64,000 nucleotides of DNA from Glaciihabitans arcticus (GTDB lineage Bacteria; Actinomycetota; Actinomycetes; Actinomycetales; Microbacteriaceae). A program made the position numbers and the translations under genes. Positions 1 to 64,000 of the stretch are shown piece after piece. The stretch covers positions 2,418,001-2,482,000 of the forward strand of contig NZ_SISG01000001.1 of NCBI RefSeq assembly GCF_004310685.1. Reading direction: 5' to 3'. Position 1 is the first letter of the stretch. The number at the start of each line of letters is the position of its first letter. The notes under the pieces were generated by a model. The model was not told where the DNA came from. It was given only the letters and a program-made list of their open reading frames with translations, and did no database searches.

Positions 1-825
1 GTCCACCTCGACCCAGGCACCGCGCGGCAGCACGCGGGCGAGATTCGCGGCAATGCCGCCACCCGTGACGTGGCTGAGCGAGTGGATGGCGCCGGGCAGC
101 TCATCCAGAACAGCGACAAGGGGACCGGTGTACAGGCGGGTCGGCTCGAGCAGGATCTCACCGACCACGCCACCCAGTTCAGCGGAGTGATCGGTGTACC
201 CGATGCCCTTGGAGGCCAGAATGTGCCGGACGAGCGAATAGCCGTTGCTGTGCAGTCCGGATGACGCCATGGCTATGACGATGTCCCCGTTCTGCACCTT
301 CTCGGGGCCGAGCGCGTCGGCCGCCTCGACGAACCCGACGGCGGCACCGGCCACGTCGTAATCGTCGGGGCCGAGCAGCCCGGGGTGCTCAGCGGTCTCG
401 CCGCCGACGAGGGCGGTGCCGGTCGCGGCGCACGCCTCAGCGATGCCACGAACGATGTCTGCGATGCGCTGCGGCACAACCCGGCCGCAGGCGATGTAGT
501 CCGTCATGAACATGGGGCGGGCACCGACCACGATGATGTCGTCGACGACCATGCCGACCAGATCCTGGCCGATGGTGTCGTGCTTGTCGATCGCCTGCGC
601 AATGGCCACCTTCGTGCCGACACCGTCGGTCGACGTGGCGAGCAGCGGGCGCGAGAAATCCTTGAGGAATGAGACGTCGAAGAGCCCGGCGAAGCCTCCG
701 AAACCGCCGACGACTCCGGGGCCGTGGGTGCGGGTGACGGCATCCTTCATCAGGGAAACAGCGAGGTCACCTGCCGCTGTGTCGACGCCGGCATCACGGT
801 AACTGCTGGAGGAAGTCTCGGTCAC
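1..825 (-). CDS. purM: Phosphoribosylformylglycinamidine cyclo-ligase (AIR synthetase), 3' part cut by window edge
   Basis: PurM converts FGAM to AIR with ATP in the fifth step of de novo purine synthesis, in the cytosol. The first 275 codons are visible; the family is usually about 350 residues, so the C-terminus lies left of base 1. The protein opens with the family signature YRDAGVDTAAGD and continues with STDGVGTK, a DDIIVVGARP stretch, GGETAEHPG and SGLHSNGYSLVR, all typical of PurM. I chose the GTG at 825 because a TACTCT hexamer at 832-837 lies exactly 6 nt upstream, as in other leaderless genes of this window. It is divergent from purF, an arrangement that puts two purine steps back to back. 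Confidence 0.96.
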   Translation of the reverse strand, partial: MTETSSSSYRDAGVDTAAGDLAVSLMKDAVTRTHGPGVVGGFGGFAGLFDVSFLKDFSRPLLATSTDGVGTKVAIAQAIDKHDTIGQDLVGMVVDDIIVVGARPMFMTDYIACGRVVPQRIADIVRGIAEACAATGTALVGGETAEHPGLLGPDDYDVAGAAVGFVEAADALGPEKVQNGDIVIAMASSGLHSNGYSLVRHILASKGIGYTDHSAELGGVVGEILLEPTRLYTGPLVAVLDELPGAIHSLSHVTGGGIAANLARVLPRGAWVEVD

Positions 826-831
826 GTTTAC

Positions 832-837
832 AGAGTA
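832..837 (-). promoter_or_regulatory. -10 element of a leaderless purM promoter
   Basis: Read on the minus strand this is TACTCT, followed by 6 nt and the GTG start of purM. The same hexamer with the same spacing precedes purD. No convincing -35 is seen. Leaderless initiation is inferred from spacing. Confidence 0.55.
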
Positions 838-877
838 CCGGGGCACAACTTCACCGATGCGAATGTGCGAAACTAGA

Positions 878-897
878 GACGGCCCGATCGGGTCGTC
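878..897. promoter_or_regulatory. 20-bp interrupted palindrome between purM and purF
   Basis: GAC-gg-CCCGATCGGG-tc-GTC is a symmetric element in the purM-purF intergenic region, 28 nt before the purF start. It could be an operator or a 5' leader hairpin. I saw no copy upstream of the other pur genes here, so a shared purine regulon site is not supported. Confidence 0.3.
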
Positions 898-924
898 ACC
901 CCTACCCTCTGGAGCACGCTCCGC

Positions 925-2382
925 ATGTGCGGCATCGTCGGTATCGTCTCGTCACAGCCCGCCAACCAGCAGCTCTATGACGCTCTTCTCCTCCTTCAGC
1001 ACCGCGGCCAGGATTCGACCGGAATCGCCACGGCCGAGGGCAACACCCTCCACTCGCACAAGGTCAAGGGCCAGGTGCGAGAGGGCTACCGCACGCGTGA
1101 CATGCGTGGGCTCCCCGGCAACATGGGTCTCGGCCACGTGCGTTACGCCACCAAGGGCAACGCGGGATCCGAGCAGGAGGCGCAGCCGTTCTACGTCAAC
1201 GCGCCCTACGGCATCACCCTCGTGCACAACGGCAACCTCACCAACACGCGTGAACTGACCGACGAGCTCTTCAACATCGACCGCCGTCACCTCAACACCA
1301 CATCCGACACCGAGCTACTCGTCAACGTGCTCGCCAACGAACTGCAGGCGCAGGTCTCCGGTGTCGACCTCGACCCCGACCAGCTGTTCGCCGCGGTCAC
1401 CCGCGTGCACGAGCGCGTCGAGGGCTCCTACGCGACCATCGCGCTGATCGCCGGTCACGGGCTGCTGGCCTTCCGCGATCCGTTCGGCATTCGCCCGCTC
1501 GTTCTGGGGCGCCGCGCTGCGGGCTTCGTCGGGGACGACTGGATCGTTGCATCCGAATCTCTCGTTCTCGAGAGCGGCGGGTACGAAGTGGTTCGGGATG
1601 TCGCGCCCGGCGAGGCCATCTTCATCTCTCGCTCGGGTGAACTGTTCTCCAAGCAGTGCGCCGCGAACCCTCGCCTCGTGCCGTGCTCGTTCGAGTACGT
1701 CTACCTCGCCCGCCCCGACTCGATCATGAACGGCATCTCGGTCTACGACGCGCGCCTGCGCCTCGGCGACCGCCTCGCCGACACGATCGCGCAGTACACG
1801 CCCATGGGCGACATCGACGTGGTCATGCCGATCCCCGACAGTTCGCGCCCCGCCGCGATGCAGGTCGCCCAGAAACTCGGCATCGAGTACCGCGAGGGGT
1901 TCTACAAGAACCGTTACGTCGGACGCACCTTCATCATGCCCGGCCAGGCCGAGCGCAAGAAGTCGGTCAAGCAGAAGCTGAACGCCATGGGCTCGGAGTT
2001 CAAGGGCAAGAACATCCTCATCGTCGACGACTCGATCGTGCGCGGCACCACCTCCAAGGAGATCGTGCAGATGGCCCGCGAGGCCGGCGCCAACAAGGTC
2101 ACCTTCACGTCCGCCGCTCCGCCGGTGCGCTTCCCGCACGTGTACGGCATCAACATGCCGTCACGGCAGGAGCTCATCGCGCACGGCCGCAAGATCCCGG
2201 ACATCAACCGCGAGCTCGGCAGCGACTACCTGATCTACCAGGAGGTCGCGGACATGCAGTCGGCGATCCTCGAGGGATCCAACCTGACCGAGCTCGAGAT
2301 GAGCTGCTTCACCGGCGAATACGTCACGGGGACCGTGTCGGAGGAGTACCTCGCCTGGGTAGAAGCCAACCAGCTCTCATAA
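925..2382 (+). CDS. purF: Amidophosphoribosyltransferase
   Basis: PurF makes phosphoribosylamine from PRPP and glutamine, the committed step of purine synthesis. The 485-residue product starts MCGIVGIV, so Cys2 becomes the N-terminal glutaminase nucleophile after Met removal. There is no propeptide, as in the E. coli-type enzyme. Glutaminase motifs LLLQHRGQDSTG and VHNGNLTN follow. The phosphoribosyltransferase signature ILIVDDSIVRGTT lies at residues 364-376. GGAG at 911-914 is a Shine-Dalgarno 10 nt before the ATG. Length matches the family. A small DUF2087 gene follows after 10 nt and is probably cotranscribed. Confidence 0.97.
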   Translation: MCGIVGIVSSQPANQQLYDALLLLQHRGQDSTGIATAEGNTLHSHKVKGQVREGYRTRDMRGLPGNMGLGHVRYATKGNAGSEQEAQPFYVNAPYGITLVHNGNLTNTRELTDELFNIDRRHLNTTSDTELLVNVLANELQAQVSGVDLDPDQLFAAVTRVHERVEGSYATIALIAGHGLLAFRDPFGIRPLVLGRRAAGFVGDDWIVASESLVLESGGYEVVRDVAPGEAIFISRSGELFSKQCAANPRLVPCSFEYVYLARPDSIMNGISVYDARLRLGDRLADTIAQYTPMGDIDVVMPIPDSSRPAAMQVAQKLGIEYREGFYKNRYVGRTFIMPGQAERKKSVKQKLNAMGSEFKGKNILIVDDSIVRGTTSKEIVQMAREAGANKVTFTSAAPPVRFPHVYGINMPSRQELIAHGRKIPDINRELGSDYLIYQEVADMQSAILEGSNLTELEMSCFTGEYVTGTVSEEYLAWVEANQLS

Positions 2383-2392
2383 GGCCCGAGTC

Positions 2393-2863
2393 ATGAGCAA
2401 CGAGTGGCGCCGGGTCGTCGCGGCTCTCGCGAATGCCGAGCGCCGCACCGTCTACGCCGCCCTGGTCGTGGGTGCGACTCCGGATATCCCTGCTCAACGC
2501 CTCGAGAAGGCCCTCGCCGCACTCGCCGATGCCGGGCTCGTCTCCCGCTCCACGGACGGCACCCCGACCGTGATCGAGGGAGTCTTCGCGGAACTGCTCG
2601 CGGCCGAGCCCGAGGTTCGACGGGACGGAGTGGACCGGTTCATCCGCGACGGTCGCATCGAGCAGTACCCCGCGAAGCCCGCACAGCGCCGGGAGATACT
2701 GGAGTGGGCGGTCGCGACTCTGCCACCCGGCGACCACACGGAGGCGGCGCTCAACCAAGCCCTCTGCCTGCTCGTAGACGACTTCGCGTCCCTACGGCGC
2801 TACCTGGTCGACGAGTCGCTGCTCGAGCGCACGCCCGACGGAAGCTCGTACCGCCGGACCTAG
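2393..2863 (+). CDS. DUF2087 domain protein, possible transcription-factor-like
   Basis: This 156-residue protein has an N-terminal stretch of about 60 residues that could be a winged-helix fold (IPAQRLEKALAALADAGLV). Its C-terminal half resembles DUF2087: DRFIRDGRIEQYPAKPAQRR, then LNQALCLLVDDFASLRRYLV and a final ERTPDGSSYRR. DUF2087 proteins are often annotated as ArsR-like or acetyltransferase-associated regulators, but no function is established. It begins 10 nt after the purF stop with no clear Shine-Dalgarno, suggesting translational coupling. Its TAG stop shares the tetranucleotide CTAG with the stop of the convergent membrane-protein gene. Confidence 0.8.
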   Translation: MSNEWRRVVAALANAERRTVYAALVVGATPDIPAQRLEKALAALADAGLVSRSTDGTPTVIEGVFAELLAAEPEVRRDGVDRFIRDGRIEQYPAKPAQRREILEWAVATLPPGDHTEAALNQALCLLVDDFASLRRYLVDESLLERTPDGSSYRRT

Positions 2864-3222
2864 GCCTTCGGCTTGCGCGGCTCCTTGACGGGAGCCGGCT
2901 GCTGCCCCTCGACGACGTCGGCGGGGTTGCCGACCGTGGTGAGCTCGATCGTCGCGGCCTTTGCGCGGCGCAGTGAGATGCGGTCGGCGAGCAGGGCGAG
3001 CAACGCACCGAGCAGCGCACCGATGGTGACGCCGTAGAGGGCGAAGTAGCCGAAGAGGGCGCCGAAGCCGACGGCCGGGTCGACCGGGAACACCGCGGTC
3101 AGGATGAACGTGACGATGGCACCGATACCGGCACCGACGATGATGAACGCGGGGTACTTGGGTGCCCGGCGGATCGACACGTCATCGCGCGTCGTGATTC
3201 GTGCTTCGTCGGGCTCGCTCAT
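2860..3222 (-). CDS. Small two-TM membrane protein of unknown function
   Basis: The 120-residue product has a charged N-terminus, two or three hydrophobic segments (about residues 25-47 and 52-80, the latter rich in Gly/Ala/Leu) and a basic, proline-rich tail ending EPRKPKA. I do not recognise a named family. Homologous small membrane proteins sit beside the sterol-carrier-family gene in related actinobacteria as far as I recall, but that is not certain. Its ATG overlaps the stop of the upstream gene by 4 nt (3219-3222), so the two are one operon. Confidence 0.75.
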   Translation of the reverse strand: MSEPDEARITTRDDVSIRRAPKYPAFIIVGAGIGAIVTFILTAVFPVDPAVGFGALFGYFALYGVTIGALLGALLALLADRISLRRAKAATIELTTVGNPADVVEGQQPAPVKEPRKPKA

Positions 3223-3590
3223 GGGTCCATTCTCGCAGGCGTGACTGGGAGGTAATCCCGCAGGTCGGCACGCTGTCCCGAGGCGGCGACCCGGCCGTCG
3301 GCCATGGCGTCATCCCACGTCTCGCGACCGGTGGCGAGGGCCAGCCAGGTGGACGCGTTCATCTCGACCACGTTGGGCGGCGTGCCCCGCGTGTGTCGCG
3401 GTCCCTCGATCGCCTGCACCGCACCGAACGGCGGCACACGGATCTCCACGGTGTTGCCCTCGGCGCGCTCGGCGAGCAGCTGCAGCAGGTAGCGCACGGC
3501 CGTCGCGGTGTCGTCGCGCGACGGGGCATCGGCTAGCGCGGCGCTGATCGCCGCCCTGCCGATGTCGTCCGATATGCGTGCGCGGGCCAT
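3219..3590 (-). CDS. Sterol-carrier family protein (SCP2-like, actinobacterial)
   Basis: The 123-residue product carries the block VEIRVPPFGAVQ followed by EGPRHTRGTPPNVVEM, W-LALATGR and ASGQRADL, characteristic of the small sterol carrier family proteins conserved next to purine genes in many actinobacteria. The ligand and role are unknown; the family is named by fold similarity to SCP-2 lipid carriers. The ATG at 3590 is 6 nt downstream of TAGCGT (3597-3602), implying a leaderless mRNA. It is followed with a 4-nt overlap by the two-TM protein, so a membrane-linked lipid role is possible but unproven. Confidence 0.85.
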   Translation of the reverse strand: MARARISDDIGRAAISAALADAPSRDDTATAVRYLLQLLAERAEGNTVEIRVPPFGAVQAIEGPRHTRGTPPNVVEMNASTWLALATGRETWDDAMADGRVAASGQRADLRDYLPVTPARMDP

Positions 3591-3596
3591 GCCCCA

Positions 3597-3602
3597 ACGC
3601 TA
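3597..3602 (-). promoter_or_regulatory. -10 element of a leaderless promoter for the sterol-carrier-family gene
   Basis: Minus strand TAGCGT, 6 nt before the ATG at 3590. It overlaps the stop codon of the upstream gene (3600-3602), so this operon starts inside the end of the preceding one. Confidence 0.5.
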
Positions 3603-4385
3603 GCCGCCGACGCGCACCGCACCGACCACGGTCTCCCCGTCGGAGGCGTATAAGGGCAGGTCCACGGGGATCTCGTCCTCGTTGAATTGCTCCGCCGCCG
3701 CAGTCTGTTCTGTGCCGAGCAGATAGCCGTCGACCCGGTCGCCACTCGGGCTCAGCCCGGTCGCGGCGACGAGGTCAGGCACCGTCCCATCCGGCTTCGG
3801 GATGCCGTAGCTCTGCCCCCGGTCATTCGTGCCCCACTCGATGGGGCGCTGCTTCGCCCACGTCGCGGTCAGCGACCAGGTCGCGCTCTCGAACGCTTCG
3901 ATCTTGATCGTGTGCCGACCCGCAGTTACGTCCCGGAACACGTATCGCAGCGAGCCGGTCGCCTTGCCATCGACGAACTGGTCCGCGTCGCAGCGGTAGG
4001 TCGCACCCTTGGTGACCGCGTCGAGTCCCCACTCAAAGGTGCCGGGGGCCGTGCACTGGAACTCGAAGGTCACCTCCGTCGCGCCTTCGGGTCGCTCACC
4101 GAGATCGATGGATGCGTCGCCGATGCCCGCCCGCAGAATCGTCTCCGAGTAGAAGTCGGTCGCGCGATGTTCGAATACACCGACCGGCGCTTCGAGGGTG
4201 TACTCCCGCGGGTCCCGGTCTCCCGACGCGATAGCCGAGACGGCTCCGCCGGCGATGGCGCCCGAGAGGATGAAGGCGAGGGATCCGCCGATGAGGAGCC
4301 GTCGGCGCGAGGGGAGCGCCACGAGACGAGTGGACTGGACCTGCTGCACGAGCATCCCTCGCACGGCTGAATCGCGGTCGGTCAT
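3600..4385 (-). CDS. One-TM protein with large extracytoplasmic domain, partner of the ECF sigma factor
   Basis: The 261-residue product has a short cytoplasmic N-terminus (about 28 residues), one membrane segment (about residues 30-52, LLIGGSLAFILSGAIAGGAV) and an approximately 200-residue exported domain with two cysteines and several predicted beta strands. Its ATG overlaps the stop of the sigma factor gene (ATGA at 4382-4385), the position expected of an anti-sigma factor. However, the cytoplasmic part is far shorter than a classical anti-sigma domain, and no zinc-binding HxxxCxxC is present. It may be a non-canonical anti-sigma, a sensor, or a regulon member. No family is recognised with confidence. 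Confidence 0.75.
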   Translation of the reverse strand: MTDRDSAVRGMLVQQVQSTRLVALPSRRRLLIGGSLAFILSGAIAGGAVSAIASGDRDPREYTLEAPVGVFEHRATDFYSETILRAGIGDASIDLGERPEGATEVTFEFQCTAPGTFEWGLDAVTKGATYRCDADQFVDGKATGSLRYVFRDVTAGRHTIKIEAFESATWSLTATWAKQRPIEWGTNDRGQSYGIPKPDGTVPDLVAATGLSPSGDRVDGYLLGTEQTAAAEQFNEDEIPVDLPLYASDGETVVGAVRVGG

Positions 4386-4918
4386 GAGCTGGTCCTTTCA
4401 AGAAGTGCGGGCGCGAGACCGGAAGCGAGGCGCTTCTTCGCCCGGGAGAGACGGGACTTGACCGTGCCGCGGGGGATCCCGAGCGCCTCGGCGACCTCCG
4501 CCTCGCTGAACCCTTCGAGCACGCTCAGGGTGATCACCTGTCGGTCGGCGAGGGAGAGTCCGCCCAGCGCGGTCACCGCTTCACTCGACTCGTCGAACTC
4601 GCGATCGATCGGCGGCGGCAGCTTGTCGAGCAGGGCGCGGTAGCGGCGAGCGCTGCGCGAGAGGTTGCGGGACACATTGGTCGCGGTCGCGAGCAACCAC
4701 GGCAGCAGGGAGTCGCCGACGAACCGCACGCCCTCGCGCTTGCGCCACGCCTCGAGGAAGGTGACGGCGACGACCTCCTCCGCGTCGTGCCAGCCGGGCA
4801 CGAGTCGCAGGCTGTGGCGCAGCACGCGGTCGCGATGGCGGTCGAAGACGAGCCCGAAGCTCTCCCCGTCGCCGCGCACTGCTGCGGCCCAGAGCTGGGA
4901 GTCGGTAGCGTCATCCAT
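4382..4918 (-). CDS. ECF-type RNA polymerase sigma factor
   Basis: The 178-residue product shows sigma region 2 (GLVFDRHRDRVLRHSLRL, then DAEEVVAVTFLEAWRKRE) and region 4 (LADRQVITLSVLEGFSEAEV with the helix-turn-helix GIPRGTVKSRLSRAKKRL). Length is normal for ECF sigma factors. The reading frame stays open much further upstream because it runs antisense to purD, but homology begins at the ATG at 4918. The gene is divergent from purD and overlaps its downstream TM partner by 4 nt. A GGGAACC sequence (minus strand, 4947-4953) about 29 nt upstream could be an ECF -35 element for autoregulation, but the matching -10 is weak. Confidence 0.93.
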   Translation of the reverse strand: MDDATDSQLWAAAVRGDGESFGLVFDRHRDRVLRHSLRLVPGWHDAEEVVAVTFLEAWRKREGVRFVGDSLLPWLLATATNVSRNLSRSARRYRALLDKLPPPIDREFDESSEAVTALGGLSLADRQVITLSVLEGFSEAEVAEALGIPRGTVKSRLSRAKKRLASGLAPALLERTSS

Positions 4919-4945
4919 ACCCTGAAGTGTCCGGCATGCGGCGAT

Positions 4946-5020
4946 TGGTTCCCTCAACCACCATCCCGTTTGTTGGCCACGAGGGCGTTCAAACGGCCCA
5001 ATGGTCAACAAACACCCTCG
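4946..5020. repeat. Cluster of overlapping inverted repeats between the sigma factor gene and purD
   Basis: Three inverted repeats interlock here: TGGTT-ccctc-AACCA (4946-4960); TTTGTTGgCCAc/aTGGtCAACAAA (4969-4980 with 5001-5012, 10 of 12 matches); and CGAGGGCGTT/AACaCCCTCG (4980-4989 with 5011-5020, one mismatch). The last two share bases, so alternative hairpins are possible. This may be an operator pair or a leader-type structure. Any purD transcript starting at the TACTCT hexamer (5045) would not include it. Confidence 0.45.
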
Positions 5021-5044
5021 CGGCGAGCGCCCACCCGCGTTCTG

Positions 5045-5050
5045 TACTCT
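5045..5050 (+). promoter_or_regulatory. -10 element of a leaderless purD promoter
   Basis: TACTCT followed by 6 nt and the GTG start of purD, identical in hexamer and spacing to the purM promoter. No clear -35. Confidence 0.55.
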
Positions 5051-5056
5051 GAACGA

Positions 5057-6322
5057 GTGAAGATTCTTGTTCTCGGCTCCGGCGCGCGCGAGCACGCCAT
5101 CATCACGTCCCTGCTCACCGAGCGGGCGGCGGATGGCACCCCCCGGCACGAGATCACGGCGGCCCCCGGCAACGCGGGTATCGCCCAGGACGTCGAGGTC
5201 GTCGCCCTCGATCCCACCAACGGTTCGATCGTGCGCGACTACGCGAAGGACAACGGCATCGAGCTGGTCGTCATCGGCCCCGAAGCCCCTCTCGTCGCGG
5301 GTGTGGCCGACAAGCTGCGTGCCGCCGAGATCCCGGTGTTCGGCCCGAACAGGGCTGCCGCGGCCCTCGAAGGCTCCAAGACGTTTGCCAAGCGGGTGAT
5401 GGATGCCGCCGGAGTTCCCACCGGGCGTGCTGCGCGCGCCGCGACATCCACCGATGCCATTGCCGCGATCGACGAGTACGGCGCCCCGTACGTGGTGAAG
5501 GCCGACGGTCTCGCCGCGGGCAAGGGTGTGCTCGTCACCCCCGACCGCAACGCCGCGATCGCCCACGCCGAGTACTGGCTGCAGCACGGCGAGGTGCTCA
5601 TCGAGGAGTTCCTGGCCGGCCAGGAGGTCTCGCTGTTCCTGCTCAGCGACGGTGAGAACGTGCTGCCGCTGTCGCCCGCGCAGGACTACAAGCGCGTCTT
5701 TGACCACGATGAAGGCCCCAACACCGGCGGCATGGGCGCCTACTCGCCGCTGCCGTGGCTCGAGGAGGGCTTCGTCGACGACATCATCGACACGGTCGGC
5801 CTCCCCACGATCCGTCAGCTCGCCGCCGAGGGAACCCCCTTCGTCGGCCTGCTCTACTGCGGCCTCATCGTCACCCGCCAGGGCGTGCGGGTCATCGAGT
5901 TCAACGCGCGGTTCGGCGATCCCGAGACGCAGGTCGTGCTTCCCCGGCTCGTCACCCCCCTCGCCGGCCTCCTGCTGGCCGCCGCGACGGGTCGTCTCGG
6001 CACTCTGCCGTATCCCAAGTTCTCGGATGACGTCGCCGTCACCGTTGTGCTCGCGAGCGAGGGCTACCCCGACTCGCCGGTCACGGGCCGCCCCATCACC
6101 GGACTCGACGAGGCCAAGGCGGTGCGCGGCGTCTCGATCGCCCACGCTGCGACCGCGAACTACGAGGGCAACTTCGTCGCCACCGGCGGTCGGGTTCTCA
6201 GCGTGGTCGCCGTCGGCTCCGACTTCGTGGATGCCCGTGCGCGCGTATACGAAGCACTCGGGCACATCCAGCTCGAGGGCAGCCACTTCCGCACCGACAT
6301 CGCGCAGCGGGTCGCCGAGTGA
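5057..6322 (+). CDS. purD: Phosphoribosylamine-glycine ligase (GAR synthetase)
   Basis: PurD joins glycine to phosphoribosylamine with ATP, the second purine step. The 421-residue product starts VKILVLGSGAREHA, the N-terminal nucleotide-binding Gly loop (residues 7-14). It continues with GPEAPLVAGVAD, the ATP-grasp segment PYVVKADGLAAGKGV, EEFLAGQEVSLF, NTGGMGAYSPLPW and EFNARFGDPETQ. An upstream in-frame start exists but would lie antisense to the sigma factor gene; the GTG at 5057 fits both homology and the TACTCT spacing. It overlaps purC by 4 nt (GTGA), so purD-purC-GNAT form one operon. Confidence 0.97.
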   Translation: MKILVLGSGAREHAIITSLLTERAADGTPRHEITAAPGNAGIAQDVEVVALDPTNGSIVRDYAKDNGIELVVIGPEAPLVAGVADKLRAAEIPVFGPNRAAAALEGSKTFAKRVMDAAGVPTGRAARAATSTDAIAAIDEYGAPYVVKADGLAAGKGVLVTPDRNAAIAHAEYWLQHGEVLIEEFLAGQEVSLFLLSDGENVLPLSPAQDYKRVFDHDEGPNTGGMGAYSPLPWLEEGFVDDIIDTVGLPTIRQLAAEGTPFVGLLYCGLIVTRQGVRVIEFNARFGDPETQVVLPRLVTPLAGLLLAAATGRLGTLPYPKFSDDVAVTVVLASEGYPDSPVTGRPITGLDEAKAVRGVSIAHAATANYEGNFVATGGRVLSVVAVGSDFVDARARVYEALGHIQLEGSHFRTDIAQRVAE

Positions 6323-7173
6323 CCGCCGTTGCCGTACCCGGCTGGACCCACACCTACTCGGGCAAGGTGCGCGACCTGTACAGCTCCGAGCAGTACCCGG
6401 ATGCGGTGCTCATGGTCGCGAGCGACCGGGTGAGCGCGTTCGACCATGTGCTGGAGCCGGGCATCCCGGGCAAGGGTGAGCTGCTCACCAGGTTGAGCCT
6501 GTGGTGGTTCGAGCAGCTCGACGTGCCGAACCATTTGGCGGAGGGCGAGATCCCGGACGAGGTGCAGGGCCGCGCGATGCTCGCGAAGACCCTCGAGATG
6601 TACCCGGTGGAATGCGTTGTGCGCGGGTACCTGAGCGGCAGCGGCTGGCTGGAGTACCAGCAGTCGCAGAGCGTCTGCGGCATCAACCTGCCAGCGGGCC
6701 TCAGCAACGGCGACCGCCTGCCGGAGCCGATCTACACCCCCGCGTGGAAGGCCCCCATGGGCGAGCACGATGAGAACATCACCTTCGAGCGCACCGTCGA
6801 GCTCGTGGGTATCGAGGCTGCGCGGGCGCTGCGCGACACGTCGCTCGCCATCTTCACGAGGGCGTCCGCGATCGCCGAGACGCACGGCGTCATCCTCGCC
6901 GACACCAAATTCGAGTTCGGCGCCGACCCGGTCACCGGTGAGCTGACCCTCGGCGACGAGGTGCTCACGAGCGACAGCAGCCGCTACTGGGACGCCGAGC
7001 TGTACGCCGCAGGCGGCCCCGACCGACTCGCGAGTTTCGACAAGCAGATCGTGCGCAACTGGCTCGCGGCCAACTGGGACCAGACCGGCACTCCGCCTGA
7101 GCTCCCCCCGGAGATCGTCGAGCAGACCGCGTCCCGCTACCGCGAGCTCATCGAGAGGCTCACGGGCGCGTGA
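6319..7173 (+). CDS. purC: Phosphoribosylaminoimidazole-succinocarboxamide synthase
   Basis: PurC condenses CAIR with aspartate to SAICAR. The 284-residue product shows the early GKVRDLY motif (residues 15-21), the substrate loop VASDRVSAFDHVL, ECVVRGYLSGSGWLEYQ, and the metal/ATP region LADTKFEFG followed by DEVLTSDSSRYW. Length matches the long bacterial/fungal-type enzyme rather than the short E. coli type. Start is GTG overlapping the purD stop. The downstream acetyltransferase start overlaps the purC stop by 4 nt. Confidence 0.97.
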   Translation: MTAVAVPGWTHTYSGKVRDLYSSEQYPDAVLMVASDRVSAFDHVLEPGIPGKGELLTRLSLWWFEQLDVPNHLAEGEIPDEVQGRAMLAKTLEMYPVECVVRGYLSGSGWLEYQQSQSVCGINLPAGLSNGDRLPEPIYTPAWKAPMGEHDENITFERTVELVGIEAARALRDTSLAIFTRASAIAETHGVILADTKFEFGADPVTGELTLGDEVLTSDSSRYWDAELYAAGGPDRLASFDKQIVRNWLAANWDQTGTPPELPPEIVEQTASRYRELIERLTGA

Positions 7174-7673
7174 TCATCCGCTCGGTGCAGTGGGATAACG
7201 TCGCAGCCACCGCGCTGCGCGAGGCCCAGCGCATCGAGATCGCCGAGCGCTACGGCACAGACGACTCCGAACCCGGTCCCGCACCGACCGCAGATGACAT
7301 CACGGCCTTCTTCGTGGCTTTCGAGAACGATGATCCGGATGCCCCGGCTCTCGGCTGCGGTGGCCTCCGCCAGCTCGGCGCGAGTGAGGCAGAGGTCAAG
7401 CGGATGTACGTCACCCCGGCCGCACGCGGCACGGGCGTGTCCACGGCTCTTCTGGATGCACTCGAATCCTTCGGCCGCTCCCGCGGCTGGTCCCGGCTCG
7501 TGCTGGAGACCGGAACCGAGCAGCCGGATGCGGTGCGGTTCTACGAGCGCGAGGGCTTCACGAGCATCCCGCGCTTCGGCTACTACGCCGACAGCGAGGA
7601 CTCGCTCTGCTACGAGAAGTCCCTGATCGCGACCGATCCCGCGCTGGACACCCTCTGCGAGGGTTGCGAGTAG
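7170..7673 (+). CDS. GNAT family N-acetyltransferase
   Basis: The 167-residue product has the GNAT core: strand-turn CGGLRQLG, the acetyl-CoA pyrophosphate loop VTPAARGTGVSTALL, and the C-terminal motif DAVRFYEREGFTSIPRFGYY. The substrate cannot be told. The GTG start overlaps the purC stop (GTGA), so it is translated with the purine operon; this coupling may be only positional. Two cysteines close the protein (TLCEGCE), which is unusual for the family and could bind metal or be irrelevant. Confidence 0.9.
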   Translation: MIIRSVQWDNVAATALREAQRIEIAERYGTDDSEPGPAPTADDITAFFVAFENDDPDAPALGCGGLRQLGASEAEVKRMYVTPAARGTGVSTALLDALESFGRSRGWSRLVLETGTEQPDAVRFYEREGFTSIPRFGYYADSEDSLCYEKSLIATDPALDTLCEGCE

Positions 7674-8117
7674 CTAGGCGTCGAGCGCCGCGATCACCTT
7701 CGCGCCGATCGCGGTCAGCTGCCCGACCTGCGCGTCGCTGAGGTTCGCGAACACCCGCTCGCGCACCTGACGAACCTGGCCGGGTGAGACACGACGCACC
7801 AACTGGATGCCCTCTGCCGTGAGCTGCACGATGCGCACCCGCCCATCACTCTCCGACACCGAGCGGCTCAGCCATCCCGACTTCTCCATGCTCTTCACCG
7901 CGTGGGTGAGGCGGCTCGGGGAGTAGCGCTGGGCGCGGGCGAGCGCGGCCATGGTGAGACGGCGGTCGGGGGCCTCGTAGAGGAAGACGAGCACTTTGTA
8001 GTACGCGTGGGGGAGGCCGCCGTCCGCCTGGGTCTGCGTGTCGAGGGCGTCATCCAGAACATGCGTCAGGAGCACAAGCGAGCGCCACGCCTCGTTCTGC
8101 TCGGTGGTCAGTGGCAT
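7674..8117 (-). CDS. MarR family transcriptional regulator
   Basis: The 147-residue winged-helix protein fits MarR: N-terminal dimerisation helix, LTMAALARAQRYSPSRLTHAVKSMEK as helix-turn-helix, and the wing SESDGRVRIVQLTAEG with the conserved DxR. It is divergent from a two-domain VOC dioxygenase-like gene, the usual layout for MarR control of quinone, catechol or hydroperoxide detoxification. TAGTCT at 8124-8129 lies 6 nt from its ATG, so it is probably leaderless. The inverted repeat at 8136-8153 lies where its own -35 and the neighbour's promoter would be. It abuts the convergent GNAT gene with no gap. Confidence 0.92.
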   Translation of the reverse strand: MPLTTEQNEAWRSLVLLTHVLDDALDTQTQADGGLPHAYYKVLVFLYEAPDRRLTMAALARAQRYSPSRLTHAVKSMEKSGWLSRSVSESDGRVRIVQLTAEGIQLVRRVSPGQVRQVRERVFANLSDAQVGQLTAIGAKVIAALDA

Positions 8118-8123
8118 TGATTA

Positions 8124-8129
8124 AGACTA
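8124..8129 (-). promoter_or_regulatory. -10 element of a leaderless marR-type promoter
   Basis: Minus strand TAGTCT, 6 nt before the ATG at 8117. A TTGAGA at 8145-8150 (minus strand) could be a -35 with a 15-nt spacer and lies inside the inverted repeat. Confidence 0.5.
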
Positions 8130-8135
8130 GCGGAA

Positions 8136-8153
8136 TAGTTGAACTCTCAAATA
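8136..8153. promoter_or_regulatory. Probable MarR operator (imperfect inverted repeat)
   Basis: TAGTTGA-actc-TCAAATA pairs in 6 of 7 positions around a 4-nt centre. It is A/T-rich against a GC-rich background and sits between the divergent regulator and dioxygenase-like genes. Size and symmetry suit a MarR dimer. Confidence 0.6.
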
Positions 8154-8214
8154 AGTTATACCCCGGTGACGCGTGAGATACCCAAGCGCAGCACCAGCGA
8201 AACGGAACAACCCC

Positions 8215-9090
8215 ATGAATGCAGCGACATCGAACCCGAACCTCCTTGCCGCAGACACGTCCATGGGTGCTGTGACCCTGAAGGTCGGCAATGTCGACAC
8301 GATGACCGCGTACTACCGTGACGGTGTCGCGCTGCAGGTCCTCAGCGAAGGGCCGGGCAGCGTGACCCTCGGTCGCGGCGGCACGCCCGTGGTGATCCTG
8401 GAGCACGCGCCGGCGCTGAAGCACGCGTCGCCGAGGGATGCGGGGCTCTTCCACACGGCGATCCTCTTCGACACCGAGGAGGCCCTGGCCGCGGCCGTCT
8501 ACGCGGTCGCCCAGCGCTACCCGAACACGTTCACCGGCAGCTCGGACCACCTTGTCAGCAAGGCGTTCTACTTCACCGACCCCGAGGGCAACGGTGTCGA
8601 GCTGTACTGGGACCGCGACCGCACGACCTGGAGCTGGACGCACGGCGTGATCGAGATGGGCACGCTCTACCTCGACCCGAACGCGTTCCTGCAGCAGAAC
8701 CTCACAGAGCAGGCCGTGGAATCGGCGGTCATCGGCGGCGCCTCGGTCGGCCACGTGCACCTGCAGGTCGGCGACGTTCAGACCGCGCACGACTTCTACG
8801 TGGACCGCCTCGGCTTCGAGGAGACCATCAACTACGGCGGCACCGCCCTGTTCGTGAGCGCGGGCGGCTACCACCACCACATGGCGATGAACGTGTGGAA
8901 CTCGGCCGGCGCAGGTCCCCGCCTGCCCGCACTGGGGCTGGGGCAGATCGACATCAGGGTGCCGTCGCTCGATGACGTCGGCGCACTCACCGAGCGGCTG
9001 TCCCACTTCGGTGTGTCGACGCGCGACGACGGGCAGACCGTCTCGTTCGACGACCCGTGGGCGAACCTGATCCGGGTCGCGGTCGCCTGA
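8215..9090 (+). CDS. Two-domain VOC family protein, extradiol-dioxygenase/glyoxalase-like
   Basis: The 291-residue product has two vicinal-oxygen-chelate modules, about residues 16-135 and 170-291. The first shows FHTAILFDTEEAL and DPEGNGVELYWDRD; the second starts GHVHLQVGDVQTAHDFYVD and includes YHHHMAMNVW and DDPWANLIRV. The overall plan matches CatE/YfiE-like catechol 2,3-dioxygenase proteins that are controlled by MarR or related regulators. That supports a role against catechol or quinone stress, but the substrate is inferred. I used the ATG at 8215; a GTG at 8173 in frame is an alternative and neither has a good ribosome binding site. Confidence 0.88.
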   Translation: MNAATSNPNLLAADTSMGAVTLKVGNVDTMTAYYRDGVALQVLSEGPGSVTLGRGGTPVVILEHAPALKHASPRDAGLFHTAILFDTEEALAAAVYAVAQRYPNTFTGSSDHLVSKAFYFTDPEGNGVELYWDRDRTTWSWTHGVIEMGTLYLDPNAFLQQNLTEQAVESAVIGGASVGHVHLQVGDVQTAHDFYVDRLGFEETINYGGTALFVSAGGYHHHMAMNVWNSAGAGPRLPALGLGQIDIRVPSLDDVGALTERLSHFGVSTRDDGQTVSFDDPWANLIRVAVA

Positions 9091-9138
9091 CCTGTCTTCC
9101 GCCCTTTCTGGGGTGAGCGGATGCCGCGGCGCCCGCCC

Positions 9139-9144
9139 TACGCT
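9139..9144 (+). promoter_or_regulatory. -10 element of a leaderless promoter
   Basis: TACGCT, 6 nt before the ATG at 9151. It decides that start over an in-frame upstream ATG at 9121. Confidence 0.55.
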
Positions 9145-9150
9145 TCGAAC

Positions 9151-9609
9151 ATGACTACACCGCTCCCCGAACTGCTCGCCAAAGTCGCGACCCTGAACGA
9201 CCCGAAGAACCCGTTCACGTACGAGGTGAAGGGCAACACGATCGTCGGCAAGTGGGACATCGTGAGCGCCAAGTCGCTGTACCCCAAAGAATTCACGACC
9301 ATCGACAAGAAGTTCTCGATCACGGTCGAGCTCGATGAGAAGAAGGGCACCTGGAAGGCGAAGGAGAAGTCGCAGGACAGCGGCGGCTCGATCAGCGGCG
9401 GCGGCATCAGCTTCGGCACGTCGACCAACTCGTTCTCGGGCAAGAGCAGCAACAAGTCGTTCGGCTTCGAGCTCGGCGGCATCAACAAGACGAAGGATGG
9501 CGTGAGCCCGATCCTCACCTGGTCGTTCGACTCCTCCAAAATCAAGGGACCGCTGTTCGAGCTGCTCGAGTCCAACGGCTGGACGAAGAAGAAGGGTCTG
9601 TTCGGCTGA
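9151..9609 (+). CDS. Lysine- and glycine/serine-rich protein of unknown function
   Basis: The 152-residue product has no signal peptide or membrane segment. It is strikingly rich in lysine (many KK pairs, AAG codons), with a central Gly/Ser stretch (SGGSISGGGISFG, then FSGKSSNKSFG). The sequence suggests alternating beta strands, for example TYEVKGNTIVGKWDIV and FSITVELDEKKGTWKAKEK. I do not recognise the family. The start is set by the TACGCT-N6-ATG arrangement. It sits in its own transcription unit between the VOC gene and an SDR gene. Codon use is GC-biased like the neighbours, so transfer is not indicated. Confidence 0.8.
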   Translation: MTTPLPELLAKVATLNDPKNPFTYEVKGNTIVGKWDIVSAKSLYPKEFTTIDKKFSITVELDEKKGTWKAKEKSQDSGGSISGGGISFGTSTNSFSGKSSNKSFGFELGGINKTKDGVSPILTWSFDSSKIKGPLFELLESNGWTKKKGLFG

Positions 9610-9613
9610 TCGG

Positions 9614-9619
9614 TAGGGT
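9614..9619 (+). promoter_or_regulatory. -10 element of a leaderless SDR promoter
   Basis: TAGGGT, 6 nt before the ATG at 9626, placed immediately after the stop of the upstream gene. Confidence 0.5.
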
Positions 9620-9625
9620 TGCCGC

Positions 9626-10381
9626 ATGACCGAACCGCGCCCTGTCGCCCTGATCACCGGAGTCGGCCGCACCGTCGGAATCGCCGCCGGGATCGCACTT
9701 CGCCTCGCCGCAGATGGCTGGGATCTTGCCCTCAACTACTGGACTCCCGCCGACCGCAGCATCTTCGGCGACAGCGCCGACGCCGGACTCGGCGACCTCG
9801 TCTCCGCACTCGAGAGCCTGGGTGCGGCAGTGCTGCCGGTACCCGCCGACCTCGAGCTTCCCGACTCCGCGAGCGAGATCTTCCGCGAGGTGCAGGCCGG
9901 GCTCGGGTCGCCGTCCGCCCTGGTGCTGTCGCACGCGTGGGACATCGACTCCGGCATGCTCGACACGAGCGTCGAACAGTTCGACAAGCACTTCGCGATC
10001 AACACGCGGGCAAGTTGGCTCCTCATCCAGCAGTTCGCGAAGCAGCTCGAGACAGACGAGGGCCGCATCGTCGCGATCACGAGCGACCACACCGTCGGCA
10101 ACCTGCCCTACGGGGCGAGCAAGGGCGCGCTCGATCGCATCGTTATCGCCGCCGCGAAAGAGCTCGCGCACCTCGGCATCAGCGCGAACGTCATCAATCC
10201 GGGCCCGATCGACACGGGGTGGATGACGCCCTCCGTGCGCGAGCACCTCACCGGCCTCCAGCCCACGGGGCGGCTCGGAACGCCCGACGACACTGCGGAC
10301 CTCGTGTCGTTCCTGCTGTCGGCCCACGGCGCGTGGATCAACGGCCAGCTCCTCAAAAGCGACGGCGGCGTCAGCAGCTAG
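9626..10381 (+). CDS. SDR family oxidoreductase
   Basis: The 251-residue product is a classical short-chain dehydrogenase: N-terminal ITGVGRTVGIAAG in place of TGxxxGxG, an LSHAWDIDSG stretch where NNAG usually stands, catalytic Tyr162 and Lys166 in YGASK, and NVINPGPIDTGWM after it. The C-terminus (WINGQLLKSDGG) is typical. The cofactor loop and the missing NNAG are divergent, so cofactor preference and substrate are uncertain. Resistance-island SDRs have similar features, but nothing else here supports that. Its TAG stop shares CTAG with the stop of the convergent GH15 gene. Confidence 0.88.
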   Translation: MTEPRPVALITGVGRTVGIAAGIALRLAADGWDLALNYWTPADRSIFGDSADAGLGDLVSALESLGAAVLPVPADLELPDSASEIFREVQAGLGSPSALVLSHAWDIDSGMLDTSVEQFDKHFAINTRASWLLIQQFAKQLETDEGRIVAITSDHTVGNLPYGASKGALDRIVIAAAKELAHLGISANVINPGPIDTGWMTPSVREHLTGLQPTGRLGTPDDTADLVSFLLSAHGAWINGQLLKSDGGVSS

Positions 10382-12168
10382 GCCGTCTCGTGGATGGTGA
10401 TCGCCGCGTTCACGAGTGCGAGGTGGCTGAGGCCCTGCGGAAGGTTGCCCCAGAATGAGTTGTCGGCCGGGTCGATCATCTCGGCGAAGAGACCAACGTC
10501 GTTGGACAGCTCGACGAGTTGATCCATGAGCTCGATGGCCTCCTCCCGACGCCCGACGCAGGCAAGGGCCGACGCCAGCCAGAACGAGCAGGCGACGAAC
10601 GCCTGCTCCTCGGCCTCCGCACCGGTGAACCGGTAGACGAGGGGGCCGCGACCCAGCTCGGCGCGGATGGCATCGACGGTCCGCGACATCCTCTCGCCGC
10701 GGTCGAAACCACTCGGTGCATGCAGCAGAACGGATGCATCGAGCTCGTCACTGCCCTCGAACGACACGTATGACTGCCGCTCCTCCGACCAGCAGTGTTC
10801 GGCGATGTGGGCGGCGATCGCGTCCCGCTCCCGGGACCAGCGCTCCGGGCTGCTCGGAATCTCGCCCAGCTCGCTCAGCTTCACCGCCGCGTCGAGCGCC
10901 TGCCAGCAGCCCATCATCGACGCCGTGTAGTGGCGGCGCTCCGGCAACTCCCACATGCCGGAGTCGGGCTGGCGCCACAGGTCGCAGGCGCGATCGGCTG
11001 CGGTCACGAGCATGTGGCCGGTCGGGTCGTCGAGTACGTTGCCCGCCTCGACATAGTTCAGCATCATGCCGAGAAGGTCGCCGTAGACGCCGTGCTGGTC
11101 CTGTCCTGCAGCCGGGTTGCCGGAGACGACCGGCTGGCTGCCGCGCCAGCCGGGGGCGTCCAACTCGGCGACACCGTCCGGCAGCGAGCCGTCGAGCGTG
11201 TAGAAGATGTGCGGGTCGGGACCGTGCTTGCGGATGGTGCGCACGAGCCAGGCAACCGAGGCCTGGGTCTCCTCGCGGAGGCCAAAACGGGTGAGGGCGT
11301 GCACCGTGTACGCGGCGTCACGCACCCAGGCGAACCGGTAGTCCCAGTTCTTATGGCCGGAGCGGCTCTCCGGCAGCGACGTCGTCGGAGCTGCCGCGAT
11401 CGCCCCCGTCGGCGCGAAGATGAGCAGCTTGAGGGCAAGAGCACTACGCTGCACATGCTCCGACCAGGGGCCGTCGTAGTGGAACTCACGCGACCAGGTG
11501 CGCCAGTTGGCGATGGTGCGGTCGATGCCGATGTCGGTCTTCTCCGGGATCGGGAGGTGAAGGGGCTCATCTGCCGAGCCGACCACCGTGAGCAAGTGGC
11601 GCGACTTCGGCGCGGTGACGAAGGTGCCGGCCAGCTCGCGCTCGCCACCGCCGCGCGGACCGTGGTCCACGCCGCGCACGGCGAGCGTCACGCCGTCCAC
11701 GCGGAGTACCTGGCCGTGGGTGGTGTCGTCCTTCCACGGGGAGGCCGTGCTGAACATGGTGCCCGGGGTGACGCGCCAGCGGAAGCGCAGCTCTCCGCGG
11801 ATGCCCTCGATGCGGCGGGCGAGTTCCACCCAGGGCAGGCGGCCGGCGATGCCGGTGACGAGCGCGTCCGTCAGCCGCGCGGAGCCGAGGGCCGTGGTGA
11901 ACGTGGTCTGCAGCACGTTCGTTCCGGGAACGTAGCGCCGGGTCACCGTGAACGGGTCGGTGGGCGCGAGCTCGATCGCGCCGCCCGATTCGGCGTCGAG
12001 CATCCGCGCGAACGGCGGAAGGGAGTCGAGACTCGGCACCGGGAGCCAATCGATCGACCCATCCGCCGCGATCAGGGCGACGGTACGGCCATCACCGATC
12101 GCCGCGTAGGAGCGCAGGTCGACGTAGCCGTCGGTGCGGTCGGGTTTCAGGCGAGTGGCGCGGGGCAT
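10378..12168 (-). CDS. Glycoside hydrolase family 15 protein (glucoamylase/trehalase type)
   Basis: The 596-residue product has the two-part layout of actinobacterial GH15 enzymes: an N-terminal beta-sandwich opening YVDLRSYAAIGDGRTVALIA followed by DGSIDWLPVPSLDS, and a C-terminal (alpha/alpha)6 barrel with NWDYRFAWVRDAAYTVHAL. It also carries AGQDQHGVYGDLLGMMLNYV and the late FVACSFWLASALACVGR. Mycobacterial members hydrolyse trehalose, so trehalase activity is likely but glucoamylase or other alpha-glucosidase activity is possible. No signal peptide, so cytosolic. It lies 58 nt downstream of the serine hydrolase gene on the same strand. Confidence 0.93.
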   Translation of the reverse strand: MPRATRLKPDRTDGYVDLRSYAAIGDGRTVALIAADGSIDWLPVPSLDSLPPFARMLDAESGGAIELAPTDPFTVTRRYVPGTNVLQTTFTTALGSARLTDALVTGIAGRLPWVELARRIEGIRGELRFRWRVTPGTMFSTASPWKDDTTHGQVLRVDGVTLAVRGVDHGPRGGGERELAGTFVTAPKSRHLLTVVGSADEPLHLPIPEKTDIGIDRTIANWRTWSREFHYDGPWSEHVQRSALALKLLIFAPTGAIAAAPTTSLPESRSGHKNWDYRFAWVRDAAYTVHALTRFGLREETQASVAWLVRTIRKHGPDPHIFYTLDGSLPDGVAELDAPGWRGSQPVVSGNPAAGQDQHGVYGDLLGMMLNYVEAGNVLDDPTGHMLVTAADRACDLWRQPDSGMWELPERRHYTASMMGCWQALDAAVKLSELGEIPSSPERWSRERDAIAAHIAEHCWSEERQSYVSFEGSDELDASVLLHAPSGFDRGERMSRTVDAIRAELGRGPLVYRFTGAEAEEQAFVACSFWLASALACVGRREEAIELMDQLVELSNDVGLFAEMIDPADNSFWGNLPQGLSHLALVNAAITIHETA

Positions 12169-12226
12169 GGTTCACGGTAATACGCGCGACCGGGAGCGCG
12201 TCCTCAGGCTGTGAGGCGGCTGGGCG

Positions 12227-13243
12227 TCAGCCGTCGAGGCGCTCGTCGAGCTCGGTGATCACGTCCCACGCGCCGTCCTCCTCGTTGGACAGCACAACGA
12301 CGTCGACGTCCTCCTCGAGGTAGTGGCGCACGATGCCGCTCGCGCCGGTGTTCACGCCGTCCTTGTAGTACGACCGCACCGTGCCGTCCTCGTTCATGTC
12401 GAACTCGAGGCCAAAACCGTACTTCGTCTCATCGTCGTGCTCCACTTGCGGGGAGAAGAACTCGTCGGTGTATTCGGGGCTGAGCAGCGTGCCATCCCGA
12501 ACCGCGTCGAGGAAGCGCAACAGGTCGTGGGCCGTCACCTGCGCGCCGTCGGACGGGCTGCCGATCGGCGGGTAGCTGTAGATGTTGCTCTTCCAGGTGC
12601 CGTCTTCGCGGCGATCCCATCCCTCGGCGAGGCGGGGCGCGGCATCCCGACGGTCATAGAAGCCGGAGTCGCCCATACCCGCCGGGCCGAATACCTCGTC
12701 GAAGACGTACTGGCGGTAGTTGGTGCCCGTGACCTTCTCAAGCGCGAGGCCCGCGAGGATGTAGCCGACGTTGCAGTAGCGGCACTCGACGCCGGGGTCC
12801 TCGTTCGGCTCCTTGTCGACGAACTGCGGCAGGTAGTCGGCGGCCTCGAGGAATCGGTAGTTGGGGGTGTCGACGAAGAGCGCCTCGTACGACTCGCCGT
12901 CCTCCTCGTCCGCGTCGTCGCGGATGCCGCTCGTGTGGGTGAGCAGGTGCAGGAGGTTCACCTCGATCGGTATCTTCGTGCCCTCGAGAGCGTCGACATA
13001 GTGGTGGATCGACAGCTCGAGGTCGAGGTTGCCCTTTGCGACCTGCTGCAGCACCGCGACGCTCGTGAACAGCTTCGTGATCGAGGCGGTGTCGAAGCGG
13101 GTGTCGAGGGTGTTCGGCACATTCCAGCGGCGGCTCGCGAGGCCACTCGCCTGCTCGAAGATCACGCCGCCCGCCTTGCGCACAACGACCACGCCGTTGA
13201 AATCCTTGTCGGCGAGGAAGTCGGAGAGTCCTGTGGTGTCCAT
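12227..13243 (-). CDS. Serine hydrolase, beta-lactamase/class C family
   Basis: The 338-residue product contains the SxxK motif SITK (Ser54-Lys57) and a YxN motif YCN (Tyr156-Asn158), the active-site residues of penicillin-binding-protein-like esterases and class C beta-lactamases. GMGDSGFYDRR and SYYKDGVNTGASGIVRHY fit the same family. No signal peptide is evident, so it is probably a cytosolic esterase or peptidase rather than a resistance enzyme; the substrate is unknown. The ATG is 6 nt from TAAACT. Only 34 nt separate this start from the divergent SGNH hydrolase start, so their promoters overlap. Confidence 0.9.
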   Translation of the reverse strand: MDTTGLSDFLADKDFNGVVVVRKAGGVIFEQASGLASRRWNVPNTLDTRFDTASITKLFTSVAVLQQVAKGNLDLELSIHHYVDALEGTKIPIEVNLLHLLTHTSGIRDDADEEDGESYEALFVDTPNYRFLEAADYLPQFVDKEPNEDPGVECRYCNVGYILAGLALEKVTGTNYRQYVFDEVFGPAGMGDSGFYDRRDAAPRLAEGWDRREDGTWKSNIYSYPPIGSPSDGAQVTAHDLLRFLDAVRDGTLLSPEYTDEFFSPQVEHDDETKYGFGLEFDMNEDGTVRSYYKDGVNTGASGIVRHYLEEDVDVVVLSNEEDGAWDVITELDERLDG

Positions 13244-13249
13244 GGGAGG

Positions 13250-13270
13250 AGTTTACCGAGCGCCTAGCAT
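13250..13270. promoter_or_regulatory. Overlapping divergent leaderless promoters
   Basis: Minus strand TAAACT at 13250-13255 is 6 nt from the serine hydrolase ATG (13243). Plus strand TAGCAT at 13265-13270 is 7 nt from the SGNH hydrolase GTG (13278). The -35 region of each promoter would fall at or inside the other gene's start, so the two promoters should compete. Confidence 0.5.
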
Positions 13271-13277
13271 GGGATCC

Positions 13278-14009
13278 GTGCCCGCCCTCCGCCTCAGCCG
13301 CATCGCGGCGATTCCGTTCGCCCCCGTGCTGCTGGTGCAGGGCAAGCGCCTGCGACGCGAGACTCCGAAGCTTCCGGATGCCGCGCTCCCCTGGTCGGGC
13401 TCCGAAGCCGGCCCCTCCGCTCTCCGCCTCCTCGTGCTCGGCGATTCCACCGCTGCGGGTGTCGGCGCCGCAACGCAGGATGAGGCGCTCCCCGGGAACC
13501 TGGCCCGCGAGCTCTCCGCCCGCTGGTCGCGCGGCGTCGAGTGGACCGCGCTGGGCGAGAACGGCGCAACCGCCCGCGACCTGGTCGAACGCTTCCTTCC
13601 CGTTGCGCTGGAGGAGACCTACGACTTCGTGTTCCTCAGCATCGGGGCCAACGACGCGCTCGACCTGCGGTCGCGCTCGGCGTTCGGGCGGGACATCCGA
13701 ACCCTGCTGACGGCGCTGCGCTCCCGCAATCCCGACGCACAGCTCATGATGTCTTCGCTGCCCGCGTTCTTCCGCTTTGTGCTGCTGCCGAACCCGCTGC
13801 GCTGGAACCTCTACCTGCACTCCCAGAATCTCGAGACCGAGGCCCGGCGCATCGTCGCGCAGTTTCCGGGCGTGATCATGTCGCCCGCACCGCCGCCCTA
13901 CACGGACGGCTTCTTCGCGACCGACCTCTTCCACCCCTCGGCGAGCGGCTACAAGGACTGGGCGCGCTTCGCCATCGACGACGCGTTCGAGAAGGGCCAG
14001 CTCGCGTGA
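13278..14009 (+). CDS. SGNH/GDSL-type hydrolase
   Basis: The 243-residue product has block I LLVLGDSTAAGVG (nucleophile Ser), block III IGANDALDL and block V DLFHPSASGY with the catalytic Asp and His. These define an SGNH esterase or lipase; the acyl substrate is not known. A hydrophobic N-terminal stretch (IAAIPFAPVLLVQG) may be a membrane anchor or uncleaved signal. I favour the GTG at 13278, with TAGCAT 7 nt upstream, over an ATG at 13269. The gene overlaps its paralogue by 4 nt. Confidence 0.88.
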   Translation: MPALRLSRIAAIPFAPVLLVQGKRLRRETPKLPDAALPWSGSEAGPSALRLLVLGDSTAAGVGAATQDEALPGNLARELSARWSRGVEWTALGENGATARDLVERFLPVALEETYDFVFLSIGANDALDLRSRSAFGRDIRTLLTALRSRNPDAQLMMSSLPAFFRFVLLPNPLRWNLYLHSQNLETEARRIVAQFPGVIMSPAPPPYTDGFFATDLFHPSASGYKDWARFAIDDAFEKGQLA

Positions 14010-14749
14010 AGCACAACGGGTACGGCAGCCGGCTGCTCGCCTTCGTTCTCGCGCCCCTGCTGTTTCCGCAGAGCCGCGTGGTGCTCTCGCATCTGCCGAT
14101 CCTGTCGGAGGCCGAGCCGGGATGGCGCGGCACCGTCGACGGCCCTGACCCGCTGCGCCTGCTCGTGCTCGGCGACTCGACCGCCGCGGGTGTCGGCGTG
14201 GACGACAACACCTATGGACTCGCAGGCAACCTGGCGAGGGAGTTCGGGGCGGTGCTCGGTCGCGGCATCGAGTGGACGGTCATCGCCCGCTCGGGCGCGA
14301 CAACCGGCGAGGTGCGCAACTTCTTCCTCGGGCTGTCGACGCGCTCCGAGTTCGACCTGATCTTCGTCTCGACCGGCGTCAACGACGTGATGCACCTGCG
14401 CACGACGGCCGCGTTCACCGCCGACCTCGCCCTCATTCTGGAGGGGCTCGAAGCCGCGTCGCCGTCCGGCACGATTTTTCTTGCCGGGATACCGCGCATG
14501 GAGCACTTCACCTCGCTGCCCGACCCGCTCGGCACCATCCTCGGTGCGCGTGCGTACCGGTTGAACGCGGGGGCGCACCGCGTGCTCGAGCGGCACCCGC
14601 GCGTGGTTCACGTTCCGCCGTGGCCGATCGGTACACCGGGATTCTTCGCGCGCGACGACTTCCACCCCTCAGCACTCGGCTATGCGGCCTGGGCGAAGAA
14701 GGCGGTGGGCTATTGGCAGCGACGACGCTCGCCGAGGCAGTCGGGCTGA
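14006..14749 (+). CDS. SGNH/GDSL-type hydrolase, tandem paralogue
   Basis: The 247-residue product is clearly related to the preceding protein: LLVLGDSTAAGVG, then GVNDVMHLR in block III and DDFHPSALGY in block V. An N-terminal hydrophobic segment (LLAFVLAPLLFPQ) suggests membrane association. The GTG start overlaps the upstream stop (GTGA). The pair diverged well beyond recent duplication, as the inter-motif sequence differs substantially. Acyl-ester substrates are likely but unidentified. Confidence 0.88.
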   Translation: MKHNGYGSRLLAFVLAPLLFPQSRVVLSHLPILSEAEPGWRGTVDGPDPLRLLVLGDSTAAGVGVDDNTYGLAGNLAREFGAVLGRGIEWTVIARSGATTGEVRNFFLGLSTRSEFDLIFVSTGVNDVMHLRTTAAFTADLALILEGLEAASPSGTIFLAGIPRMEHFTSLPDPLGTILGARAYRLNAGAHRVLERHPRVVHVPPWPIGTPGFFARDDFHPSALGYAAWAKKAVGYWQRRRSPRQSG

Positions 14750-15321
14750 TCCCTACTACGGGACAACGCCAGATCGTGGGCGTCGCCGGTGAGCCGGGCG
14801 CGGGAAAGTCGACGATCGCCGCGCTGCTCGTCGCGGCGCTCGGACCCACCGCCGCCTTGCTGCCGATGGACGGGTATCACCTGCCGCAGGCTGAGCTGGT
14901 CGAACTCGGCCGGCGCGACCGCATGGGGGCCGCCGACACGTTCGACGTTGACGCGTTCGTCGCGACTCTGCGCGACCTGCGGTCTGGGCGTGCCACCTAC
15001 GCCCCCGACTTCGACCGCACGATCGAGGAGCCCGTCCAGGGCGCGCTCGCGTTTCCGCCCGAGCTGCGCACCATCGTGGTGGAGGGCAACTACCTGCTGC
15101 ACGATGCGGGCGGCTGGGAGCGGGTACTTCCGCTGCTGGACCTGAGTTTCTTCGTGGAGGTCGAGCCGGGCATCCGGCAATCGCGCCTCATCGAGAGGCA
15201 CGTGCGCTTCGGCAAGACGCCCGAGGCCGCGCGCGCCTGGGCGCTCGGCCCCGACGAGCACAACGCCCGGGTCGTGCGCGCCTCGGCTCACGGTGCCGAC
15301 CACGTCATCGCGCTGCGCTGA
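14713..15321 (+). CDS. P-loop nucleoside/nucleotide kinase family protein (PRK/PanK-like)
   Basis: The 202-residue product has Walker A GEPGAGKS (residues 26-33), then LLPMDGYHLPQAEL, FDVDAFVATLRDLRSG, YAPDFDRTIEEPVQGAL and VVEGNYLL. This pattern belongs to the phosphoribulokinase/uridine kinase/YggC-like group; substrates proposed for relatives include sugars and nucleosides. I chose the TTG at 14713, which lies 37 nt inside the end of the SGNH gene, because it gives a normal N-terminus before the P-loop; a GTG at 14776 would start within two residues of it. Translation is probably coupled to the SGNH pair. Confidence 0.85.
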   Translation: MAATTLAEAVGLIPTTGQRQIVGVAGEPGAGKSTIAALLVAALGPTAALLPMDGYHLPQAELVELGRRDRMGAADTFDVDAFVATLRDLRSGRATYAPDFDRTIEEPVQGALAFPPELRTIVVEGNYLLHDAGGWERVLPLLDLSFFVEVEPGIRQSRLIERHVRFGKTPEAARAWALGPDEHNARVVRASAHGADHVIALR

Positions 15322-15339
15322 CAGCCGGCCAACGCGAAA

Positions 15340-15370
15340 GCGGGGCGCCCGGTTGCCCGAAACGCCCCGC
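15340..15370. terminator. Bidirectional transcription terminator
   Basis: An 8-bp perfect GC stem, GCGGGGCG (15340-15347) with CGCCCCGC (15363-15370), sits between the convergent kinase and MFS genes. There is no U-tract, which is common in high-GC actinobacteria. Confidence 0.75.
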
Positions 15371-15383
15371 CTCACACCGCTAT

Positions 15384-16886
15384 CTAGACGGATGCCACGG
15401 TCTCCTCGACCACGTCGGCTGGCTTGCTCCACGCGCGCGGCGTGGGCTTCGCGAAGAAGAGCGCCGCGACCAGGCCGATCAGCGCAACCGCTGCGGGCAG
15501 GAACATGGCCTGTCCCATAGCGGCACTGAAGCCGTCGGCGATGGCATCGGGCATGGTGCCTCCGCCGAACTGTGATCCGCCCTCGGCCGCGCTTGCACCG
15601 ACCTCGGCCGTGATGCGGGCCTGCATCAGCGCGGCGATAGCGGCTGAGCCGAGCACCGCACCGATCTGGCGCGTGGTGTTGTACACACCGGAACCGGCAC
15701 CCGCGAGAGCCATCGGCAGGTTGCGCGTCGCCGTGGTGGAGAGCGGCGCCCAGATGCCCGCGTTGGCGAGACCGAGGAGGGCTGCGGGGAACAGCAGCAT
15801 CCAGATCGGCACGTCGGGCGACAGCATGGAGCCGAACCAGAACAGCGCGATCGCGAGGAAGGCGAAGCCGGTGCCCGCGATGTAGCGCGGGTTGACCCGA
15901 TCGACGAGCTTGCCGACCACGGGGGCGAGGCCACCGGAGATGACGGCCATCGGGATCAACATAAACGCCGACTGGGTCGGGGTGAGCTCGCGCACCGACT
16001 GGAAGAAGATCATCAGAGGCAGCACCATGCCGGTGATGACGAAGCCCATCGCGGTGATGGCAATGTTGGCGAGGCTGAAGTTGCGGTCACGGAACAGGCC
16101 GAGGGGAAGCAGCGGCTCACCCTTCTGCACGGCCTGCCACACGACGAACGCGATCAGCACGACGACGCCGACGATGATCAGCAGCGGCACGGTGATGAAG
16201 CCGGTGATGACACCCCAGTCGTAGGTCTCGCCCTCCTGCAGCCCGAAGACCACGAGGAAGAGGCCGACGCCACTCAGCACAACACCGAGGATGTCGAATT
16301 TGTGGGCGTGCGTCGTGAGCGAGGGCACGAGGCGCCAGGCCAGCACGAAGCCGATGATTCCGACGGGCACGTTGATGATGAAGATCCATTCCCAGCCGGG
16401 ACCGTCGACGAGCAGTCCGCCGAGGATCGGGCCGACGAGCGTCGCAACTCCGGCGGTCGCACCCCAGAGGCCCATGGCCGCACCGCGGCGGTCGGGGGCG
16501 AAGATGCGGGTGATGATCGCCATCGTCTGCGGCGTCATCAGCGCGGCGCCGAGACCCTGGACGACGCGGGCGACGATGAGCCATTCGATGTCCCCGGCCA
16601 CTCCGCACCACAGCGACGACAGCGTGAAGATGACGAGACCGACGAGGTACAGGTTCTTCGGGCCGAAGCGGTCACCGAGACGCCCGGTGATGAGCAGCGG
16701 TACGGCGTAGGCGAGCAGGTAGGCGCTCGTCACCCAGACGACGCTGTTGATGTCGGCGTCGAGGTCCTCGATGATCGCAGGGGTCGCGACCGAGACGATC
16801 GTCGAGTCGACGAGAATCATAAAGAATCCGAGCACAAGCGCCCAGAGCGCTGGCCACGGCTTTGCTATTACTTCTGGCTGGTTCAT
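15384..16886 (-). CDS. MFS drug efflux transporter, DHA2 (14-TM, EmrB/QacA) family
   Basis: The 500-residue protein has about 14 hydrophobic segments and DHA2 signatures: FFMILVDSTIVSVATPAI in TM1, the loop GRLGDRFGPKN between TM2 and TM3, and GATAGVATLVGPILGG (motif C of drug:H+ antiporters) in TM5. It should export a hydrophobic or cationic drug across the membrane using the proton gradient. It starts 7 nt after the PadR regulator gene on the same strand, so the two form an operon, and the regulator probably represses both until an inducing drug binds. Confidence 0.93.
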   Translation of the reverse strand: MNQPEVIAKPWPALWALVLGFFMILVDSTIVSVATPAIIEDLDADINSVVWVTSAYLLAYAVPLLITGRLGDRFGPKNLYLVGLVIFTLSSLWCGVAGDIEWLIVARVVQGLGAALMTPQTMAIITRIFAPDRRGAAMGLWGATAGVATLVGPILGGLLVDGPGWEWIFIINVPVGIIGFVLAWRLVPSLTTHAHKFDILGVVLSGVGLFLVVFGLQEGETYDWGVITGFITVPLLIIVGVVVLIAFVVWQAVQKGEPLLPLGLFRDRNFSLANIAITAMGFVITGMVLPLMIFFQSVRELTPTQSAFMLIPMAVISGGLAPVVGKLVDRVNPRYIAGTGFAFLAIALFWFGSMLSPDVPIWMLLFPAALLGLANAGIWAPLSTTATRNLPMALAGAGSGVYNTTRQIGAVLGSAAIAALMQARITAEVGASAAEGGSQFGGGTMPDAIADGFSAAMGQAMFLPAAVALIGLVAALFFAKPTPRAWSKPADVVEETVASV

Positions 16887-16893
16887 TTCTCTC

Positions 16894-17493
16894 TTAGTCC
16901 TTGATGGTGTGCTGGAGGCCGACAGGTTTCTCGGCCTCCCAGTCGATGACGCCGCTCTCGAGGTCGGCGATGAGTTTTTCGAGGTACGCGACCTCGGCGT
17001 CGTGCATGGCGAACAGGTACGGCGCGTCGAGCAGGTAGCGCGCGGGCACGCCCTTCGCCTGCACTTCCTCGTACTCGGTCATGCCCTGCTCGCGATCGAC
17101 GGCGAGCGCCGCGAGTCGCGTTCGGAGGAGCTGGATGACTTTGGATAGTGGCAGGTTGTGGGCTTGCCCAATGGCGAGCGGGAATCTCGGGTATTCGTTG
17201 ATCGGTTCGGCGATGAGCTCCTCGACGCGGTCGAGCAGCTGCTCTCGTCCCTCGTCGGTGATCTCGTAGGTGGTGCGCTCGGGCCGGTTGCCGTCGCGGT
17301 CGGTGCCCGTGACGCGCACGAGTCCGGCCTCGTCGAGCTTGTTGACCGCGTGGTACAGCGAGCCGGGCCGCACCTTGACAATGCGATCCTCCTTGCGCAG
17401 CAGCAGCACCTGGTACATCTCGTACGGGTGCATGGGGCGTTCGGCGAGCAGCGCGAGGGCCGCCATTCCGAGCGGCATGAGTTCGTACGACAT
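16894..17493 (-). CDS. PadR family transcriptional regulator
   Basis: The 199-residue product has a PadR winged helix: GMAALALLAERPMHPYEMY, LYHAVNKLDEAGLVR with the recognition helix, and the wing RPERTTYEITDEGREQLL. A C-terminal Vir_C-like helical dimerisation region follows. I chose the ATG at 17493 because AAGGA lies 6 nt upstream on the minus strand; a further in-frame ATG at 17520 lacks one. A perfect inverted repeat lies about 32-47 nt upstream. Its place directly before an MFS efflux gene is the standard PadR-controlled drug pump layout. Confidence 0.93.
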   Translation of the reverse strand: MSYELMPLGMAALALLAERPMHPYEMYQVLLLRKEDRIVKVRPGSLYHAVNKLDEAGLVRVTGTDRDGNRPERTTYEITDEGREQLLDRVEELIAEPINEYPRFPLAIGQAHNLPLSKVIQLLRTRLAALAVDREQGMTEYEEVQAKGVPARYLLDAPYLFAMHDAEVAYLEKLIADLESGVIDWEAEKPVGLQHTIKD

Positions 17494-17524
17494 GACTATT
17501 CCTTGTTGATTGTTCGGCATGAAC

Positions 17525-17540
17525 TATTCCAGTTGGAATA
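17525..17540. promoter_or_regulatory. Probable PadR operator
   Basis: TATTCC-agtt-GGAATA is a perfect 6-bp inverted repeat with a 4-nt centre, A/T-rich in GC-rich surroundings, directly upstream of padR. It also lies upstream of the divergent GH18-like gene. Confidence 0.6.
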
Positions 17541-17574
17541 TACGCTTCCCAGACTACTGATGCAAGAGGTGGTT

Positions 17575-17580
17575 TACGCT
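17575..17580 (+). promoter_or_regulatory. -10 element of a leaderless promoter for the GH18-like lipoprotein
   Basis: TACGCT, 6 nt before the ATG at 17587; it supports that start over an in-frame ATG at 17560. Confidence 0.5.
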
Positions 17581-17586
17581 CTCCGG

Positions 17587-18582
17587 ATGCGATCCGTCCT
17601 CGCGGGCCTCGCCGTGCTCGCCCTCGCCGGCTGCGCCGCGACCCCTGCCCTCTCCGCCGATGCGCCGACGGACAAGCCACTCAGCTTCACGGCTTTTCAG
17701 GGCGAGTGGTCGGATGCCCGGCTCATCGACCAGAGCGCCGACGCCATCGATGTGGTCGCCGTCGACGGGCTCAACCTGACCGCAGAGGGTGGAGTCACCC
17801 CCGCCAGCCCGGAAGCCCTCGCCCAGGCCGACCAGGCTCACACCGACGGGCTCACCGCCGAGATCATGATCGGCAACTTCGATGCCGACCTCTCCGACTT
17901 CAGTGAGGAACTCGCCTGGGCCACCCTGTCCGACCCTGCCCGCATCGAGACCGCAGCGAGCACCGTGGCCAACGTCGTCGCCGAGCAGGGTTGGGACGGC
18001 GTGAGCATCGACCTCGAGTCGCTCGAGGCGCGCGACACCGCCGGGCTCACGGCGTTCGCTGCGGCTCTGCGCGAAAAGCTCGGGCCCGCGAAGAGCCTCA
18101 GCATCGCGCTTATGGTGGAGCACTCGGCCGCCGGCTACGCGGACGCGGGCTATGACCTCGAGGCGCTTGTGCCGCTCATCGACCGCTTCGTCCTCATGGC
18201 CTACGACGAGCACGGGCCCTGGGAGGACATCCCGGGCCCGATCGGATCACTGGAATGGCAGCGCGCCGGCGTCGAAGGGCTGCTCGAGGTCGTACCGGCC
18301 GGGCAGATCGAGCTCGGCGTCGCGGGCTACGGCTACAGCTGGGGCGCCACCAACTCGGGCCAGCTCTCCGTGGAGGACGCACGCGGGATCGCCGGCGACG
18401 ACGCCGTGTGGGACGAGACTGCCGGCGAGTGGACGGCGACGGTCGGTGGGGTGGAAGTGTGGTGGAGTGACATCCGCTCGTTCCAGCAACGGGTCGAACT
18501 CGCCCAGGAACTCGGCCTCGGCGGGGTGGCGCTGTGGTCGCTCGAGACCAGCGACCCGATCGGTGCCGCCGACCTCGGGTAG
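17587..18582 (+). CDS. GH18-like glycosyl hydrolase lipoprotein
   Basis: The 331-residue product begins with a short signal peptide and lipobox ending LALAGC (lipidated Cys16), so it is anchored outside the membrane. The family 18 catalytic motif appears as DGVSIDLE (residues 137-144, proton donor Glu144), followed by LMAYDEHGP and a conserved C-terminal WSLETSDP. It resembles the YaaH/SpoVS-associated chitinase-like hydrolases that act on peptidoglycan or chitin fragments. Glu and both Asp positions are intact, so it should be active; the polymer attacked is unknown. It is monocistronic; a purS promoter overlaps its stop. Confidence 0.87.
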
Positions 18583-18585
18583 AGT
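18580..18585 (+). promoter_or_regulatory. Probable -10 element for purS-purQ
   Basis: TAGAGT overlaps the stop codon of the GH18-like gene and would start a transcript near 18592, about 33 nt before purS. Confidence 0.4.
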
Positions 18586-18624
18586 TGGGGCATCCACCCC
18601 CGCGCGAACTCTTGGGAGTATTTG

Positions 18625-18867
18625 GTGCCAACAATCGTCGTAGAGGTCATGCCGAAGGCAGTGCTCCTCGACCCGCAGGGCAAGGCCGTCACCGGCGCCC
18701 TCCACCGCCTCGGCAAGTCGAACATCAGCGAGGTGCGCATCGGCAAGCGTTTCGAGGTCACTGTCGTCGAGGTCACGCCCGAGGTGCTCGCCGAGGTGCA
18801 GGCGCTCGCCGAGGACATCTTCTCCAACCAGGTCATCGAAGACGTCGTGAGCGTGACAGCGGTATGA
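18625..18867 (+). CDS. purS: Phosphoribosylformylglycinamidine synthase subunit PurS
   Basis: PurS is the small structural subunit that bridges PurQ and PurL in the three-part FGAM synthase. The 80-residue length is typical. [18 protein letters not shown] and the [20 protein letters not shown] segment are characteristic. GGGAG at 18614-18618 is a good Shine-Dalgarno 6 nt before the GTG. Its stop overlaps the purQ ATG by 4 nt, so PurS and PurQ are made together; PurL comes from a gene 4.7 kb away. Confidence 0.96.
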
Positions 18868-19565
18868 GAATCGGTGTCGTCACCTTCCCCGGATCCCTCG
18901 ACGACCGCGACGCCCAGCGCGCCGTACGTCTCGCCGGCGGTGAGGCCGTAGCCCTCTGGCACGGCGACCACTCGCTCGACGGTGTCGACGCGATTGTGCT
19001 GCCCGGCGGCTTCAGCTACGGCGATTACCTGCGCTGTGGCGCCATTGCGGCCCACTCGCCGATCATGAGCGAGATCATCGACGCGGCGAACGGCGGAATG
19101 CCCGTGCTCGGCATCTGCAACGGCTTCCAGATTCTTGTCGAGGCGCACCTGCTGCCCGGCGGGCTGATCCGCAACGATCACGGCGACTTCATCTGCCGCG
19201 ACCAGAAGCTGCGCGTCGAGAACACCGACACCGCCTGGACGAGCGGATTCCAGACCGGCCAGGAGATCACCATTCCCCTGAAGAACGGCGAGGGCGGCTT
19301 CATCGCCGACCAGGAGACCATCAACCGCCTCGAGGGTGAGGGCCAGGTCGCGTTCCGATACCTCGAGGTCAACCCCAACGGATCGGCCAACGACATCGCC
19401 GGCATCTCGAGCGCGCGCGGCAACGTGGTGGGGCTCATGCCGCATCCCGAGCACGCGGTCGAGGAGGGCTTCGGCCCCGACACCCGTGCAGCCATGCGCT
19501 CGGGCACCGACGGGATCACCTTCTTCACGAGCGTCATCCAGTCGTCGCTGCTCGCTCGCGCGTGA
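18864..19565 (+). CDS. purQ: Phosphoribosylformylglycinamidine synthase subunit PurQ (glutaminase)
   Basis: PurQ hydrolyses glutamine to supply ammonia to PurL. The 233-residue class I amidotransferase has the nucleophile Cys85 in GICNGFQ, the oxyanion region [14 protein letters not shown], and the His/Glu pair in [10 protein letters not shown]. Length is normal. ATG overlaps purS, and the DUF3817 membrane protein start overlaps the purQ stop (GTGA), so three genes are cotranscribed. Confidence 0.97.
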
Positions 19566-20014
19566 CCCCGCGCAGTCTCTACCGTCTCGTCGCGATCGCC
19601 GAAACGGTCACCTGGACCCTGCTCATCACGGCCCTCATCGTGCGCGCTACGACCGGGCTCGCGATCGCCGTCACCGTCGCGGGCGGCCTGCACGGGTTCG
19701 TGTTCCTCGCCTACGGTGCGACCGCGCTGCTCGTCGGGATCAACCAGCGTTGGCGGCTCGCCGTCATCCTCTTCGCCGTTCTGACGGCTGTGGTGCCGTT
19801 CGCGACGATCCCCTTCGAACGCTGGCTGGAACGCCGCTCGCTGCTGGTCGGCGACTGGCGCACCGAGGCCACGGACGACCCGCGCGATGGCCGCCTCATC
19901 GACCGCCTGGTGCGCTGGATGCTGCGGCGCCCGTACCTGCTGCTGGCTCTCGTCGCCGTGGCAGTCGTTGTGGTGTTCGTGGTGCTGTTGCTGGCGGGGC
20001 CGCCGGGGAAGTAG
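19562..20014 (+). CDS. DUF3817 family integral membrane protein
   Basis: The 150-residue product begins with the DUF3817 pattern: [17 protein letters not shown], then [12 protein letters not shown] and a third membrane segment [20 protein letters not shown] followed by FERWLERR. An extra C-terminal hydrophobic helix (residues about 120-145) follows a charged linker. The function of DUF3817 is unknown; related proteins are found next to purine and guaA genes in actinobacteria, so a link to nucleotide metabolism or transport is possible but unproven. The GTG overlaps the purQ stop. Confidence 0.87.
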
Positions 20015-20067
20015 GGCTCGGCTCGGGACCGCGGACGAGGCCAGCGCGGGTCGGGCAGGCTGCTGGG

Positions 20068-20585
20068 ATGGCTGCGCGCAAGCCGATCCCGGCACCCCTC
20101 GATGGCATGCCATTCTCGATCCGCGACGCCCGACTCAGGCTGGATGGCCTCGTGGCGCTCGGCGACCACCTCGTGGGCGACCCGCGGCAGGTGGATCCCG
20201 GCGACCTGAGACCGTACGCGACTCTCGCGCAACTGGCGGCGAGCCTGCATGACTTCTCGGGACGTGGGGCGCGTGCCGCGGCATCCGCCCTGAAATTGAT
20301 CAGGGTTGGGGCCGAATCGCCGCCCGAGCTGCAGGGGGGGAGATCCTCGATCGGAAGGGCAGGCGGCTGGGGTTCGCTGACCTGTTATACCGCGAGGTGA
20401 GGGTCGTCATCGAGTACGACGGTGAGCATCACCGCACGAACTCCGCCGCCTACGACCGCGACGAGTCTCGCATCGAGAGCTTCATCGAGGCTGGCAACGC
20501 GGTGGTGCGAGTGCGCAAGGGCGCGCTGTTCACGCGGCCGGAGAGTGTCGTGGCGCGGGTTCGTCGCGCGTTCGAGACGAGCTAG
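20068..20585 (+). pseudogene. Degenerate DUF559-type endonuclease-domain gene
   Basis: The start (MAARKPIPAPLDGMPFS) and the end (a VIEYDGEHHRTNSAAYDRDE stretch, then ESFIEAGNAVVRVRKGALF) belong to one actinobacterial family with an AbiEi-like N-terminus and a C-terminal DUF559/Vsr-like nuclease fold, normally about 280-300 residues. Here the N-terminal motif jumps directly to LDGLVALGDHLVGDPRQV, so roughly 90 middle residues are missing. The C-terminal part is in a different frame, entered near a run of seven G (20334-20340). Residues between GAESP and ILDRKGRRLGFADL are also short. I read this as a gene with an internal deletion plus frameshift. Confidence 0.75.
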
Positions 20586-21784
20586 ACCGCGAGCGCAGCA
20601 GCCGCCCGGCGCTGGGCGGCCAGGTCCGCGATCGAGAGCACAACGGCGACCACGCAGAGCGCCGCGAGCACCGGTCCCGCGATGTCGACCGCGAGGCGCA
20701 GACCGAGGTTCGTGGCGAGCGCGCCCGCCCCGACGGCGGCGAGCGCCTGCAGCAGGTAGGCGAACAGGTAGAGCAGTGAGAGGGTCGCGCCGCGGTGCTC
20801 CGCGGGAGCTGTGCGGTTGAGCAATCCGAGGCCGCCGGTGAACGCGAACGAGTAGCCGATGCCTCCGACGACACACCAGACCAGAAGAAGAACGAGGCTT
20901 CCGGATGCCGCGCTCGCAACCATCACTCCGAGGCCGAGTAGTGACACCGAACCGCCCACGATGATGGCCACGTGCGCGGGAACTCTCGACAGGAACAACG
21001 CCGTCACACCGATCGACAGCGACGAGGTTCCGAGCAGCAGGCCGATCGTGAGCAGGTTGTCGGTGGCGGCGAGCTCGCGGGCCATGTTCGCGCCGAGCGA
21101 CAGGAAGATGGCGCCGACCGCGTAGGCGACCGAGACGGAGATGGTCGCGAGGATAAACGCACGCGTCATACCGGGGGCGAGGTGCGGGGCCTCGAAACGG
21201 AACGGGACCGCGGCGGCGGGGCGATCATCCGGAGTCAGCGCGACGAGCACCCAGGCAGTGACGCTCAGCACCAGGAGCACGGCGAAACTCAGCACGAGGG
21301 GCAGGGGTGCGAGCTCGGCGAGTGCACCGGAGACGATGAGGGCGAGTGTGAGACCGGTGGAGGTCGATATCGTGGCGAGCGTGCTCGCGAGCCGGGGGTT
21401 GCGGGTGTAGTTGTTCTCGACGAGTGCGGCCGAGGCGGCACCGATCGCGAAGCCGGTGCCGATGCCCTGTAGGGCGCGAGCCGCGAAGAGGAAGCCGACG
21501 TTCGGCGCGACGGCGAAGATGACGGCGGCGACCGCGATGAGACCGATGCCGAGCAGCATGGCGCGGCGACGGCCGATCGTGTCGGAGAGGCTGCCGAAGA
21601 CGAGCAATACGAGCAGGAGAGCGGCCGGGTAGGTCGCGAACACCGAGGTGGTGATGACGGAGGTGAGACCCCACTCGTCCGCGTAGACGGGGTAGAGCAC
21701 GCTTGGTGCACCGCTCGCCCACAGGCTGAGCGCGAGCACTACGGCGGAGGACCAGAACGTGCCGCGGCGGCCAAAACGAATCAT
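20582..21784 (-). CDS. MFS transporter (12-TM type)
   Basis: The 400-residue protein has about 12 hydrophobic segments with MFS motif A-like GSLSDTIGRRRAMLLG after TM2 and RALQGIGTGFAIGAA in TM4. It is divergent from an HxlR regulator with only 56 nt between starts, so it is probably a regulated exporter of a toxic small molecule; substrate unknown. TAGGCT lies 6 nt before the ATG (leaderless). Its stop shares CTAG with the stop of the convergent pseudogene. Confidence 0.92.
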   Translation of the reverse strand: MIRFGRRGTFWSSAVVLALSLWASGAPSVLYPVYADEWGLTSVITTSVFATYPAALLLVLLVFGSLSDTIGRRRAMLLGIGLIAVAAVIFAVAPNVGFLFAARALQGIGTGFAIGAASAALVENNYTRNPRLASTLATISTSTGLTLALIVSGALAELAPLPLVLSFAVLLVLSVTAWVLVALTPDDRPAAAVPFRFEAPHLAPGMTRAFILATISVSVAYAVGAIFLSLGANMARELAATDNLLTIGLLLGTSSLSIGVTALFLSRVPAHVAIIVGGSVSLLGLGVMVASAASGSLVLLLVWCVVGGIGYSFAFTGGLGLLNRTAPAEHRGATLSLLYLFAYLLQALAAVGAGALATNLGLRLAVDIAGPVLAALCVVAVVLSIADLAAQRRAAAALAV

Positions 21785-21790
21785 TGCGCG

Positions 21791-21834
21791 AGCCTATACC
21801 CCTAGCTTGGATTTTCCAACTTAGCTGGTAGGCT
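21791..21834. promoter_or_regulatory. Mirror-image divergent leaderless promoters sharing one palindrome
   Basis: On the minus strand TTGGAA (21814-21819), 17 nt, TAGGCT (21791-21796), 6 nt, ATG of the MFS gene. On the plus strand TTGGAT (21807-21812), 16 nt, TAGGCT (21829-21834), 6 nt, ATG of the HxlR gene. Both -35 elements lie in the palindrome TTGGA-ttt-TCCAA (21807-21819), a likely HxlR operator that would block both promoters at once. Confidence 0.65.
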
Positions 21835-21840
21835 GAGAGC

Positions 21841-22275
21841 ATGGAGAAGCGTTGCCAGATCGTCCGCACTCTCGACGTCGTGGGCGAGAAGTGGTCACTA
21901 CTCATTGTGCGCAACGCCCTGCGCGGGCAGACCCGGTTCTCCGAGTTCCGCGAGAGTCTCGGGGTGCCCACCGACGTGCTCACGTCCCGCCTCGCGACGC
22001 TCGTCGAGGGCGGGATCCTCGAGAAGCGGGCATACCGCGAACCCGGGAGTCGTGAACGATCGAGCTACCACCTGACCTCCGCAGGCGAGGGCCTCGGGTT
22101 GGTGTTCGCCGCCATGATCCAGTGGGGCGACGACTTCAACCCCGCTCCCACCGGCCCCGTCTATCGCGTGGTCGACCCCGCGGGCGGCGACGCGTTGCGC
22201 CTCACCTACGTCGACGAGCGCGGCGACACCCGGGAGTCAGCGAGCGTCGTGCGTGACAGCGACATGGCCCGGTAG
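21841..22275 (+). CDS. HxlR family transcriptional regulator
   Basis: The 144-residue protein has the HxlR/DUF24 winged helix: an N-terminal Cys in EKRCQIVRTLDVVGEKWSLL (here Cys5), the helix-turn-helix FSEFRESLGVPTDVLTSRL, and a wing RERSSYHLTSAGEG. Cys at this position senses quinones or oxidants in some family members (YodB, HypR), so redox sensing is plausible. It is divergent from an MFS exporter and probably controls it. The C-terminal 13 codons overlap the 3' end of the convergent MscS gene by 39 nt. Confidence 0.92.
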   Translation: MEKRCQIVRTLDVVGEKWSLLIVRNALRGQTRFSEFRESLGVPTDVLTSRLATLVEGGILEKRAYREPGSRERSSYHLTSAGEGLGLVFAAMIQWGDDFNPAPTGPVYRVVDPAGGDALRLTYVDERGDTRESASVVRDSDMAR

Positions 22276-23406
22276 CGGTATGGATGACGTGAACTGTGCC
22301 GCCCGCTCCTGCGCGTCCACGGTTCCCGTGAAGAGTCCGATCGGCTCGGTCTTGGTGCGCTCCGGCTTCTTGACGGCGGCCTCGACGAGCTCGATGCGCT
22401 GGCGGGGCAGCCCGGCACCCTGGGCCTGGATCCACTCGACCATCTCCTCGCGGATGTAGCAGCGCAGGTCGAACAGCGTCGGAGCGTCGATCGCGGTGAC
22501 AAGGATCCGCACGCGCACGAACCCGCCGACGGCATCCGTCACCTGCAGCACGGACGCGCGGCCGTCCCAGATGGTGGCGCGCTGGAGCACCTTCTCGAGC
22601 TCGACCCGCATTGCGGACGGGCTGATGCGCCAGTCGAGGTCGAACTCGACGGCACCGAGCAGCTCGGAGCTGTTGCGCGTCCAGTTCTGGAACGGCTTCG
22701 TCGTGAACCAGGTCGAGGGCAGCACCATGCGGCGGTCATCCCACAGGTGCACCACGACATAGGAGAGCGTGACCTCCTCGATGCGGCCCCACTCGTTCTC
22801 GACGATGACCACGTCGTCGACACGGATCGCGTCACTGAAGGCGAGCTGGATTCCGGCGAACACGTTGGCGAGAGTGGACTGCGCGGCGAGACCGGCGACG
22901 ACGCTGACCAGGCCGGCGGAGGCGAGCACGCTCGTTCCCACGGCCTCGACGCCCGGAAAGGTGAGCAGGATGGCGCCGATGGCGAGGATCGTGATCACGA
23001 CGTTGACCAGGCGGCTCACGATCGCGAGCTGAGTGTGCATGCGCCGCGCCACCTTGTTGTCGGGAATGTCGGTGCGGTAGCGGGACATCCCGATGCCGAT
23101 GGCGAAGCCGAGGAGCGCGCCGAGCAGCCAGGCGATCGCAACGATCGCCGCGATCAGCAGGCCGTGCTGCACCAGCCCGAGGTAGGTGGGAGCCGGGAAC
23201 GCCAGCTGCACGGCCGCGACCACCGCGATCACGAGCATCAGCAGTCGGAACGGATGACGCGCACGGCTCGTCAGCGACTTCGGCCACTCGCGCCGGCGCG
23301 CGAACAGCCGGGCGATGCCGGCGACGATCGCGACGAGTACCAGCGCCGCGACGAGCGCGATGCCGAGCACAACGAAGAAGGCGAGCCAGGGGGACAGCTG
23401 GGGCAT
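22237..23406 (-). CDS. Mechanosensitive ion channel of the MscS family
   Basis: The 389-residue protein has about five membrane segments. The pore helix is GTSVLASAGLVSVVAGLAAQ followed by STLANVFAGIQLAF, the MscS TM3 signature, then the beta domain with DDVVIVENEWGRIEEVTLSY and VLPSTWFTTKPFQNW. It opens on membrane tension to release solutes after osmotic downshock. I chose the ATG at 23406 because GAGGAG precedes it on the minus strand; another in-frame ATG lies 33 nt upstream. It is divergent from purL. Confidence 0.93.
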   Translation of the reverse strand: MPQLSPWLAFFVVLGIALVAALVLVAIVAGIARLFARRREWPKSLTSRARHPFRLLMLVIAVVAAVQLAFPAPTYLGLVQHGLLIAAIVAIAWLLGALLGFAIGIGMSRYRTDIPDNKVARRMHTQLAIVSRLVNVVITILAIGAILLTFPGVEAVGTSVLASAGLVSVVAGLAAQSTLANVFAGIQLAFSDAIRVDDVVIVENEWGRIEEVTLSYVVVHLWDDRRMVLPSTWFTTKPFQNWTRNSSELLGAVEFDLDWRISPSAMRVELEKVLQRATIWDGRASVLQVTDAVGGFVRVRILVTAIDAPTLFDLRCYIREEMVEWIQAQGAGLPRQRIELVEAAVKKPERTKTEPIGLFTGTVDAQERAAQFTSSIPLPGHVAVTHDAR

Positions 23407-23503
23407 GGGGAACTCCTCGGGTGGATGGACGGCCTCCACGCTGAGGATTGCAGCCCACCACCGTAGCGGAGCGGTCTGGGTATCGGCTCCGTGCGGTCGC
23501 CCT

Positions 23504-23509
23504 TAGAAT
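23504..23509 (+). promoter_or_regulatory. Probable -10 element for purL
   Basis: TAGAAT would start a transcript near 23516, leaving about 30 nt of leader that includes AGGAG (23537-23541) before the GTG. Confidence 0.45.
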
Positions 23510-23545
23510 TGGAGGTATCTGGCCGTCCCCTTTTCCAGGAGCCTC

Positions 23546-25849
23546 GTGACCCCCTCTCGTGCAGCAGCTGACACCGTCGCGAACGCGGCAGCCACCCCCG
23601 ACAAGGAGCAGCCGTACGGCGCCCTCGGGCTGAAGGAGGACGAGTACCTCAGCATCCGCGAGATCCTCGGACGCCGCCCCACGAGCGGTGAGCTTGCCAT
23701 GTATTCGGTCATGTGGAGCGAGCACTGCTCCTACAAGTCGAGCAAGAACTACCTGCGCCAGTTCGGCCAGAAGGTCAGCCCCGCCATGAAGAAGAACCTC
23801 ATGGTCGGCATGGGCGAGAACGCGGGCGTCGTCGACGTCGGCGAGGGCTGGGCCGTCACCTTCAAGATTGAGAGCCACAACCACCCCAGCTTCATCGAGC
23901 CCTTCCAGGGTGCGGCAACCGGCGTCGGCGGCATCGTGCGCGACATCATCTCCATGGGTGCACGCCCGGTTGCCGTGATGGATGCCCTGCGCTTCGGTGC
24001 CATCGACCACCCCGACACGGCTCGCGTTGTGCACGGCGTCGTCAGCGGGATCAGCAGCTACGGCAACAGCCTCGGCCTGCCCAACATCGGCGGAGAGACC
24101 TACTTCGATCCCGTGTACCAGGCCAACCCGCTCGTGAACGCGCTCGCCGTGGGAGTCCTGCGCCACGAGGACCTGCACCTGGCCAACGCGCGTGGTGTGG
24201 GCAACAAGGTTGTGCTGTTCGGCGCGCGCACCGGCGCTGACGGCATCGGCGGGGCATCCATTCTCGCTTCGGACACGTTCGCAGAGGGCGGCCCGACCAA
24301 GCGCCCCGCGGTGCAGGTAGGCGACCCGTTCGCCGAGAAGGTGCTCATCGAGTGCTGTCTCGAACTGTTCCAGCAGGGTCTCGTCGAGGGAATCCAGGAC
24401 CTCGGGGCGGCGGGCATCTCCTGCGCGACCTCCGAGCTCGCGTCCAACGGTGACGGCGGCATGTTCATCGAGCTCGAGAACGTGCTGTTGCGCGACCCGT
24501 CGATGACCGCGGAAGAGATTCTGATGTCGGAGAGCCAGGAGCGCATGATGGCGATCGTGACGCCCGAGAAGCTCGAGGGGTTCCTCGCCGTCGTGCAGAA
24601 ATGGGACGTCGAGACCTCGGTTCTCGGCGAGGTCACCGACACCGGACGCCTCGTCATCAACTGGCACGGCGAGGAGATCGTCAACGTGCTCCCCCGCACC
24701 GTCGCGGTCGACGGCCCCGTGTACGACCGCCCCGTCGCCTACCCGACATGGATCGACGCGCTGCAGGCCGACACCGCCTCTGTTTTGGATCGCCCGACCG
24801 CTCCGGCCGATGTGCTCGAGCAGGTGCTGCGCGTTCTCGCGTCGCCGAACCTGTCGGACAAGAGCTGGATCACCAACCAGTACGACCGCTACGTCATGGG
24901 CAACACCGCGCTCTCCTTCCCGGATGACGGTGGCATGGTGCGCATCGACGAGACCAGCGGCCTCGGCTTCGCGGTCGCGACCGACGCGAATGGCCGCTAC
25001 TGCCAGCTCGACCCCGCGCAGGGTGCCCGCCTGGCCCTCGCCGAGGCGTTCCGCAACGTCGCCGTCACGGGCGCGACCCCGGTCGCCGTGTCCGACTGCC
25101 TGAACTTCGGCAGCCCGGAGAACCCCGAGGTCATGTGGCAGTTCTCGAAGACCGTCGAGGCTCTCTCCGACGCGTGCCTCGAGCTCGAGATCCCGGTCAC
25201 CGGCGGCAACGTGTCGTTCTACAACCAGACCGGCGACGTGCCGATCCACCCGACCCCCGTGATCGCCGTGCTCGGCGTGATCCAGGATGTCGCGAAGCGC
25301 ATCCCGAGCGGCTGGCAGGACGAGGGCAACAACATCTACCTGCTGGGCACCACGAAGCTCGAGCTGGACGGCTCGGCCTGGGCCGGCACCATCCACGACC
25401 ACCTCGGCGGCCTGCCGCCCACGGTCGACCTTGCCGCTGAGCAGACCCTGGCGTCGCTCATCGCGGCCGGCGGCGACCAGAGCCTCATCGCCTCCGCTCA
25501 CGACCTCGCCGACGGTGGCCTCATCCAGGCCCTCACCGAGTCGGTACTGCGCTTCGGTGTCGGCGCGCGGGTCTGGCTGGGCGAGATCACCGAGCGTGAC
25601 GGCGTCGATGTCGCCACGGCCCTCTTCTCGGAGTCGACCGGTCGCGTGATCGTGTCGGTGCCGCGTGAGGATGACGTTCGCTTCCAGGGCCTCTGCGAGG
25701 GCCGCGGGTACCCCGTGCTGCGCATCGGCGTGACCGACGCCGGCGGCGCCCTCGAGGTGCAGGACCAGTTCACGCTCTCCGTCGACGAGCTGCAGGAGGC
25801 CCACCGCGGCACCCTGCCTGCGCACTTCGGCGCGGTCGTCGGGGCCTAG
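23546..25849 (+). CDS. purL: Phosphoribosylformylglycinamidine synthase subunit PurL
   Basis: PurL is the ATP-dependent synthetase subunit of FGAM synthase, partner of PurS and PurQ. The 767-residue length is that of the small, three-subunit form. Motifs include [35 protein letters not shown] (catalytic His and ATP loop), [14 protein letters not shown]-like [30 protein letters not shown] and [10 protein letters not shown]. The GTG start follows AGGAG by 4 nt. The gene stands alone, divergent from mscS and followed by a repeat region with a strong hairpin. Confidence 0.97.
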
Positions 25850-26060
25850 GGATCTCGACACGCTCGATCACCGGCTGGGCGCAACTCGGTTTCGATACGC
25901 GTGCTCCTTCGTCGCGCGCTACTCAACCAGCTGGCGCCGCCGACTGGCCTCCGCGATCTCCGTATCCCAACTGCTGCTTAGGTAAGGCGGAGTTGGGATA
26001 CGGATTTGGAGGTTGCCTGCTACGGTGAGCCTGATCTCGGCGGGCTCGATCACCGGCGGT
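25850..26060. repeat. Intergenic repeat-like sequence downstream of purL
   Basis: The stretch carries phrases such as ATCTCGACACGCTCGATCACC and TTTCGATACGCGTGCTCC then GCGCGCTACTCAACCAGC. I recognise these as typical of dispersed intergenic repeats of Microbacteriaceae genomes (from memory, not searched). CTCGATCACCGGC recurs within it near 25863 and 26046. No gene is supported here. Confidence 0.5.
25959..26004. terminator. Strong hairpin, possible purL terminator
   Basis: A perfect 14-bp stem, TCCGTATCCCAACT (25959-25972) with AGTTGGGATACGGA (25991-26004), and an 18-nt loop, followed by TTT. It lies between convergent purL and an SDR gene. It is less GC-rich than the other terminators here and may instead belong to the repeat element. 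Confidence 0.5.
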
Positions 26061-26075
26061 CGAGCGAAGCCGCGA

Positions 26076-26999
26076 TCAGCTCCGCACGGCGAACGGAACG
26101 CCCGACCAGTCCTCCGCGAGCTTCCAGAGGTGCTGCCCGAACTCGGGTGAGGCGCTCGATGCGACGGGACGCGCGAGCTCCGGGCGGCCGCGGGTGAGGA
26201 ACTGCGGCCCGACGAACTCGCCGCCGACGATCTCCGGGTCGATGGCCGCACGGACCGTGGACGCCGCACCGCGATTCTTGCCCTGCGAGCCGAGCATCAG
26301 GGCGTTGCCCACGCGGGACACGGTCGGAGGCTCGGACACTCCCGGACGGAACGGCGTGAGGCCGTCGATCGCGTAGCCGGGATGCGCGAGGGTTGCGGCA
26401 ACCGACAGCCCGGCCGAGCGCACGCGGCGGTCCAGCTCGAGGATGAACCCCTGCACGGCATGCTTCGAGAACGCATACGCCCGGAAGAAGTCGAAGTGCC
26501 GCTCGCTCTGCAGGTCGTCAGGGTCGAGCGGCACGAGCGAGGTCGAGATGCTGCCGAGGCCGACGACGCGGCTCTCAGGGTGCCGGGTCAGCGCCGGCCA
26601 GGCGAGCGCGGTCAGCGCGAAGTGCCCGAGGAAGTTGGTGCCGAACATCAGCTCGTGACCGTCGGCGGTGACCTGTCGCGTGGAGTCGCCGGCGGTCAGC
26701 CCCGCGTTGAGGATCAGCCCGTCCAGGCGCTCGAAGCCCACGAGCTCAGCCCCCGCGGTGCGCACCGAGTCCAGCGATGCCAGGTCGAGCTCGAGCAGGT
26801 CGACGGATGCCCCGGCCACCTGCCCACGGATCGATCGGGCCGCGACATCCGCTCGCTCCAGGCTGCGCGAGGCGAGCACAACGCGCGCGCCCGCTCGGGC
26901 GAGCTGCTCGGCGGTGAAATAGCCAAGGCCGGCGTTGCCGCCCGTGATGACGAAGGTCTTGCCGATTTGGGATGGGAGAGCTGCGGGGGTCCAGGTCAT
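26076..26999 (-). CDS. SDR family oxidoreductase (retinol dehydrogenase-like)
   Basis: The 307-residue protein has the classical cofactor motif TGGNAGLG (residues 19-26), ASRSLERA suggesting NADP binding, LILNAGL, and the catalytic pair in YAFSK. Long SDRs of this type resemble retinol or protochlorophyllide reductase-like enzymes, but in bacteria the substrate is generally unknown. TACGCT lies 6 nt before the ATG (leaderless). It lies just downstream of chorismate mutase on the same strand but has its own promoter. Confidence 0.9.
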   Translation of the reverse strand: MTWTPAALPSQIGKTFVITGGNAGLGYFTAEQLARAGARVVLASRSLERADVAARSIRGQVAGASVDLLELDLASLDSVRTAGAELVGFERLDGLILNAGLTAGDSTRQVTADGHELMFGTNFLGHFALTALAWPALTRHPESRVVGLGSISTSLVPLDPDDLQSERHFDFFRAYAFSKHAVQGFILELDRRVRSAGLSVAATLAHPGYAIDGLTPFRPGVSEPPTVSRVGNALMLGSQGKNRGAASTVRAAIDPEIVGGEFVGPQFLTRGRPELARPVASSASPEFGQHLWKLAEDWSGVPFAVRS

Positions 27000-27005
27000 C
27001 CCTCG

Positions 27006-27011
27006 AGCGTA
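27006..27011 (-). promoter_or_regulatory. -10 element of a leaderless SDR promoter
   Basis: Minus strand TACGCT, 6 nt before the ATG at 26999; lies in the 16-nt gap after the chorismate mutase stop. Confidence 0.5.
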
Positions 27012-27015
27012 GGCG

Positions 27016-27351
27016 TTATGCCTTGGAGATCGGCTCTGAGCGGGAGATCGGCACCGAACCGGTCGACGCGATCTGCTCGTGGTGGTGGATGACCTCGGCG
27101 ACGATGAAGTTCAGGAACTTCTCCGCGAAGGCCGGGTCGAGGTGTGACTCCTCGGCGAGCGCGCGGAGGCGGGCGATCTGCACCTTCTCACGGTCGGGGT
27201 CCGACGCGGGCAGGCCGGTCGAGGCCTTCAGGCGCCCGACCGACTGGGTGAACTTGAAGCGTTCGGCGAGCAGGTGAACGAGGGCGGCGTCGATGTTGTC
27301 GATGCTCTGACGGAGGCTGCTGAGGTCGGCGGACCACTCGGAATCAGTCAT
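27016..27351 (-). CDS. Chorismate mutase, AroQ class
   Basis: The 111-residue all-helical product has SLRQSIDNIDAALVHLLAER, FKFTQSVGRLKA, DPDREKVQIARLRALAEE and FIVAEVIHHHEQI, the order of charged active-site residues in AroQ enzymes that turn chorismate into prephenate for Phe/Tyr synthesis. It is a stand-alone domain, as is usual in actinobacteria. TAGGTT is 6 nt before the ATG, suggesting a leaderless mRNA. The C-terminal 15 residues are polar and variable. Confidence 0.9.
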   Translation of the reverse strand: MTDSEWSADLSSLRQSIDNIDAALVHLLAERFKFTQSVGRLKASTGLPASDPDREKVQIARLRALAEESHLDPAFAEKFLNFIVAEVIHHHEQIASTGSVPISRSEPISKA

Positions 27352-27357
27352 GGAACA

Positions 27358-27363
27358 AACCTA
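27358..27363 (-). promoter_or_regulatory. -10 element of a leaderless chorismate mutase promoter
   Basis: Minus strand TAGGTT, 6 nt before the ATG at 27351; it overlaps the stop codon of the upstream GNAT gene. Confidence 0.5.
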
Positions 27364-27999
27364 GCGGGATGCCAGCGCCACCGGCGCTCCCGCAAAAACG
27401 TCGAGACGGGCTTCGAGGCCCGCCTTCACCTCCGGCCAGTCGTCGATGATGACCGAGTACACCGCGGTGTCGCGCCAGCTGCCGTCGGCTCGTGGGCGAT
27501 CACGGCGCAGGGTGCCCTCGAACGTCGCGCCGAGACGCAGGATCGCCTTGCGGGAACGCTCGTTGCGGGCATCCGCCTGGATCTTCACACGACCGATGCC
27601 GCTGTCGAAAGCGTGGCCGAGCATCAGCAGCTTGGCCTCGGGGTTCACGGCGGTGCCCCACACGCGCGGGTCCCACGCGGTCCAGCCGATGTGCGCCGCC
27701 TCGTTGGGCAGGTCGTACTCGCCGAGCGTCGACGTGCCGACCAGGCGACCGTCGTGCTCGCCACCCTTGAGCCGCACGGCGAGAACGTCGCTCGTGTTCC
27801 ACATGTACGCGGTCTCCGCCCAGGCGGCGAACTCCTCGGCCGTCGCCCGAAGGCCGGCAGGACCTCCGCCGTACCCTCCCGCGAACACCTCCGGCCTGCC
27901 GATCGCCTCGAACAGGGCGGGCAGGTCGTCGCGGGTGAGCGGTGAGATCCGGATGTAGCGGCCCTCGAGCTGAGCAGGTGCGGGGCGTTGTGCGGTCAT
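27361..27999 (-). CDS. GNAT family N-acetyltransferase (RimJ/RimL-like)
   Basis: The 212-residue product opens LEGRYIRISPLTRDDLPALF, then shows GTSTLGEYDLPNEAAHIGW, KLLMLGHAFDSGIGRVKI, DARNERSRKAILRLGA and FEGTLRRDRPRADGSWRDT, then VYSVIIDDWPEVKAGLEARL. This is the GNAT_3 (RimJ/RimL) pattern used on protein N-termini, aminoglycosides or small amines; the substrate is unknown. GACAAT lies 6 nt before the ATG, a weak leaderless -10. Confidence 0.9.
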   Translation of the reverse strand: MTAQRPAPAQLEGRYIRISPLTRDDLPALFEAIGRPEVFAGGYGGGPAGLRATAEEFAAWAETAYMWNTSDVLAVRLKGGEHDGRLVGTSTLGEYDLPNEAAHIGWTAWDPRVWGTAVNPEAKLLMLGHAFDSGIGRVKIQADARNERSRKAILRLGATFEGTLRRDRPRADGSWRDTAVYSVIIDDWPEVKAGLEARLDVFAGAPVALASR

Positions 28000-28109
28000 G
28001 AAGTCATTGTCCCAGCCGAATTACCCAGTTGAGCGCGCTGTTACTCAGATTGCCCGGGATGCGCTGCTCAGTTGTGGCCGGAGCCCTGTTCGCAGCGGAA
28101 TCCGACTCC

Positions 28110-28115
28110 TACGGT
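28110..28115 (+). promoter_or_regulatory. -10 element of a leaderless promoter
   Basis: TACGGT, 7 nt before the ATG at 28123. Confidence 0.4.
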
Positions 28116-28122
28116 CGGAGTC

Positions 28123-28797
28123 ATGACAACAATCCTCGTGGGAAACCCCACCCCCTCCACCGCCCCCGTGCCGAGCCTGCGCTCCGCCATCCGCCGCATC
28201 ATCGGCTCCTTCCTCGCCTTCTTTGCGTTCCCGGTCAGCTTCGTGCTGCTCTGCGCGGTCGGTGTCAGCACCGCCAACCTGGGCGGTTCCTGCGCCTCCG
28301 GCGGTCCGTACCAGATCGCCGTCGAGTGCCCCGAGACCGACGGTCCCTTCGTGGCCGCGGCCGTCATCCTCATCTTCGTCGCCATCTTCGGCTACGCCCT
28401 CGCCGGCGGGTTTGGCGTCTCCCTGCTGCCCGTCGGCTGGCTCGTGCTGTTCGGCGGCTTCGGCGCGTTGTTCATCGTCGGGTTCTTCGCGATGGGACTC
28501 AGCTCGGGCATCATCGTCGGCCCGGTGTTCCTGCTGATGGCCATTGTGCCGATCGGATTTATGCTGCTCGCCGCACCGCGCGCGCTGTTCCTCGGCAAGG
28601 TGCGCGCATCCGGCGCCCAGTATTACGAAAACGAGAAGACCTACAACTCGCTGCTGCTCATCAACCCGGCGAAGGCCGCATCGCTCGTGAAGCCGCGTGC
28701 CCTCGATTGGGCGCTCAGCCTCGGTGTCGCGGCAGTCGCCATGACGAGCGGTGTGTTCGCAGCACTTGCCATCGTCGCCGCCGTCCACGCAGGCTGA
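28123..28797 (+). CDS. Multi-pass membrane protein of unknown function
   Basis: The 224-residue product has five or so hydrophobic segments: about residues 24-47, 66-90, 93-113, 116-138 and a C-terminal LGVAAVAMTSGVFAALAIVA. A short exported loop between the first two contains two cysteines (GGSCASGGPYQIAVECPE) that could form a disulfide. I recognise no family. It forms its own transcription unit ending in a strong bidirectional terminator. Confidence 0.8.
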   Translation: MTTILVGNPTPSTAPVPSLRSAIRRIIGSFLAFFAFPVSFVLLCAVGVSTANLGGSCASGGPYQIAVECPETDGPFVAAAVILIFVAIFGYALAGGFGVSLLPVGWLVLFGGFGALFIVGFFAMGLSSGIIVGPVFLLMAIVPIGFMLLAAPRALFLGKVRASGAQYYENEKTYNSLLLINPAKAASLVKPRALDWALSLGVAAVAMTSGVFAALAIVAAVHAG

Positions 28798-28814
28798 AGA
28801 CGACAGTTAACGAC

Positions 28815-28846
28815 AGCGGGGCGACGGCTTTCGCCATCGCCCCGCT
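28815..28846. terminator. Bidirectional transcription terminator
   Basis: A perfect 10-bp stem, AGCGGGGCGA (28815-28824) with TCGCCCCGCT (28837-28846), around a 12-nt loop, between convergent genes ending at 28797 and 28859. Confidence 0.85.
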
Positions 28847-28858
28847 GCGCTATGGGTT

Positions 28859-31800
28859 CTACTTGACCTTCGAGGTCTTCTTGCTGGTCGCGGTCTTCGA
28901 CGTGTAGCCGACCTTCGAGCCCTTCACCTTGACGGTGATGGTCTTTCCGCGGTCCGCTGCCTTCAGCACGTACGACTTGCTGATGGCACCATCGATAGCG
29001 ACACCGTTGCGGTACCACTGCACCGACAGAGATACCGGTGAAGGCTTCCAGGTGCCCGGGGTCACAACCAGCTTCTTGCCGACCGCAGCCTTGCCGGAGA
29101 TGCGGGGCGTGGGAGTCGCGGTGAGCACCTTGCCCACAACGACCGGTTCGCTCGCAACACTGACGGGGGTGAAGCCCGTCGCGGTGCCGGTGACGAGCAC
29201 GGTGATCGCCTTGCCCGCGTCCGACTTGGTCGTCGTGTACGTCGCCTTGCTCGCACCCGAGATGGATGCCCCGTTGCGCAGCCAGCGGTAGGTGAGCTTC
29301 GACGCGACCGGCGTCCAGGCACCCACCGTTGCCGTGAGCTTCACTCCGACCGCATTGCGACCCGTGATGACCGGCACCGTGGTGTCGAAGGTTCCCGCGA
29401 CGACCGTGACGCTCGTGCTCGTGAGAGCAACGGCGGGGAGGTCGTCATGGCTTCCGGTGACCGTCACGGTGATCGTCTTGCCGAAGTCGGCCGGGGTGAG
29501 CGCGTACTCAGCCTCGGTCGCACCCGCGATGGCCACGCCGGAGCGCTTCCACTGGAAGGCGAGCTCGACATCGGCCGGAGCCCAGGTGCCGGCGACCGCG
29601 GTGAGCGTCTCGCCGACGGCAGGGGTGCCCTCGATCGTCGGCGTCGCACCGGTGATGACCGGGTCGGGGTTGATCGTCACGGGGATCCGCACGGTCGTGC
29701 CCGACTCGTTCGCCACAAGGACGAGGGTGGATGCGGCAGGCAGGTCACGGGGAACCGTGAAGATCGCCGTAGCCGAGCCGAGGGCGGAGACCTTCGACTT
29801 GATCGGCTTCGCGTCGCTGCCTTCGAAGTATGCGCTCACCGTGGTGTTCAGCGGGCTGCCGAGCGAGGTGAGGTTGAGCTTCGAGAGGAGCACGGCACCG
29901 CTGAAGCCGGAGTCGAGCGCCTCGGTGGGTGCGCCCATTACGGCGACTCCGCGGCGATCGAACGAGGGGCTGAGCGGGCTGTTATCGGTGATGAAGTCGA
30001 TCCAGGCGTCGCGGTCGACGAGACCGGAATCCTTCTTGGCCGTGCTCGACTTGAACACGTGGAAGTTGTCGCCACCCTCGAGGAGGAAGCTGACGGTTCC
30101 GATGCGGTAGCCGCGCGTCGGGTCGATGGGCTTGTCGTCAACCGTGATGCTTGTGATGCGGCTTCCCTCGGGGAGGGTCGCGTCGTAGGTGTAGTTCACG
30201 TTGTCCGAGAGCCCGAGTGCCAGGTACGGGCGCGAGGGAACTGCACCCGCGGTCGTACGCTGCCACTGCTGCTCGAGGAGTGTCTTGAACTGCGCACCGG
30301 TGAGGGTCGTCGTCCACAGGTTGTTGGCGAACGGGAGAACCGCGTTGGCCTGGCTGTAGGTGACGTTGCCCGCGAAGAGCTCGGCACGGAGACCGCCGGG
30401 GTTGACGACTCCGATCTCGGCTCCACCCAGGCGCTCATCGGCGAGGGTCTCGACGAAGGAGTCCGCGACGAGGTTGCCCAGTGCGGACTCGCTCGCACGG
30501 TCATCCCGAGCGGTTCCGATATAGGCGCTCGTGATGTCCTTCGCAATGGTGCCGACCGAGACGTTGCCGATCTGGGCCGCTGCGGCAAGCGCTGCGGTGA
30601 CGATCGTCTTGACCTGGGCGACGCGGGGATAGGTGCTGACGAGCAGGTCGTCTGCGGTGGTGATGCGTGCCACGTTGCGGGCGGTGTAGTCCACAACGTC
30701 GTCGGTCGCGTTGTCGTAGGTGAGCACGATCTGGCCGACGTTCTCGCCGTAGCTGCCCGTCTGCAGTACGGGGCGCGTGACGCCCGCCGCCGCTCCGGGA
30801 ACCTGGGCGTTCCAGACGTACTGCTTGTGCGTGTGACCGGTGAAGATCGCGTCGACGTCGGCGGTCGTGTTCTTCACGATCTCCGCGAAGGCGCTGTCGG
30901 TGAGTGCCAGTTCCTGCTCGAGGGTCGCGCCATCCGGCGTGCCGGCTCCCGCGCCCTCGTGGTACTCGGCGATGAAGACGTCGGCGAGGTCGCGCGCCTT
31001 CAGGTCGGTGACGACGCGGTTGACGGCGACCACGGGGTCACCGAACTCGAGTGTGGAGATTCCTCCGGGCGAGACGAGCGAGGGGGTCTCCTCGGTGACT
31101 GCTCCGATGACCGCGACGCGTACGCCGTCGATCTCGAAGATGTCGTACGCGTCCAGCGCCGGTGTCGTGGTGCCCGCGAGGTACACGTTCGCACCCAGGT
31201 AGCTCCAGTCGGCCGCGCTGTCCACACGACCGGTGAGGTCGCTGAAGCCCTGGTCGAACTCGTGATTGCCGACCGCGGACGAGTCAAGCTCGAGTGCGTT
31301 GAGCACGTCGATCGTCGGCTGGTCCTTCTGCGACGACGAGGCGAAGAGCGACGCTCCGATGTTGTCACCGTCGGACAGGAACAGGGTGTTGTCGTCCCCG
31401 CCCTCGGCACGCAGCTTCTCCACCGTTCCCGCGAACTTGATCGTGTTCGCATCGATACGACCGTGGAAGTCGTTGATGTTGAGCAGGTTGATGTCGACGG
31501 TTGCCGGCTCGGTCTCGGCGAGCGCGAGCCCGGCGACGATCGGGTCGTGGTCAGACGAACGGTAGGCGTCCGGTGCGTAGAAGTTCAGCGCGTTGTAGTT
31601 GTAGCGGCTGTACTCGAGGGCGATCGACTCGACGGAGTTGATGTTCCAGATGTCGACGCCGGTCACCGACTCGTTCGCGGCACCCGATGCGAAGATGTGG
31701 TCCAGCGAACCGCTTGCGCCGTCGAACGAGTAGGTCTCCTTGCCGGTCGTGGCGCCGAGGTCAACGAATCCTGCACCGAGGATGACGTCGATCGGGTCTT

Positions 31801-33988
31801 CCTTGAGGTACGCGTTGAAGTCACCGCTCAGCAGGATGCGATCGGTGGCCTTCTGCGTCTTCAGCATGTTGGCGAAGGCGACGAGCGCCTGGGCCTGGGC
31901 CACTCGTGAGGCGTTCGAGAAGCCCTGTCCGTCTCCCGCGTCGGTGTTGCCGGTGCCGCTGCCCGATCCCTTCGACTTGAAGTGGTTGACGATCGCGAGG
32001 AACTCGGTTTCGGCGCCGCCGCCCTTGAGGGCGAACTCCTGCGCGAGCGGCTGGCGGGCATTGGCGAAGGCCGGGTCATCCAGAATCACGGACGAACCGA
32101 CGGTCTCGACAACCGCGCTCTTGTAGATGAAGGCGGTGCGGATGACGTCTTCGCTGGCGGGAAGCGCAGCGGGGGACGGCACAAACGACCAGACGTTGGA
32201 ACCGGCTGCCGTGTTGAGCGCAGCGGTCAGGGTCTGGAGCGCCTCGTCGCGGGGCTTGTTGAACCGCGCGGAGTTCTCGATCTCCTCGAGCGCGACAACG
32301 TCGGCGTCGAGCGAGTTCAGGGCGGCGACGATCTTGTCCTGCTGGCGCTTGAGGTTGGCCGGGTTGGCCGCTCCGCGCGCGTCGCAGCCTGCGTTGACCG
32401 TGACGGGAAGGCCCGCGCGGTCGTTGTAGTAGGTGCAGGTTCCGAGTGTGTCACCCGTGGTGGAGAAGTAGTTCAGCACGTTGAACGTCGCGAAGGTCGC
32501 GTCGCCACCGACGGGCAGGGGTGCTGCCGTACGGGTGTTGGCGAAAGTCGCGGGCTGCACGGTCGAGGCGTTGGCGGTCGTGAGCTGCTGCGTCGGCTGG
32601 TAGTTCCAGGCCGAGAAGCGGTAGTCGAGGATGACCGGCTTCGTGAACGTGACGGCCGCGCCCGTGCGCACCGGTGCGGTGAGCGAGAGGTAGGGCAGCT
32701 CGGTGTCCTTCGAGGTGTTGAAGTTCACGCTGGCACCATCGTCGAGCGTGATGGCGCGGCCGGCGTTCGAGGCGACGAGGGCCGTGTACTCGGCGCTGCC
32801 GGGCTCGGTCACCGCCGTCGGGGTGGCGAGCGGCTTCGTTCCGGGGTTGAGCACAACCGATCCGAAGTAGTTGGTGTCGTAGGTGTCGGTGACCGTGAAG
32901 GCACCGGCCGGAGCGACGAGCATGCTCTCGGCTGCCTCGCGCTGAGCGATCGGCACCTCGGTGCTGATCGGCTGCACGGGGGCGGCGGTCTCGGTCAGCA
33001 CGGTGAGTTCGCCGGCTGCGACGGTGACCTCGGTGAGTCCCTGGAACTCGCTCACGGGGCCGGTGACCTCGACGTAGGAACCGATCGGCGCCGCTGCGGC
33101 CGTCGCCGACGAGAAGACGAAGACGGCGTTCGATGCGGTGTGGCTCGCGAAGTCGACGGCTCCACCGGTTCCCGGCGTCTGGATGACGTAGCCGTTGAAC
33201 GTGCCGGCACCGGAGCCGTAGTTGGCCGTGACGATGCCGCGCGTGGTGACGGTGGACCCGACGAGCGGGCTCGTCGCGGTGCTGCCCTGGATCTCCGCGA
33301 TCGTCGCGGTGACGGCGACGGGCGGATCGGTGGGCTCCGGGTCGGGCGTGGTGCCGGTTCCCGTGGAGTTGCGGGGCGAGGGAGCCGCCGTAGTGAAGTC
33401 GGTGCCGTTGACGTCGGAGTCAGCGGCCGCCGCGCGGTTCTGCGAGAGCGCGAGGCCACCGGCGGGGGCGACCGTGCCCTCGAACGTGAGCGACGTGCCC
33501 CAGCCGACGAGGTCCTCGATGGCCGGGTTGCCCACGAGGGAACCGGTGCCCACCGGGAGTGCCGTGGTCTGGTTGGCGAGGAAGAGGCTGCCGCCGGCAC
33601 CGCCGGACGCGAATGCTGTGGTCTGGTCGGGGGTCGGGAGGGGGCTGGTGTTCGTCGCGGATCCGGCGCCTCCGACGAGGAAGTACCCTCCGGCCTTGAC
33701 GATTCCGGTGAGGGGGAAGATGTTGCTCGGAGCGGTGGTGGTCGCGGGCGCGCGGTACTGCAGTGACTTTCCGGTCAGGTTGATGTCGCTGCCGGTCGGG
33801 TTGAAGAGCTCGACGAAGCGCGGGTACGCGGATCCGCCGCTGCCGCCGTTGTTGAAGGCCTCGTTGATGACGAGTCCCGTGCCGGCCGTATTGGCGGACG
33901 CGGGACCAGCAACAATGGGTGCTGCTGTGAGCGCGAGCGCTGTAAGCGCTGCGAGACCGAGTTTGGCTCGGCGATTCGGTGCGTGCAT
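28859..33988 (-). CDS. Secreted ExeM/NucH-type nuclease fused to 5'-nucleotidase
   Basis: The 1709-residue protein has a Sec signal peptide (residues 1-32, ending AxA). A lamin-tail domain follows (about 36-155, LVINEAFNNGGSGGSAYPRF), then an OB-like domain (about 225-330), and an endonuclease/exonuclease/phosphatase domain (about 495-815: ATFNVLNYF, VVALEEIENS, LLSGDFNAY, SSDHDPIV). A calcineurin-like metallophosphatase (about 828-1100: LLNINDFHGRID, LSDGDNIGAS, AVGNHEFDQG, FTGHTHK) comes next, then the 5'-nucleotidase C-terminal domain (about 1137-1350) and three Ig-like repeats (1442-1709). It should degrade extracellular DNA/RNA and dephosphorylate the nucleotides. All key metal ligands appear present. 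GGGAG precedes the ATG. A three-unit PHO box lies upstream. No sorting signal, so it is released. Confidence 0.95.
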   Translation of the reverse strand: MHAPNRRAKLGLAALTALALTAAPIVAGPASANTAGTGLVINEAFNNGGSGGSAYPRFVELFNPTGSDINLTGKSLQYRAPATTTAPSNIFPLTGIVKAGGYFLVGGAGSATNTSPLPTPDQTTAFASGGAGGSLFLANQTTALPVGTGSLVGNPAIEDLVGWGTSLTFEGTVAPAGGLALSQNRAAAADSDVNGTDFTTAAPSPRNSTGTGTTPDPEPTDPPVAVTATIAEIQGSTATSPLVGSTVTTRGIVTANYGSGAGTFNGYVIQTPGTGGAVDFASHTASNAVFVFSSATAAAAPIGSYVEVTGPVSEFQGLTEVTVAAGELTVLTETAAPVQPISTEVPIAQREAAESMLVAPAGAFTVTDTYDTNYFGSVVLNPGTKPLATPTAVTEPGSAEYTALVASNAGRAITLDDGASVNFNTSKDTELPYLSLTAPVRTGAAVTFTKPVILDYRFSAWNYQPTQQLTTANASTVQPATFANTRTAAPLPVGGDATFATFNVLNYFSTTGDTLGTCTYYNDRAGLPVTVNAGCDARGAANPANLKRQQDKIVAALNSLDADVVALEEIENSARFNKPRDEALQTLTAALNTAAGSNVWSFVPSPAALPASEDVIRTAFIYKSAVVETVGSSVILDDPAFANARQPLAQEFALKGGGAETEFLAIVNHFKSKGSGSGTGNTDAGDGQGFSNASRVAQAQALVAFANMLKTQKATDRILLSGDFNAYLKEDPIDVILGAGFVDLGATTGKETYSFDGASGSLDHIFASGAANESVTGVDIWNINSVESIALEYSRYNYNALNFYAPDAYRSSDHDPIVAGLALAETEPATVDINLLNINDFHGRIDANTIKFAGTVEKLRAEGGDDNTLFLSDGDNIGASLFASSSQKDQPTIDVLNALELDSSAVGNHEFDQGFSDLTGRVDSAADWSYLGANVYLAGTTTPALDAYDIFEIDGVRVAVIGAVTEETPSLVSPGGISTLEFGDPVVAVNRVVTDLKARDLADVFIAEYHEGAGAGTPDGATLEQELALTDSAFAEIVKNTTADVDAIFTGHTHKQYVWNAQVPGAAAGVTRPVLQTGSYGENVGQIVLTYDNATDDVVDYTARNVARITTADDLLVSTYPRVAQVKTIVTAALAAAAQIGNVSVGTIAKDITSAYIGTARDDRASESALGNLVADSFVETLADERLGGAEIGVVNPGGLRAELFAGNVTYSQANAVLPFANNLWTTTLTGAQFKTLLEQQWQRTTAGAVPSRPYLALGLSDNVNYTYDATLPEGSRITSITVDDKPIDPTRGYRIGTVSFLLEGGDNFHVFKSSTAKKDSGLVDRDAWIDFITDNSPLSPSFDRRGVAVMGAPTEALDSGFSGAVLLSKLNLTSLGSPLNTTVSAYFEGSDAKPIKSKVSALGSATAIFTVPRDLPAASTLVLVANESGTTVRIPVTINPDPVITGATPTIEGTPAVGETLTAVAGTWAPADVELAFQWKRSGVAIAGATEAEYALTPADFGKTITVTVTGSHDDLPAVALTSTSVTVVAGTFDTTVPVITGRNAVGVKLTATVGAWTPVASKLTYRWLRNGASISGASKATYTTTKSDAGKAITVLVTGTATGFTPVSVASEPVVVGKVLTATPTPRISGKAAVGKKLVVTPGTWKPSPVSLSVQWYRNGVAIDGAISKSYVLKAADRGKTITVKVKGSKVGYTSKTATSKKTSKVK

Positions 33989-34036
33989 GACATTTCTCCC
34001 TCAGAGCGCGAACGTGCGCGCGATCATTCAAGGGAG

Positions 34037-34069
34037 GCGGGGTGCCCGCGGGGTGCCCACAAGGTGAAC
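34037..34069 (-). promoter_or_regulatory. PHO box: three contiguous 11-nt PhoP-type direct repeats
   Basis: On the minus strand, GTTCACCTTGT (34059-34069) is followed without gap by GGGCACCCCGC (34048-34058) and an identical GGGCACCCCGC (34037-34047). Each unit has the G(T/G)(T/G)CACC core and 11-nt length of Streptomyces PhoP direct repeat units. It lies 49-81 nt upstream of the nuclease/nucleotidase ATG and points toward it. Confidence 0.78.
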
Positions 34070-34080
34070 AATCCGTAGCT

Positions 34081-34105
34081 GGGTGGCGACCATTGGCCGC
34101 CACCC
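34081..34105. terminator. Probable terminator of the aldo/keto reductase gene
   Basis: An 8-bp GC stem, GGGTGGCG (34081-34088) with CGCCACCC (34098-34105), lies just past the reductase stop and just before the PHO box of the next gene on the same strand. No U-tract. Confidence 0.6.
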
Positions 34106-34114
34106 GAACGGGGG

Positions 34115-35014
34115 CTACGAGAGGGCGGCGAGTTCCTCGGCCGTGAGCTCGATGACGTTCATCAGCGCCGGCACCTGGGCGACGGTTCGGGCGCTCGCGA
34201 TCGGCGCACCGACGACATCCTGCGCCCGCAACCACGCCAGCGCGACGGATGCCACGTCGGCGCCGTGGGCGGTGGCGACGTCATCCAGTGTCGACAACAG
34301 CTCGATGTTCGCGGGCACCTCGAGGTAGCGGGATGCGCCACCCGCGCGCGGCGAGTCGACGGCGGGCCCACCGGCGCGGTACTTGCCGCTCAGGAAGCCG
34401 CTTGCGAGCGAGGAGTAGGGCAGCTCGGTGATGCCGAGCTCGGCGAGGGTCGGGACGAGGCCCGTCTCGATGCCGCGCTCGACGAGGCTCCAGCGGTCCT
34501 GCGCGAAGGTGAAGGGCGTGAGGCCCTGCGCTTTCGCGATCTCGACCGCGCTGCGCACGCGATCCGCCTCGAAGTTGGAGGCGCCGACCGCGCGCACCTT
34601 GCCCGCCTTCACGAGGGCGTCGAACGCGGCGACGTACTCCTCCTGCGCAACATCCTTGTCGTCGTTGTGCGCGTAGTAGAGGTCGATGTAGTCGGTCTGC
34701 AGACGGCGCAGCGAGTCATCGACGGCTGCCGCGAGGTTGGCGGCGCTGAGTCCGGGCCGCGCCTCGAGCGAGGAGACCTTGGTCGCGATGTGCACGCTGT
34801 CGCGATTGCCTCGGGATGCGACCCACTCCCCGATGATCTCCTCGGAGTCACCGCCGGCGTTGCCGGGCACCCATGCGCTGTACACGTCGGCCGTGTCGAT
34901 GGATCGCCCGCCCGCCGCCACGAAGGCGTCGAGAACGGCGAAGCTCTCGTCCTTGTTGGCGGTCCAACCGAATACGTTGCCGCCGAGTACTACCGGTCCC
35001 AGTTCAGAAGTCAT
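34115..35014 (-). CDS. Aldo/keto reductase
   Basis: The 299-residue product is an NADPH-dependent TIM-barrel reductase: catalytic Asp and Tyr in DTADVYSAW, Lys in IATKVSS, His in YYAHNDD, and FEADRVRSAVEIA and PYSSLASGFLSGKYR in the cofactor region. It lacks the extended loops of eukaryotic enzymes and resembles YajO/YdhF-like bacterial members that reduce various carbonyls. No Shine-Dalgarno or leaderless -10 is obvious. It stands alone, between purA and the nuclease gene. Confidence 0.93.
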   Translation of the reverse strand: MTSELGPVVLGGNVFGWTANKDESFAVLDAFVAAGGRSIDTADVYSAWVPGNAGGDSEEIIGEWVASRGNRDSVHIATKVSSLEARPGLSAANLAAAVDDSLRRLQTDYIDLYYAHNDDKDVAQEEYVAAFDALVKAGKVRAVGASNFEADRVRSAVEIAKAQGLTPFTFAQDRWSLVERGIETGLVPTLAELGITELPYSSLASGFLSGKYRAGGPAVDSPRAGGASRYLEVPANIELLSTLDDVATAHGADVASVALAWLRAQDVVGAPIASARTVAQVPALMNVIELTAEELAALS

Positions 35015-35054
35015 GCTTAACCCAACAGCCGTCGGGCCGGCGTATTCCGAGTGT

Positions 35055-36341
35055 CTAGTCGAGCAAATCGTGCCGCACGATGATGGCCTCGCGGTCGGGG
35101 CCGACGCCGATGGCCGAGATGCGGGATCCGCTCATCGCCTCGATTGCGAGCACGTAGGACTGGGCGTTCGCGGGCAGGTCCTCGAAAGTGCGGGCACCCG
35201 TGATGTCCTCTTCCCAGCCGGGGAACTCCTCGTAGATGGGCTTCGCGTGGTGGAAGTCGGACTGCGAGGCGGGCACCTCGTCGACGCGCTTGCCGTCCAC
35301 CTCGTAGGCGACACACACCGGTATGACGGAAAGGCCGGTGAGCACATCCAGTTTCGTCATCACGAAGTCGGTCACGCCGTTGATGCGCGCCGAGTAGCGG
35401 GCGATCGGGGCGTCGTACCAACCGGTGCGGCGCGGGCGGCCGGTCGTGGTGCCGAACTCGAAACCCTTCGAGCGCAGGAACTCGCCCGACTCGTCGTGCA
35501 GCTCGGTCGGGAAGGGACCGGCGCCGACGCGGGTCGTGTACGCCTTGACGATGCCGATGACGCGGTCGATGCGGTTGGGGGCGACGCCGGATCCGGTCGC
35601 CGCACCCCCCGAGGTCGAGTTGGAGGAGGTCACGAACGGGTAGGTGCCGTGGTCGACGTCCAGCATGGTCGCCTGGCCGCCCTCGAAGAGCACGATCTTG
35701 CCGGCGTCGAGAGCCTGGTTCAGCAGGAGGCTCGTGTCGGCGACCATCGGCCGGAGACGTTCGGCGTAGGCGAGCAGGTCATCCACGATCTCATCGATCT
35801 GAATGGCGCGGCGGTTGTAGATCTTGACGAGAAGGTGGTTCTTCTGGTGCAGCGCACCCTCCACCTTCTGGCGCAGGATGTTCTCGTCGAACAGGTCCTG
35901 GATGCGGATGCCGACCCGGTTGATCTTGTCGGCGTAGGCCGGGCCGATGCCGCGACCGGTCGTGCCGATCTGGCGCTTGCCGAGGAAGCGCTCGGTGACC
36001 TTGTCGAGCGTGCGGTGGTACTGGGTGATGACGTGCGCGTTCGAGGAGACGAGCAGGCGCGAGACGTCGACGCCACGAGCAACGAGTGCGGTCAGTTCGT
36101 CAAACAGCACCTCGATGTCGATGACGACACCGTTCGCGATCACCGGGATCACGCCGGGGCTCAGGATGCCGGACGGCAGCAGGTGCAGCGCATACTTCTC
36201 ATCGCCCACAACGACGGTGTGGCCGGCATTGTTGCCGCCGTTGAACTTCACGACGTAGTCGATGCGGCTGCCGAGAAGGTCGGTGGCCTTGCCTTTACCC
36301 TCATCGCCCCACTGGGCGCCGATGATGACTATCGCTGGCAT
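35055..36341 (-). CDS. purA: Adenylosuccinate synthetase
   Basis: PurA joins IMP and aspartate with GTP in the first step to AMP. The 428-residue product has the P-loop GDEGKGK (residues 12-18), [31 protein letters not shown], the [20 protein letters not shown] stretch followed by SNSTSGG, and [13 protein letters not shown]. Length matches the family. AGAGG lies 8 nt before the ATG. It is divergent from a membrane acyltransferase. Confidence 0.97.
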
Positions 36342-36375
36342 GACGGGACCTCTCGATGGAACGGGATTACACCCA

Positions 36376-36381
36376 ATTCTA
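36376..36381 (-). promoter_or_regulatory. Probable -10 element for purA
   Basis: Minus strand TAGAAT, about 35 nt before the ATG, leaving a short leader that carries AGAGG. No good -35. Confidence 0.4.
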
Positions 36382-36436
36382 GAGCGAAGACGATAACCTT
36401 CCTGTGAACTGTGTGGTTTGGGGTGAAGGAGGGTCT

Positions 36437-37711
36437 GTGGCGTCGGACGTGGCCCCCCGCATCGAGCGTGATTCGGCGGTCGATCTCGTCAAAGCGGTCT
36501 GCCTTCTCATCGTCGTCGGCCTGCACGCGCTGATGGCCGGGGTCACCGTTGGCGACGGGGGTCTCGCCGTCACGAACTCGCTCGAAGGCCATCCGATCTT
36601 CGCCTGGGCGACGTGGGGCGTGCAGATCATGCCGCTGTTCTTCCTGCTCGGTGGCTTCTCGAGCCTCACCCAGTGGCGCCGGATGAAAACGGGCGGCGCG
36701 ACGGCCGGCGACTACATCCGTCAGCGGGTGCAGCGTCTCGCGCATCCCGCACTGCTGCCGATCGCGCTCGTCGCGGGCTGCCTCGCCGCCGTCGCGCTGA
36801 CCGGGGTCTCGAACGAAGTGCTCAGCCAGGTCGGCTTCCGCATCGGGCAGCCTCTGTGGTTCCTCGCCGTCTACCTTGGCTGCGCGGGCTTCGTGCCGCT
36901 GATGGCCCGCCTGCACGACGCCCACCCGAGACTGACGCTGTTCGGCCTGCTCGCGCTGTCGATTTGTGTGGATGTCACATCCCGCGCCCTCGAAGCACCC
37001 GGCCTCGGCGCGCTCAACTTCCTGTTCGTCTGGCTCTTCATCCAGCAACTGGGGTTCTGGTACGCGGACGGTTGGTTCCTCCGCCGTAACCGCTGGCTGC
37101 TGCTCGCTCTCGCGCTCGGCGCGTTCGGGCTGCTCACCGGTCTCACGATGGGGCTCGGCTACTCGACCGACATGTACGTGAACCTGAACCCGCCGACGAT
37201 CTGCATCCTCGTGCTCGGGGTCGGCCAGCTGCTGCTGTTCAGTGCTGCGCATCCCTGGCTCGTGCGAATGGCCCACGTGCCGTCGCTGCAGCGCGCCGCG
37301 GCCGGGGTGAACCGGCACTCGATGACGATCTACCTCTGGCACGTTCCGGTCGTGGTGCTGGTGGCCCTCACCATGATGACCGCGCGTCTGCCCTTCCCTG
37401 AGCCGCTCAGCCGGGCCTGGTGGGAGACGAGGCCGCTGTTCCTGCTCGCCATCGCCGTCGGCCTTGTTCCCGTTGTGCTGTTGGTCGCCTACTACGACAG
37501 TCGTCAGCGGGCGCTTGTGCAGCGATCGACGCCGGGCTGGCTTGCGGCGATCAAGGTAGCGCTCGCGGTTGCGGGGGTGGCGATCATCCTGCTCGTCGGA
37601 TTCACACCCGCACCAGCTGCGGCAATCGCGATAGCGCTGCTCTTTCTCGCGGTGCGCCTGCAGGTGCTGCGGAGGCGGCGCGTTCACCCGCCGAGCGAGT
37701 CGCTGCCGTAG
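36437..37711 (+). CDS. Integral membrane acyltransferase (acyltransferase_3 family)
   Basis: The 424-residue protein has about ten membrane segments. The first is [20 protein letters not shown] followed by a conserved His in LHAL, as in the acyltransferase_3/OafA family, which transfers acyl groups to surface sugars, antibiotics or wall polymers. RLAHPALLP and [17 protein letters not shown] are further family features. I chose the GTG at 36437 because AAGGAGG (36426-36432) precedes it by 4 nt; an upstream in-frame GTG at 36404 lacks this. The substrate is unknown. It is divergent from purA. Confidence 0.87.
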
Positions 37712-37722
37712 TCCCTCGATAA

Positions 37723-38216
37723 GCTGAGACATTCCCAGTTCAGGTCGACGGGGACTTCCTGCGGACCGTCGAGTTCGAGAACGGCCTGCAGGTCGACATC
37801 TACGTGCTCGGCTATGGCGAGAGCGCGAAGGACTCGTCGCCGACGTCCGAGTCGAATGGCGAGAGCCCGTTCCCCGCGGGATCGCCCGAGGTGGCCGTCG
37901 CCTTAGTCCTCTCCAACCCGACGGATGACCCGATCGATGTCTGGCGCTTCCGCCAGGTCGGCTCCTTCGAGGGAGCCGAGTACTTCGCCACCTTCAGTTC
38001 CGACGGCCAGGACGCGACCCACCTGAAGCTCGGATACGAGTCGGCCCCTACGAGCAGTTCGAGAATTCGGATGCCCCGTGGTTGCTCGAACCCGGCGACA
38101 CCACGTACTACGCCGACACAATCCTGCTCGAGCAGACCGGCCTGCTGAACGACACCCTTCAACTCGGAACCGGCGAGCGGGTGGAAGACTTCGAGTTGCA
38201 GTTCGACGTCAACTGA
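37723..38216 (+). pseudogene. Remnant of a secreted protein gene, N-terminus lost and frameshifted
   Basis: An open stretch starting after a TAA at 37720 reads VQVDGDFLRTVEFENGLQVD and continues through SNPTDDPIDVWRFRQVGSF to HLKLGYES. It has no start codon or signal peptide. Near 38041-38048, in CGGCCCCT, the coherent sequence moves to another frame, reading PYEQFENSDAPWLLEPGDTT, then LLNDTLQLG and ending FELQFDVN-stop at 38214-38216, consistent with loss of one base. The beta-rich pattern suggests a lipoprotein or secreted domain. It could also be a sequencing error plus a missing start, but the absent N-terminus argues for decay. Confidence 0.65.
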
Positions 38217-38248
38217 CTGGCCGCTGTCCGCGGAGGAGCCGATTCTGT

Positions 38249-38887
38249 TCAGGCGAAGGAAACGTGCTGCATGACCCACGCGTGCATGGCAACGGCGGCC
38301 GCCGCTGACGCGTTGATGCTGCGCGTACTTCCAAACTGGCTGATCTCCACGATCGCCTCCGACGCGGCGATCGCCTCGGCTGACAGGCCCGGCCCTTCCT
38401 GCCCAAAGAGCAGGACACAACGCTTCGGAAGCGCGTAGGTCTCGAGCAGTACGCTGCCCGGCACATTGTCGATCGCGATGACCGGCAGCTCCTCCCCGGC
38501 CGCCCAGGCAGTGAAGGCCGCGACATCCTCGTGGTGCAGCACGTGCTGGTAACGATCGGTGACCATGGCCCCGCGCTTGTTCCAGCGCTTGCGTCCGATG
38601 ATGTGAACGGTGTCGGCTCCGAAGGCGTTGGCGCTGCGCACGATCGAGCCGATGTTCATGTCGTGCTGCCAGTTCTCGATTGCTACATGAAAGGGATGCC
38701 GCCGCTCATCCAAATCACTGATGATCGCTTCCATGCTCCAGTAGCGATACCGGTCGATGACGTTGCGCGTGTCCCCCCGCTCGAGCAGCTCGCGGTCGTA
38801 CCACGGCTCGAGTGGAAGGTCTCCGACCCACGGCCCGACGCCGTGGGTCGTCAGCTCAACGCTGGGGTTGTTCGGTGTATCGGTCAC
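38249..38887 (-). CDS. TrmH/SpoU family RNA 2'-O-methyltransferase
   Basis: The 212-residue protein shows all three SPOUT motifs: NIGSIVRSANAFG (motif 1, with the catalytic Arg), LLFGQEGPGLS (motif 2) and SINASAAAAVAMHAW (motif 3), building the knotted SAM site. It methylates a ribose in tRNA or rRNA. The N-terminal 60 residues are not a substrate-binding domain of the 23S enzyme type, so a tRNA target is more likely, but this is inference. The GTG start is 6 nt from TAGCCT. Confidence 0.92.
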   Translation of the reverse strand: MTDTPNNPSVELTTHGVGPWVGDLPLEPWYDRELLERGDTRNVIDRYRYWSMEAIISDLDERRHPFHVAIENWQHDMNIGSIVRSANAFGADTVHIIGRKRWNKRGAMVTDRYQHVLHHEDVAAFTAWAAGEELPVIAIDNVPGSVLLETYALPKRCVLLFGQEGPGLSAEAIAASEAIVEISQFGSTRSINASAAAAVAMHAWVMQHVSFA

Positions 38888-38893
38888 CCTCCG

Positions 38894-38899
38894 AGGCTA
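38894..38899 (-). promoter_or_regulatory. -10 element of a leaderless promoter for the RNA methyltransferase
   Basis: Minus strand TAGCCT, 6 nt before the GTG at 38887; it overlaps the stop codon of the upstream giant surface gene. Confidence 0.5.
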
Positions 38900-41800
38900 G
38901 ACCCGTGCGCGACGACGCCGGCGTCCTAGCATCATGAGGCAGAAGCCGAGGATGAGCAGGGCAACGGCCATGACCAGCGCGAGCTGCATTTCGACACCGG
39001 TGATCACGAGGCTGAGGCGCGCACGGGCGGTGAAGGGGTCTCCCCCGTCAACGGTGTGCACAACTCCCGCCGAGTTGGTCAGCGGCACGAGATTGCCCGC
39101 GAGGTTGCGCAGCGGGTTTCCGGTCGGAACTCCTGCGGCGTCCGTCTCGGGCACAACGATGGTGGCGATGACCTCGACGTTGTCCGAGTGGGTCTGGAAG
39201 GCGCCCAGGCGGTAGGTCCCTTCCGAGAAGAACGACTGCCCGGGAGCGAATTCACCCTCCCACGGTCCGCTCGCCACGAAATCGTACGCCGCGGGTCCAC
39301 CGATCGGTGACAGGTCGGCGGTCCAGCCGGCGTCGATCGGGGGGCCGGAGATCGTGACATCCTTCACATCGAGGCTGGTCAGCGTCGTGGTTCCGGTGTT
39401 CGTGATGACCCAGTGGATGGTGCGCTGGGAACCGGGAGCGACCTGTACCGCGTTGGCGGCAGTGTCGGCATCCTGGTCGGCGTTCATGGCCGACTTTGAC
39501 GGCACGATCCAGTTTCCGAGCGCATCCTTGACAGCGGGGTCCGGAGTGTCCCCGTCGTACTTGATGACCTGCACCGCGCCGGTGACGGCGTTGTAGAGGT
39601 CATGGTCGGTGACGGCGATCGACGAGTCGGCGCCTACGGCCGTCACGGTGACATCATCCGCGTGCGGTGCATCCGTGGCATTCACGGTGAGCTGGGCCGT
39701 GCCGTAGATCCAGTCGCCCGGCTCCCAGACCGCCGCTCCGTTGTGGGTGGCCGCCCAGTCCGCGGTGAGCGCCCCGCCGACCAGCGATGCAGTTGCGGTG
39801 GTGGTGTCGGGGAACGTCCAGACGAGAGACTGCACACTGGCCCCAGCCAGCGTCTCATCGGAGAGCGTTACGTCGATCAGGTCCTCGTCGCCCGTGTTCT
39901 GCACGCGGACCACGACGGTGCGGGTCTCGCCGGGCTCGTAGTCCTCGGCGTCGAGCATGGAGTCGGCGTCGTTCGCGATGGTGGTTCCCGTGCCGTCACC
40001 CTTCTCGATGTCGACGAACGGGCCGATGCCGCTCTTCGCGTGGAACGGGTCTTCGTCGTCGACGAGCACGGGGTCGCCCGAGTCGTCGAGCGCGATCGAG
40101 GCCGTGCCCGGCACCACGATGTTTGCGGTGACCGTCACGAGGTCGGCGTGCGATCCGTTGGCGGGCAGCGTGAGCGTGCCGGTGGCGAAGAACGATGCGC
40201 CGGGGGGCAGGATCCCGGGCCACGGCGTGCCGGGCACGAAGGTGTACTGCGCCGGTCCACCGAAGTCGCTGAGGTCTGCCGTCCAGATGCCGGGTACGTC
40301 CGTGACGCCGGTGACGGGGTTGCGCAGGTCGATGTTCGTCAATGACGTCGTGCCAGTGTTGGTGACGACCCAGCGCACGGTCTGCGGGGTGTTGACGGGG
40401 TAAACGACGGCGTGGTCGGTGTCGTTCGCGTCCTGGTCGTCAGACACCAGCGGCTTGGTCGGGATGACCCAGGCACCCGGTCCGCCCACCGCGGGGTCGG
40501 CGACCTCGCCGTCGTACTCGATGACCTGGATGCCTCCGGTGAACGCGTTGTAGTCGTTCGTGTCGGTGACGGGCGTGTTGGTGTTCGTTCCGGTCGCCGT
40601 CACCGTCACGCGGTCGGTGTGCGCCACGGAGCCGAGGCCGACCGTGAGCGTCGCGGTTCCGGTGATGATCTCGCCGGGCTTCCACGATGTCGCCGCGGGG
40701 AGCACAGCCGTCCAGGTGGAGCCGACCAGCACGGCCGGAACTACATCGTTGTTCGGCAGTGTCCAACTGAGGTCACTCACGATCGCGCCGGTGAGTGACA
40801 CATCAGTGAGCGTGATGTCCTCGAGGTCGTCCGTGCCGGTGTTCGTGACGGTGATGTCGATCTGGCGCGATTCGCCCGCCGAGTAAGCCGCCGCGTCGGG
40901 CATGGTGTCGGCCGCGTTGCCCAGCTCGTCACCCTTCACGATCGACACCCTCGCGCTGACGAAGGTCGGGTTCTTGAGCTCGACAGCAGTGACGCCGAGC
41001 GCGCTCATGGTGATCGGGTCACCATTGGCAGAAGTGGTCGCCCCGGTGATCAGGGTCGGGATGCCCCAGCTCGAGCCGGCCGGAAGCCCGCCCGTCGGCG
41101 CGGTCTCCGTGATGGTCACGACAGTGCCCTGGGGGATACCGGGTGAGGTGAAGACGCCGCCGTTGACGATCGAGAACGTGCCGGGCGTCGCCTTGCCCGG
41201 GTAGTCCCAGGTTCCGGTGAAGAGGTGGCCCGCCGTGAGCGTGGAGGCAGCCGGGCCGGTCACGTTCTTCGTGATCGAGAACTGAACGAGCTGGGTCGTC
41301 GGGTTGAGCAGGCCGACCGCAACCGTGGTCGCGTTGCCGATGACGAGGCTTGCGCCGTCGGCTGTCACGGTGACTCCCGAGCCGCTGAAGATCGGGTCGC
41401 CCCAGGTCACGTCGGCGATGTTCGCGGGAGCGTCCTCCTTCACGAGCACGGTCGTGCCGGTCGGCAGCGCCGGGCTCGTGAAAGTCGGAGACGCCTTGGT
41501 GACGGTCGTTGTGGTCCAGGTCGTGCCGCCGTCGGTGGAGTACTGCAGGGTGAACGGGGTGTTCGCGGGAACGGAGGCCGTGGCATCCGCACCCACCGAC
41601 TTGGTGATCGAGAATCGACCGGTCAGCTGGGTCGTCGGGTTCTCCAGCCCGACGGCGACGGTCGTACCGTTGCCGACCGTGAGCCGGGCCACGCCCGCCG
41701 TCGTCGTCACGCCCGCGCCGCTGTAGACCGGGGTGCCCCAGGCGACGTCGACGATGTCGGCCGTGGGGGCGACCTCGCGCACGCGCACCTGGGTTCCGGT

Positions 41801-44800
41801 CGGAACACCGGCGATGGTGAACGTGGGTGCGTTCTTCGAAACGGTGCGGTTGGTCCAGGTGGTCCCGCCGTCGACCGAGTACTGCACGACGAATGAGTAG
41901 CCGTTCGTCACGGACGCCGCACCGGTCCCGGTGACCGCCTTCGTCACCGAGAAGCTGCCGAGCAGCTGGGTCGCCGGGTTCTCGATGCCGACGGCGAGAT
42001 CGGAGTTGGCGACGACCGTGAAGCTTGCGACGCCTGCGGTGGTCGTGACTCCTGTTCCCGAGTAGACGGGGGTGCCCCACTCCACGTCGGCGATGTTCGC
42101 GGTCGGTGCGGTCTCCCTGACGAGCACTGAGCTGCCGGCCGGGAGGCCGGTGACGGTGAAGCTCGGCGAGGCCTTGGAGACCGTTCTCGGAATCCAGGTT
42201 GTGCCGCCGTTGGTCGAGTACTCGACGGTGAAGGCATACGCGTTGCCGACCGAGCCCGCGCCGGTGCCGGTCACCGACTTGGTGACGCTGAAGTCCCCGA
42301 GCTGCTGGGTGATGGGGTTGTTGAGAGCGACGGCGACCAGTGTTCCGTCGCCGGTGACAAAGCTCGTCACTCCGGCCGTGGTGGTCACGCCGGGGCCGCT
42401 GAAGACGGGGGTTCCCCACGTCGCGTTGGGCAGGTTGTTGGTGGAAGACAGCTCCCGAACGAGTACCGTCGTGCCGGTCGGGATTCCGTTCACCGAGACG
42501 GTTGAGTCGCGCGTGACGGGCGCGTCGATCCAGTTGGCGCCGTTGTCGACGGAGTACTGCAAAGCGAAGGACCGTCCGGCGGGTACCAAGGACTCGGCGG
42601 TGCCGGTGACCGTCTTGGCAACGGTGAAGCCGCCGGTCAGCTGGGTGGTCGGGTTCTGAAGAGCGACATCGAGGGATGCCCCCTCGGCCATCGTGAAGGT
42701 CGCGGTGCCGTTGGCGTTGCTCGTGACGCCCGTGCCGGACCAGACGGGCGTGCCCCAGACGACGCTGGCGGGTGCTCCGACGGGAGTCGCCTCGGTGAGG
42801 GTGACGACCGCACCGCGCGGAATCGGGTCGGAGAACGTCGAAGTGCCGCCCTTGGTGACGGTGAGCGTGCCGGATCCCCCGGTGTAGCTGTAGTTGACGG
42901 AGAACGACTGCGCGTTGGCGACAGAGCCAGCGGCAGCACCGGTGACGGACTTGCTGACGCGGAAGGTGCCCGCCTCGTACAGCGTGTTCGTGACGGTGAA
43001 CTCGACTGCGGTGTTGCCAGTGACGAGTGCGGCCGTGGACGGGCTGATCACAACCGTCTTATATGCCGTGGTTCCGGACTCGGCGACGGTGACGAAGGTA
43101 CCGGTGGGCACGGCGACCGGTGAACTCGTGGCGCCCGCAACCAGTGTGATGGTACCCGCCGCTCCTAGGGACAGGGCGTTGCCGCGGAAGTCCGTGGCTG
43201 TCGCGATCATCGTGAACGTCTGCCCAGCGACCGGAACGCCCGGACCGGCCAGGGCCTTCGCAACAGTGAATGATGCGTTCGCCGTGTAGCCCGCATCGAT
43301 GTCGTGGTTGACCCAGCCCGCGGGACCGGCCGAGAAGGTGACGACGCCGGAGGAGGGGTTGGGATCAGAACCGGCGAGCGCCGAGCCACCGGTGCTGGTG
43401 AGTGATGCGTCGGACCAGGCGATCGTCCCGAAGGCTGCCGCGTTGGGACCGGTCAGAGTCAGGTTGCCGGCCGGTTTGACGAAGGTGATCGTATAGTCGC
43501 CGCCGTCCGCAACAAAACCTGTTCCCGCGTAATAGGCCGAGTCGGGGTCGGACGAGAAGTAGTAGCTGCCGTCCGCTGCGGTCGTCACGCTCTTGATGAG
43601 CGTGCCGCCCTTGCGGAGTTCGACCGTTGCGCCTGCGATGGCGGGCTCATCGGCGTCCTGAATGCCGTCCTGGTCGGCGTCGAACCAGACGCGGTTTCCG
43701 ACCTCGATGGGCGCGGCTTCGGCGAGCAGCTGCACAGCTCCGAGTCCACCACCCTTCTGGAACGTTCCGGATGACGTGGACGTGGTCGACCCGCCCGGGT
43801 CGGCCGTGTGCTCGTAGCCCGCGATGTTCGCGCCGTTCGTCGTCGAGTACCAGCTGGTGCCCGCGAGGCGGATTCCGGCGAGAGGGTCGTAGGCGGTGGT
43901 CACGACCTCCTTGGTGCCGCGGATGCCCGCGAGCGCGCCGAGTGCCACCTCCTGGTGGGTGGTGCCGTCGCCGACGTTCATGCGGTCGTTGTAGAACTCG
44001 AATCCGCCAGGTCCCTGCGCCGCGTTCTGCGTCGCGGTGGTGCGTGCTCCGGCAGTTCCGTTGGACTCCAGGGTCCAGGAGTTGCCGTTGTTCGTCGACG
44101 CGATGAGGATGTCGCCGCTGGCGCCCGTCTCGTAGTGGTTGGTCGAGGGGCTCTCTGTAGAGAAGTTGCGGTTGCCACCCTGGATCGAGGTTCGGTCAGA
44201 GAATCCGAGAGTGAGGTAGTTGGATTCGTCGAAGTACAGTCCGCTCAGAACGGGCTGCGGGTACATGTGCCATCCCGCGCCGGCCTCGGAGACGCGGCCC
44301 CCGGTCCACGACCAGGTTCCCGTCCAGGTGTTCCACCGCTGTGACTGAGGGGCGAGAACGTTGCTGTAGATATCGCCCTTGGCATAGCCGAGGGATGCAC
44401 CGTTCAGCACCGTGGTGAAGGTCGAGCCGGAGGAGACGGGGAGAGCGGTGCGCATGACGTTCGCCGTCATGCCTGCTGCGGCCGCGGACTGGCCGGGGTT
44501 GAATCCGGCTACCGTCTCGCCGGTCGACACCCAACCGACGTAGAGCTGGTCGTTGTGAAGAGTGAGAGCCCAGGGGCGCTGGCCGACCGTGAGCCCGAGG
44601 GGAGTCGTGGAGATGACCGTCGGCGAGTTGATCGTCGTGATGTCGATGGCGACGAGCGTCTTGTTGAACAGGTTGATCAGGTAGAGCGTCTTGCCGTCGG
44701 CGCTGACCGTCATCCCGCCGATGCCGACGGTGCCCGCCTTGGCGAACGCGTCGGCGTCGTAGGCGGAGTCCCCAGCGCCCTTCAGCCCGCGCGCGTCGTT

Positions 44801-45721
44801 GGACTGCACCGTGCCGAGCGGGATGTTGAGGGGCGCGGCGGTGATGTCCTTCCACGCGCTCACGGTGGACCCGGTCGAGACAGTGCCCGTCGAGGTCAGC
44901 ACATTGCTGATGCGGTAGATACCGCCGATGCCGAGCGTGCCGAGACCCGAGTGACGCTTGTAGGTCGCCGAGACGAAGATGTCGTTCGCGCTCGGGCGGT
45001 ATGCGGTGCCCCAGACGGAGCCGACCTGGCCGAACGTGGCCAGGGTGGTACGGCCCGCGAAGGCTGTGGCGCCGGTCGAGGTCGACCCGTTCGCGGGCTG
45101 GTTGAGCGAGTACGGGGCAGCGACGACGGCAGGATTGGCGCTCGCATCGGCGGAGGCGGGCGTGCCGGTGTAGATGGGCTGGCCGGAGTACTGGATCGCT
45201 GTGACGAGCGGGGCGTTCGACTGGGAGTAGGTCTCGGGCACATTGGCACCGAAGTTGACGTTGCTGGCACCCAGAGACACGAACTGCACGTTCGAACCAT
45301 TGCGCGTGCCGGCCGTGGCGTTGTACATGGGTGACGGCGTGAATCCGGCGGGAAGTCCCGTGAATTCCACACGGAGGGTGCCGGGGAGAGCACCGGTGGT
45401 GCCGGTGATTGTCCACTGACCGAGCGCAGCGGACGACGCGGACGACGTCGTGGTGCCGAAGACTGCATTGGCCGAATTGTATGCCGTGATTGTCACGCCG
45501 CCGATGCCGGTGTCGACTGCGACCCCACTGTGCGCAGCGACGGTCGTGTCGAACCGGCCGTTCGCGTTGAAGTCACGGAAGACGGTGCCCGAGACGGAGC
45601 CGGTGGCTGCCTGCGCTGCCTGCGGAGCTGCCGAAAGGGTCAGGCCGGAGACGACGACCATTGTCGCGAGCGTCGCCGCGACTACTCGGAAACTGCGTGC
45701 GCGCTTAAGTCCAGCCAGCAT
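38897..45721 (-). CDS. Giant surface protein with SdrD-B-like, DUF5979 and A-B-A-B repeat domains
   Basis: The 2274-residue protein has a Sec signal (about 1-38), then an SdrD-B-like domain (VSGTVFRDFNANGRFD). A roughly 450-residue region follows with propeller-like phrases (IGGMTVSADGKTLYLINLFN). A second SdrD-B domain comes at about 672-810 (VGNRVWFDADQDGIQDADEP), then seven DUF5979-like units of about 110 residues (812-1585) and two alternating pairs of about 150-residue DUF11-like domains (about 1590-2210). The C-terminus is LVITG, a hydrophobic helix and RRRRRARV, a cell-wall-sorting layout without the LPxTG proline. It is probably a wall-anchored stalk or adhesin. GGAG lies 10 nt before the ATG. 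No sortase gene is in the window. Confidence 0.9.
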   Translation of the reverse strand: MLAGLKRARSFRVVAATLATMVVVSGLTLSAAPQAAQAATGSVSGTVFRDFNANGRFDTTVAAHSGVAVDTGIGGVTITAYNSANAVFGTTTSSASSAALGQWTITGTTGALPGTLRVEFTGLPAGFTPSPMYNATAGTRNGSNVQFVSLGASNVNFGANVPETYSQSNAPLVTAIQYSGQPIYTGTPASADASANPAVVAAPYSLNQPANGSTSTGATAFAGRTTLATFGQVGSVWGTAYRPSANDIFVSATYKRHSGLGTLGIGGIYRISNVLTSTGTVSTGSTVSAWKDITAAPLNIPLGTVQSNDARGLKGAGDSAYDADAFAKAGTVGIGGMTVSADGKTLYLINLFNKTLVAIDITTINSPTVISTTPLGLTVGQRPWALTLHNDQLYVGWVSTGETVAGFNPGQSAAAAGMTANVMRTALPVSSGSTFTTVLNGASLGYAKGDIYSNVLAPQSQRWNTWTGTWSWTGGRVSEAGAGWHMYPQPVLSGLYFDESNYLTLGFSDRTSIQGGNRNFSTESPSTNHYETGASGDILIASTNNGNSWTLESNGTAGARTTATQNAAQGPGGFEFYNDRMNVGDGTTHQEVALGALAGIRGTKEVVTTAYDPLAGIRLAGTSWYSTTNGANIAGYEHTADPGGSTTSTSSGTFQKGGGLGAVQLLAEAAPIEVGNRVWFDADQDGIQDADEPAIAGATVELRKGGTLIKSVTTAADGSYYFSSDPDSAYYAGTGFVADGGDYTITFVKPAGNLTLTGPNAAAFGTIAWSDASLTSTGGSALAGSDPNPSSGVVTFSAGPAGWVNHDIDAGYTANASFTVAKALAGPGVPVAGQTFTMIATATDFRGNALSLGAAGTITLVAGATSSPVAVPTGTFVTVAESGTTAYKTVVISPSTAALVTGNTAVEFTVTNTLYEAGTFRVSKSVTGAAAGSVANAQSFSVNYSYTGGSGTLTVTKGGTSTFSDPIPRGAVVTLTEATPVGAPASVVWGTPVWSGTGVTSNANGTATFTMAEGASLDVALQNPTTQLTGGFTVAKTVTGTAESLVPAGRSFALQYSVDNGANWIDAPVTRDSTVSVNGIPTGTTVLVRELSSTNNLPNATWGTPVFSGPGVTTTAGVTSFVTGDGTLVAVALNNPITQQLGDFSVTKSVTGTGAGSVGNAYAFTVEYSTNGGTTWIPRTVSKASPSFTVTGLPAGSSVLVRETAPTANIADVEWGTPVYSGTGVTTTAGVASFTVVANSDLAVGIENPATQLLGSFSVTKAVTGTGAASVTNGYSFVVQYSVDGGTTWTNRTVSKNAPTFTIAGVPTGTQVRVREVAPTADIVDVAWGTPVYSGAGVTTTAGVARLTVGNGTTVAVGLENPTTQLTGRFSITKSVGADATASVPANTPFTLQYSTDGGTTWTTTTVTKASPTFTSPALPTGTTVLVKEDAPANIADVTWGDPIFSGSGVTVTADGASLVIGNATTVAVGLLNPTTQLVQFSITKNVTGPAASTLTAGHLFTGTWDYPGKATPGTFSIVNGGVFTSPGIPQGTVVTITETAPTGGLPAGSSWGIPTLITGATTSANGDPITMSALGVTAVELKNPTFVSARVSIVKGDELGNAADTMPDAAAYSAGESRQIDITVTNTGTDDLEDITLTDVSLTGAIVSDLSWTLPNNDVVPAVLVGSTWTAVLPAATSWKPGEIITGTATLTVGLGSVAHTDRVTVTATGTNTNTPVTDTNDYNAFTGGIQVIEYDGEVADPAVGGPGAWVIPTKPLVSDDQDANDTDHAVVYPVNTPQTVRWVVTNTGTTSLTNIDLRNPVTGVTDVPGIWTADLSDFGGPAQYTFVPGTPWPGILPPGASFFATGTLTLPANGSHADLVTVTANIVVPGTASIALDDSGDPVLVDDEDPFHAKSGIGPFVDIEKGDGTGTTIANDADSMLDAEDYEPGETRTVVVRVQNTGDEDLIDVTLSDETLAGASVQSLVWTFPDTTTATASLVGGALTADWAATHNGAAVWEPGDWIYGTAQLTVNATDAPHADDVTVTAVGADSSIAVTDHDLYNAVTGAVQVIKYDGDTPDPAVKDALGNWIVPSKSAMNADQDADTAANAVQVAPGSQRTIHWVITNTGTTTLTSLDVKDVTISGPPIDAGWTADLSPIGGPAAYDFVASGPWEGEFAPGQSFFSEGTYRLGAFQTHSDNVEVIATIVVPETDAAGVPTGNPLRNLAGNLVPLTNSAGVVHTVDGGDPFTARARLSLVITGVEMQLALVMAVALLILGFCLMMLGRRRRRARV
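40966..43284 (-). repeat. Seven tandem DUF5979-like repeats in the 2274-residue surface protein
   Basis: Units of about 330 bp recur with phrases such as FSVTKSVTGTGAGSV, YSVDGGTTW, VRETAPTANIADVEWGTPVY and VGLENPTTQL. The central four are closest to each other; the first and last are most diverged. Confidence 0.8.
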
Positions 45722-45853
45722 GACTGATGTGCTCCATCGGGTAAGTACGCTCGATGCAACTTCTGCTAGGTGATCGCTCGGGCGGAATGTGGTGTGCCGG
45801 CTGTCTGGTGACGGGGTTGTGGCAGACGGAGGGCTCTTTCAGAATAGTCGTTA

Positions 45854-45872
45854 GTGTGAGGGCGTCTCACAC
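45854..45872. promoter_or_regulatory. Perfect inverted repeat between two divergent surface-gene units
   Basis: GTGTGAG-ggcgt-CTCACAC, perfect over 7 bp with a 5-nt centre, lies between the 2274-residue surface protein gene and the beta-helix/DyP operon, 133 nt and 59 nt from their starts. An operator is more likely than a terminator because both flanking genes are transcribed away from it. Confidence 0.5.
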
Positions 45873-45919
45873 CCTATTAAGGGGGCCACCATCAAAGGGA
45901 TCGGCCCGGGCACCCGCTT

Positions 45920-45925
45920 TATACT
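45920..45925 (+). promoter_or_regulatory. -10 element of a leaderless promoter for the beta-helix/DyP operon
   Basis: TATACT, the best -10 match in the window, 6 nt before the ATG at 45932. Confidence 0.6.
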
Positions 45926-45931
45926 CGGGTC

Positions 45932-47254
45932 ATGGGGGCACGCGCACATCAGGTGATAAGCAGCTCCATGATTCTCATCGCCGTGCTTGTGACATCGTCG
46001 CTCTTGAGCGCGTGCTCAACCCAGCCAGGGCAATCGGGCCAGGCGCTGGTCGAGGTTCCCGCCGACGCCCCGACTATTTCGGCGGCACTCGAGCTCGTGT
46101 CCCCGGGCGGGCTGATTCTGGTCTCGCCGGGCGAGTACCCCGAATCCGTGACGATCGATGTGGCCGACGTCACACTGCGTGGCACCGATAGAAACGCGGT
46201 CATCATCGACGGCGAGGGGCTGCGCGCCAATGGTGTGCAGGTGGTCGCCACGGGCGTGCGCGTACAGAACCTGACGGTGCGCAATCACACCTTCAATGGC
46301 GTGCTAGTCACCGGCATGCGCGATGCCAATGGCGCCCAAGCACACAACCTCGACGGCTACGAGAAGCTCGATCCCGAGAAGTTCCCGCCCCTCGAGCGGT
46401 TCGAGGTGAGCAATGTCACAGCCAGCAACAACGGGCTCTACGGCATCTACGCGTTCAATTCACGGCACGGAGTGATCCGTGACAACTACGCATCGGGGTC
46501 GGCGGACTCGGGCTTCTACGTCGGCCAGTGCGCTGGCTGCGACATCCTCGTCACCAACAATGTGGCCGAGAACAACGCGATCGGCTACGAGAACGCCAAC
46601 GCCTCGGACTCGGTGCTGATCGCCGGAAATCGGTTCAGCAGCAACCGAGTGGGCCTCACGCTGTTGTCCTGGTACCAGGAGGCATACCTCCCGCAGAAGT
46701 CGGCGACGGTGGTGGGCAACCTCATCGCCGACAACACCTCGGCCGACTCACCCGCCCAAGCGCTCGGCGCGTTCGGCATAGGGGTGGGCCTGTCGGGCGC
46801 CAACACGAACACCCTCGAGCGCAATCTCATCGCCGGCAACGCCTCGACCGGCGTGCAGGTGACGAATACCGAAGACCTCGCCTCGACCGGCAACCGGCTC
46901 GTCGACAATTCCTTTGTGGATAACGGCATCGATCTGGCCAACCTGTCGGCAGAGCGATCCCCGTCGGTGGGAACCTGCGTTGAAGGCAGCGGGCCAGGCA
47001 CGGTGCTTCCTGCCGGGTTCGGCAGCGACTGCGCCGGGACGAGCGTCGGAGTCTCGGCAGACAGGCTGCCCGCACTCGATGTGCCCGCTGGCCTGTCCTT
47101 CCTGAAGGTTTCGCCGGGGCCGGACCAGCCCGATATGACCGGGTCGCTCCGAAACGTGCCCCGTCCCCTTCCCGACACCGTCGCCATGCCGAACCCCGGC
47201 TCCTTCGCTCTTCCCGACCGCACTCTCCTCGCGGACCGGGCGGTCGCCCGGTGA
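45932..47254 (+). CDS. Right-handed parallel beta-helix lipoprotein
   Basis: The 440-residue product has a signal peptide with lipobox LLSAC (Cys28). A pectate-lyase/NosD-like beta-helix follows: APTISAALELVSPGGLILVS and PGEYPESVTI, then short coils such as NNGLYGIYAFNSRHGVIRDN, SADSGFYVGQCAGCDILVTN and NNVAENNAIGYENANASDSV. The pattern resembles the TIGR03805-type beta-helix family, whose members elsewhere neighbour redox proteins. A CxxC (GQCAGCD) sits mid-helix. No catalytic residues of pectate lyases are recognised, so it may bind a polymer or metal. The last about 100 residues are Pro-rich. The ATG at 45932 fits the TATACT spacing; its stop overlaps the next gene by 4 nt. Confidence 0.88.
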   Translation: MGARAHQVISSSMILIAVLVTSSLLSACSTQPGQSGQALVEVPADAPTISAALELVSPGGLILVSPGEYPESVTIDVADVTLRGTDRNAVIIDGEGLRANGVQVVATGVRVQNLTVRNHTFNGVLVTGMRDANGAQAHNLDGYEKLDPEKFPPLERFEVSNVTASNNGLYGIYAFNSRHGVIRDNYASGSADSGFYVGQCAGCDILVTNNVAENNAIGYENANASDSVLIAGNRFSSNRVGLTLLSWYQEAYLPQKSATVVGNLIADNTSADSPAQALGAFGIGVGLSGANTNTLERNLIAGNASTGVQVTNTEDLASTGNRLVDNSFVDNGIDLANLSAERSPSVGTCVEGSGPGTVLPAGFGSDCAGTSVGVSADRLPALDVPAGLSFLKVSPGPDQPDMTGSLRNVPRPLPDTVAMPNPGSFALPDRTLLADRAVAR

Positions 47255-47949
47255 GATCCCTGGCCATCGGCATCGCGGTGCTTCTCCTGCTGACGGCTTG
47301 CGCGCCCGCCGAGCCCACCGGCCCACTCGCGTTGACCGGTGAGCAGTCCGAGCGACTCGCCATCGCGCGCTTCCGCAACTTCGATGCCGGCGTACGCGCG
47401 ATAGATGTGACAGTCCCCGCCGACAGTGGCGAACTCGAGCTTGTGGGCTGGTTCGACTACGCGGGTGGCGTCGGCTACGCGGCGGTGTCCTCGGCGAACA
47501 AACCGGCCGGGCTGATCTGGTGGACCCACGAGCTCGTCGCGACACGCTCCATCCCGGTCGATTCTGCGCTCCTCCCCCTGCCCGCCGACGGCTGGGAATC
47601 CGGCCCGCTCGACCCGTCGAGCACCTCCCTTGCGAACGCCGTCGCCGTCGTTGCGAGTCTCGGCTCAGATCGCCCCGAGAACCCGCAGCTGCTGGCGCAG
47701 ACCGACGCGGCCTGGCTGCGCACCGACGAGGTGGACGGCGTGGACGTCGACGTCTTCATCGGCCCGTCGGGAGACTCCGCGACCTCCGCCCCCGAGGACT
47801 CGGCGCTGCGCGCCCGGTACTGGCTGGACGACTCGGGGCTGCTTCTGACGTTCCAGTTCCCCGCGGGCTCGTCAGGCAAGTGGATGACCGCGCTCTTCGG
47901 CCCCGCGAGCGGCATCGTCATCCCGAGCACAGTGCCGGGCACCCCGTGA
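47251..47949 (+). CDS. Lipoprotein of unknown function in the DyP operon
   Basis: The 232-residue product has a signal peptide with lipobox LLTAC (Cys17). The exported part reads as a beta-rich domain: RAIDVTVPADSGELELVGWF, GGVGYAAVSSANKPAGLIWW, AWLRTDEVDGVDVDVFIGP and LLLTFQFPAGSSGKWM. It is reminiscent of LolA/LprG-like folds in which a half-barrel carries a hydrophobic ligand, but I cannot assign a family. Both its start and stop overlap neighbours by 4 nt (GTGA at 47251 and 47946), so its amount is tied to the beta-helix protein and the peroxidase. Confidence 0.85.
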   Translation: MRSLAIGIAVLLLLTACAPAEPTGPLALTGEQSERLAIARFRNFDAGVRAIDVTVPADSGELELVGWFDYAGGVGYAAVSSANKPAGLIWWTHELVATRSIPVDSALLPLPADGWESGPLDPSSTSLANAVAVVASLGSDRPENPQLLAQTDAAWLRTDEVDGVDVDVFIGPSGDSATSAPEDSALRARYWLDDSGLLLTFQFPAGSSGKWMTALFGPASGIVIPSTVPGTP

Positions 47950-49088
47950 CCGAGTCCGGGCCGCGCAACGAGCCGACGTTCCGCCCCTCTCGGCGTGGGC
48001 TGCTTTCGGCGGCGCTCGGTGGCGCCGCGGGGCTCGCTCTCGGCGCGACCGGAGGCGTCGCACTCACGCGAACCGACACCCCGGCCCCGGCTTCGACTCC
48101 GGCTCCCACGGAGGTCGTGCCCGTGCGCGGCGAGCATCAGGCTGGTGTGCACCTGCCCGCCTCCCCACAGCAGTTCGGCGCGCTGCTGGTGCTCGACACG
48201 GCCGCCACGGACACCGGATGGCTGGCCGCGCTCGGCGCACGCATCGTCGCGCTCGGCTCGGACGATGCCCTGCTGCCGGACGGCGCAGGCGACCTCACGG
48301 TGACGGTCGGCATCGGACCACGCCTTGTGCCCGATGGGCTGCCGGGCTCGACCGACCTGCCGGGCTTCGCGGACGACAACGAAATCGACCCGGGCGCACG
48401 CGGCGGCGACGTGCTGCTCGCCGCCTACTCGAGCGACCCGACCGTGCTCGCCGCCGTGCTCGCTGACCTCGCCCTGCTGGTGCCGGGCGCGGTCACGCGC
48501 TGGCAGCAGTTCGTCTTCCGCGGAAAGGGCAGCGGCACCAAGGCCCGTAACCCGCTGGGCTTTATGGATGGCATTGTCGTTCCCCACACCTCGGCCGAAT
48601 TCGCCGACGGGGTTTGGATTCCCGACGGTCCCGCCGCGGGTGGCAGCATCCTCGTGATCCGCCGACTCCGGCTGGACACGTCAGCCTTCCGCGCTCTCGA
48701 GGTCGGCGAGCGGGAGGCGGTCATCGGCCGCAGGCTCAGCGACGGCGCCCCGCTCTCGGGCGGCGCACCCGACGACCAGGTCGACCTGCGCGCGAAGACC
48801 CCGGAGGGCGAGCTGCTGGTGCCGGCGCGCTCCCACGCGCGAGCCGCACATCCCTCATTCACCGGCTCGTCGCTGATGTTCCGCCGCAGTTACTCATTCG
48901 AAAACGACGGAGAGACCGGGCTCGTTTTTATGTCCTTCCAGAACGAGCTGCGCACCTTCGTGGTCACGCAGCAGCGACTGGATGAGGTCGACGCGCTCAG
49001 GACCTTCAGCACACCGACGGCCAGTGCGACGTTCCTCGTGCTGCCGGGTTTCGACGACGAGCGCCCGCTCGGATCGAGCCTGCTCTAG
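47946..49088 (+). CDS. Tat-exported DyP-type peroxidase
   Basis: The 380-residue product has a twin-arginine signal (SRRGLLSAALGG, residues 16-27) then a Thr/Pro-rich linker. It carries the DyP signature NPLGFMDG (residues 202-209, catalytic Asp208), the proximal heme His297 in SHARAAHP, and FRRSYSF. It should be a heme peroxidase using H2O2, folded with heme in the cytosol and exported by Tat; EfeB of iron-uptake systems is a relative, but no efeU or efeO is here. It is the third gene of an overlapping operon with two lipoproteins. Its TAG stop shares CTAG with the convergent lipoprotein stop. Confidence 0.94.
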   Translation: MTESGPRNEPTFRPSRRGLLSAALGGAAGLALGATGGVALTRTDTPAPASTPAPTEVVPVRGEHQAGVHLPASPQQFGALLVLDTAATDTGWLAALGARIVALGSDDALLPDGAGDLTVTVGIGPRLVPDGLPGSTDLPGFADDNEIDPGARGGDVLLAAYSSDPTVLAAVLADLALLVPGAVTRWQQFVFRGKGSGTKARNPLGFMDGIVVPHTSAEFADGVWIPDGPAAGGSILVIRRLRLDTSAFRALEVGEREAVIGRRLSDGAPLSGGAPDDQVDLRAKTPEGELLVPARSHARAAHPSFTGSSLMFRRSYSFENDGETGLVFMSFQNELRTFVVTQQRLDEVDALRTFSTPTASATFLVLPGFDDERPLGSSLL

Positions 49089-49528
49089 GCCACGTAGCGT
49101 TCGACCCGCAGAACGCAGCTGAGGTCGTCTTCGGCGACGGGAATCTCGGTGTCCCAGGTCTCCTCTTCGCCGGCCGCCAGGTCATCGACGTCCACCTGCA
49201 CGAGCGCGCGGGTGTCGTTGGCACCGTTGAGCAGCGAGACGTAGATGCGGTAGCTGGCGGCCTCTTCGGTCGGGTTCGCGACCGTGCCGCTCACCTTCCA
49301 CGCGTCGCCGTCGCGAACGCAGTCGCCCATGGTGTTGTCGGCGAGCGCGCCGACGAGGTCCTCGCCGGAACCCGGGGTGTCATCGATGTCGGTGATGCCG
49401 GGGGTCTGCTCGGCGTCCGCCGAGGAGGTCGGCTTGGGTTCGGGTGAGCCGGCCGTGCAGCCCGCGAGCGATGCCGCGAGGAGGGCAGCCGCAAGGGCGG
49501 TCACCAGGGTTCGTGAGCTCACGATCAT
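49085..49528 (-). CDS. Small lipoprotein translationally coupled to the giant repeat protein
   Basis: The 147-residue product has a signal peptide and lipobox SLAGC (Cys24), a Thr/Ser/Pro/Asp-rich linker, and a compact beta domain (WKVSGTVANPTEEAASYRIY, VDVDDLAAGEEETWDTEI, CVLRVERYV) with two cysteines. The domain resembles the FxLYD/DUF3426-like fold that reads as a modified Ig domain; function unknown. Its ATG overlaps the stop of the giant gene (ATGA, 49525-49528), so it is made from the same mRNA. A longer in-frame extension upstream is antisense-free but lies in the giant gene and is not homologous. Confidence 0.85.
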   Translation of the reverse strand: MIVSSRTLVTALAAALLAASLAGCTAGSPEPKPTSSADAEQTPGITDIDDTPGSGEDLVGALADNTMGDCVRDGDAWKVSGTVANPTEEAASYRIYVSLLNGANDTRALVQVDVDDLAAGEEETWDTEIPVAEDDLSCVLRVERYVA

Positions 49529-52500
49529 GAGGCTGCCTTTCGCTGTCTTCTTCGGGCAATGAGTATCAATCCTAGGCCGGAGAGCAGCAGCAGCAGGCTC
49601 GCGCCCAACGGATACTCGGCATCCGTACCGGTCTTGATCAGGCCGCCCGGGTCGATCGCGCGCACCGGAAGCTGCACCGCGCCGACCGCGTTCGCGAGCA
49701 CCGGGTCGCCGTTGTTGACGTCGATGCTGGTGACCGAGGCCGTCTCCGTGAGCCGCTGGCCCTCCATCGCGGCGGTGATCGTGTACGTCGCCGTTGCGGT
49801 CACCGATTCGCCCGGCAGCAGCACTCCGACCGCTCCCGGCCATGCGCCGTAGACGATGGTGCTGAGCCCGGTGCGCGGGTCGGTGATCTCGACGTTGTTC
49901 AGGGGCTCGGTGCCGTTGTTGCGCACCACGTAGCTGACGACGACGGTGTCTCCCGCGAATCCGGCCTGACCGGCCCGAACCTTCGGGCTCACCGTGATGC
50001 CGATGTCTGCGACGCGCGGCACGGCGAACGTGTCTGTGTCGGCGACCGGCGTGAGCGCGGATCCTCCGGGAGCGTTGGCGTTCGCCGTTGCCGTGTTGTC
50101 GATGGTGCCCGAGGCGACATCCGCAGCCGTGATCGTATAGCGCGCGGTGACTACGAGCAGTCCGTTCGGGCGAAGGGTGCCCGGCGTTCCCGGCCAGACG
50201 TAGGTCAGGGCGGAGAGACCCGGCTTGACGTCGCTCACCGTGACGCCGGTGAGTGTCACGTTGCCGGTGTTGCGCACCTCGATGCGGTAGTCCAGCGTCG
50301 CGCCCTGCTGGGCGAAGCTCGCCGCACTGCTCGTCTTGGTGACGGTCATGGCGGGTGCCGCAGTGATGAGGGTCTCGCCGGCTTCGGCATCGGTCACGTT
50401 GGTGCCGGTCGGCGGCGTGCCGGTCGTCGTCGCGGTGGACGCGATCCGACCCGCATCGACGTCAGCCTGGCTGAGGATGTAGGTCGCCGTGGCAATGACC
50501 ACACCGTTCGGCGCGAGCACACCCGCGGCTCCGGGGAACGCGTAGCTGATCGCCGAAGCGGGCACCTGCGGGTCGGCCACCGTGACGCCGGTCAGCGTGT
50601 GGGTGCCCGTGTTGGTGACCTCCCAGCGGAACAGCACTGCGTCGCCGGCGCGACCGGTCGCCGCCGCTGCGAGCAACTGCGTCTTGTCGATGTTGATGGA
50701 TGACGCTCCGCCTGCGGTCGGGATCACCGACGGCGTCGAGGTACCGGACACCGCTGCGGCGCCGCGCGACGGGGTCGCGGAGGCCGAGGCCACATTGCGC
50801 ACCTCACCGCCGTCGAAGTCGCTCTGGCGCACCGTGTAGGTCGCCGCGGCGGTCGCCGACTGTCCGGGCGGCACAACACCGGCGGTCGCGGTCGGCCAGG
50901 TGTAGCCGCCGATCGCGCTGAGGCCGGGCTTGGTGTCGCTGAACACCGGGTCGGTCAGCGTCAGGGATCCGGTGTTGGTCGCGGTGAACGTGTAGTCGAT
51001 GATCGAGCCGACGACGGGTGCACCGCCGCCGCGCACAACGCCCTCCTTGAGCACGGTCATGCTCGAGGCGCCGGCAGCGAGCGGAACGCTCGTCTGCGGG
51101 GAGGTGTCGCTCACGTTCAGCGGTCCGCGGGCCGCCTCGCCCGTCGCGGTCGTGACGTTGCGCACCACGCCGAGGTCGACGTCGGCCTGGCTCACGGTAC
51201 GGGTCGCGGTGACCTGCGCGGACTCGCCCGCGAGCAGCCTGCCCGGGTTGACCGGGTCGGGCCAGGTGTAGACGAAGTTGCCGAGACCGGCGACGGTGTT
51301 GGTCATGGCGACGTTCTCGACGCGCACGTTTCCGTCGTTGCGCAGAGTGAACGTGTAGTTCATGGTGTTGCCGAGCACACCGGTCGCGCCCGCGGCGAGC
51401 GCCGCCGTGTGGCTGGTGAAGAGCTCACCCCGTGCGGCCGAGGTGGAGATGTCGAACGGCGCCGAGGGTGCGTTGATGATGACGTCGTCGGGGGTGGTAC
51501 CGAAAGCGGTCGCCGTGTTGCGGATGGTGCCGTTATCCACATCTGCGCGCGTCACGGTGTAGCGGGCCGTACCGTGCGCGACGCCGCCGGGCGCGAGGAT
51601 GTTGGACGTCGATGGGAAGGTCAGCACGGGTGTCGAGACACCGGGCAGTGCATCGGTGACCTCGACGAGGCGCAGCGTCACGTTGCCGGTGTTGGTCACG
51701 TCGAACTCGTACTGGATGACCGAGCCCGCGTCGCCGGTTCCGGTCAGGAGCTGGCCTGACTTCACGACCGCGATGCCCGGGTCGTGTGCCTCGAGGTCGA
51801 TACTCACGGTTCCGGACTGCACCGGGCCGACCGCGCCTGCAGGGCTCGTCGCCGTGGCGGTTGCGACGTTGTCGACGGAGCCGCGGTCCACGTCCTCCTG
51901 CTGCACCGTGTAGCTGAGCTCGTAGGTGACGCTGTCACCGGGCAGCAGCACGCCGTCTGCGTCGGGCCAGTCGGTGCTCGTCACCACGATGCCCTGGAGC
52001 GCGTCACCAAGGGTGACGCCCGTGAGTGTGGTGTTGCCGGTGTTGGTCAGCACGACTTCGTAGCTGAGTGCGTCACCGAGACCAAGTTGTGCCGGAATGG
52101 CCGGCGCGCCGGTCTTGGAGATCGCGAGCAGCGGGCTTCCCATCAGCTGCACGGTCGCCGGTGCTGTGGCGGATGCCGCGGCGCCCGTCGGCGGCAGGCC
52201 ACGACCCGTGGCGACGCTCGACACGGATCCCGCGTCGATGTCGGCCTGGGTCAGCACCTGCGTGCGGATGACCGTCGCGGTGTCGGCAGGGCCCAGGACG
52301 CCGGGCGTTCCGCTGGACCAGCTGTAGTCACCGGCCGGCAGCGCGCCGATGCCGTCGGTGATGCTCGAACCGCTCAGGGTCACGTTGCCGGTGTTGGTGA
52401 ACACGTAGGTCCACTCGACCGTGTCGCCGGCCCGGGCGGTCGCGCCGCCGATGCGCACGCCGTTATTGGTGACGGCGACGGTGGGGGCAGCGACCTCGGT

Positions 52501-55500
52501 CGCGACGGTCGATGTGTTCGACGTTGCGGAGACCGCGAGACCGCGCACGGGTGTCGCGCTCACGGTCGCCGTGTTGATCACATTGCCCGCGTTGACGTCG
52601 GCCTGGCTGATGTCGTAGATCGCGGTCGCGGCGACGGTGACGTTCGGGGCGAGCACGCGCGACGCTCCCGGCCACTGGATGACCGGCTGGCCTCCGGCGG
52701 GCAGCTTCGGGTCGTTCACGGCGATCGACCCGATCGTGACGTTTCCGGTGTTCCGGATCAGGAAGCTGTAGGCGATGGTGTCGTTCGCCCCCGCGCTGCC
52801 GGTTGCGACGCCCGTCTTCACGACACTCACCGCGGGCTGCGCCTGCACGGTGTTGATCCGAACCGTGTTGGAGGTCGCGGGGATCTCCGTCCCGCCCAGC
52901 GTGAAGGCGCGTACTGTCGCGGTGTTCTCCATAAAGCCGTTGTCGATGTCAACCTGGCGCAGCTGGTACGAGGCCACCCCCGTCGCGCTCTCGCCCGGAG
53001 CCACGGTGCCTTCGTCGGCGGGGTTCGGCCAGGTGATGACCGGGTCGGTAAGCCCCTCGAGAGCATCGGTCAGTTCGCCGTCGTACAGCGTGACGTTTCC
53101 GGTGTTGGTGGGGACGAGCTTGTAGTCGACCCAGTCACCGACCTGGCCGATGCCACCCGCGCGCAGCACGCCGGTCTTGAACGCGGTCAGGTCAGGCGAC
53201 TGCACAACGGGCACGTTGACGGTCGCGGTCTGGAAGAACTCGACGCCGGTGGGCGGCGTCGCGTAGCCGCGCACCGAGTTGCTCACGGTGGCCGCGTCGA
53301 TCTCCGGTTGGGTGAGCGGGTAGGTCGCCGTGCCGGTGATCGTCTCACCGGGCTGGAGCGTGCCGCCGGGGAAGCCCGCGCGATCGTACTGGATCGTGCT
53401 CACGCCGGCCTTCTGGTCGACGAAGCGCACGTTGGTGAGGGTCTGGTTGCCGTCGTTCCTCAGCGAGAACGCGAAGTTCACGAGCTCGCCCACGCGTCCG
53501 GTTGAGCCCGCGGCGAGCGCTCCGGTCTTGGTGACGGTGATCACGGGGTTGGCGGTCGCGGTGGTGACGGTCGCCACGGCGTCCTGACTCGAGGTGCGCA
53601 CGTTCTTCGGCGTGAGGCCGGAGGCGCTGGCCGTGTTGATCACGGAGCCCGCGTTCACATCGGCCTGGCGAATGGCGAACGTCGCAGTAGCGGTGGCAAC
53701 GGCGTTCGGCGCGAGTACTCCCTCGTCGCCGGGCCAGCGCACGTTCGAGACCTCGACGCCCTGCAGGGAGTCGGAGAGCACGATGCCGTGCAGGGTCACC
53801 GTTCCGGTATTGGTGATCGTGAAGTCGTAGCTGACGACGGCGCCGACGCTGGCCACGGCGGGCGGCGTCGCGACCTTGGTCACAACGAGCTCCGGGTCTT
53901 CGGGCGCGAGGGTCGTCGTCGCGATCGGCGAGCTGCCGCTCACGCGCGGCCCGACCGGCGGCTTGCCGCTGGCCGTCGCCTGGTTGAGGATCTGCCCGCT
54001 GTCCACGTCGGACTGCTTGACCGTGTACTCGGCCGTTGCGACGATCGTGGATCCGGGTTCGATGACGCCGACCGGTCCGCCGTTCCACTGGTAGCTGACC
54101 GCGGAGATGTCGGCGAGTCCGTCGATGACTTCGAGCAGGGTCAGGGTCACGTTGCCGGTGTTGCGAATGGTGAAGGTGTAGTCGACGATGTCGCCGAGCC
54201 CTCCACCCGCGCGTGGCACACCCGCCTTAGCGACGGTGAGCGCCGGGCTCGCCGGGATGTCGATGCCTGCCGTCGTCGAGCGCGTGACATCCACACCCCG
54301 CGGCGGCGTGCCGGAGCCGGTGGCGGCGCTCTCGACGCGGCCCGCGTTCAGCTGGGCGAGCGTGAGCGCGGACGTGGCCGATGCCTGCACCGACTCACCC
54401 GGCTTGAGGGTGAAGGCCGTGCCGTCCCAGTCGTCGTAGCTGATGGCCGAGATACCGCCGAGCTCATCCACGAGCTGCGCGCCGGTGAGCGTCACGTTGC
54501 CGGTGTTGGTGAGTAAATAGCTCCAGTTGACGGTGCTGCCGACGTCCTGGCGGCCGGCGGTGGCAAAGGCCGCGGTCTTGGTGATCGCGAGGTTCGGGCC
54601 GATCGCCTGGGTCGGAATCGTCGACACGTCGTCGTCGGTCACCAGGGTGTTCGTGGGCGACGGCGAGAGACCGGTGGCGGTCACGGGGTTGGTCACGGCG
54701 CCGGCGTTCACGTCGTCGAGGGTGATGACATAAGTTCCGGATGCCCGTGCGAACGTTCCCGGAGCGATCTCGCCCGGGCGGGCCGGGTTCGGCCAGGTCA
54801 CGTCGGCGAGCACCACGCCGGTGACGGCGTCGACGAGGGTGACCCCGTGCAGGGTCACGTTGCCGGGGTTGCTGATGCGGAACTCGTAGTCGATGACGTC
54901 GCCGACGCCTGCGGTGCCGCGCGGCGTACCGACGGCGGTCGCCACAATGACCGGGGCCTCGAGCACGGTCGGAACGACGACCGTGTTGGAGTCGGCGGAG
55001 ACCAGCACACCCTTCGGGGTCTTCGCCGAGACGTGCGCGGTGTTCGTGACGCGTCCGGTGTCGACGTCGGACTGCTTGATCGTGTACTCGGCGACACCGG
55101 TGACGAAAGTGCCGGGGGGCAGCACACGAGGCTGGCCGGCGATCGGCCAGGTGATCACGGGGGTGCCGAGCCCGATCATCGGGTCGACGAGCAGGCCGTC
55201 GTACATGGTGACGTTTCCGTCGTTGGTGATGCGCAGCGTGTACTCGATGACATCGCCGACAGCGCCGGTCCCGTTGTTCAGGATGCGCGCCGACTTCACG
55301 GGGCTGAGCTTCGTGATCGGCGGGATGGTCAGCACAACCGTCACGGCCTGCGTGAGCGCGGCACCCGTGGGCGGCTGCGCGCTGCCCGTGACCGTACTGC
55401 TCACCGATCCGTTGTCGACGTTGGCCTGGGTCAGCAGGTACGGCACCGTCACGGTGACCGTCTCACCGGGAAGCAGCACGCCGTCCGAGGCTGGCCAGGT

Positions 55501-58500
55501 GTAGACGGCGCCCGCGAAGTCGACGAGGGGGTCGGTGAGCGTCACACCGGTCAGAGTCTGGTTGCCGGTGTTCTTCAGGGTGAACGTGTAGTCCACCTGA
55601 TCCAGTGCGCGGCCGGTGGCACCCGGCGCGAGCTCGGCGGTCTGCGTGACCTGGATCGTGCGCGCGGGGACGGCGGTCGGGGTGGTCACGGGGCCCGTTT
55701 CATCCGAAACCGCACCGATCGGCGAGGTGCCGTCGACACTGGCCTGGTTGGTGACGGAGCCGTTGTCCACGTCGGCCTGGACGATCGTGTAATTGCCCTG
55801 TGCACGGGCGATGTCGCCCGGGAGCAGCGTTCCGGTCGCGCCGGGCCAGGTGGTCGCGGAGAGGGTGAGGCCCGGCATCGTGTCGGTGAGGGTCACGGCC
55901 GTGAGGGTCGTGTTGCCCGTGTTCTCGATCTCGATCGAGTACCGGATGACGTCACCGACGCCGCCCGCTCCGTCACGCGTGTCGATCTTGCGAACGTCGA
56001 TCGCGCGGGTGCGGGTCGCCGTCTGCGTGACCGCGGCGGGCGAGTCCTCGCTGTAGGTCGCACCGGCCGGGGTCGTGGCCGTGGCGGTGGCCACATTGCT
56101 CACGGAGCCGAAGTCGACGTCCGTCTGCTGGATGCGGTAGGTGGCGGTCGCCGTGGCGATCGCGCCGGGTGCGAGCACGCGGGCCGTTCCCGGCCAGGTG
56201 ATGACCGGGGCGCTGACACCCGCGAGGGAGTCGGTGAGCGCGACGGCGGAGAGCGTCACGTTACCGGTGTTCTCGATCTCGAACGAGTAGGTGATGAAGT
56301 CGTTCAGTTCTCCGGGGGCGCCGTTCAGGGAGCCGGTCTTGCTGACGCGCAGATCGGGGCCGGAGACGATCGGAACCGTCGCCGCAGCCGTAGCCCGGGC
56401 GACGGCGCCACGCGGCGGGGTTCCGACGGCCGTCACCGTGTTGACCACGGAGCCCGCGTTGACATCGGACTGCAGCAGGTCGTACTTCGCCGTAGCCGTG
56501 GCCGTGTCATCCGGATCGAGCGAACCGTCGGCAAGCGGACCGTTGTTCCAGGCGGTGAACACGAGGTCGTACAGGCCGGGCATGGCGTCGACGAGGTCGA
56601 CGGCCGAGAGGCGCACGTTGCCGGTGTTCTCGATCGTGAACGAGTAGGTCACGACGCCGCCGACGCGGGTCGAGGCGGCGGTGCCCGTCTTGGTGACGGA
56701 AATTCCGGGGTCGGCGTCGGCAGTCGGGGTGTCGACGTTGCCCGAGGTTCCCGTCGCCGGGCGGGCGCCCACGAGAGAGCTGCCTGCCGCGGTCGCCACG
56801 TTGCGCACGAAGCCGGCGTTCACATCGGCCTGGGTGATCGTGTAGCGACCCTGCGTGGCGATGGTGGCGTTCGGGGGGAGGTTGTGGTTCGGGTTGGTCG
56901 CGTTGTCCCACGGCAGGGCGTCGAGGTCCGCACCGAGCAGCGGGTCGCTGAGGGTGACTCCGGTCAACGTCGTGTTGCCGGTGTTGCGCACGATCAGGTT
57001 GTAGGTGATCTGGTCGCCCACGTTGCGGTCGCCCGCGATGGCGGTTTTCGTGACACCGAGCGCGTCACGCGGCGCCACTGTGTCGATGCGCACCGTGTTC
57101 GAGCTCGCGGCGACGTCGTTGACAGCGCTGTTGGGGCTGCGCGCGTCGACCTTGGCCGTGTTGTCGATGTAGCCGCGGTCGATGTCCGCCTGGGTCAGCG
57201 GGTAGGTCGCCGTGCCGGTGACGGAGGCGCCGACCGGAAGGGTGCCGGGCGTGCCGGGCCAGCCGATCACCGGGGTGGAGATGCCGGGCAGCGGGTCGAC
57301 GAGGCGACCGTTGGTGACGGTGACGTTGCCGGTGTTGGTGACGACGACCTTGTAGTCGATGAGGTCACCGACCTGGCCGATGCCGGGGCTGCGCAGCACG
57401 CCGGTCTTCACGGCGACGAGTCGGCCGCGCGGCGCGATGTTCACGGTGACGGAGTCGGTCTTCGACTCCTCGGCCGCGGTGCCGATCGGGGTGACGAGAC
57501 CGGAGCCGACGTTGACGACGGAGCCGGCGTCGACGTTCGGCTGGTCGACCTCGAAGGTCGTGGTGGCCGTTACCGTCGCGCCGGGCAGAAGCGTTCCGGC
57601 GGGAGCCGTGGTGGGCCAGGTGTACTGCAGCGGGGTCAGGCCGATGAGGGTGTCGGCGAAGTGCACGTCGGTGAGGCTGACGTTTCCGGTGTTCGTGAGG
57701 GTCAGCACGTACTCGATGATGTCGCCGTCTTCGCCGAGCGCTCCGGACTCGAGGGCGCCGCTCTTGTCGAACGTGTAGTTCACCACGCGGTCGATGGTGG
57801 GCGTGACCGCGGGGTCGCTCGTGTCTGACGCCGGGGTGGTGCCGATGAAAGTCGTACCCGCGGCGGTCGCCGTGTTGGTCACCGATCCGCTGTTCACGTC
57901 ATTCTGCGTCACCACATAGGTGGCGGTCGCGGTGATGCTCTCGTCCGGACCGAGTGCGCGCTCGATGCCACCGGGCCAGGCCTGGTAGTTGAGGTCGCTG
58001 AGCCCCACGAGCGAGTCGGTGATGGCGACGTCCTTGAGCGTGACGTTGCCGTCGTTCACCACGGTTATCGTGTAGGTGATGACCTGGCCGACGCCGGGCT
58101 TCGCTACGGAGCTGGCGGTCTTGGTGGTGAAGAGCGAGGGGTCCGCGGCGATGGTGGTGACCGTCGCGTCGTCGGTGTCGGTCACGTCGGCGCCGACCGG
58201 CGGCGTTCCGCGCACGGTCGCGACGCTCGAGATGCTGCCCGCGTCGACGTCGCGCTGCGTGACCACGTAGGTCGCTGTGGCGATGACCTCGGTGTTCGGC
58301 TGCAGGGTGCCGGCGGGGTTGCCGTTCCAGTTCGTGTAGACGATGCCGGTCAGGTTCGTGAGTGCGTCTGAGATTGCGACACCGGTCAGCGTGACGTTGC
58401 CGGTGTTGCGCGCAACGAAGGAGTACGTGACGACGTCGCCCACGAAGAGCCCGCTCGTCGGGCTGGCGGTCTTGGTGAGACTGACGCCGGCGTCGGGAAC

Positions 58501-61500
58501 GAGCGGCACCGTGACGCTGTCAGAGGATGTCGCATCCGCACCGCGAGCGGGGCTACCCGTCGCCGTGACCGTGTTGATCAGCGCGCCCGCGTTCACGTCG
58601 GCCTGCGTCACCGTCGAGGTGGATTGCACGGTGAACTCTGCGCCAGGGTCGAGAGTGGTGTTGGCCGGAACGATAACCGGCGTGGCACCGGGCAGGCCAT
58701 CGACGAGGTTGATAGCGGTGAGTGTGACGTTGCCGGTGTTGCGCACCACGAAGGTCCAGGTGACAACGTCGCCGGCCTTGGTGGCGCCGGTGGTCGCGGT
58801 CTTGTCGACGAGGATGCTCGGGTTGGATGCGGCGGTCGCGGTGGTGGAGGTGGACGCCGGGCTGGTGATCGTGATGTTTCCGGGCTCGGTGGCCGAGGCG
58901 GTCGCCGTGTTGATGACGGAGCCCGCGTTCACATCGGCCTGTGTGACCGTGTAGTCAACGGTCGCCGTGGTGACCGCCTGCGGCGCGAGGGTGGTGGCGC
59001 CGAGGGCCGGAGTCGCCGCGCCGAGCATCTGGTCGCTGAGCGTTGCGCCGGTGAGCGTCACGTTGCCGGTGTTGGTCACGGTGAACAGGTAGCGGATGAC
59101 CGAGCCGACGCCCGCGATTCCGCCGCCCAGCACGGTGCCGGTCTTGACGACACGCAGCTCACCGCGCACGGCCGCGGTCGAGGTCACGACCGGGTCGCTG
59201 GTCGCTGTGACGGCGGGTGCACCGGCGGGCGGGGTGGCGGTCACGGATGCGACGTTGGTCACCGACTGGTTGTCGATGTTGGCCTGGGTGAGCACGTAGC
59301 TCGCGGTGCCCGTCGCCGAGCTGTTCGGTGGCAGGACGCCCGGCGTGCCGGGCCAGGTGATCGAGAGCGCGGGAAGTCCGGCGAGCGAGTCGGTGATGGT
59401 GACACCGGTCAGCGTGACGTTGCCGGTGTTGCGCACTATGACGGTGTAGTCGATGCTGTCACCCACGGCGCGGTTGCCGTTGGCCACGGCCGTCTTCACG
59501 ATACTAATGCCGGGTGTCGCGGCGAGCGGGACGGTCGAGGCTGCGGTGCGTGCCAGGGGGCCGTTGCGCGGGCTGACGGCGGTCGACGATGCCTCGTTGA
59601 TCACGGATCCCGAGTCGACGTCGCTCTGGATCAGGGTGTAGTCGGCGGTCCCGGTCGCGACCTGGCCGGGCTGGAGCACGCCGGGGCTGGCCGGGGTGGG
59701 CCAGCTGATGACGATCGGCACGCCATTGATGAGCGGGTCGGTCAGGGTGACGCCGGTGAGGGTCTGGTTGCCGGTGTTGGTCGCGGTGAGCGTATAGGTG
59801 ATGCGGTCGCCGGCCTTGCCGGTGAAGCCGGCCGCGGGGGTGCCCACCTTGGTGAAGGTGTAGCGCGCGTCGGCTGCGACGGTGTCGGTGACGACAGGAG
59901 CTGTCGAGTTGGTCACGATGGGCGTCACCTGCGAGGTCGCGGCTGCCGTGGCCACGTTGGAGATCGAACCGGCATTGACGTCGGCCTGCGTGATGACGTG
60001 GGTGGTCGTCGCGGTGACGGCGGGAGTGTTCGGCTGCAGCGTGTTGGCCACGCCGCCCGGCCACGGTCCGTAGACGAGCGGGGTGAGTCCGGGAGCGGTG
60101 TCGCTCAGGCTCACGCCGGTGAGGGTTACGGTTCCCGTGTTGCGCGCCGAGACGGTGTAGGTGATGACCTCACCGACGAGGCCGGTTCCGGTGCCGGAGA
60201 TCGTGAAGGTCTTGGTCGCGAGGATCGACGCCGTGCGGGCGATCGTATCGACGGTGACGGACTGCGAGCTCGCCGTGGTGTTCGGTCCGGTCGGCGGCTT
60301 GCCGGAGACGCTCGCGGTGTTGGTGACCGACCCGGTGTTCACATCGATCTGGCGCACGACGTAGTCGGCGGTGGCGGTGATCTCCTGGTTCGGCAGCAGT
60401 GTTCCCACGGCTCCGGGCCAGCTGCCGTAGCTGATGGCGCCGAGGTTCGGACGCGGGTCGCTGATGGTGACACCGGTGAGAGTGACCTTGCCCGTGTTGC
60501 GGGCGACGAAGGTGTAGCGGATCGTGTCACCGACGGCACCCGTTCCCGCGCCGACGTAGGCGGCGGTCTTGGAGAGGGTGAGCGTCGAGGTGGTCGAGAG
60601 CGGCAGGGTTCCCGAGCCGGTGAAGCTGGTGGGGGCGCCGGTCGGCGGGTTGCCGGTTGCGGTCGCGGAGTTGGAGAGGGCGCCCGAGTCGATGTCGGAC
60701 TGCCCCAGCACGTAGGTGGCTGTGGCGAGCACTTCCTGGTTCGGCGCGAGCACGTTCGGCGCTCCGGGCCAGACTCCGAAGGCCGCGGGGCTGATGCCGG
60801 GCAGCGAGTCGGTGAGGTCGATGCCGCTGAGCGTGACGTTGCCGGTGTTGGTGATGCGAATCGTCCACGTCACGAGCTCACCCGCGGAGCCGTTGCCGCC
60901 GGTCGGAAGAGCCGCGACCTTGGTGAGGAAGAGTCTCGGGCTCGCGGGCGCGGTCGGGGTGACGACCCGGGTCGACTGGGCCTCGAGCACGGTTCCGCCG
61001 GGGCGGACACCGGTGGCTGTCGCGGTGTTGGCGACCTGGCCGGCGTCCACGTCCGCCTGCTGGATCACGTAGGTCGCCGTGGTCGACACGGTCTCCTGCG
61101 GCTGCAGCACGTTCGGCTGGTTCGACCAGACGAGCGATGCCGTCTGGATGCCGAGCAGCGGGTCGTTCAGCGTGACACCGGTCAGGGTCACGTTGCCCGT
61201 GTTGCGGGCGACGATCGAGTAGGTGATGACGTCACCGACGTTGCCGCCGGAGCCCGTCGCGTTCTTCGTGACGATCATGCTCGACGAGGCCGCGACGGTG
61301 GGCACAACGGCCTCGGTCGACGTCGCCGTGACGACCGGTCCGGTGGGAGGGGTGCCCGAGGCGGTGGCGGTGTTACGCACGGAGCCGGCGTTCACGTCCG
61401 CCTGCTTGATGACGTAGGTCGCGGATGCCAGCACCTGCGTATTGGGCAGCAACCGGCCGGTGGTGCCGCTCGGCCAGGTGCCGTAGCTGATGGTCGAGAG

Positions 61501-64000
61501 GCCGGCGAGGGTGTCGCTGATGCCGACGGAGGTGAGCGTCACGTTGCCGGTGTTGCGCACGACGAAGCTGAAGGTGACTGTGTCGTTGACGCTGTTGGCG
61601 CCGGCGACGGTCGAACCGGCCTTGGTGACGGTGAGTGCGGGTCCGGATGCGAGCGGCAGCGTCGAGAGGCCGGTCGCCGTGATCACCGGTCCGGTCGGCG
61701 GTGTCGCCGTTCCGGTCGCCGTGTTGGCGAGGGATCCGGAGTCGATGTCACTCTGCTTGAGGGTGTAGTTCGCCGTACCCGTGACCTGGGCAAGCGGGGG
61801 AAGGGTGCCGGCGGTCGCGGTCGGCCAGGCGCCGGGGGCGAAGGTGATGGCGCTGAGATCCTGCAGCGGGTCGGTGATTCCCGCACCGGTGACCGTCACG
61901 TTGCCGGTGTTGCGCAGCACGAACGTGTAGCTGACGATGTCGCCGACGCGGGCGCTCGAGCCGGAGGGGAGCGTGCCGCTCTTGGCGAGGCTCAGGGTGC
62001 GCACGGGGGCGATGGTCGTCGTGGTGAGCACCGCGGAGGTGTCCGCGACCGTCGCGTTTCCGGGTGCTGTTGACGTGACGCTCGCCCGGTTGCTGAAGCT
62101 GCCCGCATCCACGTCGGCCTGGGTGACTGTGTAGGTCGCTGTCGCCGTGGCGATTCCGTTCGGCAGCAGCGTGCCCGCAGCCCCCGGCCAGGTGATGTTC
62201 GGTGTGGTCAGCCCGACGAGGGTGTCGGTGAGGGTGACGCCGGTGAGGGTCTGGTTTCCGGGGTTGGTGATGGTGATCGTGTAGCTCACCACGTCACCGA
62301 CCTTCGCCCCGGTCAGGATGCTCGCAGTCTGGCTCACGGTGATGCGGCGATCCGCTGTCGCGGTCGGAACGGTGACGGACGACGTCGCCGTCGGCACCGT
62401 CTGCCCCGTGGGGGTCTTGCCCGTGACGGTGGCGGTATTGGCGATGGAGCCGGAGTCCACATCCGCCTGCTTGATGACGTACGTCGCCGTGCCGGTGGCC
62501 GTCGCGTTCGGCGCAAGCACGCCGGTCGTGCCGCCCTGCCAGGTGAGGGCGGGGATGCTGAGGCCCGCGAGCGAGTCGGTGAGGGTGACGCCGCTGAGCG
62601 TGACGTTGCCGGTGTTGCGGATCGTGAAGCTGAAGGTGACGATGTCGCCGGCAATTCCGGTGCCGGTCGTTACCGCGCCGGTCTTGAGCACCGTCAGGGT
62701 TCCCGTCGGAGCGACCGAGACGCTGTTCGGGGTGGTGACGGAGACCGCGGCGCCGGTCGGCGGGGTGCCCGTCGCGCGCGCGGTGTTGGCGACGGCGCCC
62801 GCGTCGACGTCGGACTGCTTGAGCACGTAACTGGCCGAGGCGGTTACCGTCTGGTTGGGCAGCAGGGTGGCGAGCGTTCCGGTACCGCCGGTGACGGTGA
62901 TGGCGCTGAGGTCCTGCAACGGGTCGGTCAGCGTGACGTTCCTGAGGGTCACGTTTCCGGTGTTCCGCACGACGAAGGCGTAGCTGATCGAGTCGCCGGC
63001 CTTCGCGCCGGCCTGCAGGGTGCCGGTCTTGCTGAGACTGATTGCGGGAGCGGCGGCAACGGTCGGGGTGACGACCTGGCCGGTCGTGCCGGTCACGCTC
63101 GTCGCGCCGAAGTTCGCGGTCGACGAGGCGGTGTTGCGCACCGAGCCGGAGTCGACGTCGGATTGCTTGACGACGTAGGTCGCCTGGGCGATGACGGTCT
63201 GGCCGGGCGCGAGCGATGCTGGAGTGCCCGTGCCGCCGGTGACGGTGATCACCGAGATGTCGGGCAGCGTCTCGGCGAAGGTCACACCGGTGAGGGTCAC
63301 GTTGCCGGTGTTGCGCGCGGTCAGCGTGTAGGTCACGGTGGTGCCCGCGGTCAGCGCGGTGGACGGCGACGCGGTCTTCGTGGTCGTGAGAGCAGGGGCA
63401 GCGGATGCCGTCGCCACGCTCGCGACCGCGGAGGTGGCCGTGACAGCTGGGCCGGTCGGCGGGGTGCCCGACGCGGTAGCGGTGTTGCGCACCGTTCCCG
63501 CGTTCACGTCGGCCTGCTTGATGACGTAGGTGGCGGTGGCGGTCGCCTGCGTGTTCGGCTGCAGGCGGTTCGGCGAGGCGGGAACGGGCCAGGTGTAGCT
63601 CAGGCCCGAGAGGCCGGCAAGGGTGTCGGAGATACCGACCGAGTTCAGCGTCACGTTGCCGGTGTTGCGCACCACGAACGAGAACGTGATCGTGTCACCG
63701 ACGGATCCGTTGCCGCTCGTCACGGCACCCGTCTTGGCGATGGTCAGCGCGGGGCCCGAGGCGAGGGGCACGGTGGCGGAGTCGGTGCTGGTAACCGCGG
63801 CGCCGGTGGGCGGGGTGCCACGACCGGTTGCGACGTTGGGCACGGAGCCCGAGTTCACGTCATCCTGTGTCAGCACGTAGCTTGCCGTCGCGGTGACGGT
63901 CTGCCCGGGCTGCAGGGTGTTGGCCACCCCGCTCGGCCAGGTGCCGTACACCGGTGCGGTGATGCCCGGCAGGCTGTCGGCCACCGTGACGGCGGTCAGG
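49525..64000 (-). CDS. Giant DUF11/DUF7507-type repeat surface protein, 5' end beyond the window
   Basis: The reading frame is open from the right edge for more than 4820 codons. It is almost entirely built of about 117-residue units: about 40 full ones and part of another. Each has the form xTKTGxxxxxxxVGDxxTYSF, NTGNVTLTGVTLxDxLxGL, a WPG-xxGxLxPG loop, TATYVxTQADVxAGSVxNTA and TGTPPxG. Such beta-sandwich units form long extracellular stalks in adhesins. The C-terminus is LIKTG, a 20-residue hydrophobic stretch and ARRRQRKAAS, a sorting-type signal without the LPxTG proline. Four residue-level features repeat every sixth unit. The start, signal peptide and any ligand-binding head are not visible. 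A small lipoprotein gene overlaps its stop. Confidence 0.93.
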   Translation of the reverse strand, partial: LTAVTVADSLPGITAPVYGTWPSGVANTLQPGQTVTATASYVLTQDDVNSGSVPNVATGRGTPPTGAAVTSTDSATVPLASGPALTIAKTGAVTSGNGSVGDTITFSFVVRNTGNVTLNSVGISDTLAGLSGLSYTWPVPASPNRLQPNTQATATATYVIKQADVNAGTVRNTATASGTPPTGPAVTATSAVASVATASAAPALTTTKTASPSTALTAGTTVTYTLTARNTGNVTLTGVTFAETLPDISVITVTGGTGTPASLAPGQTVIAQATYVVKQSDVDSGSVRNTASSTANFGATSVTGTTGQVVTPTVAAAPAISLSKTGTLQAGAKAGDSISYAFVVRNTGNVTLRNVTLTDPLQDLSAITVTGGTGTLATLLPNQTVTASASYVLKQSDVDAGAVANTARATGTPPTGAAVSVTTPNSVSVAPTGTLTVLKTGAVTTGTGIAGDIVTFSFTIRNTGNVTLSGVTLTDSLAGLSIPALTWQGGTTGVLAPNATATGTATYVIKQADVDSGSIANTATVTGKTPTGQTVPTATSSVTVPTATADRRITVSQTASILTGAKVGDVVSYTITITNPGNQTLTGVTLTDTLVGLTTPNITWPGAAGTLLPNGIATATATYTVTQADVDAGSFSNRASVTSTAPGNATVADTSAVLTTTTIAPVRTLSLAKSGTLPSGSSARVGDIVSYTFVLRNTGNVTVTGAGITDPLQDLSAITFAPGAWPTATAGTLPPLAQVTGTANYTLKQSDIDSGSLANTATGTATPPTGPVITATGLSTLPLASGPALTVTKAGSTVAGANSVNDTVTFSFVVRNTGNVTLTSVGISDTLAGLSTISYGTWPSGTTGRLLPNTQVLASATYVIKQADVNAGSVRNTATASGTPPTGPVVTATSTEAVVPTVAASSSMIVTKNATGSGGNVGDVITYSIVARNTGNVTLTGVTLNDPLLGIQTASLVWSNQPNVLQPQETVSTTATYVIQQADVDAGQVANTATATGVRPGGTVLEAQSTRVVTPTAPASPRLFLTKVAALPTGGNGSAGELVTWTIRITNTGNVTLSGIDLTDSLPGISPAAFGVWPGAPNVLAPNQEVLATATYVLGQSDIDSGALSNSATATGNPPTGAPTSFTGSGTLPLSTTSTLTLSKTAAYVGAGTGAVGDTIRYTFVARNTGKVTLTGVTISDPRPNLGAISYGSWPGAVGTLLPNQEITATADYVVRQIDVNTGSVTNTASVSGKPPTGPNTTASSQSVTVDTIARTASILATKTFTISGTGTGLVGEVITYTVSARNTGTVTLTGVSLSDTAPGLTPLVYGPWPGGVANTLQPNTPAVTATTTHVITQADVNAGSISNVATAAATSQVTPIVTNSTAPVVTDTVAADARYTFTKVGTPAAGFTGKAGDRITYTLTATNTGNQTLTGVTLTDPLINGVPIVISWPTPASPGVLQPGQVATGTADYTLIQSDVDSGSVINEASSTAVSPRNGPLARTAASTVPLAATPGISIVKTAVANGNRAVGDSIDYTVIVRNTGNVTLTGVTITDSLAGLPALSITWPGTPGVLPPNSSATGTASYVLTQANIDNQSVTNVASVTATPPAGAPAVTATSDPVVTSTAAVRGELRVVKTGTVLGGGIAGVGSVIRYLFTVTNTGNVTLTGATLSDQMLGAATPALGATTLAPQAVTTATVDYTVTQADVNAGSVINTATASATEPGNITITSPASTSTTATAASNPSILVDKTATTGATKAGDVVTWTFVVRNTGNVTLTAINLVDGLPGATPVIVPANTTLDPGAEFTVQSTSTVTQADVNAGALINTVTATGSPARGADATSSDSVTVPLVPDAGVSLTKTASPTSGLFVGDVVTYSFVARNTGNVTLTGVAISDALTNLTGIVYTNWNGNPAGTLQPNTEVIATATYVVTQRDVDAGSISSVATVRGTPPVGADVTDTDDATVTTIAADPSLFTTKTASSVAKPGVGQVITYTITVVNDGNVTLKDVAITDSLVGLSDLNYQAWPGGIERALGPDESITATATYVVTQNDVNSGSVTNTATAAGTTFIGTTPASDTSDPAVTPTIDRVVNYTFDKSGALESGALGEDGDIIEYVLTLTNTGNVSLTDVHFADTLIGLTPLQYTWPTTAPAGTLLPGATVTATTTFEVDQPNVDAGSVVNVGSGLVTPIGTAAEESKTDSVTVNIAPRGRLVAVKTGVLRSPGIGQVGDLIDYKVVVTNTGNVTVTNGRLVDPLPGISTPVIGWPGTPGTLPVGASVTGTATYPLTQADIDRGYIDNTAKVDARSPNSAVNDVAASSNTVRIDTVAPRDALGVTKTAIAGDRNVGDQITYNLIVRNTGNTTLTGVTLSDPLLGADLDALPWDNATNPNHNLPPNATIATQGRYTITQADVNAGFVRNVATAAGSSLVGARPATGTSGNVDTPTADADPGISVTKTGTAASTRVGGVVTYSFTIENTGNVRLSAVDLVDAMPGLYDLVFTAWNNGPLADGSLDPDDTATATAKYDLLQSDVNAGSVVNTVTAVGTPPRGAVARATAAATVPIVSGPDLRVSKTGSLNGAPGELNDFITYSFEIENTGNVTLSAVALTDSLAGVSAPVITWPGTARVLAPGAIATATATYRIQQTDVDFGSVSNVATATATTPAGATYSEDSPAAVTQTATRTRAIDVRKIDTRDGAGGVGDVIRYSIEIENTGNTTLTAVTLTDTMPGLTLSATTWPGATGTLLPGDIARAQGNYTIVQADVDNGSVTNQASVDGTSPIGAVSDETGPVTTPTAVPARTIQVTQTAELAPGATGRALDQVDYTFTLKNTGNQTLTGVTLTDPLVDFAGAVYTWPASDGVLLPGETVTVTVPYLLTQANVDNGSVSSTVTGSAQPPTGAALTQAVTVVLTIPPITKLSPVKSARILNNGTGAVGDVIEYTLRITNDGNVTMYDGLLVDPMIGLGTPVITWPIAGQPRVLPPGTFVTGVAEYTIKQSDVDTGRVTNTAHVSAKTPKGVLVSADSNTVVVPTVLEAPVIVATAVGTPRGTAGVGDVIDYEFRISNPGNVTLHGVTLVDAVTGVVLADVTWPNPARPGEIAPGTFARASGTYVITLDDVNAGAVTNPVTATGLSPSPTNTLVTDDDVSTIPTQAIGPNLAITKTAAFATAGRQDVGSTVNWSYLLTNTGNVTLTGAQLVDELGGISAISYDDWDGTAFTLKPGESVQASATSALTLAQLNAGRVESAATGSGTPPRGVDVTRSTTAGIDIPASPALTVAKAGVPRAGGGLGDIVDYTFTIRNTGNVTLTLLEVIDGLADISAVSYQWNGGPVGVIEPGSTIVATAEYTVKQSDVDSGQILNQATASGKPPVGPRVSGSSPIATTTLAPEDPELVVTKVATPPAVASVGAVVSYDFTITNTGTVTLHGIVLSDSLQGVEVSNVRWPGDEGVLAPNAVATATATFAIRQADVNAGSVINTASASGLTPKNVRTSSQDAVATVTTATANPVITVTKTGALAAGSTGRVGELVNFAFSLRNDGNQTLTNVRFVDQKAGVSTIQYDRAGFPGGTLQPGETITGTATYPLTQPEIDAATVSNSVRGYATPPTGVEFFQTATVNVPVVQSPDLTAFKTGVLRAGGIGQVGDWVDYKLVPTNTGNVTLYDGELTDALEGLTDPVITWPNPADEGTVAPGESATGVASYQLRQVDIDNGFMENTATVRAFTLGGTEIPATSNTVRINTVQAQPAVSVVKTGVATGSAGANDTIAYSFLIRNTGNVTIGSIAVNDPKLPAGGQPVIQWPGASRVLAPNVTVAATAIYDISQADVNAGNVINTATVSATPVRGLAVSATSNTSTVATEVAAPTVAVTNNGVRIGGATARAGDTVEWTYVFTNTGNVTLSGSSITDGIGALPAGDYSWSSGTPGVLGPADTATVIRTQVLTQADIDAGSVSSVATGRGLPPTGAAASATAPATVQLMGSPLLAISKTGAPAIPAQLGLGDALSYEVVLTNTGNTTLTGVTLGDALQGIVVTSTDWPDADGVLLPGDSVTYELSYTVQQEDVDRGSVDNVATATATSPAGAVGPVQSGTVSIDLEAHDPGIAVVKSGQLLTGTGDAGSVIQYEFDVTNTGNVTLRLVEVTDALPGVSTPVLTFPSTSNILAPGGVAHGTARYTVTRADVDNGTIRNTATAFGTTPDDVIINAPSAPFDISTSAARGELFTSHTAALAAGATGVLGNTMNYTFTLRNDGNVRVENVAMTNTVAGLGNFVYTWPDPVNPGRLLAGESAQVTATRTVSQADVDLGVVRNVTTATGEAARGPLNVSDTSPQTSVPLAAGASSMTVLKEGVVRGGGAPVVGSIIDYTFTATNTGSLTLTDPVFSDTKPGLSAIGGYTWPTATAGVVPPGQSATAAATYTVRQSDFDGGEVRNVASASATPSRGAAAVSGTSTPSVIPTAGGASSINIDKTQLLAAAATGRAGDAVLFRWEVTNTGTHTLTGVTVADPQVPASAISYAFPGAAGVLAPNGVVIATATYILSQADVDAGRIASTATTTGTPPTGTNVTDAEAGETLITAAPAMTVTKTSSAASFAQQGATLDYRIEVRNTGNVTLTGVTVSDVKPGLSALTYVWPGTPGTLRPNGLLVVTARYTITAADVASGTIDNTATANANAPGGSALTPVADTDTFAVPRVADIGITVSPKVRAGQAGFAGDTVVVSYVVRNNGTEPLNNVEITDPRTGLSTIVYGAWPGAVGVLLPGESVTATATYTITAAMEGQRLTETASVTSIDVNNGDPVLANAVGAVQLPVRAIDPGGLIKTGTDAEYPLGASLLLLLSGLGLILIARRRQRKAAS
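49670..64000 (-). repeat. About 41 tandem repeat units of about 350 bp, with a 2.1-kb higher-order period
   Basis: The phrase GTCACGTTGCCGGTGTT (coding NTGNVT on the other strand) recurs in most units. A distinctive unit start resembling VKTGVLRxxGIGQVGDxxDYK occurs near 57.41, 55.30, 53.18 and 51.05 kb, every six units, and weaker matches continue near 59.49, 61.63 and 63.74 kb. Confidence 0.8.

Follow-up and report, generated by a model that had tools for sequence, protein, structure and literature searches.

A gene for a DyP heme peroxidase of Glaciihabitans arcticus, two lipoprotein genes joined to it in an operon and a divergent gene encoding a giant cell-wall surface protein form a four-gene set, which is kept together in many actinobacteria. 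This conservation suggests that the peroxidase acts on the surface protein or on its bound partner. The reading tentatively favored here, with somewhat less than even confidence, is that the peroxidase, with the two lipoproteins, carries out an oxidative maturation or tailoring of the propeller-bearing surface protein, or of its ligand, at the membrane face.

Organization of the Locus

The analyzed window is a 64,000-nucleotide stretch of contig NZ_SISG01000001.1. The features relevant to this study are as follows.

38897-45721, strand -: gene for the giant cell-wall surface protein (2274 aa), divergent from the operon
43712-45601, strand -: surface-protein N-domain P0004 (SdrD_B-like part and propeller; AlphaFold2), used as the family marker
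45722-45931, no strand: intergenic region between the surface-protein gene and the operon, with TATACT at 45920-45925
45932-47254, strand +: beta-helix lipoprotein gene (440 aa; ORF and Pfam)
47251-47949, strand +: middle small lipoprotein gene (232 aa; GTG start)
47946-49088, strand +: DyP heme peroxidase gene, RR signal (380 aa; GTG start)

The initial annotation of this DNA described three overlapping genes with products placed outside the membrane, and both statements were borne out. The helix/lipoprotein and lipoprotein/DyP junctions are 4-nt GTGA overlaps, the two lipoproteins carry the lipoboxes LSAC (helix) and LTAC (middle protein) and the DyP has an RR signal. The extracytoplasmic redox module proposed there stood as a conserved unit of three exported families, but its fourth partner had been missed; the unit is more than a three-gene operon and the divergent gene also belongs to it. 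Of the leaderless promoter suggested at TATACT, the hexamer itself is present six bases upstream of the helix ATG at 45932. However, a sigma-70 scan of the intergenic region revealed no promoter with both hexamers, so the leaderless promoter is unproven. A simple DtxR/IdeR-like pattern, which is a weak test, found no match upstream of the helix gene in the window or in 80 related loci (the best 80 of 117), and iron regulation of the operon was dropped as an explanation.

Properties of the Encoded Proteins

The first gene encodes a right-handed beta-helix (PF13229, 1.2e-17; PF05048 NosD, 2e-14) with a CxxC at C200-x-x-C203, in agreement with its first description as NosD-like. It passed the broader Pfam NosD model (54 bits, cut-off 23.6). 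An exported right-handed beta-helix is shared with the NosD and TIGR03805 families, but the protein of the window fell below both NCBIfam cut-offs, that of the NosD subfamily model TIGR04247 (58.5 bits vs 300) and that of the parallel beta-helix model TIGR03805 (79.7 vs 141.5 bits, with three relatives at 60.8-83.5). TIGR03805 proteins pair with diheme cytochromes. QCxxC was kept in 80/80 relatives (best 80 of 117); because the loci were fetched via two helix peptides, one of them just before QCxxC, this is conservation among selected close relatives. Exactly four Cys residues were present in the counted region of 77 of these 80 beta-helices, which two disulfides would also fit.

The middle protein, with a conserved DRPxN motif, matched no Pfam or NCBIfam family and was thus rightly called unassigned. 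The LppX, LprG and LolA families were absent from the matches of seven members at Pfam E <= 1, where the HMMER filters drop most matches above about 0.1. Its AlphaFold2 model (pLDDT 76.7) changed this picture, as it aligned with LppX (2byo) with a Z of 12.5 and an rmsd of 4.0 Å over 156 residues and with LprG at a Foldseek E of 9.4e-6 and TM of 0.45, VioE being ranked first in the Foldseek list. The protein models as an LppX/LprG/LolA-type fold, invisible to sequence searches. It would share this predicted fold, as well as the lipoprotein anchor, with mycobacterial LppX/LprG/LprF and LolA, but differs from them in its partner genes and in having no sequence-level family match.

The third product belongs to the DyP superfamily (TIGR01413, 136.5 bits, above the cut-off of 100.5). 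It resembles EfeB, the deferrochelatase/peroxidase of EfeUOB, in the RR signal and in a full-length match to the EfeB model, but lies far below the cut-off of the equivalog TIGR01412 (171.3 bits vs 428; four relatives 145-232). The motif positions are GFMDG (205-209), His297 and Arg313, and G205, D208, G209, H297 and R313 were identical in 67/67 DyP relatives; the GxxDG Asp, the proximal His and the distal Arg are catalytic residues of DyPs. An RR dipeptide near the N-terminus was detected in 67/67 with a loose pattern. In 17 of 67 loci, the adjacent DyP scored 178-255 bits, which is the range of ordinary DyPs, and in a quick tree four of the low-scoring loci (L128, L130, L131 and L134) grouped with other DyPs. 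As this tree needs three label changes, a single origin of the DyPs of the set is not claimed.

The surface protein consists of a signal peptide, the SdrD_B-like and propeller N-domain, SdrD_B (PF17210, 55.7 bits vs a cut-off of 29.7), seven DUF5979 stretches and a C-terminal sorting region made of LVITG, a membrane segment and RRRRR. Of the 32 relatives whose sequence is not truncated at the end of a contig or locus, 22 have [LI]xxTG in their final 70 residues. By its SdrD_B domain and C-terminal sorting signal the protein is a sortase-anchored SdrD_B surface protein, sharing SdrD_B domains and an LxxTG-type signal with SdrD-type adhesins, but it is distinguished from them by a nidogen/LRP-like propeller head and by the peroxidase set nearby. 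The AlphaFold2 model of P0004 (pLDDT 84.9) matched the nidogen, LRP4 and LRP6 propellers with Z 23.8-23.3 in a second aligner used beside Foldseek; the Foldseek TM was only 0.09-0.33 by query length and its rows were used only when backed by the second aligner. No invariant His, Cys or Met was found across 25 aligned propeller heads (His549 was present in 21 of 25), and a copper-oxidase reading of the propeller was rejected on this ground. Tyr229, Tyr354 and Trp426 of the head (P0004 numbering) are conserved. The surface protein of the window contains 1-8 Tyr per full 200-residue block and is not Tyr-rich, so large-scale dityrosine cross-linking of its repeats is not favored.

Conservation of the Gene Set

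Co-occurrence was examined in a family sample of 150 genomes and a class sample of 246 genomes; the samples overlap, with contigs G004, G043, G079, G096 and G151 corresponding to L075, L081, L055, L058 and L089, respectively. In the family sample, the propeller domain occurred in seven genomes, exactly those with an intact helix gene, and the same seven hold a strongly related DyP (at least 276 bits). An eighth helix genome (G156) has a broken helix copy, and a helix match in G136 (6e-4) was discarded. With G156 counted as a helix genome and kinship ignored, the helix/propeller association had a Fisher p of 2.7e-11 by genome and 1.6e-9 by genus.

In the class sample, the helix was found in 21/246 genomes and the propeller in 20/246, all 20 inside the 21. 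The middle lipoprotein was present in 24/246, including every helix genome, and a matching DyP in 21/21, scoring 362-567 bits in 20 of them and 253 bits in the last (G300), where it adjoins the set. The other DyPs of this sample reached at most 261 bits, and no propeller domain was detected at E <= 1e-40 in class genomes with other DyPs outside the 21 helix genomes. A single family (f35, with two genera) supplies 17 of the 21 helix genomes of the class sample and 16 of its 20 propeller genomes, and by genus the count is 5/104. Scoring was limited to the best few candidates per genome (7, 4, 11 and 7 for the four profiles), and weak second copies may therefore be missed. Together, the propeller protein and the DyP group occur across ten named actinobacterial families. 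Compostimonas suwonensis, a cultivable and non-pathogenic species, is one carrier of the set.

Gene neighborhoods were compared in the best 80 of 117 named actinobacterial loci, all fetched by the helix. The helix, lipoprotein and DyP genes do not lie apart in most of them but share one locus in 60/80. All four genes were found in one locus in 43/80, in 15 gene orders, or in 38 loci with 13 orders if the propeller itself is demanded. Such shuffling of order without separation of the genes argues for a joint function. A surface-protein match was present in 49 of the best 80 loci and the N-domain itself in 44, the other five (L079, L098, L101, L104 and L118) having matched only via the SdrD_B part. 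A genome-wide propeller search of 36 genomes (31 unmatched loci and the five SdrD_B-only ones) gave matches in 32, of which 30 were counted, the matches of G429 and G434 reaching SdrD_B only. In total, 74 of the best 80 have the propeller domain, either inside the locus or at another place in the same genome, the exceptions being L074, L108, L118, L125, L132 and L133. The DyP was present in 67 of these 80 loci. A genome-wide DyP search took 15 genomes, 13 of them without a DyP in the locus; among these 13, nine have a DyP of 447-548 bits elsewhere, L103 has none and L120, L129 and L133 have weaker ones only.

The set is not complete everywhere. The lipoprotein is missing from loci L056-L059, L124, L126 and L134, although in the genome of L126 it was found beside the propeller protein (region L150), and the Agreia G096, the same contig as L058, is one of the relatives without the middle gene. 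In one genus (g139; 12 genomes), the helix is separated from the other genes by more than 1 Mb or lies on a different contig. Twelve surface-protein regions were also fetched from outside the helix loci. In four of them one of the helix, lipoprotein and DyP genes lies within the fetched stretch, and in the other eight, three Lentzea regions among them, none does. One genome (G469) has a propeller protein without partners nearby and another (G089) a DyP like that of the set with the helix absent. In G286, two surface-protein genes (59% identity over 1550 columns) adjoin the DyP and the lipoprotein, respectively. The DyP-side copy retains an internally deleted lipoprotein remnant with pieces 88-92% identical, which indicates a duplicated locus with partial loss and weakens this genome as proof of the surface protein being a hub.

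No further neighbor family was present in more than 15 of the best 80 loci. Regulators and components of ABC transporters are among the largest of these further clusters, which seem to reflect large paralogous families or synteny within a genus. The clustering relied on a crude gene caller, which picked up the lipoprotein in just 32 loci and the DyP in 48. Among the top 30 recurrent clusters from these calls no iron or copper gene was seen, nor were EfeU, EfeO, Sco, ECuC or GlxA.

Discussion

No description of the four-gene set was found in the open-licence PubMed Central literature among the matches listed. In Streptomyces lividans, the extracytoplasmic oxidase GlxA needs the Tat-substrate DyP DtpA in order to mature (PMC4736821), which is a precedent for DyP-dependent maturation. 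The DtpA/GlxA/Sco/ECuC system is alike in that a Tat-exported DyP is linked genetically to helper proteins and to how a single extracytoplasmic protein matures. The partner here is instead a wall-anchored SdrD_B/propeller giant with a head that lacks an invariant His, Cys or Met, and a beta-helix and an LppX/LolA-like lipoprotein take the place of Sco and the copper chaperone as helpers.

In the favored maturation reading, the wall-anchored (sortase-type) giant would carry the SdrD_B-like and propeller head, with the exported DyP and the two membrane-tethered lipoproteins sitting where it leaves the membrane. The CxxC beta-helix and the putative LppX/LolA-like carrier may retain or guide the surface protein, or a hydrophobic ligand destined for it. 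The DyP would then oxidize the surface protein or its ligand with H2O2, and the resulting maturation or cross-linking of the surface protein could precede or follow its anchoring in the wall. That the DyP substrate is the surface protein and not a small ligand is inferred, and the same holds for the kind of modification and for the part assigned to each lipoprotein. In a narrower version, which is somewhat unlikely, a single cognate wall protein would receive a covalent oxidative modification from the DyP and its two lipoprotein helpers, such as a Tyr- or Trp-based link at or close to the propeller head. If so, this would be a route to bacterial surface proteins that none of the listed papers describes. 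Confidence in both was lowered by the G286 duplication and the low-scoring adjacent DyPs.

A somewhat unlikely alternative makes the surface protein a receptor and not a substrate: a ligand (polymeric, aromatic or lipid-like) would be caught by the propeller head on the outer side of the wall, passed to the two lipoproteins at the membrane and oxidized by the DyP. In entries of the folds matched by the middle protein the bound ligands are hydrophobic (PIM or triacylglyceride in LprG, a fatty acid in LolA), and according to a review DyPs accept bulky substrates. The absence of a transporter, hydrolase or catabolic family recurring in most of the best 80 loci speaks against it. That binding is a common role of right-handed beta-helix and propeller folds also counts for this alternative.

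Less probable still is copper or iron trafficking as in DtpA/Sco/ECuC-GlxA or EfeUOB, with the CxxC beta-helix as a NosD-related metal chaperone and the DyP oxidizing Cu(I) or Fe(II). It draws on the PF05048 match, the invariant QCxxC and the statement of the same review that DtpA and EfeB oxidize Cu+ and Fe2+. However, the EfeB equivalog and the NosD subfamily model were both missed, the four Cys also fit two disulfides, the 25 propeller heads have no invariant His, Cys or Met and no metal gene recurs among the top 30 clusters. The metal or heme-derived ligand first envisaged for the lipoproteins is unsupported so far, although neither the lack of a DtxR-like site nor that of an iron or copper neighbor excludes it.

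That the propeller protein is the tip or stalk adhesin of a sortase pilus served in its assembly by the peroxidase set is highly improbable. A sortase, mostly with a GramPos_pilinD1 pilin, lies near the set in G145, L073, L085, L087 and L089 (= G151), and the order in G435 is propeller protein, pilin, sortase. Sortases related to those of G145 and G435 were nevertheless detected in just four of the best 80 loci, so pili are not a general neighbor and a pilus-only reading was rejected. Least probable of all is general extracytoplasmic peroxide defense or dye/lignin oxidation with the other genes as mere neighbors, which the DyP family membership would allow but which is at odds with the co-occurrence with the propeller protein, the cohesion of the set across 15 gene orders and the lack of propellers in class genomes with other DyPs.

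According to the review, physiological substrates are unsettled for many bacterial DyPs. The DyP group described here has a specific protein partner, the wall-anchored propeller protein. If the DyP does modify the surface protein, DyPs would gain a defined role in cell-surface building, and oxidative tailoring would be a further means, beside those already known, by which Gram-positive surface proteins are strengthened.

The operon and its divergent neighbour

The initial annotation proposed an extracytoplasmic redox module encoded by three overlapping genes, and the lipoprotein, lipoprotein and RR-signal DyP peroxidase genes were indeed found on the plus strand, with a GTGA overlap at each of the two junctions. 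Neighbour clustering in eight family genomes readable for gene order, including G004 of the same genus, revealed that an additional gene, encoding a giant surface protein, lies close to the operon in 8/8. The four components, referred to as the set, are the following:

38897-45721, minus strand (divergent from the operon), giant exported surface protein of 2274 aa (ORF, neighbour clustering)
45932-47254, plus strand, beta-helix lipoprotein (ORF, Pfam/NCBIfam search)
47251-47949, plus strand, small (middle) lipoprotein, for which Pfam and NCBIfam searches gave no sequence family (ORF)
47946-49088, plus strand, DyP-type peroxidase with RR signal (ORF, Pfam/NCBIfam search)

The leaderless promoter suggested for the operon stays putative: TATACT is located six bases 5' of the first ATG, but a promoter scan found no two-hexamer promoter before the operon. 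The beta-helix protein scored below the cut-offs of the NosD and TIGR03805 models. The DyP fell within the DyP superfamily without reaching the EfeB equivalog model, and its nearest solved structures by sequence were DyP peroxidases (5jxu, 7e-32). A second DyP in the same genome (G000:C1:1662461-1663711) matches Dyp_perox_N (2.1e-37), unlike the window DyP, which fails this model (12.2 of 20.4 bits); a broader profile match to the second DyP runs across one in-frame TGA. Convergent to the DyP gene, a 148-aa lipoprotein-like protein with no Pfam match is encoded at 49085-49531 (minus strand).

The surface protein showed no Pfam match in its N-terminal 600 residues and an SdrD_B domain at residue 673, and its C-terminus comprises LVITG, a membrane segment and RRRRR. 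An LxxTG-type motif was present near the C-terminus in 22/32 relatives, counting only those uncut by a contig or locus end. The N-terminal head (P0004, 43712-45601, minus strand), used as the family marker, was modelled with a pLDDT of 84.9; its best structural matches were the six-bladed propellers of nidogen and LRP4/LRP6 (Z 23.8 for 1npe, with 257 residues superposed at 2.7 A), and its SdrD_B-like start was backed by SdrD rows in the structure search.

A second giant surface protein (49525-63984, minus strand) extends past the window, its first GTG lying at window-equivalent coordinate 67758, and has up to 6077 aa. Positions 62000-63984 encode DUF7507/DUF11 repeats, the C-terminus carries LIKTG, a membrane segment and RRRQRK, and the N-terminal part clusters with a protein adjoining the set in genome G041. 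In Microbacterium sp. GCS4, one set is accompanied by two or three propeller-protein matches in tandem (L117 11464-21053).

Conserved residues and the fold of the middle lipoprotein

In the DyP alignment G205, D208, G209, H297 and R313 were kept in 67/67 sequences and R314 in 66/67. The beta-helix alignment retained Q199, C200 and C203 in 80/80 and C349 in 79/80; since 77/80 proteins have exactly four cysteines in the counted region, two disulfides or a thiol site are possible. For the middle lipoprotein, D140, R141, P142 and N144 were each present in 63/65 rows. A lipobox-like pattern was detected in 76/80 helices and 52/64 lipoproteins; among the misses listed, some lipoproteins start with a membrane segment and others with a lipobox outside the strict pattern.

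The model of the middle lipoprotein (mean pLDDT 76.7, seven sequences) most closely resembled mycobacterial LppX, LprF and LprG (Z 12.5 to 11.3), followed by LolA, RseB/MucB and ependymin-like proteins. Foldseek gave E of about 1e-5 and modest TM-scores with VioE ranked first, and therefore the predicted LppX/LprG/LolA-type fold is assigned at the superfamily level only.

Distribution in the family, class and phylum

Strong beta-helix matches were obtained in 8/150 family genomes, a ninth (6e-4) being discarded, and seven of the eight also encode a strongly related DyP (at least 276 bits). In the eighth, G156, the beta-helix gene is split, and the surrounding 19 kb contain neither the lipoprotein nor a DyP. 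The head was found in 7/150 genomes, precisely those whose helix gene is intact. A conserved gene order held for the helix, lipoprotein and DyP genes in 7/8 readable genomes and failed in G096, which lacks the lipoprotein and in which helix and DyP overlap directly (ATGA); the surface-protein gene adjoins the set in 7/8 and lies about 6 kb off in G096. The split gene of G156 (L050 8912-10214, 2.1-Mb genome) is probably decaying and was placed by eye between tuf-like and rpsJ-like genes. G089 carries a module-like DyP of 387 bits (L053 9599-11026) without helix or lipoprotein in the surrounding 19 kb.

Among 246 class genomes drawn independently of the query, 21 carry the helix; 20 of these, and no others, also have the propeller domain, and the lipoprotein is present in 21/21 as well as in G259, G272 and G356. 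The sole helix genome without the propeller domain was G353, where a contig break may account for the absence, as the lipoprotein lies 465 bases from the contig start. DyP scores reached 362-567 bits in 20/21 helix genomes and 253 bits in G300, whose DyP adjoins the set, the other DyPs scoring at most 261 bits (104 genomes passing E 1e-60). The co-occurrence gave a Fisher p of 1.7e-28 by genome and 1.1e-8 by genus, uncorrected for kinship, with 17/21 helix genomes coming from one family (f35).

In g139, a genus of f35 represented by 12 genomes, the helix is separated from the remaining genes, either by more than 1 Mb or by placement on a different contig. The latter stay together in 9/12, the exceptions being G353, G240 (DyP on a different contig, at its start) and G286. 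G286 has two surface-protein genes, one adjoining the DyP and the other the lipoprotein. The DyP side retains an internally deleted lipoprotein remnant (L146 7237-7446), whose pieces share 88 and 92% identity with the intact copy, so the arrangement reflects a locus duplication followed by partial loss. Of 12 surface-protein regions outside helix loci, four had one partner nearby and eight had none. In the phylum sample the head occurred in 4/346 genomes, two of which do not belong to the class. One of these, G637, has a beta-helix gene (3e-92) immediately after the head, at the end of the contig; in the other, G469, the head has no neighbouring partners.

Eighty loci across actinobacteria

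Species genomes were scanned with the beta-helix alignment and the best 80 of 117 loci, each covering up to about 21 kb, were retained. They belong to Microbacteriaceae, Cellulomonadaceae, Promicromonosporaceae, Ruaniaceae, Jiangellaceae, Nocardioidaceae, Propionibacteriaceae, Micromonosporaceae, Pseudonocardiaceae and Streptomycetaceae. Within these best 80 of 117 loci, the DyP was present in 67/80, the lipoprotein in 64/80 and the surface protein in 49/80 (44/80 by its N-domain). All four components occurred in 43/80 (38/80 when the N-domain was demanded), in 15 gene orders and orientations, or 13 without five SdrD_B-only loci. Searching the whole genomes of neighbour-less loci brought the propeller domain to 74/80, and nine of the 13 genomes lacking a DyP in the locus encode one of 447-548 bits elsewhere. 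Adjacent DyPs of only 178-255 bits were seen in 17/67 loci, a less clean score gap than in the class sample. No other neighbour cluster exceeded 15/80 loci with crude gene calls.

Shortened DyP matches of about 277 residues lie beside the helix in Lentzea (L102, L106, L108-L110, L113, L115 and L123), covering model residues 151-390 in the two genomes searched; the propeller protein is elsewhere in these genomes, none being found for L108. The L120 helix is adjoined by a weak DyP match only (6e-10). Sortase genes adjoin the set or propeller protein in L048 (11659-14246), L149 (5771-8496), L073, L085, L087 and L089, mostly accompanied by a GramPos_pilinD1-type pilin.

Proposed function

The co-occurrence, together with a neighbourhood often kept through changes of gene order, indicates that the four proteins act together. 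Judging from their signals, three exported or membrane-tethered and the fourth wall-anchored, they would come together on the outer side of the membrane. Our preferred, still tentative reading is that the DyP oxidatively matures or tailors the surface protein, the lipoproteins serving as holders or carriers. Oxidation of a captured ligand is a less probable candidate, and metal handling is rather unlikely. Pilus assembly appears improbable, and peroxide defence unlinked to the partners more so.

For oxidative maturation of the surface protein, the nearest precedent is DtpA/GlxA: the Tat DyP DtpA is required for GlxA maturation and no strong physical interaction was observed between the two (PMC4736821), so DyP-partner links of this kind may be indirect. 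The passages on DyP roles in a review (PMC8197335) name iron uptake, Streptomyces life-cycle switching, encapsulin cargo, and lignin and anthraquinone degradation, and no surface-protein partner. A literature search returned no published description of the set among the matches listed.
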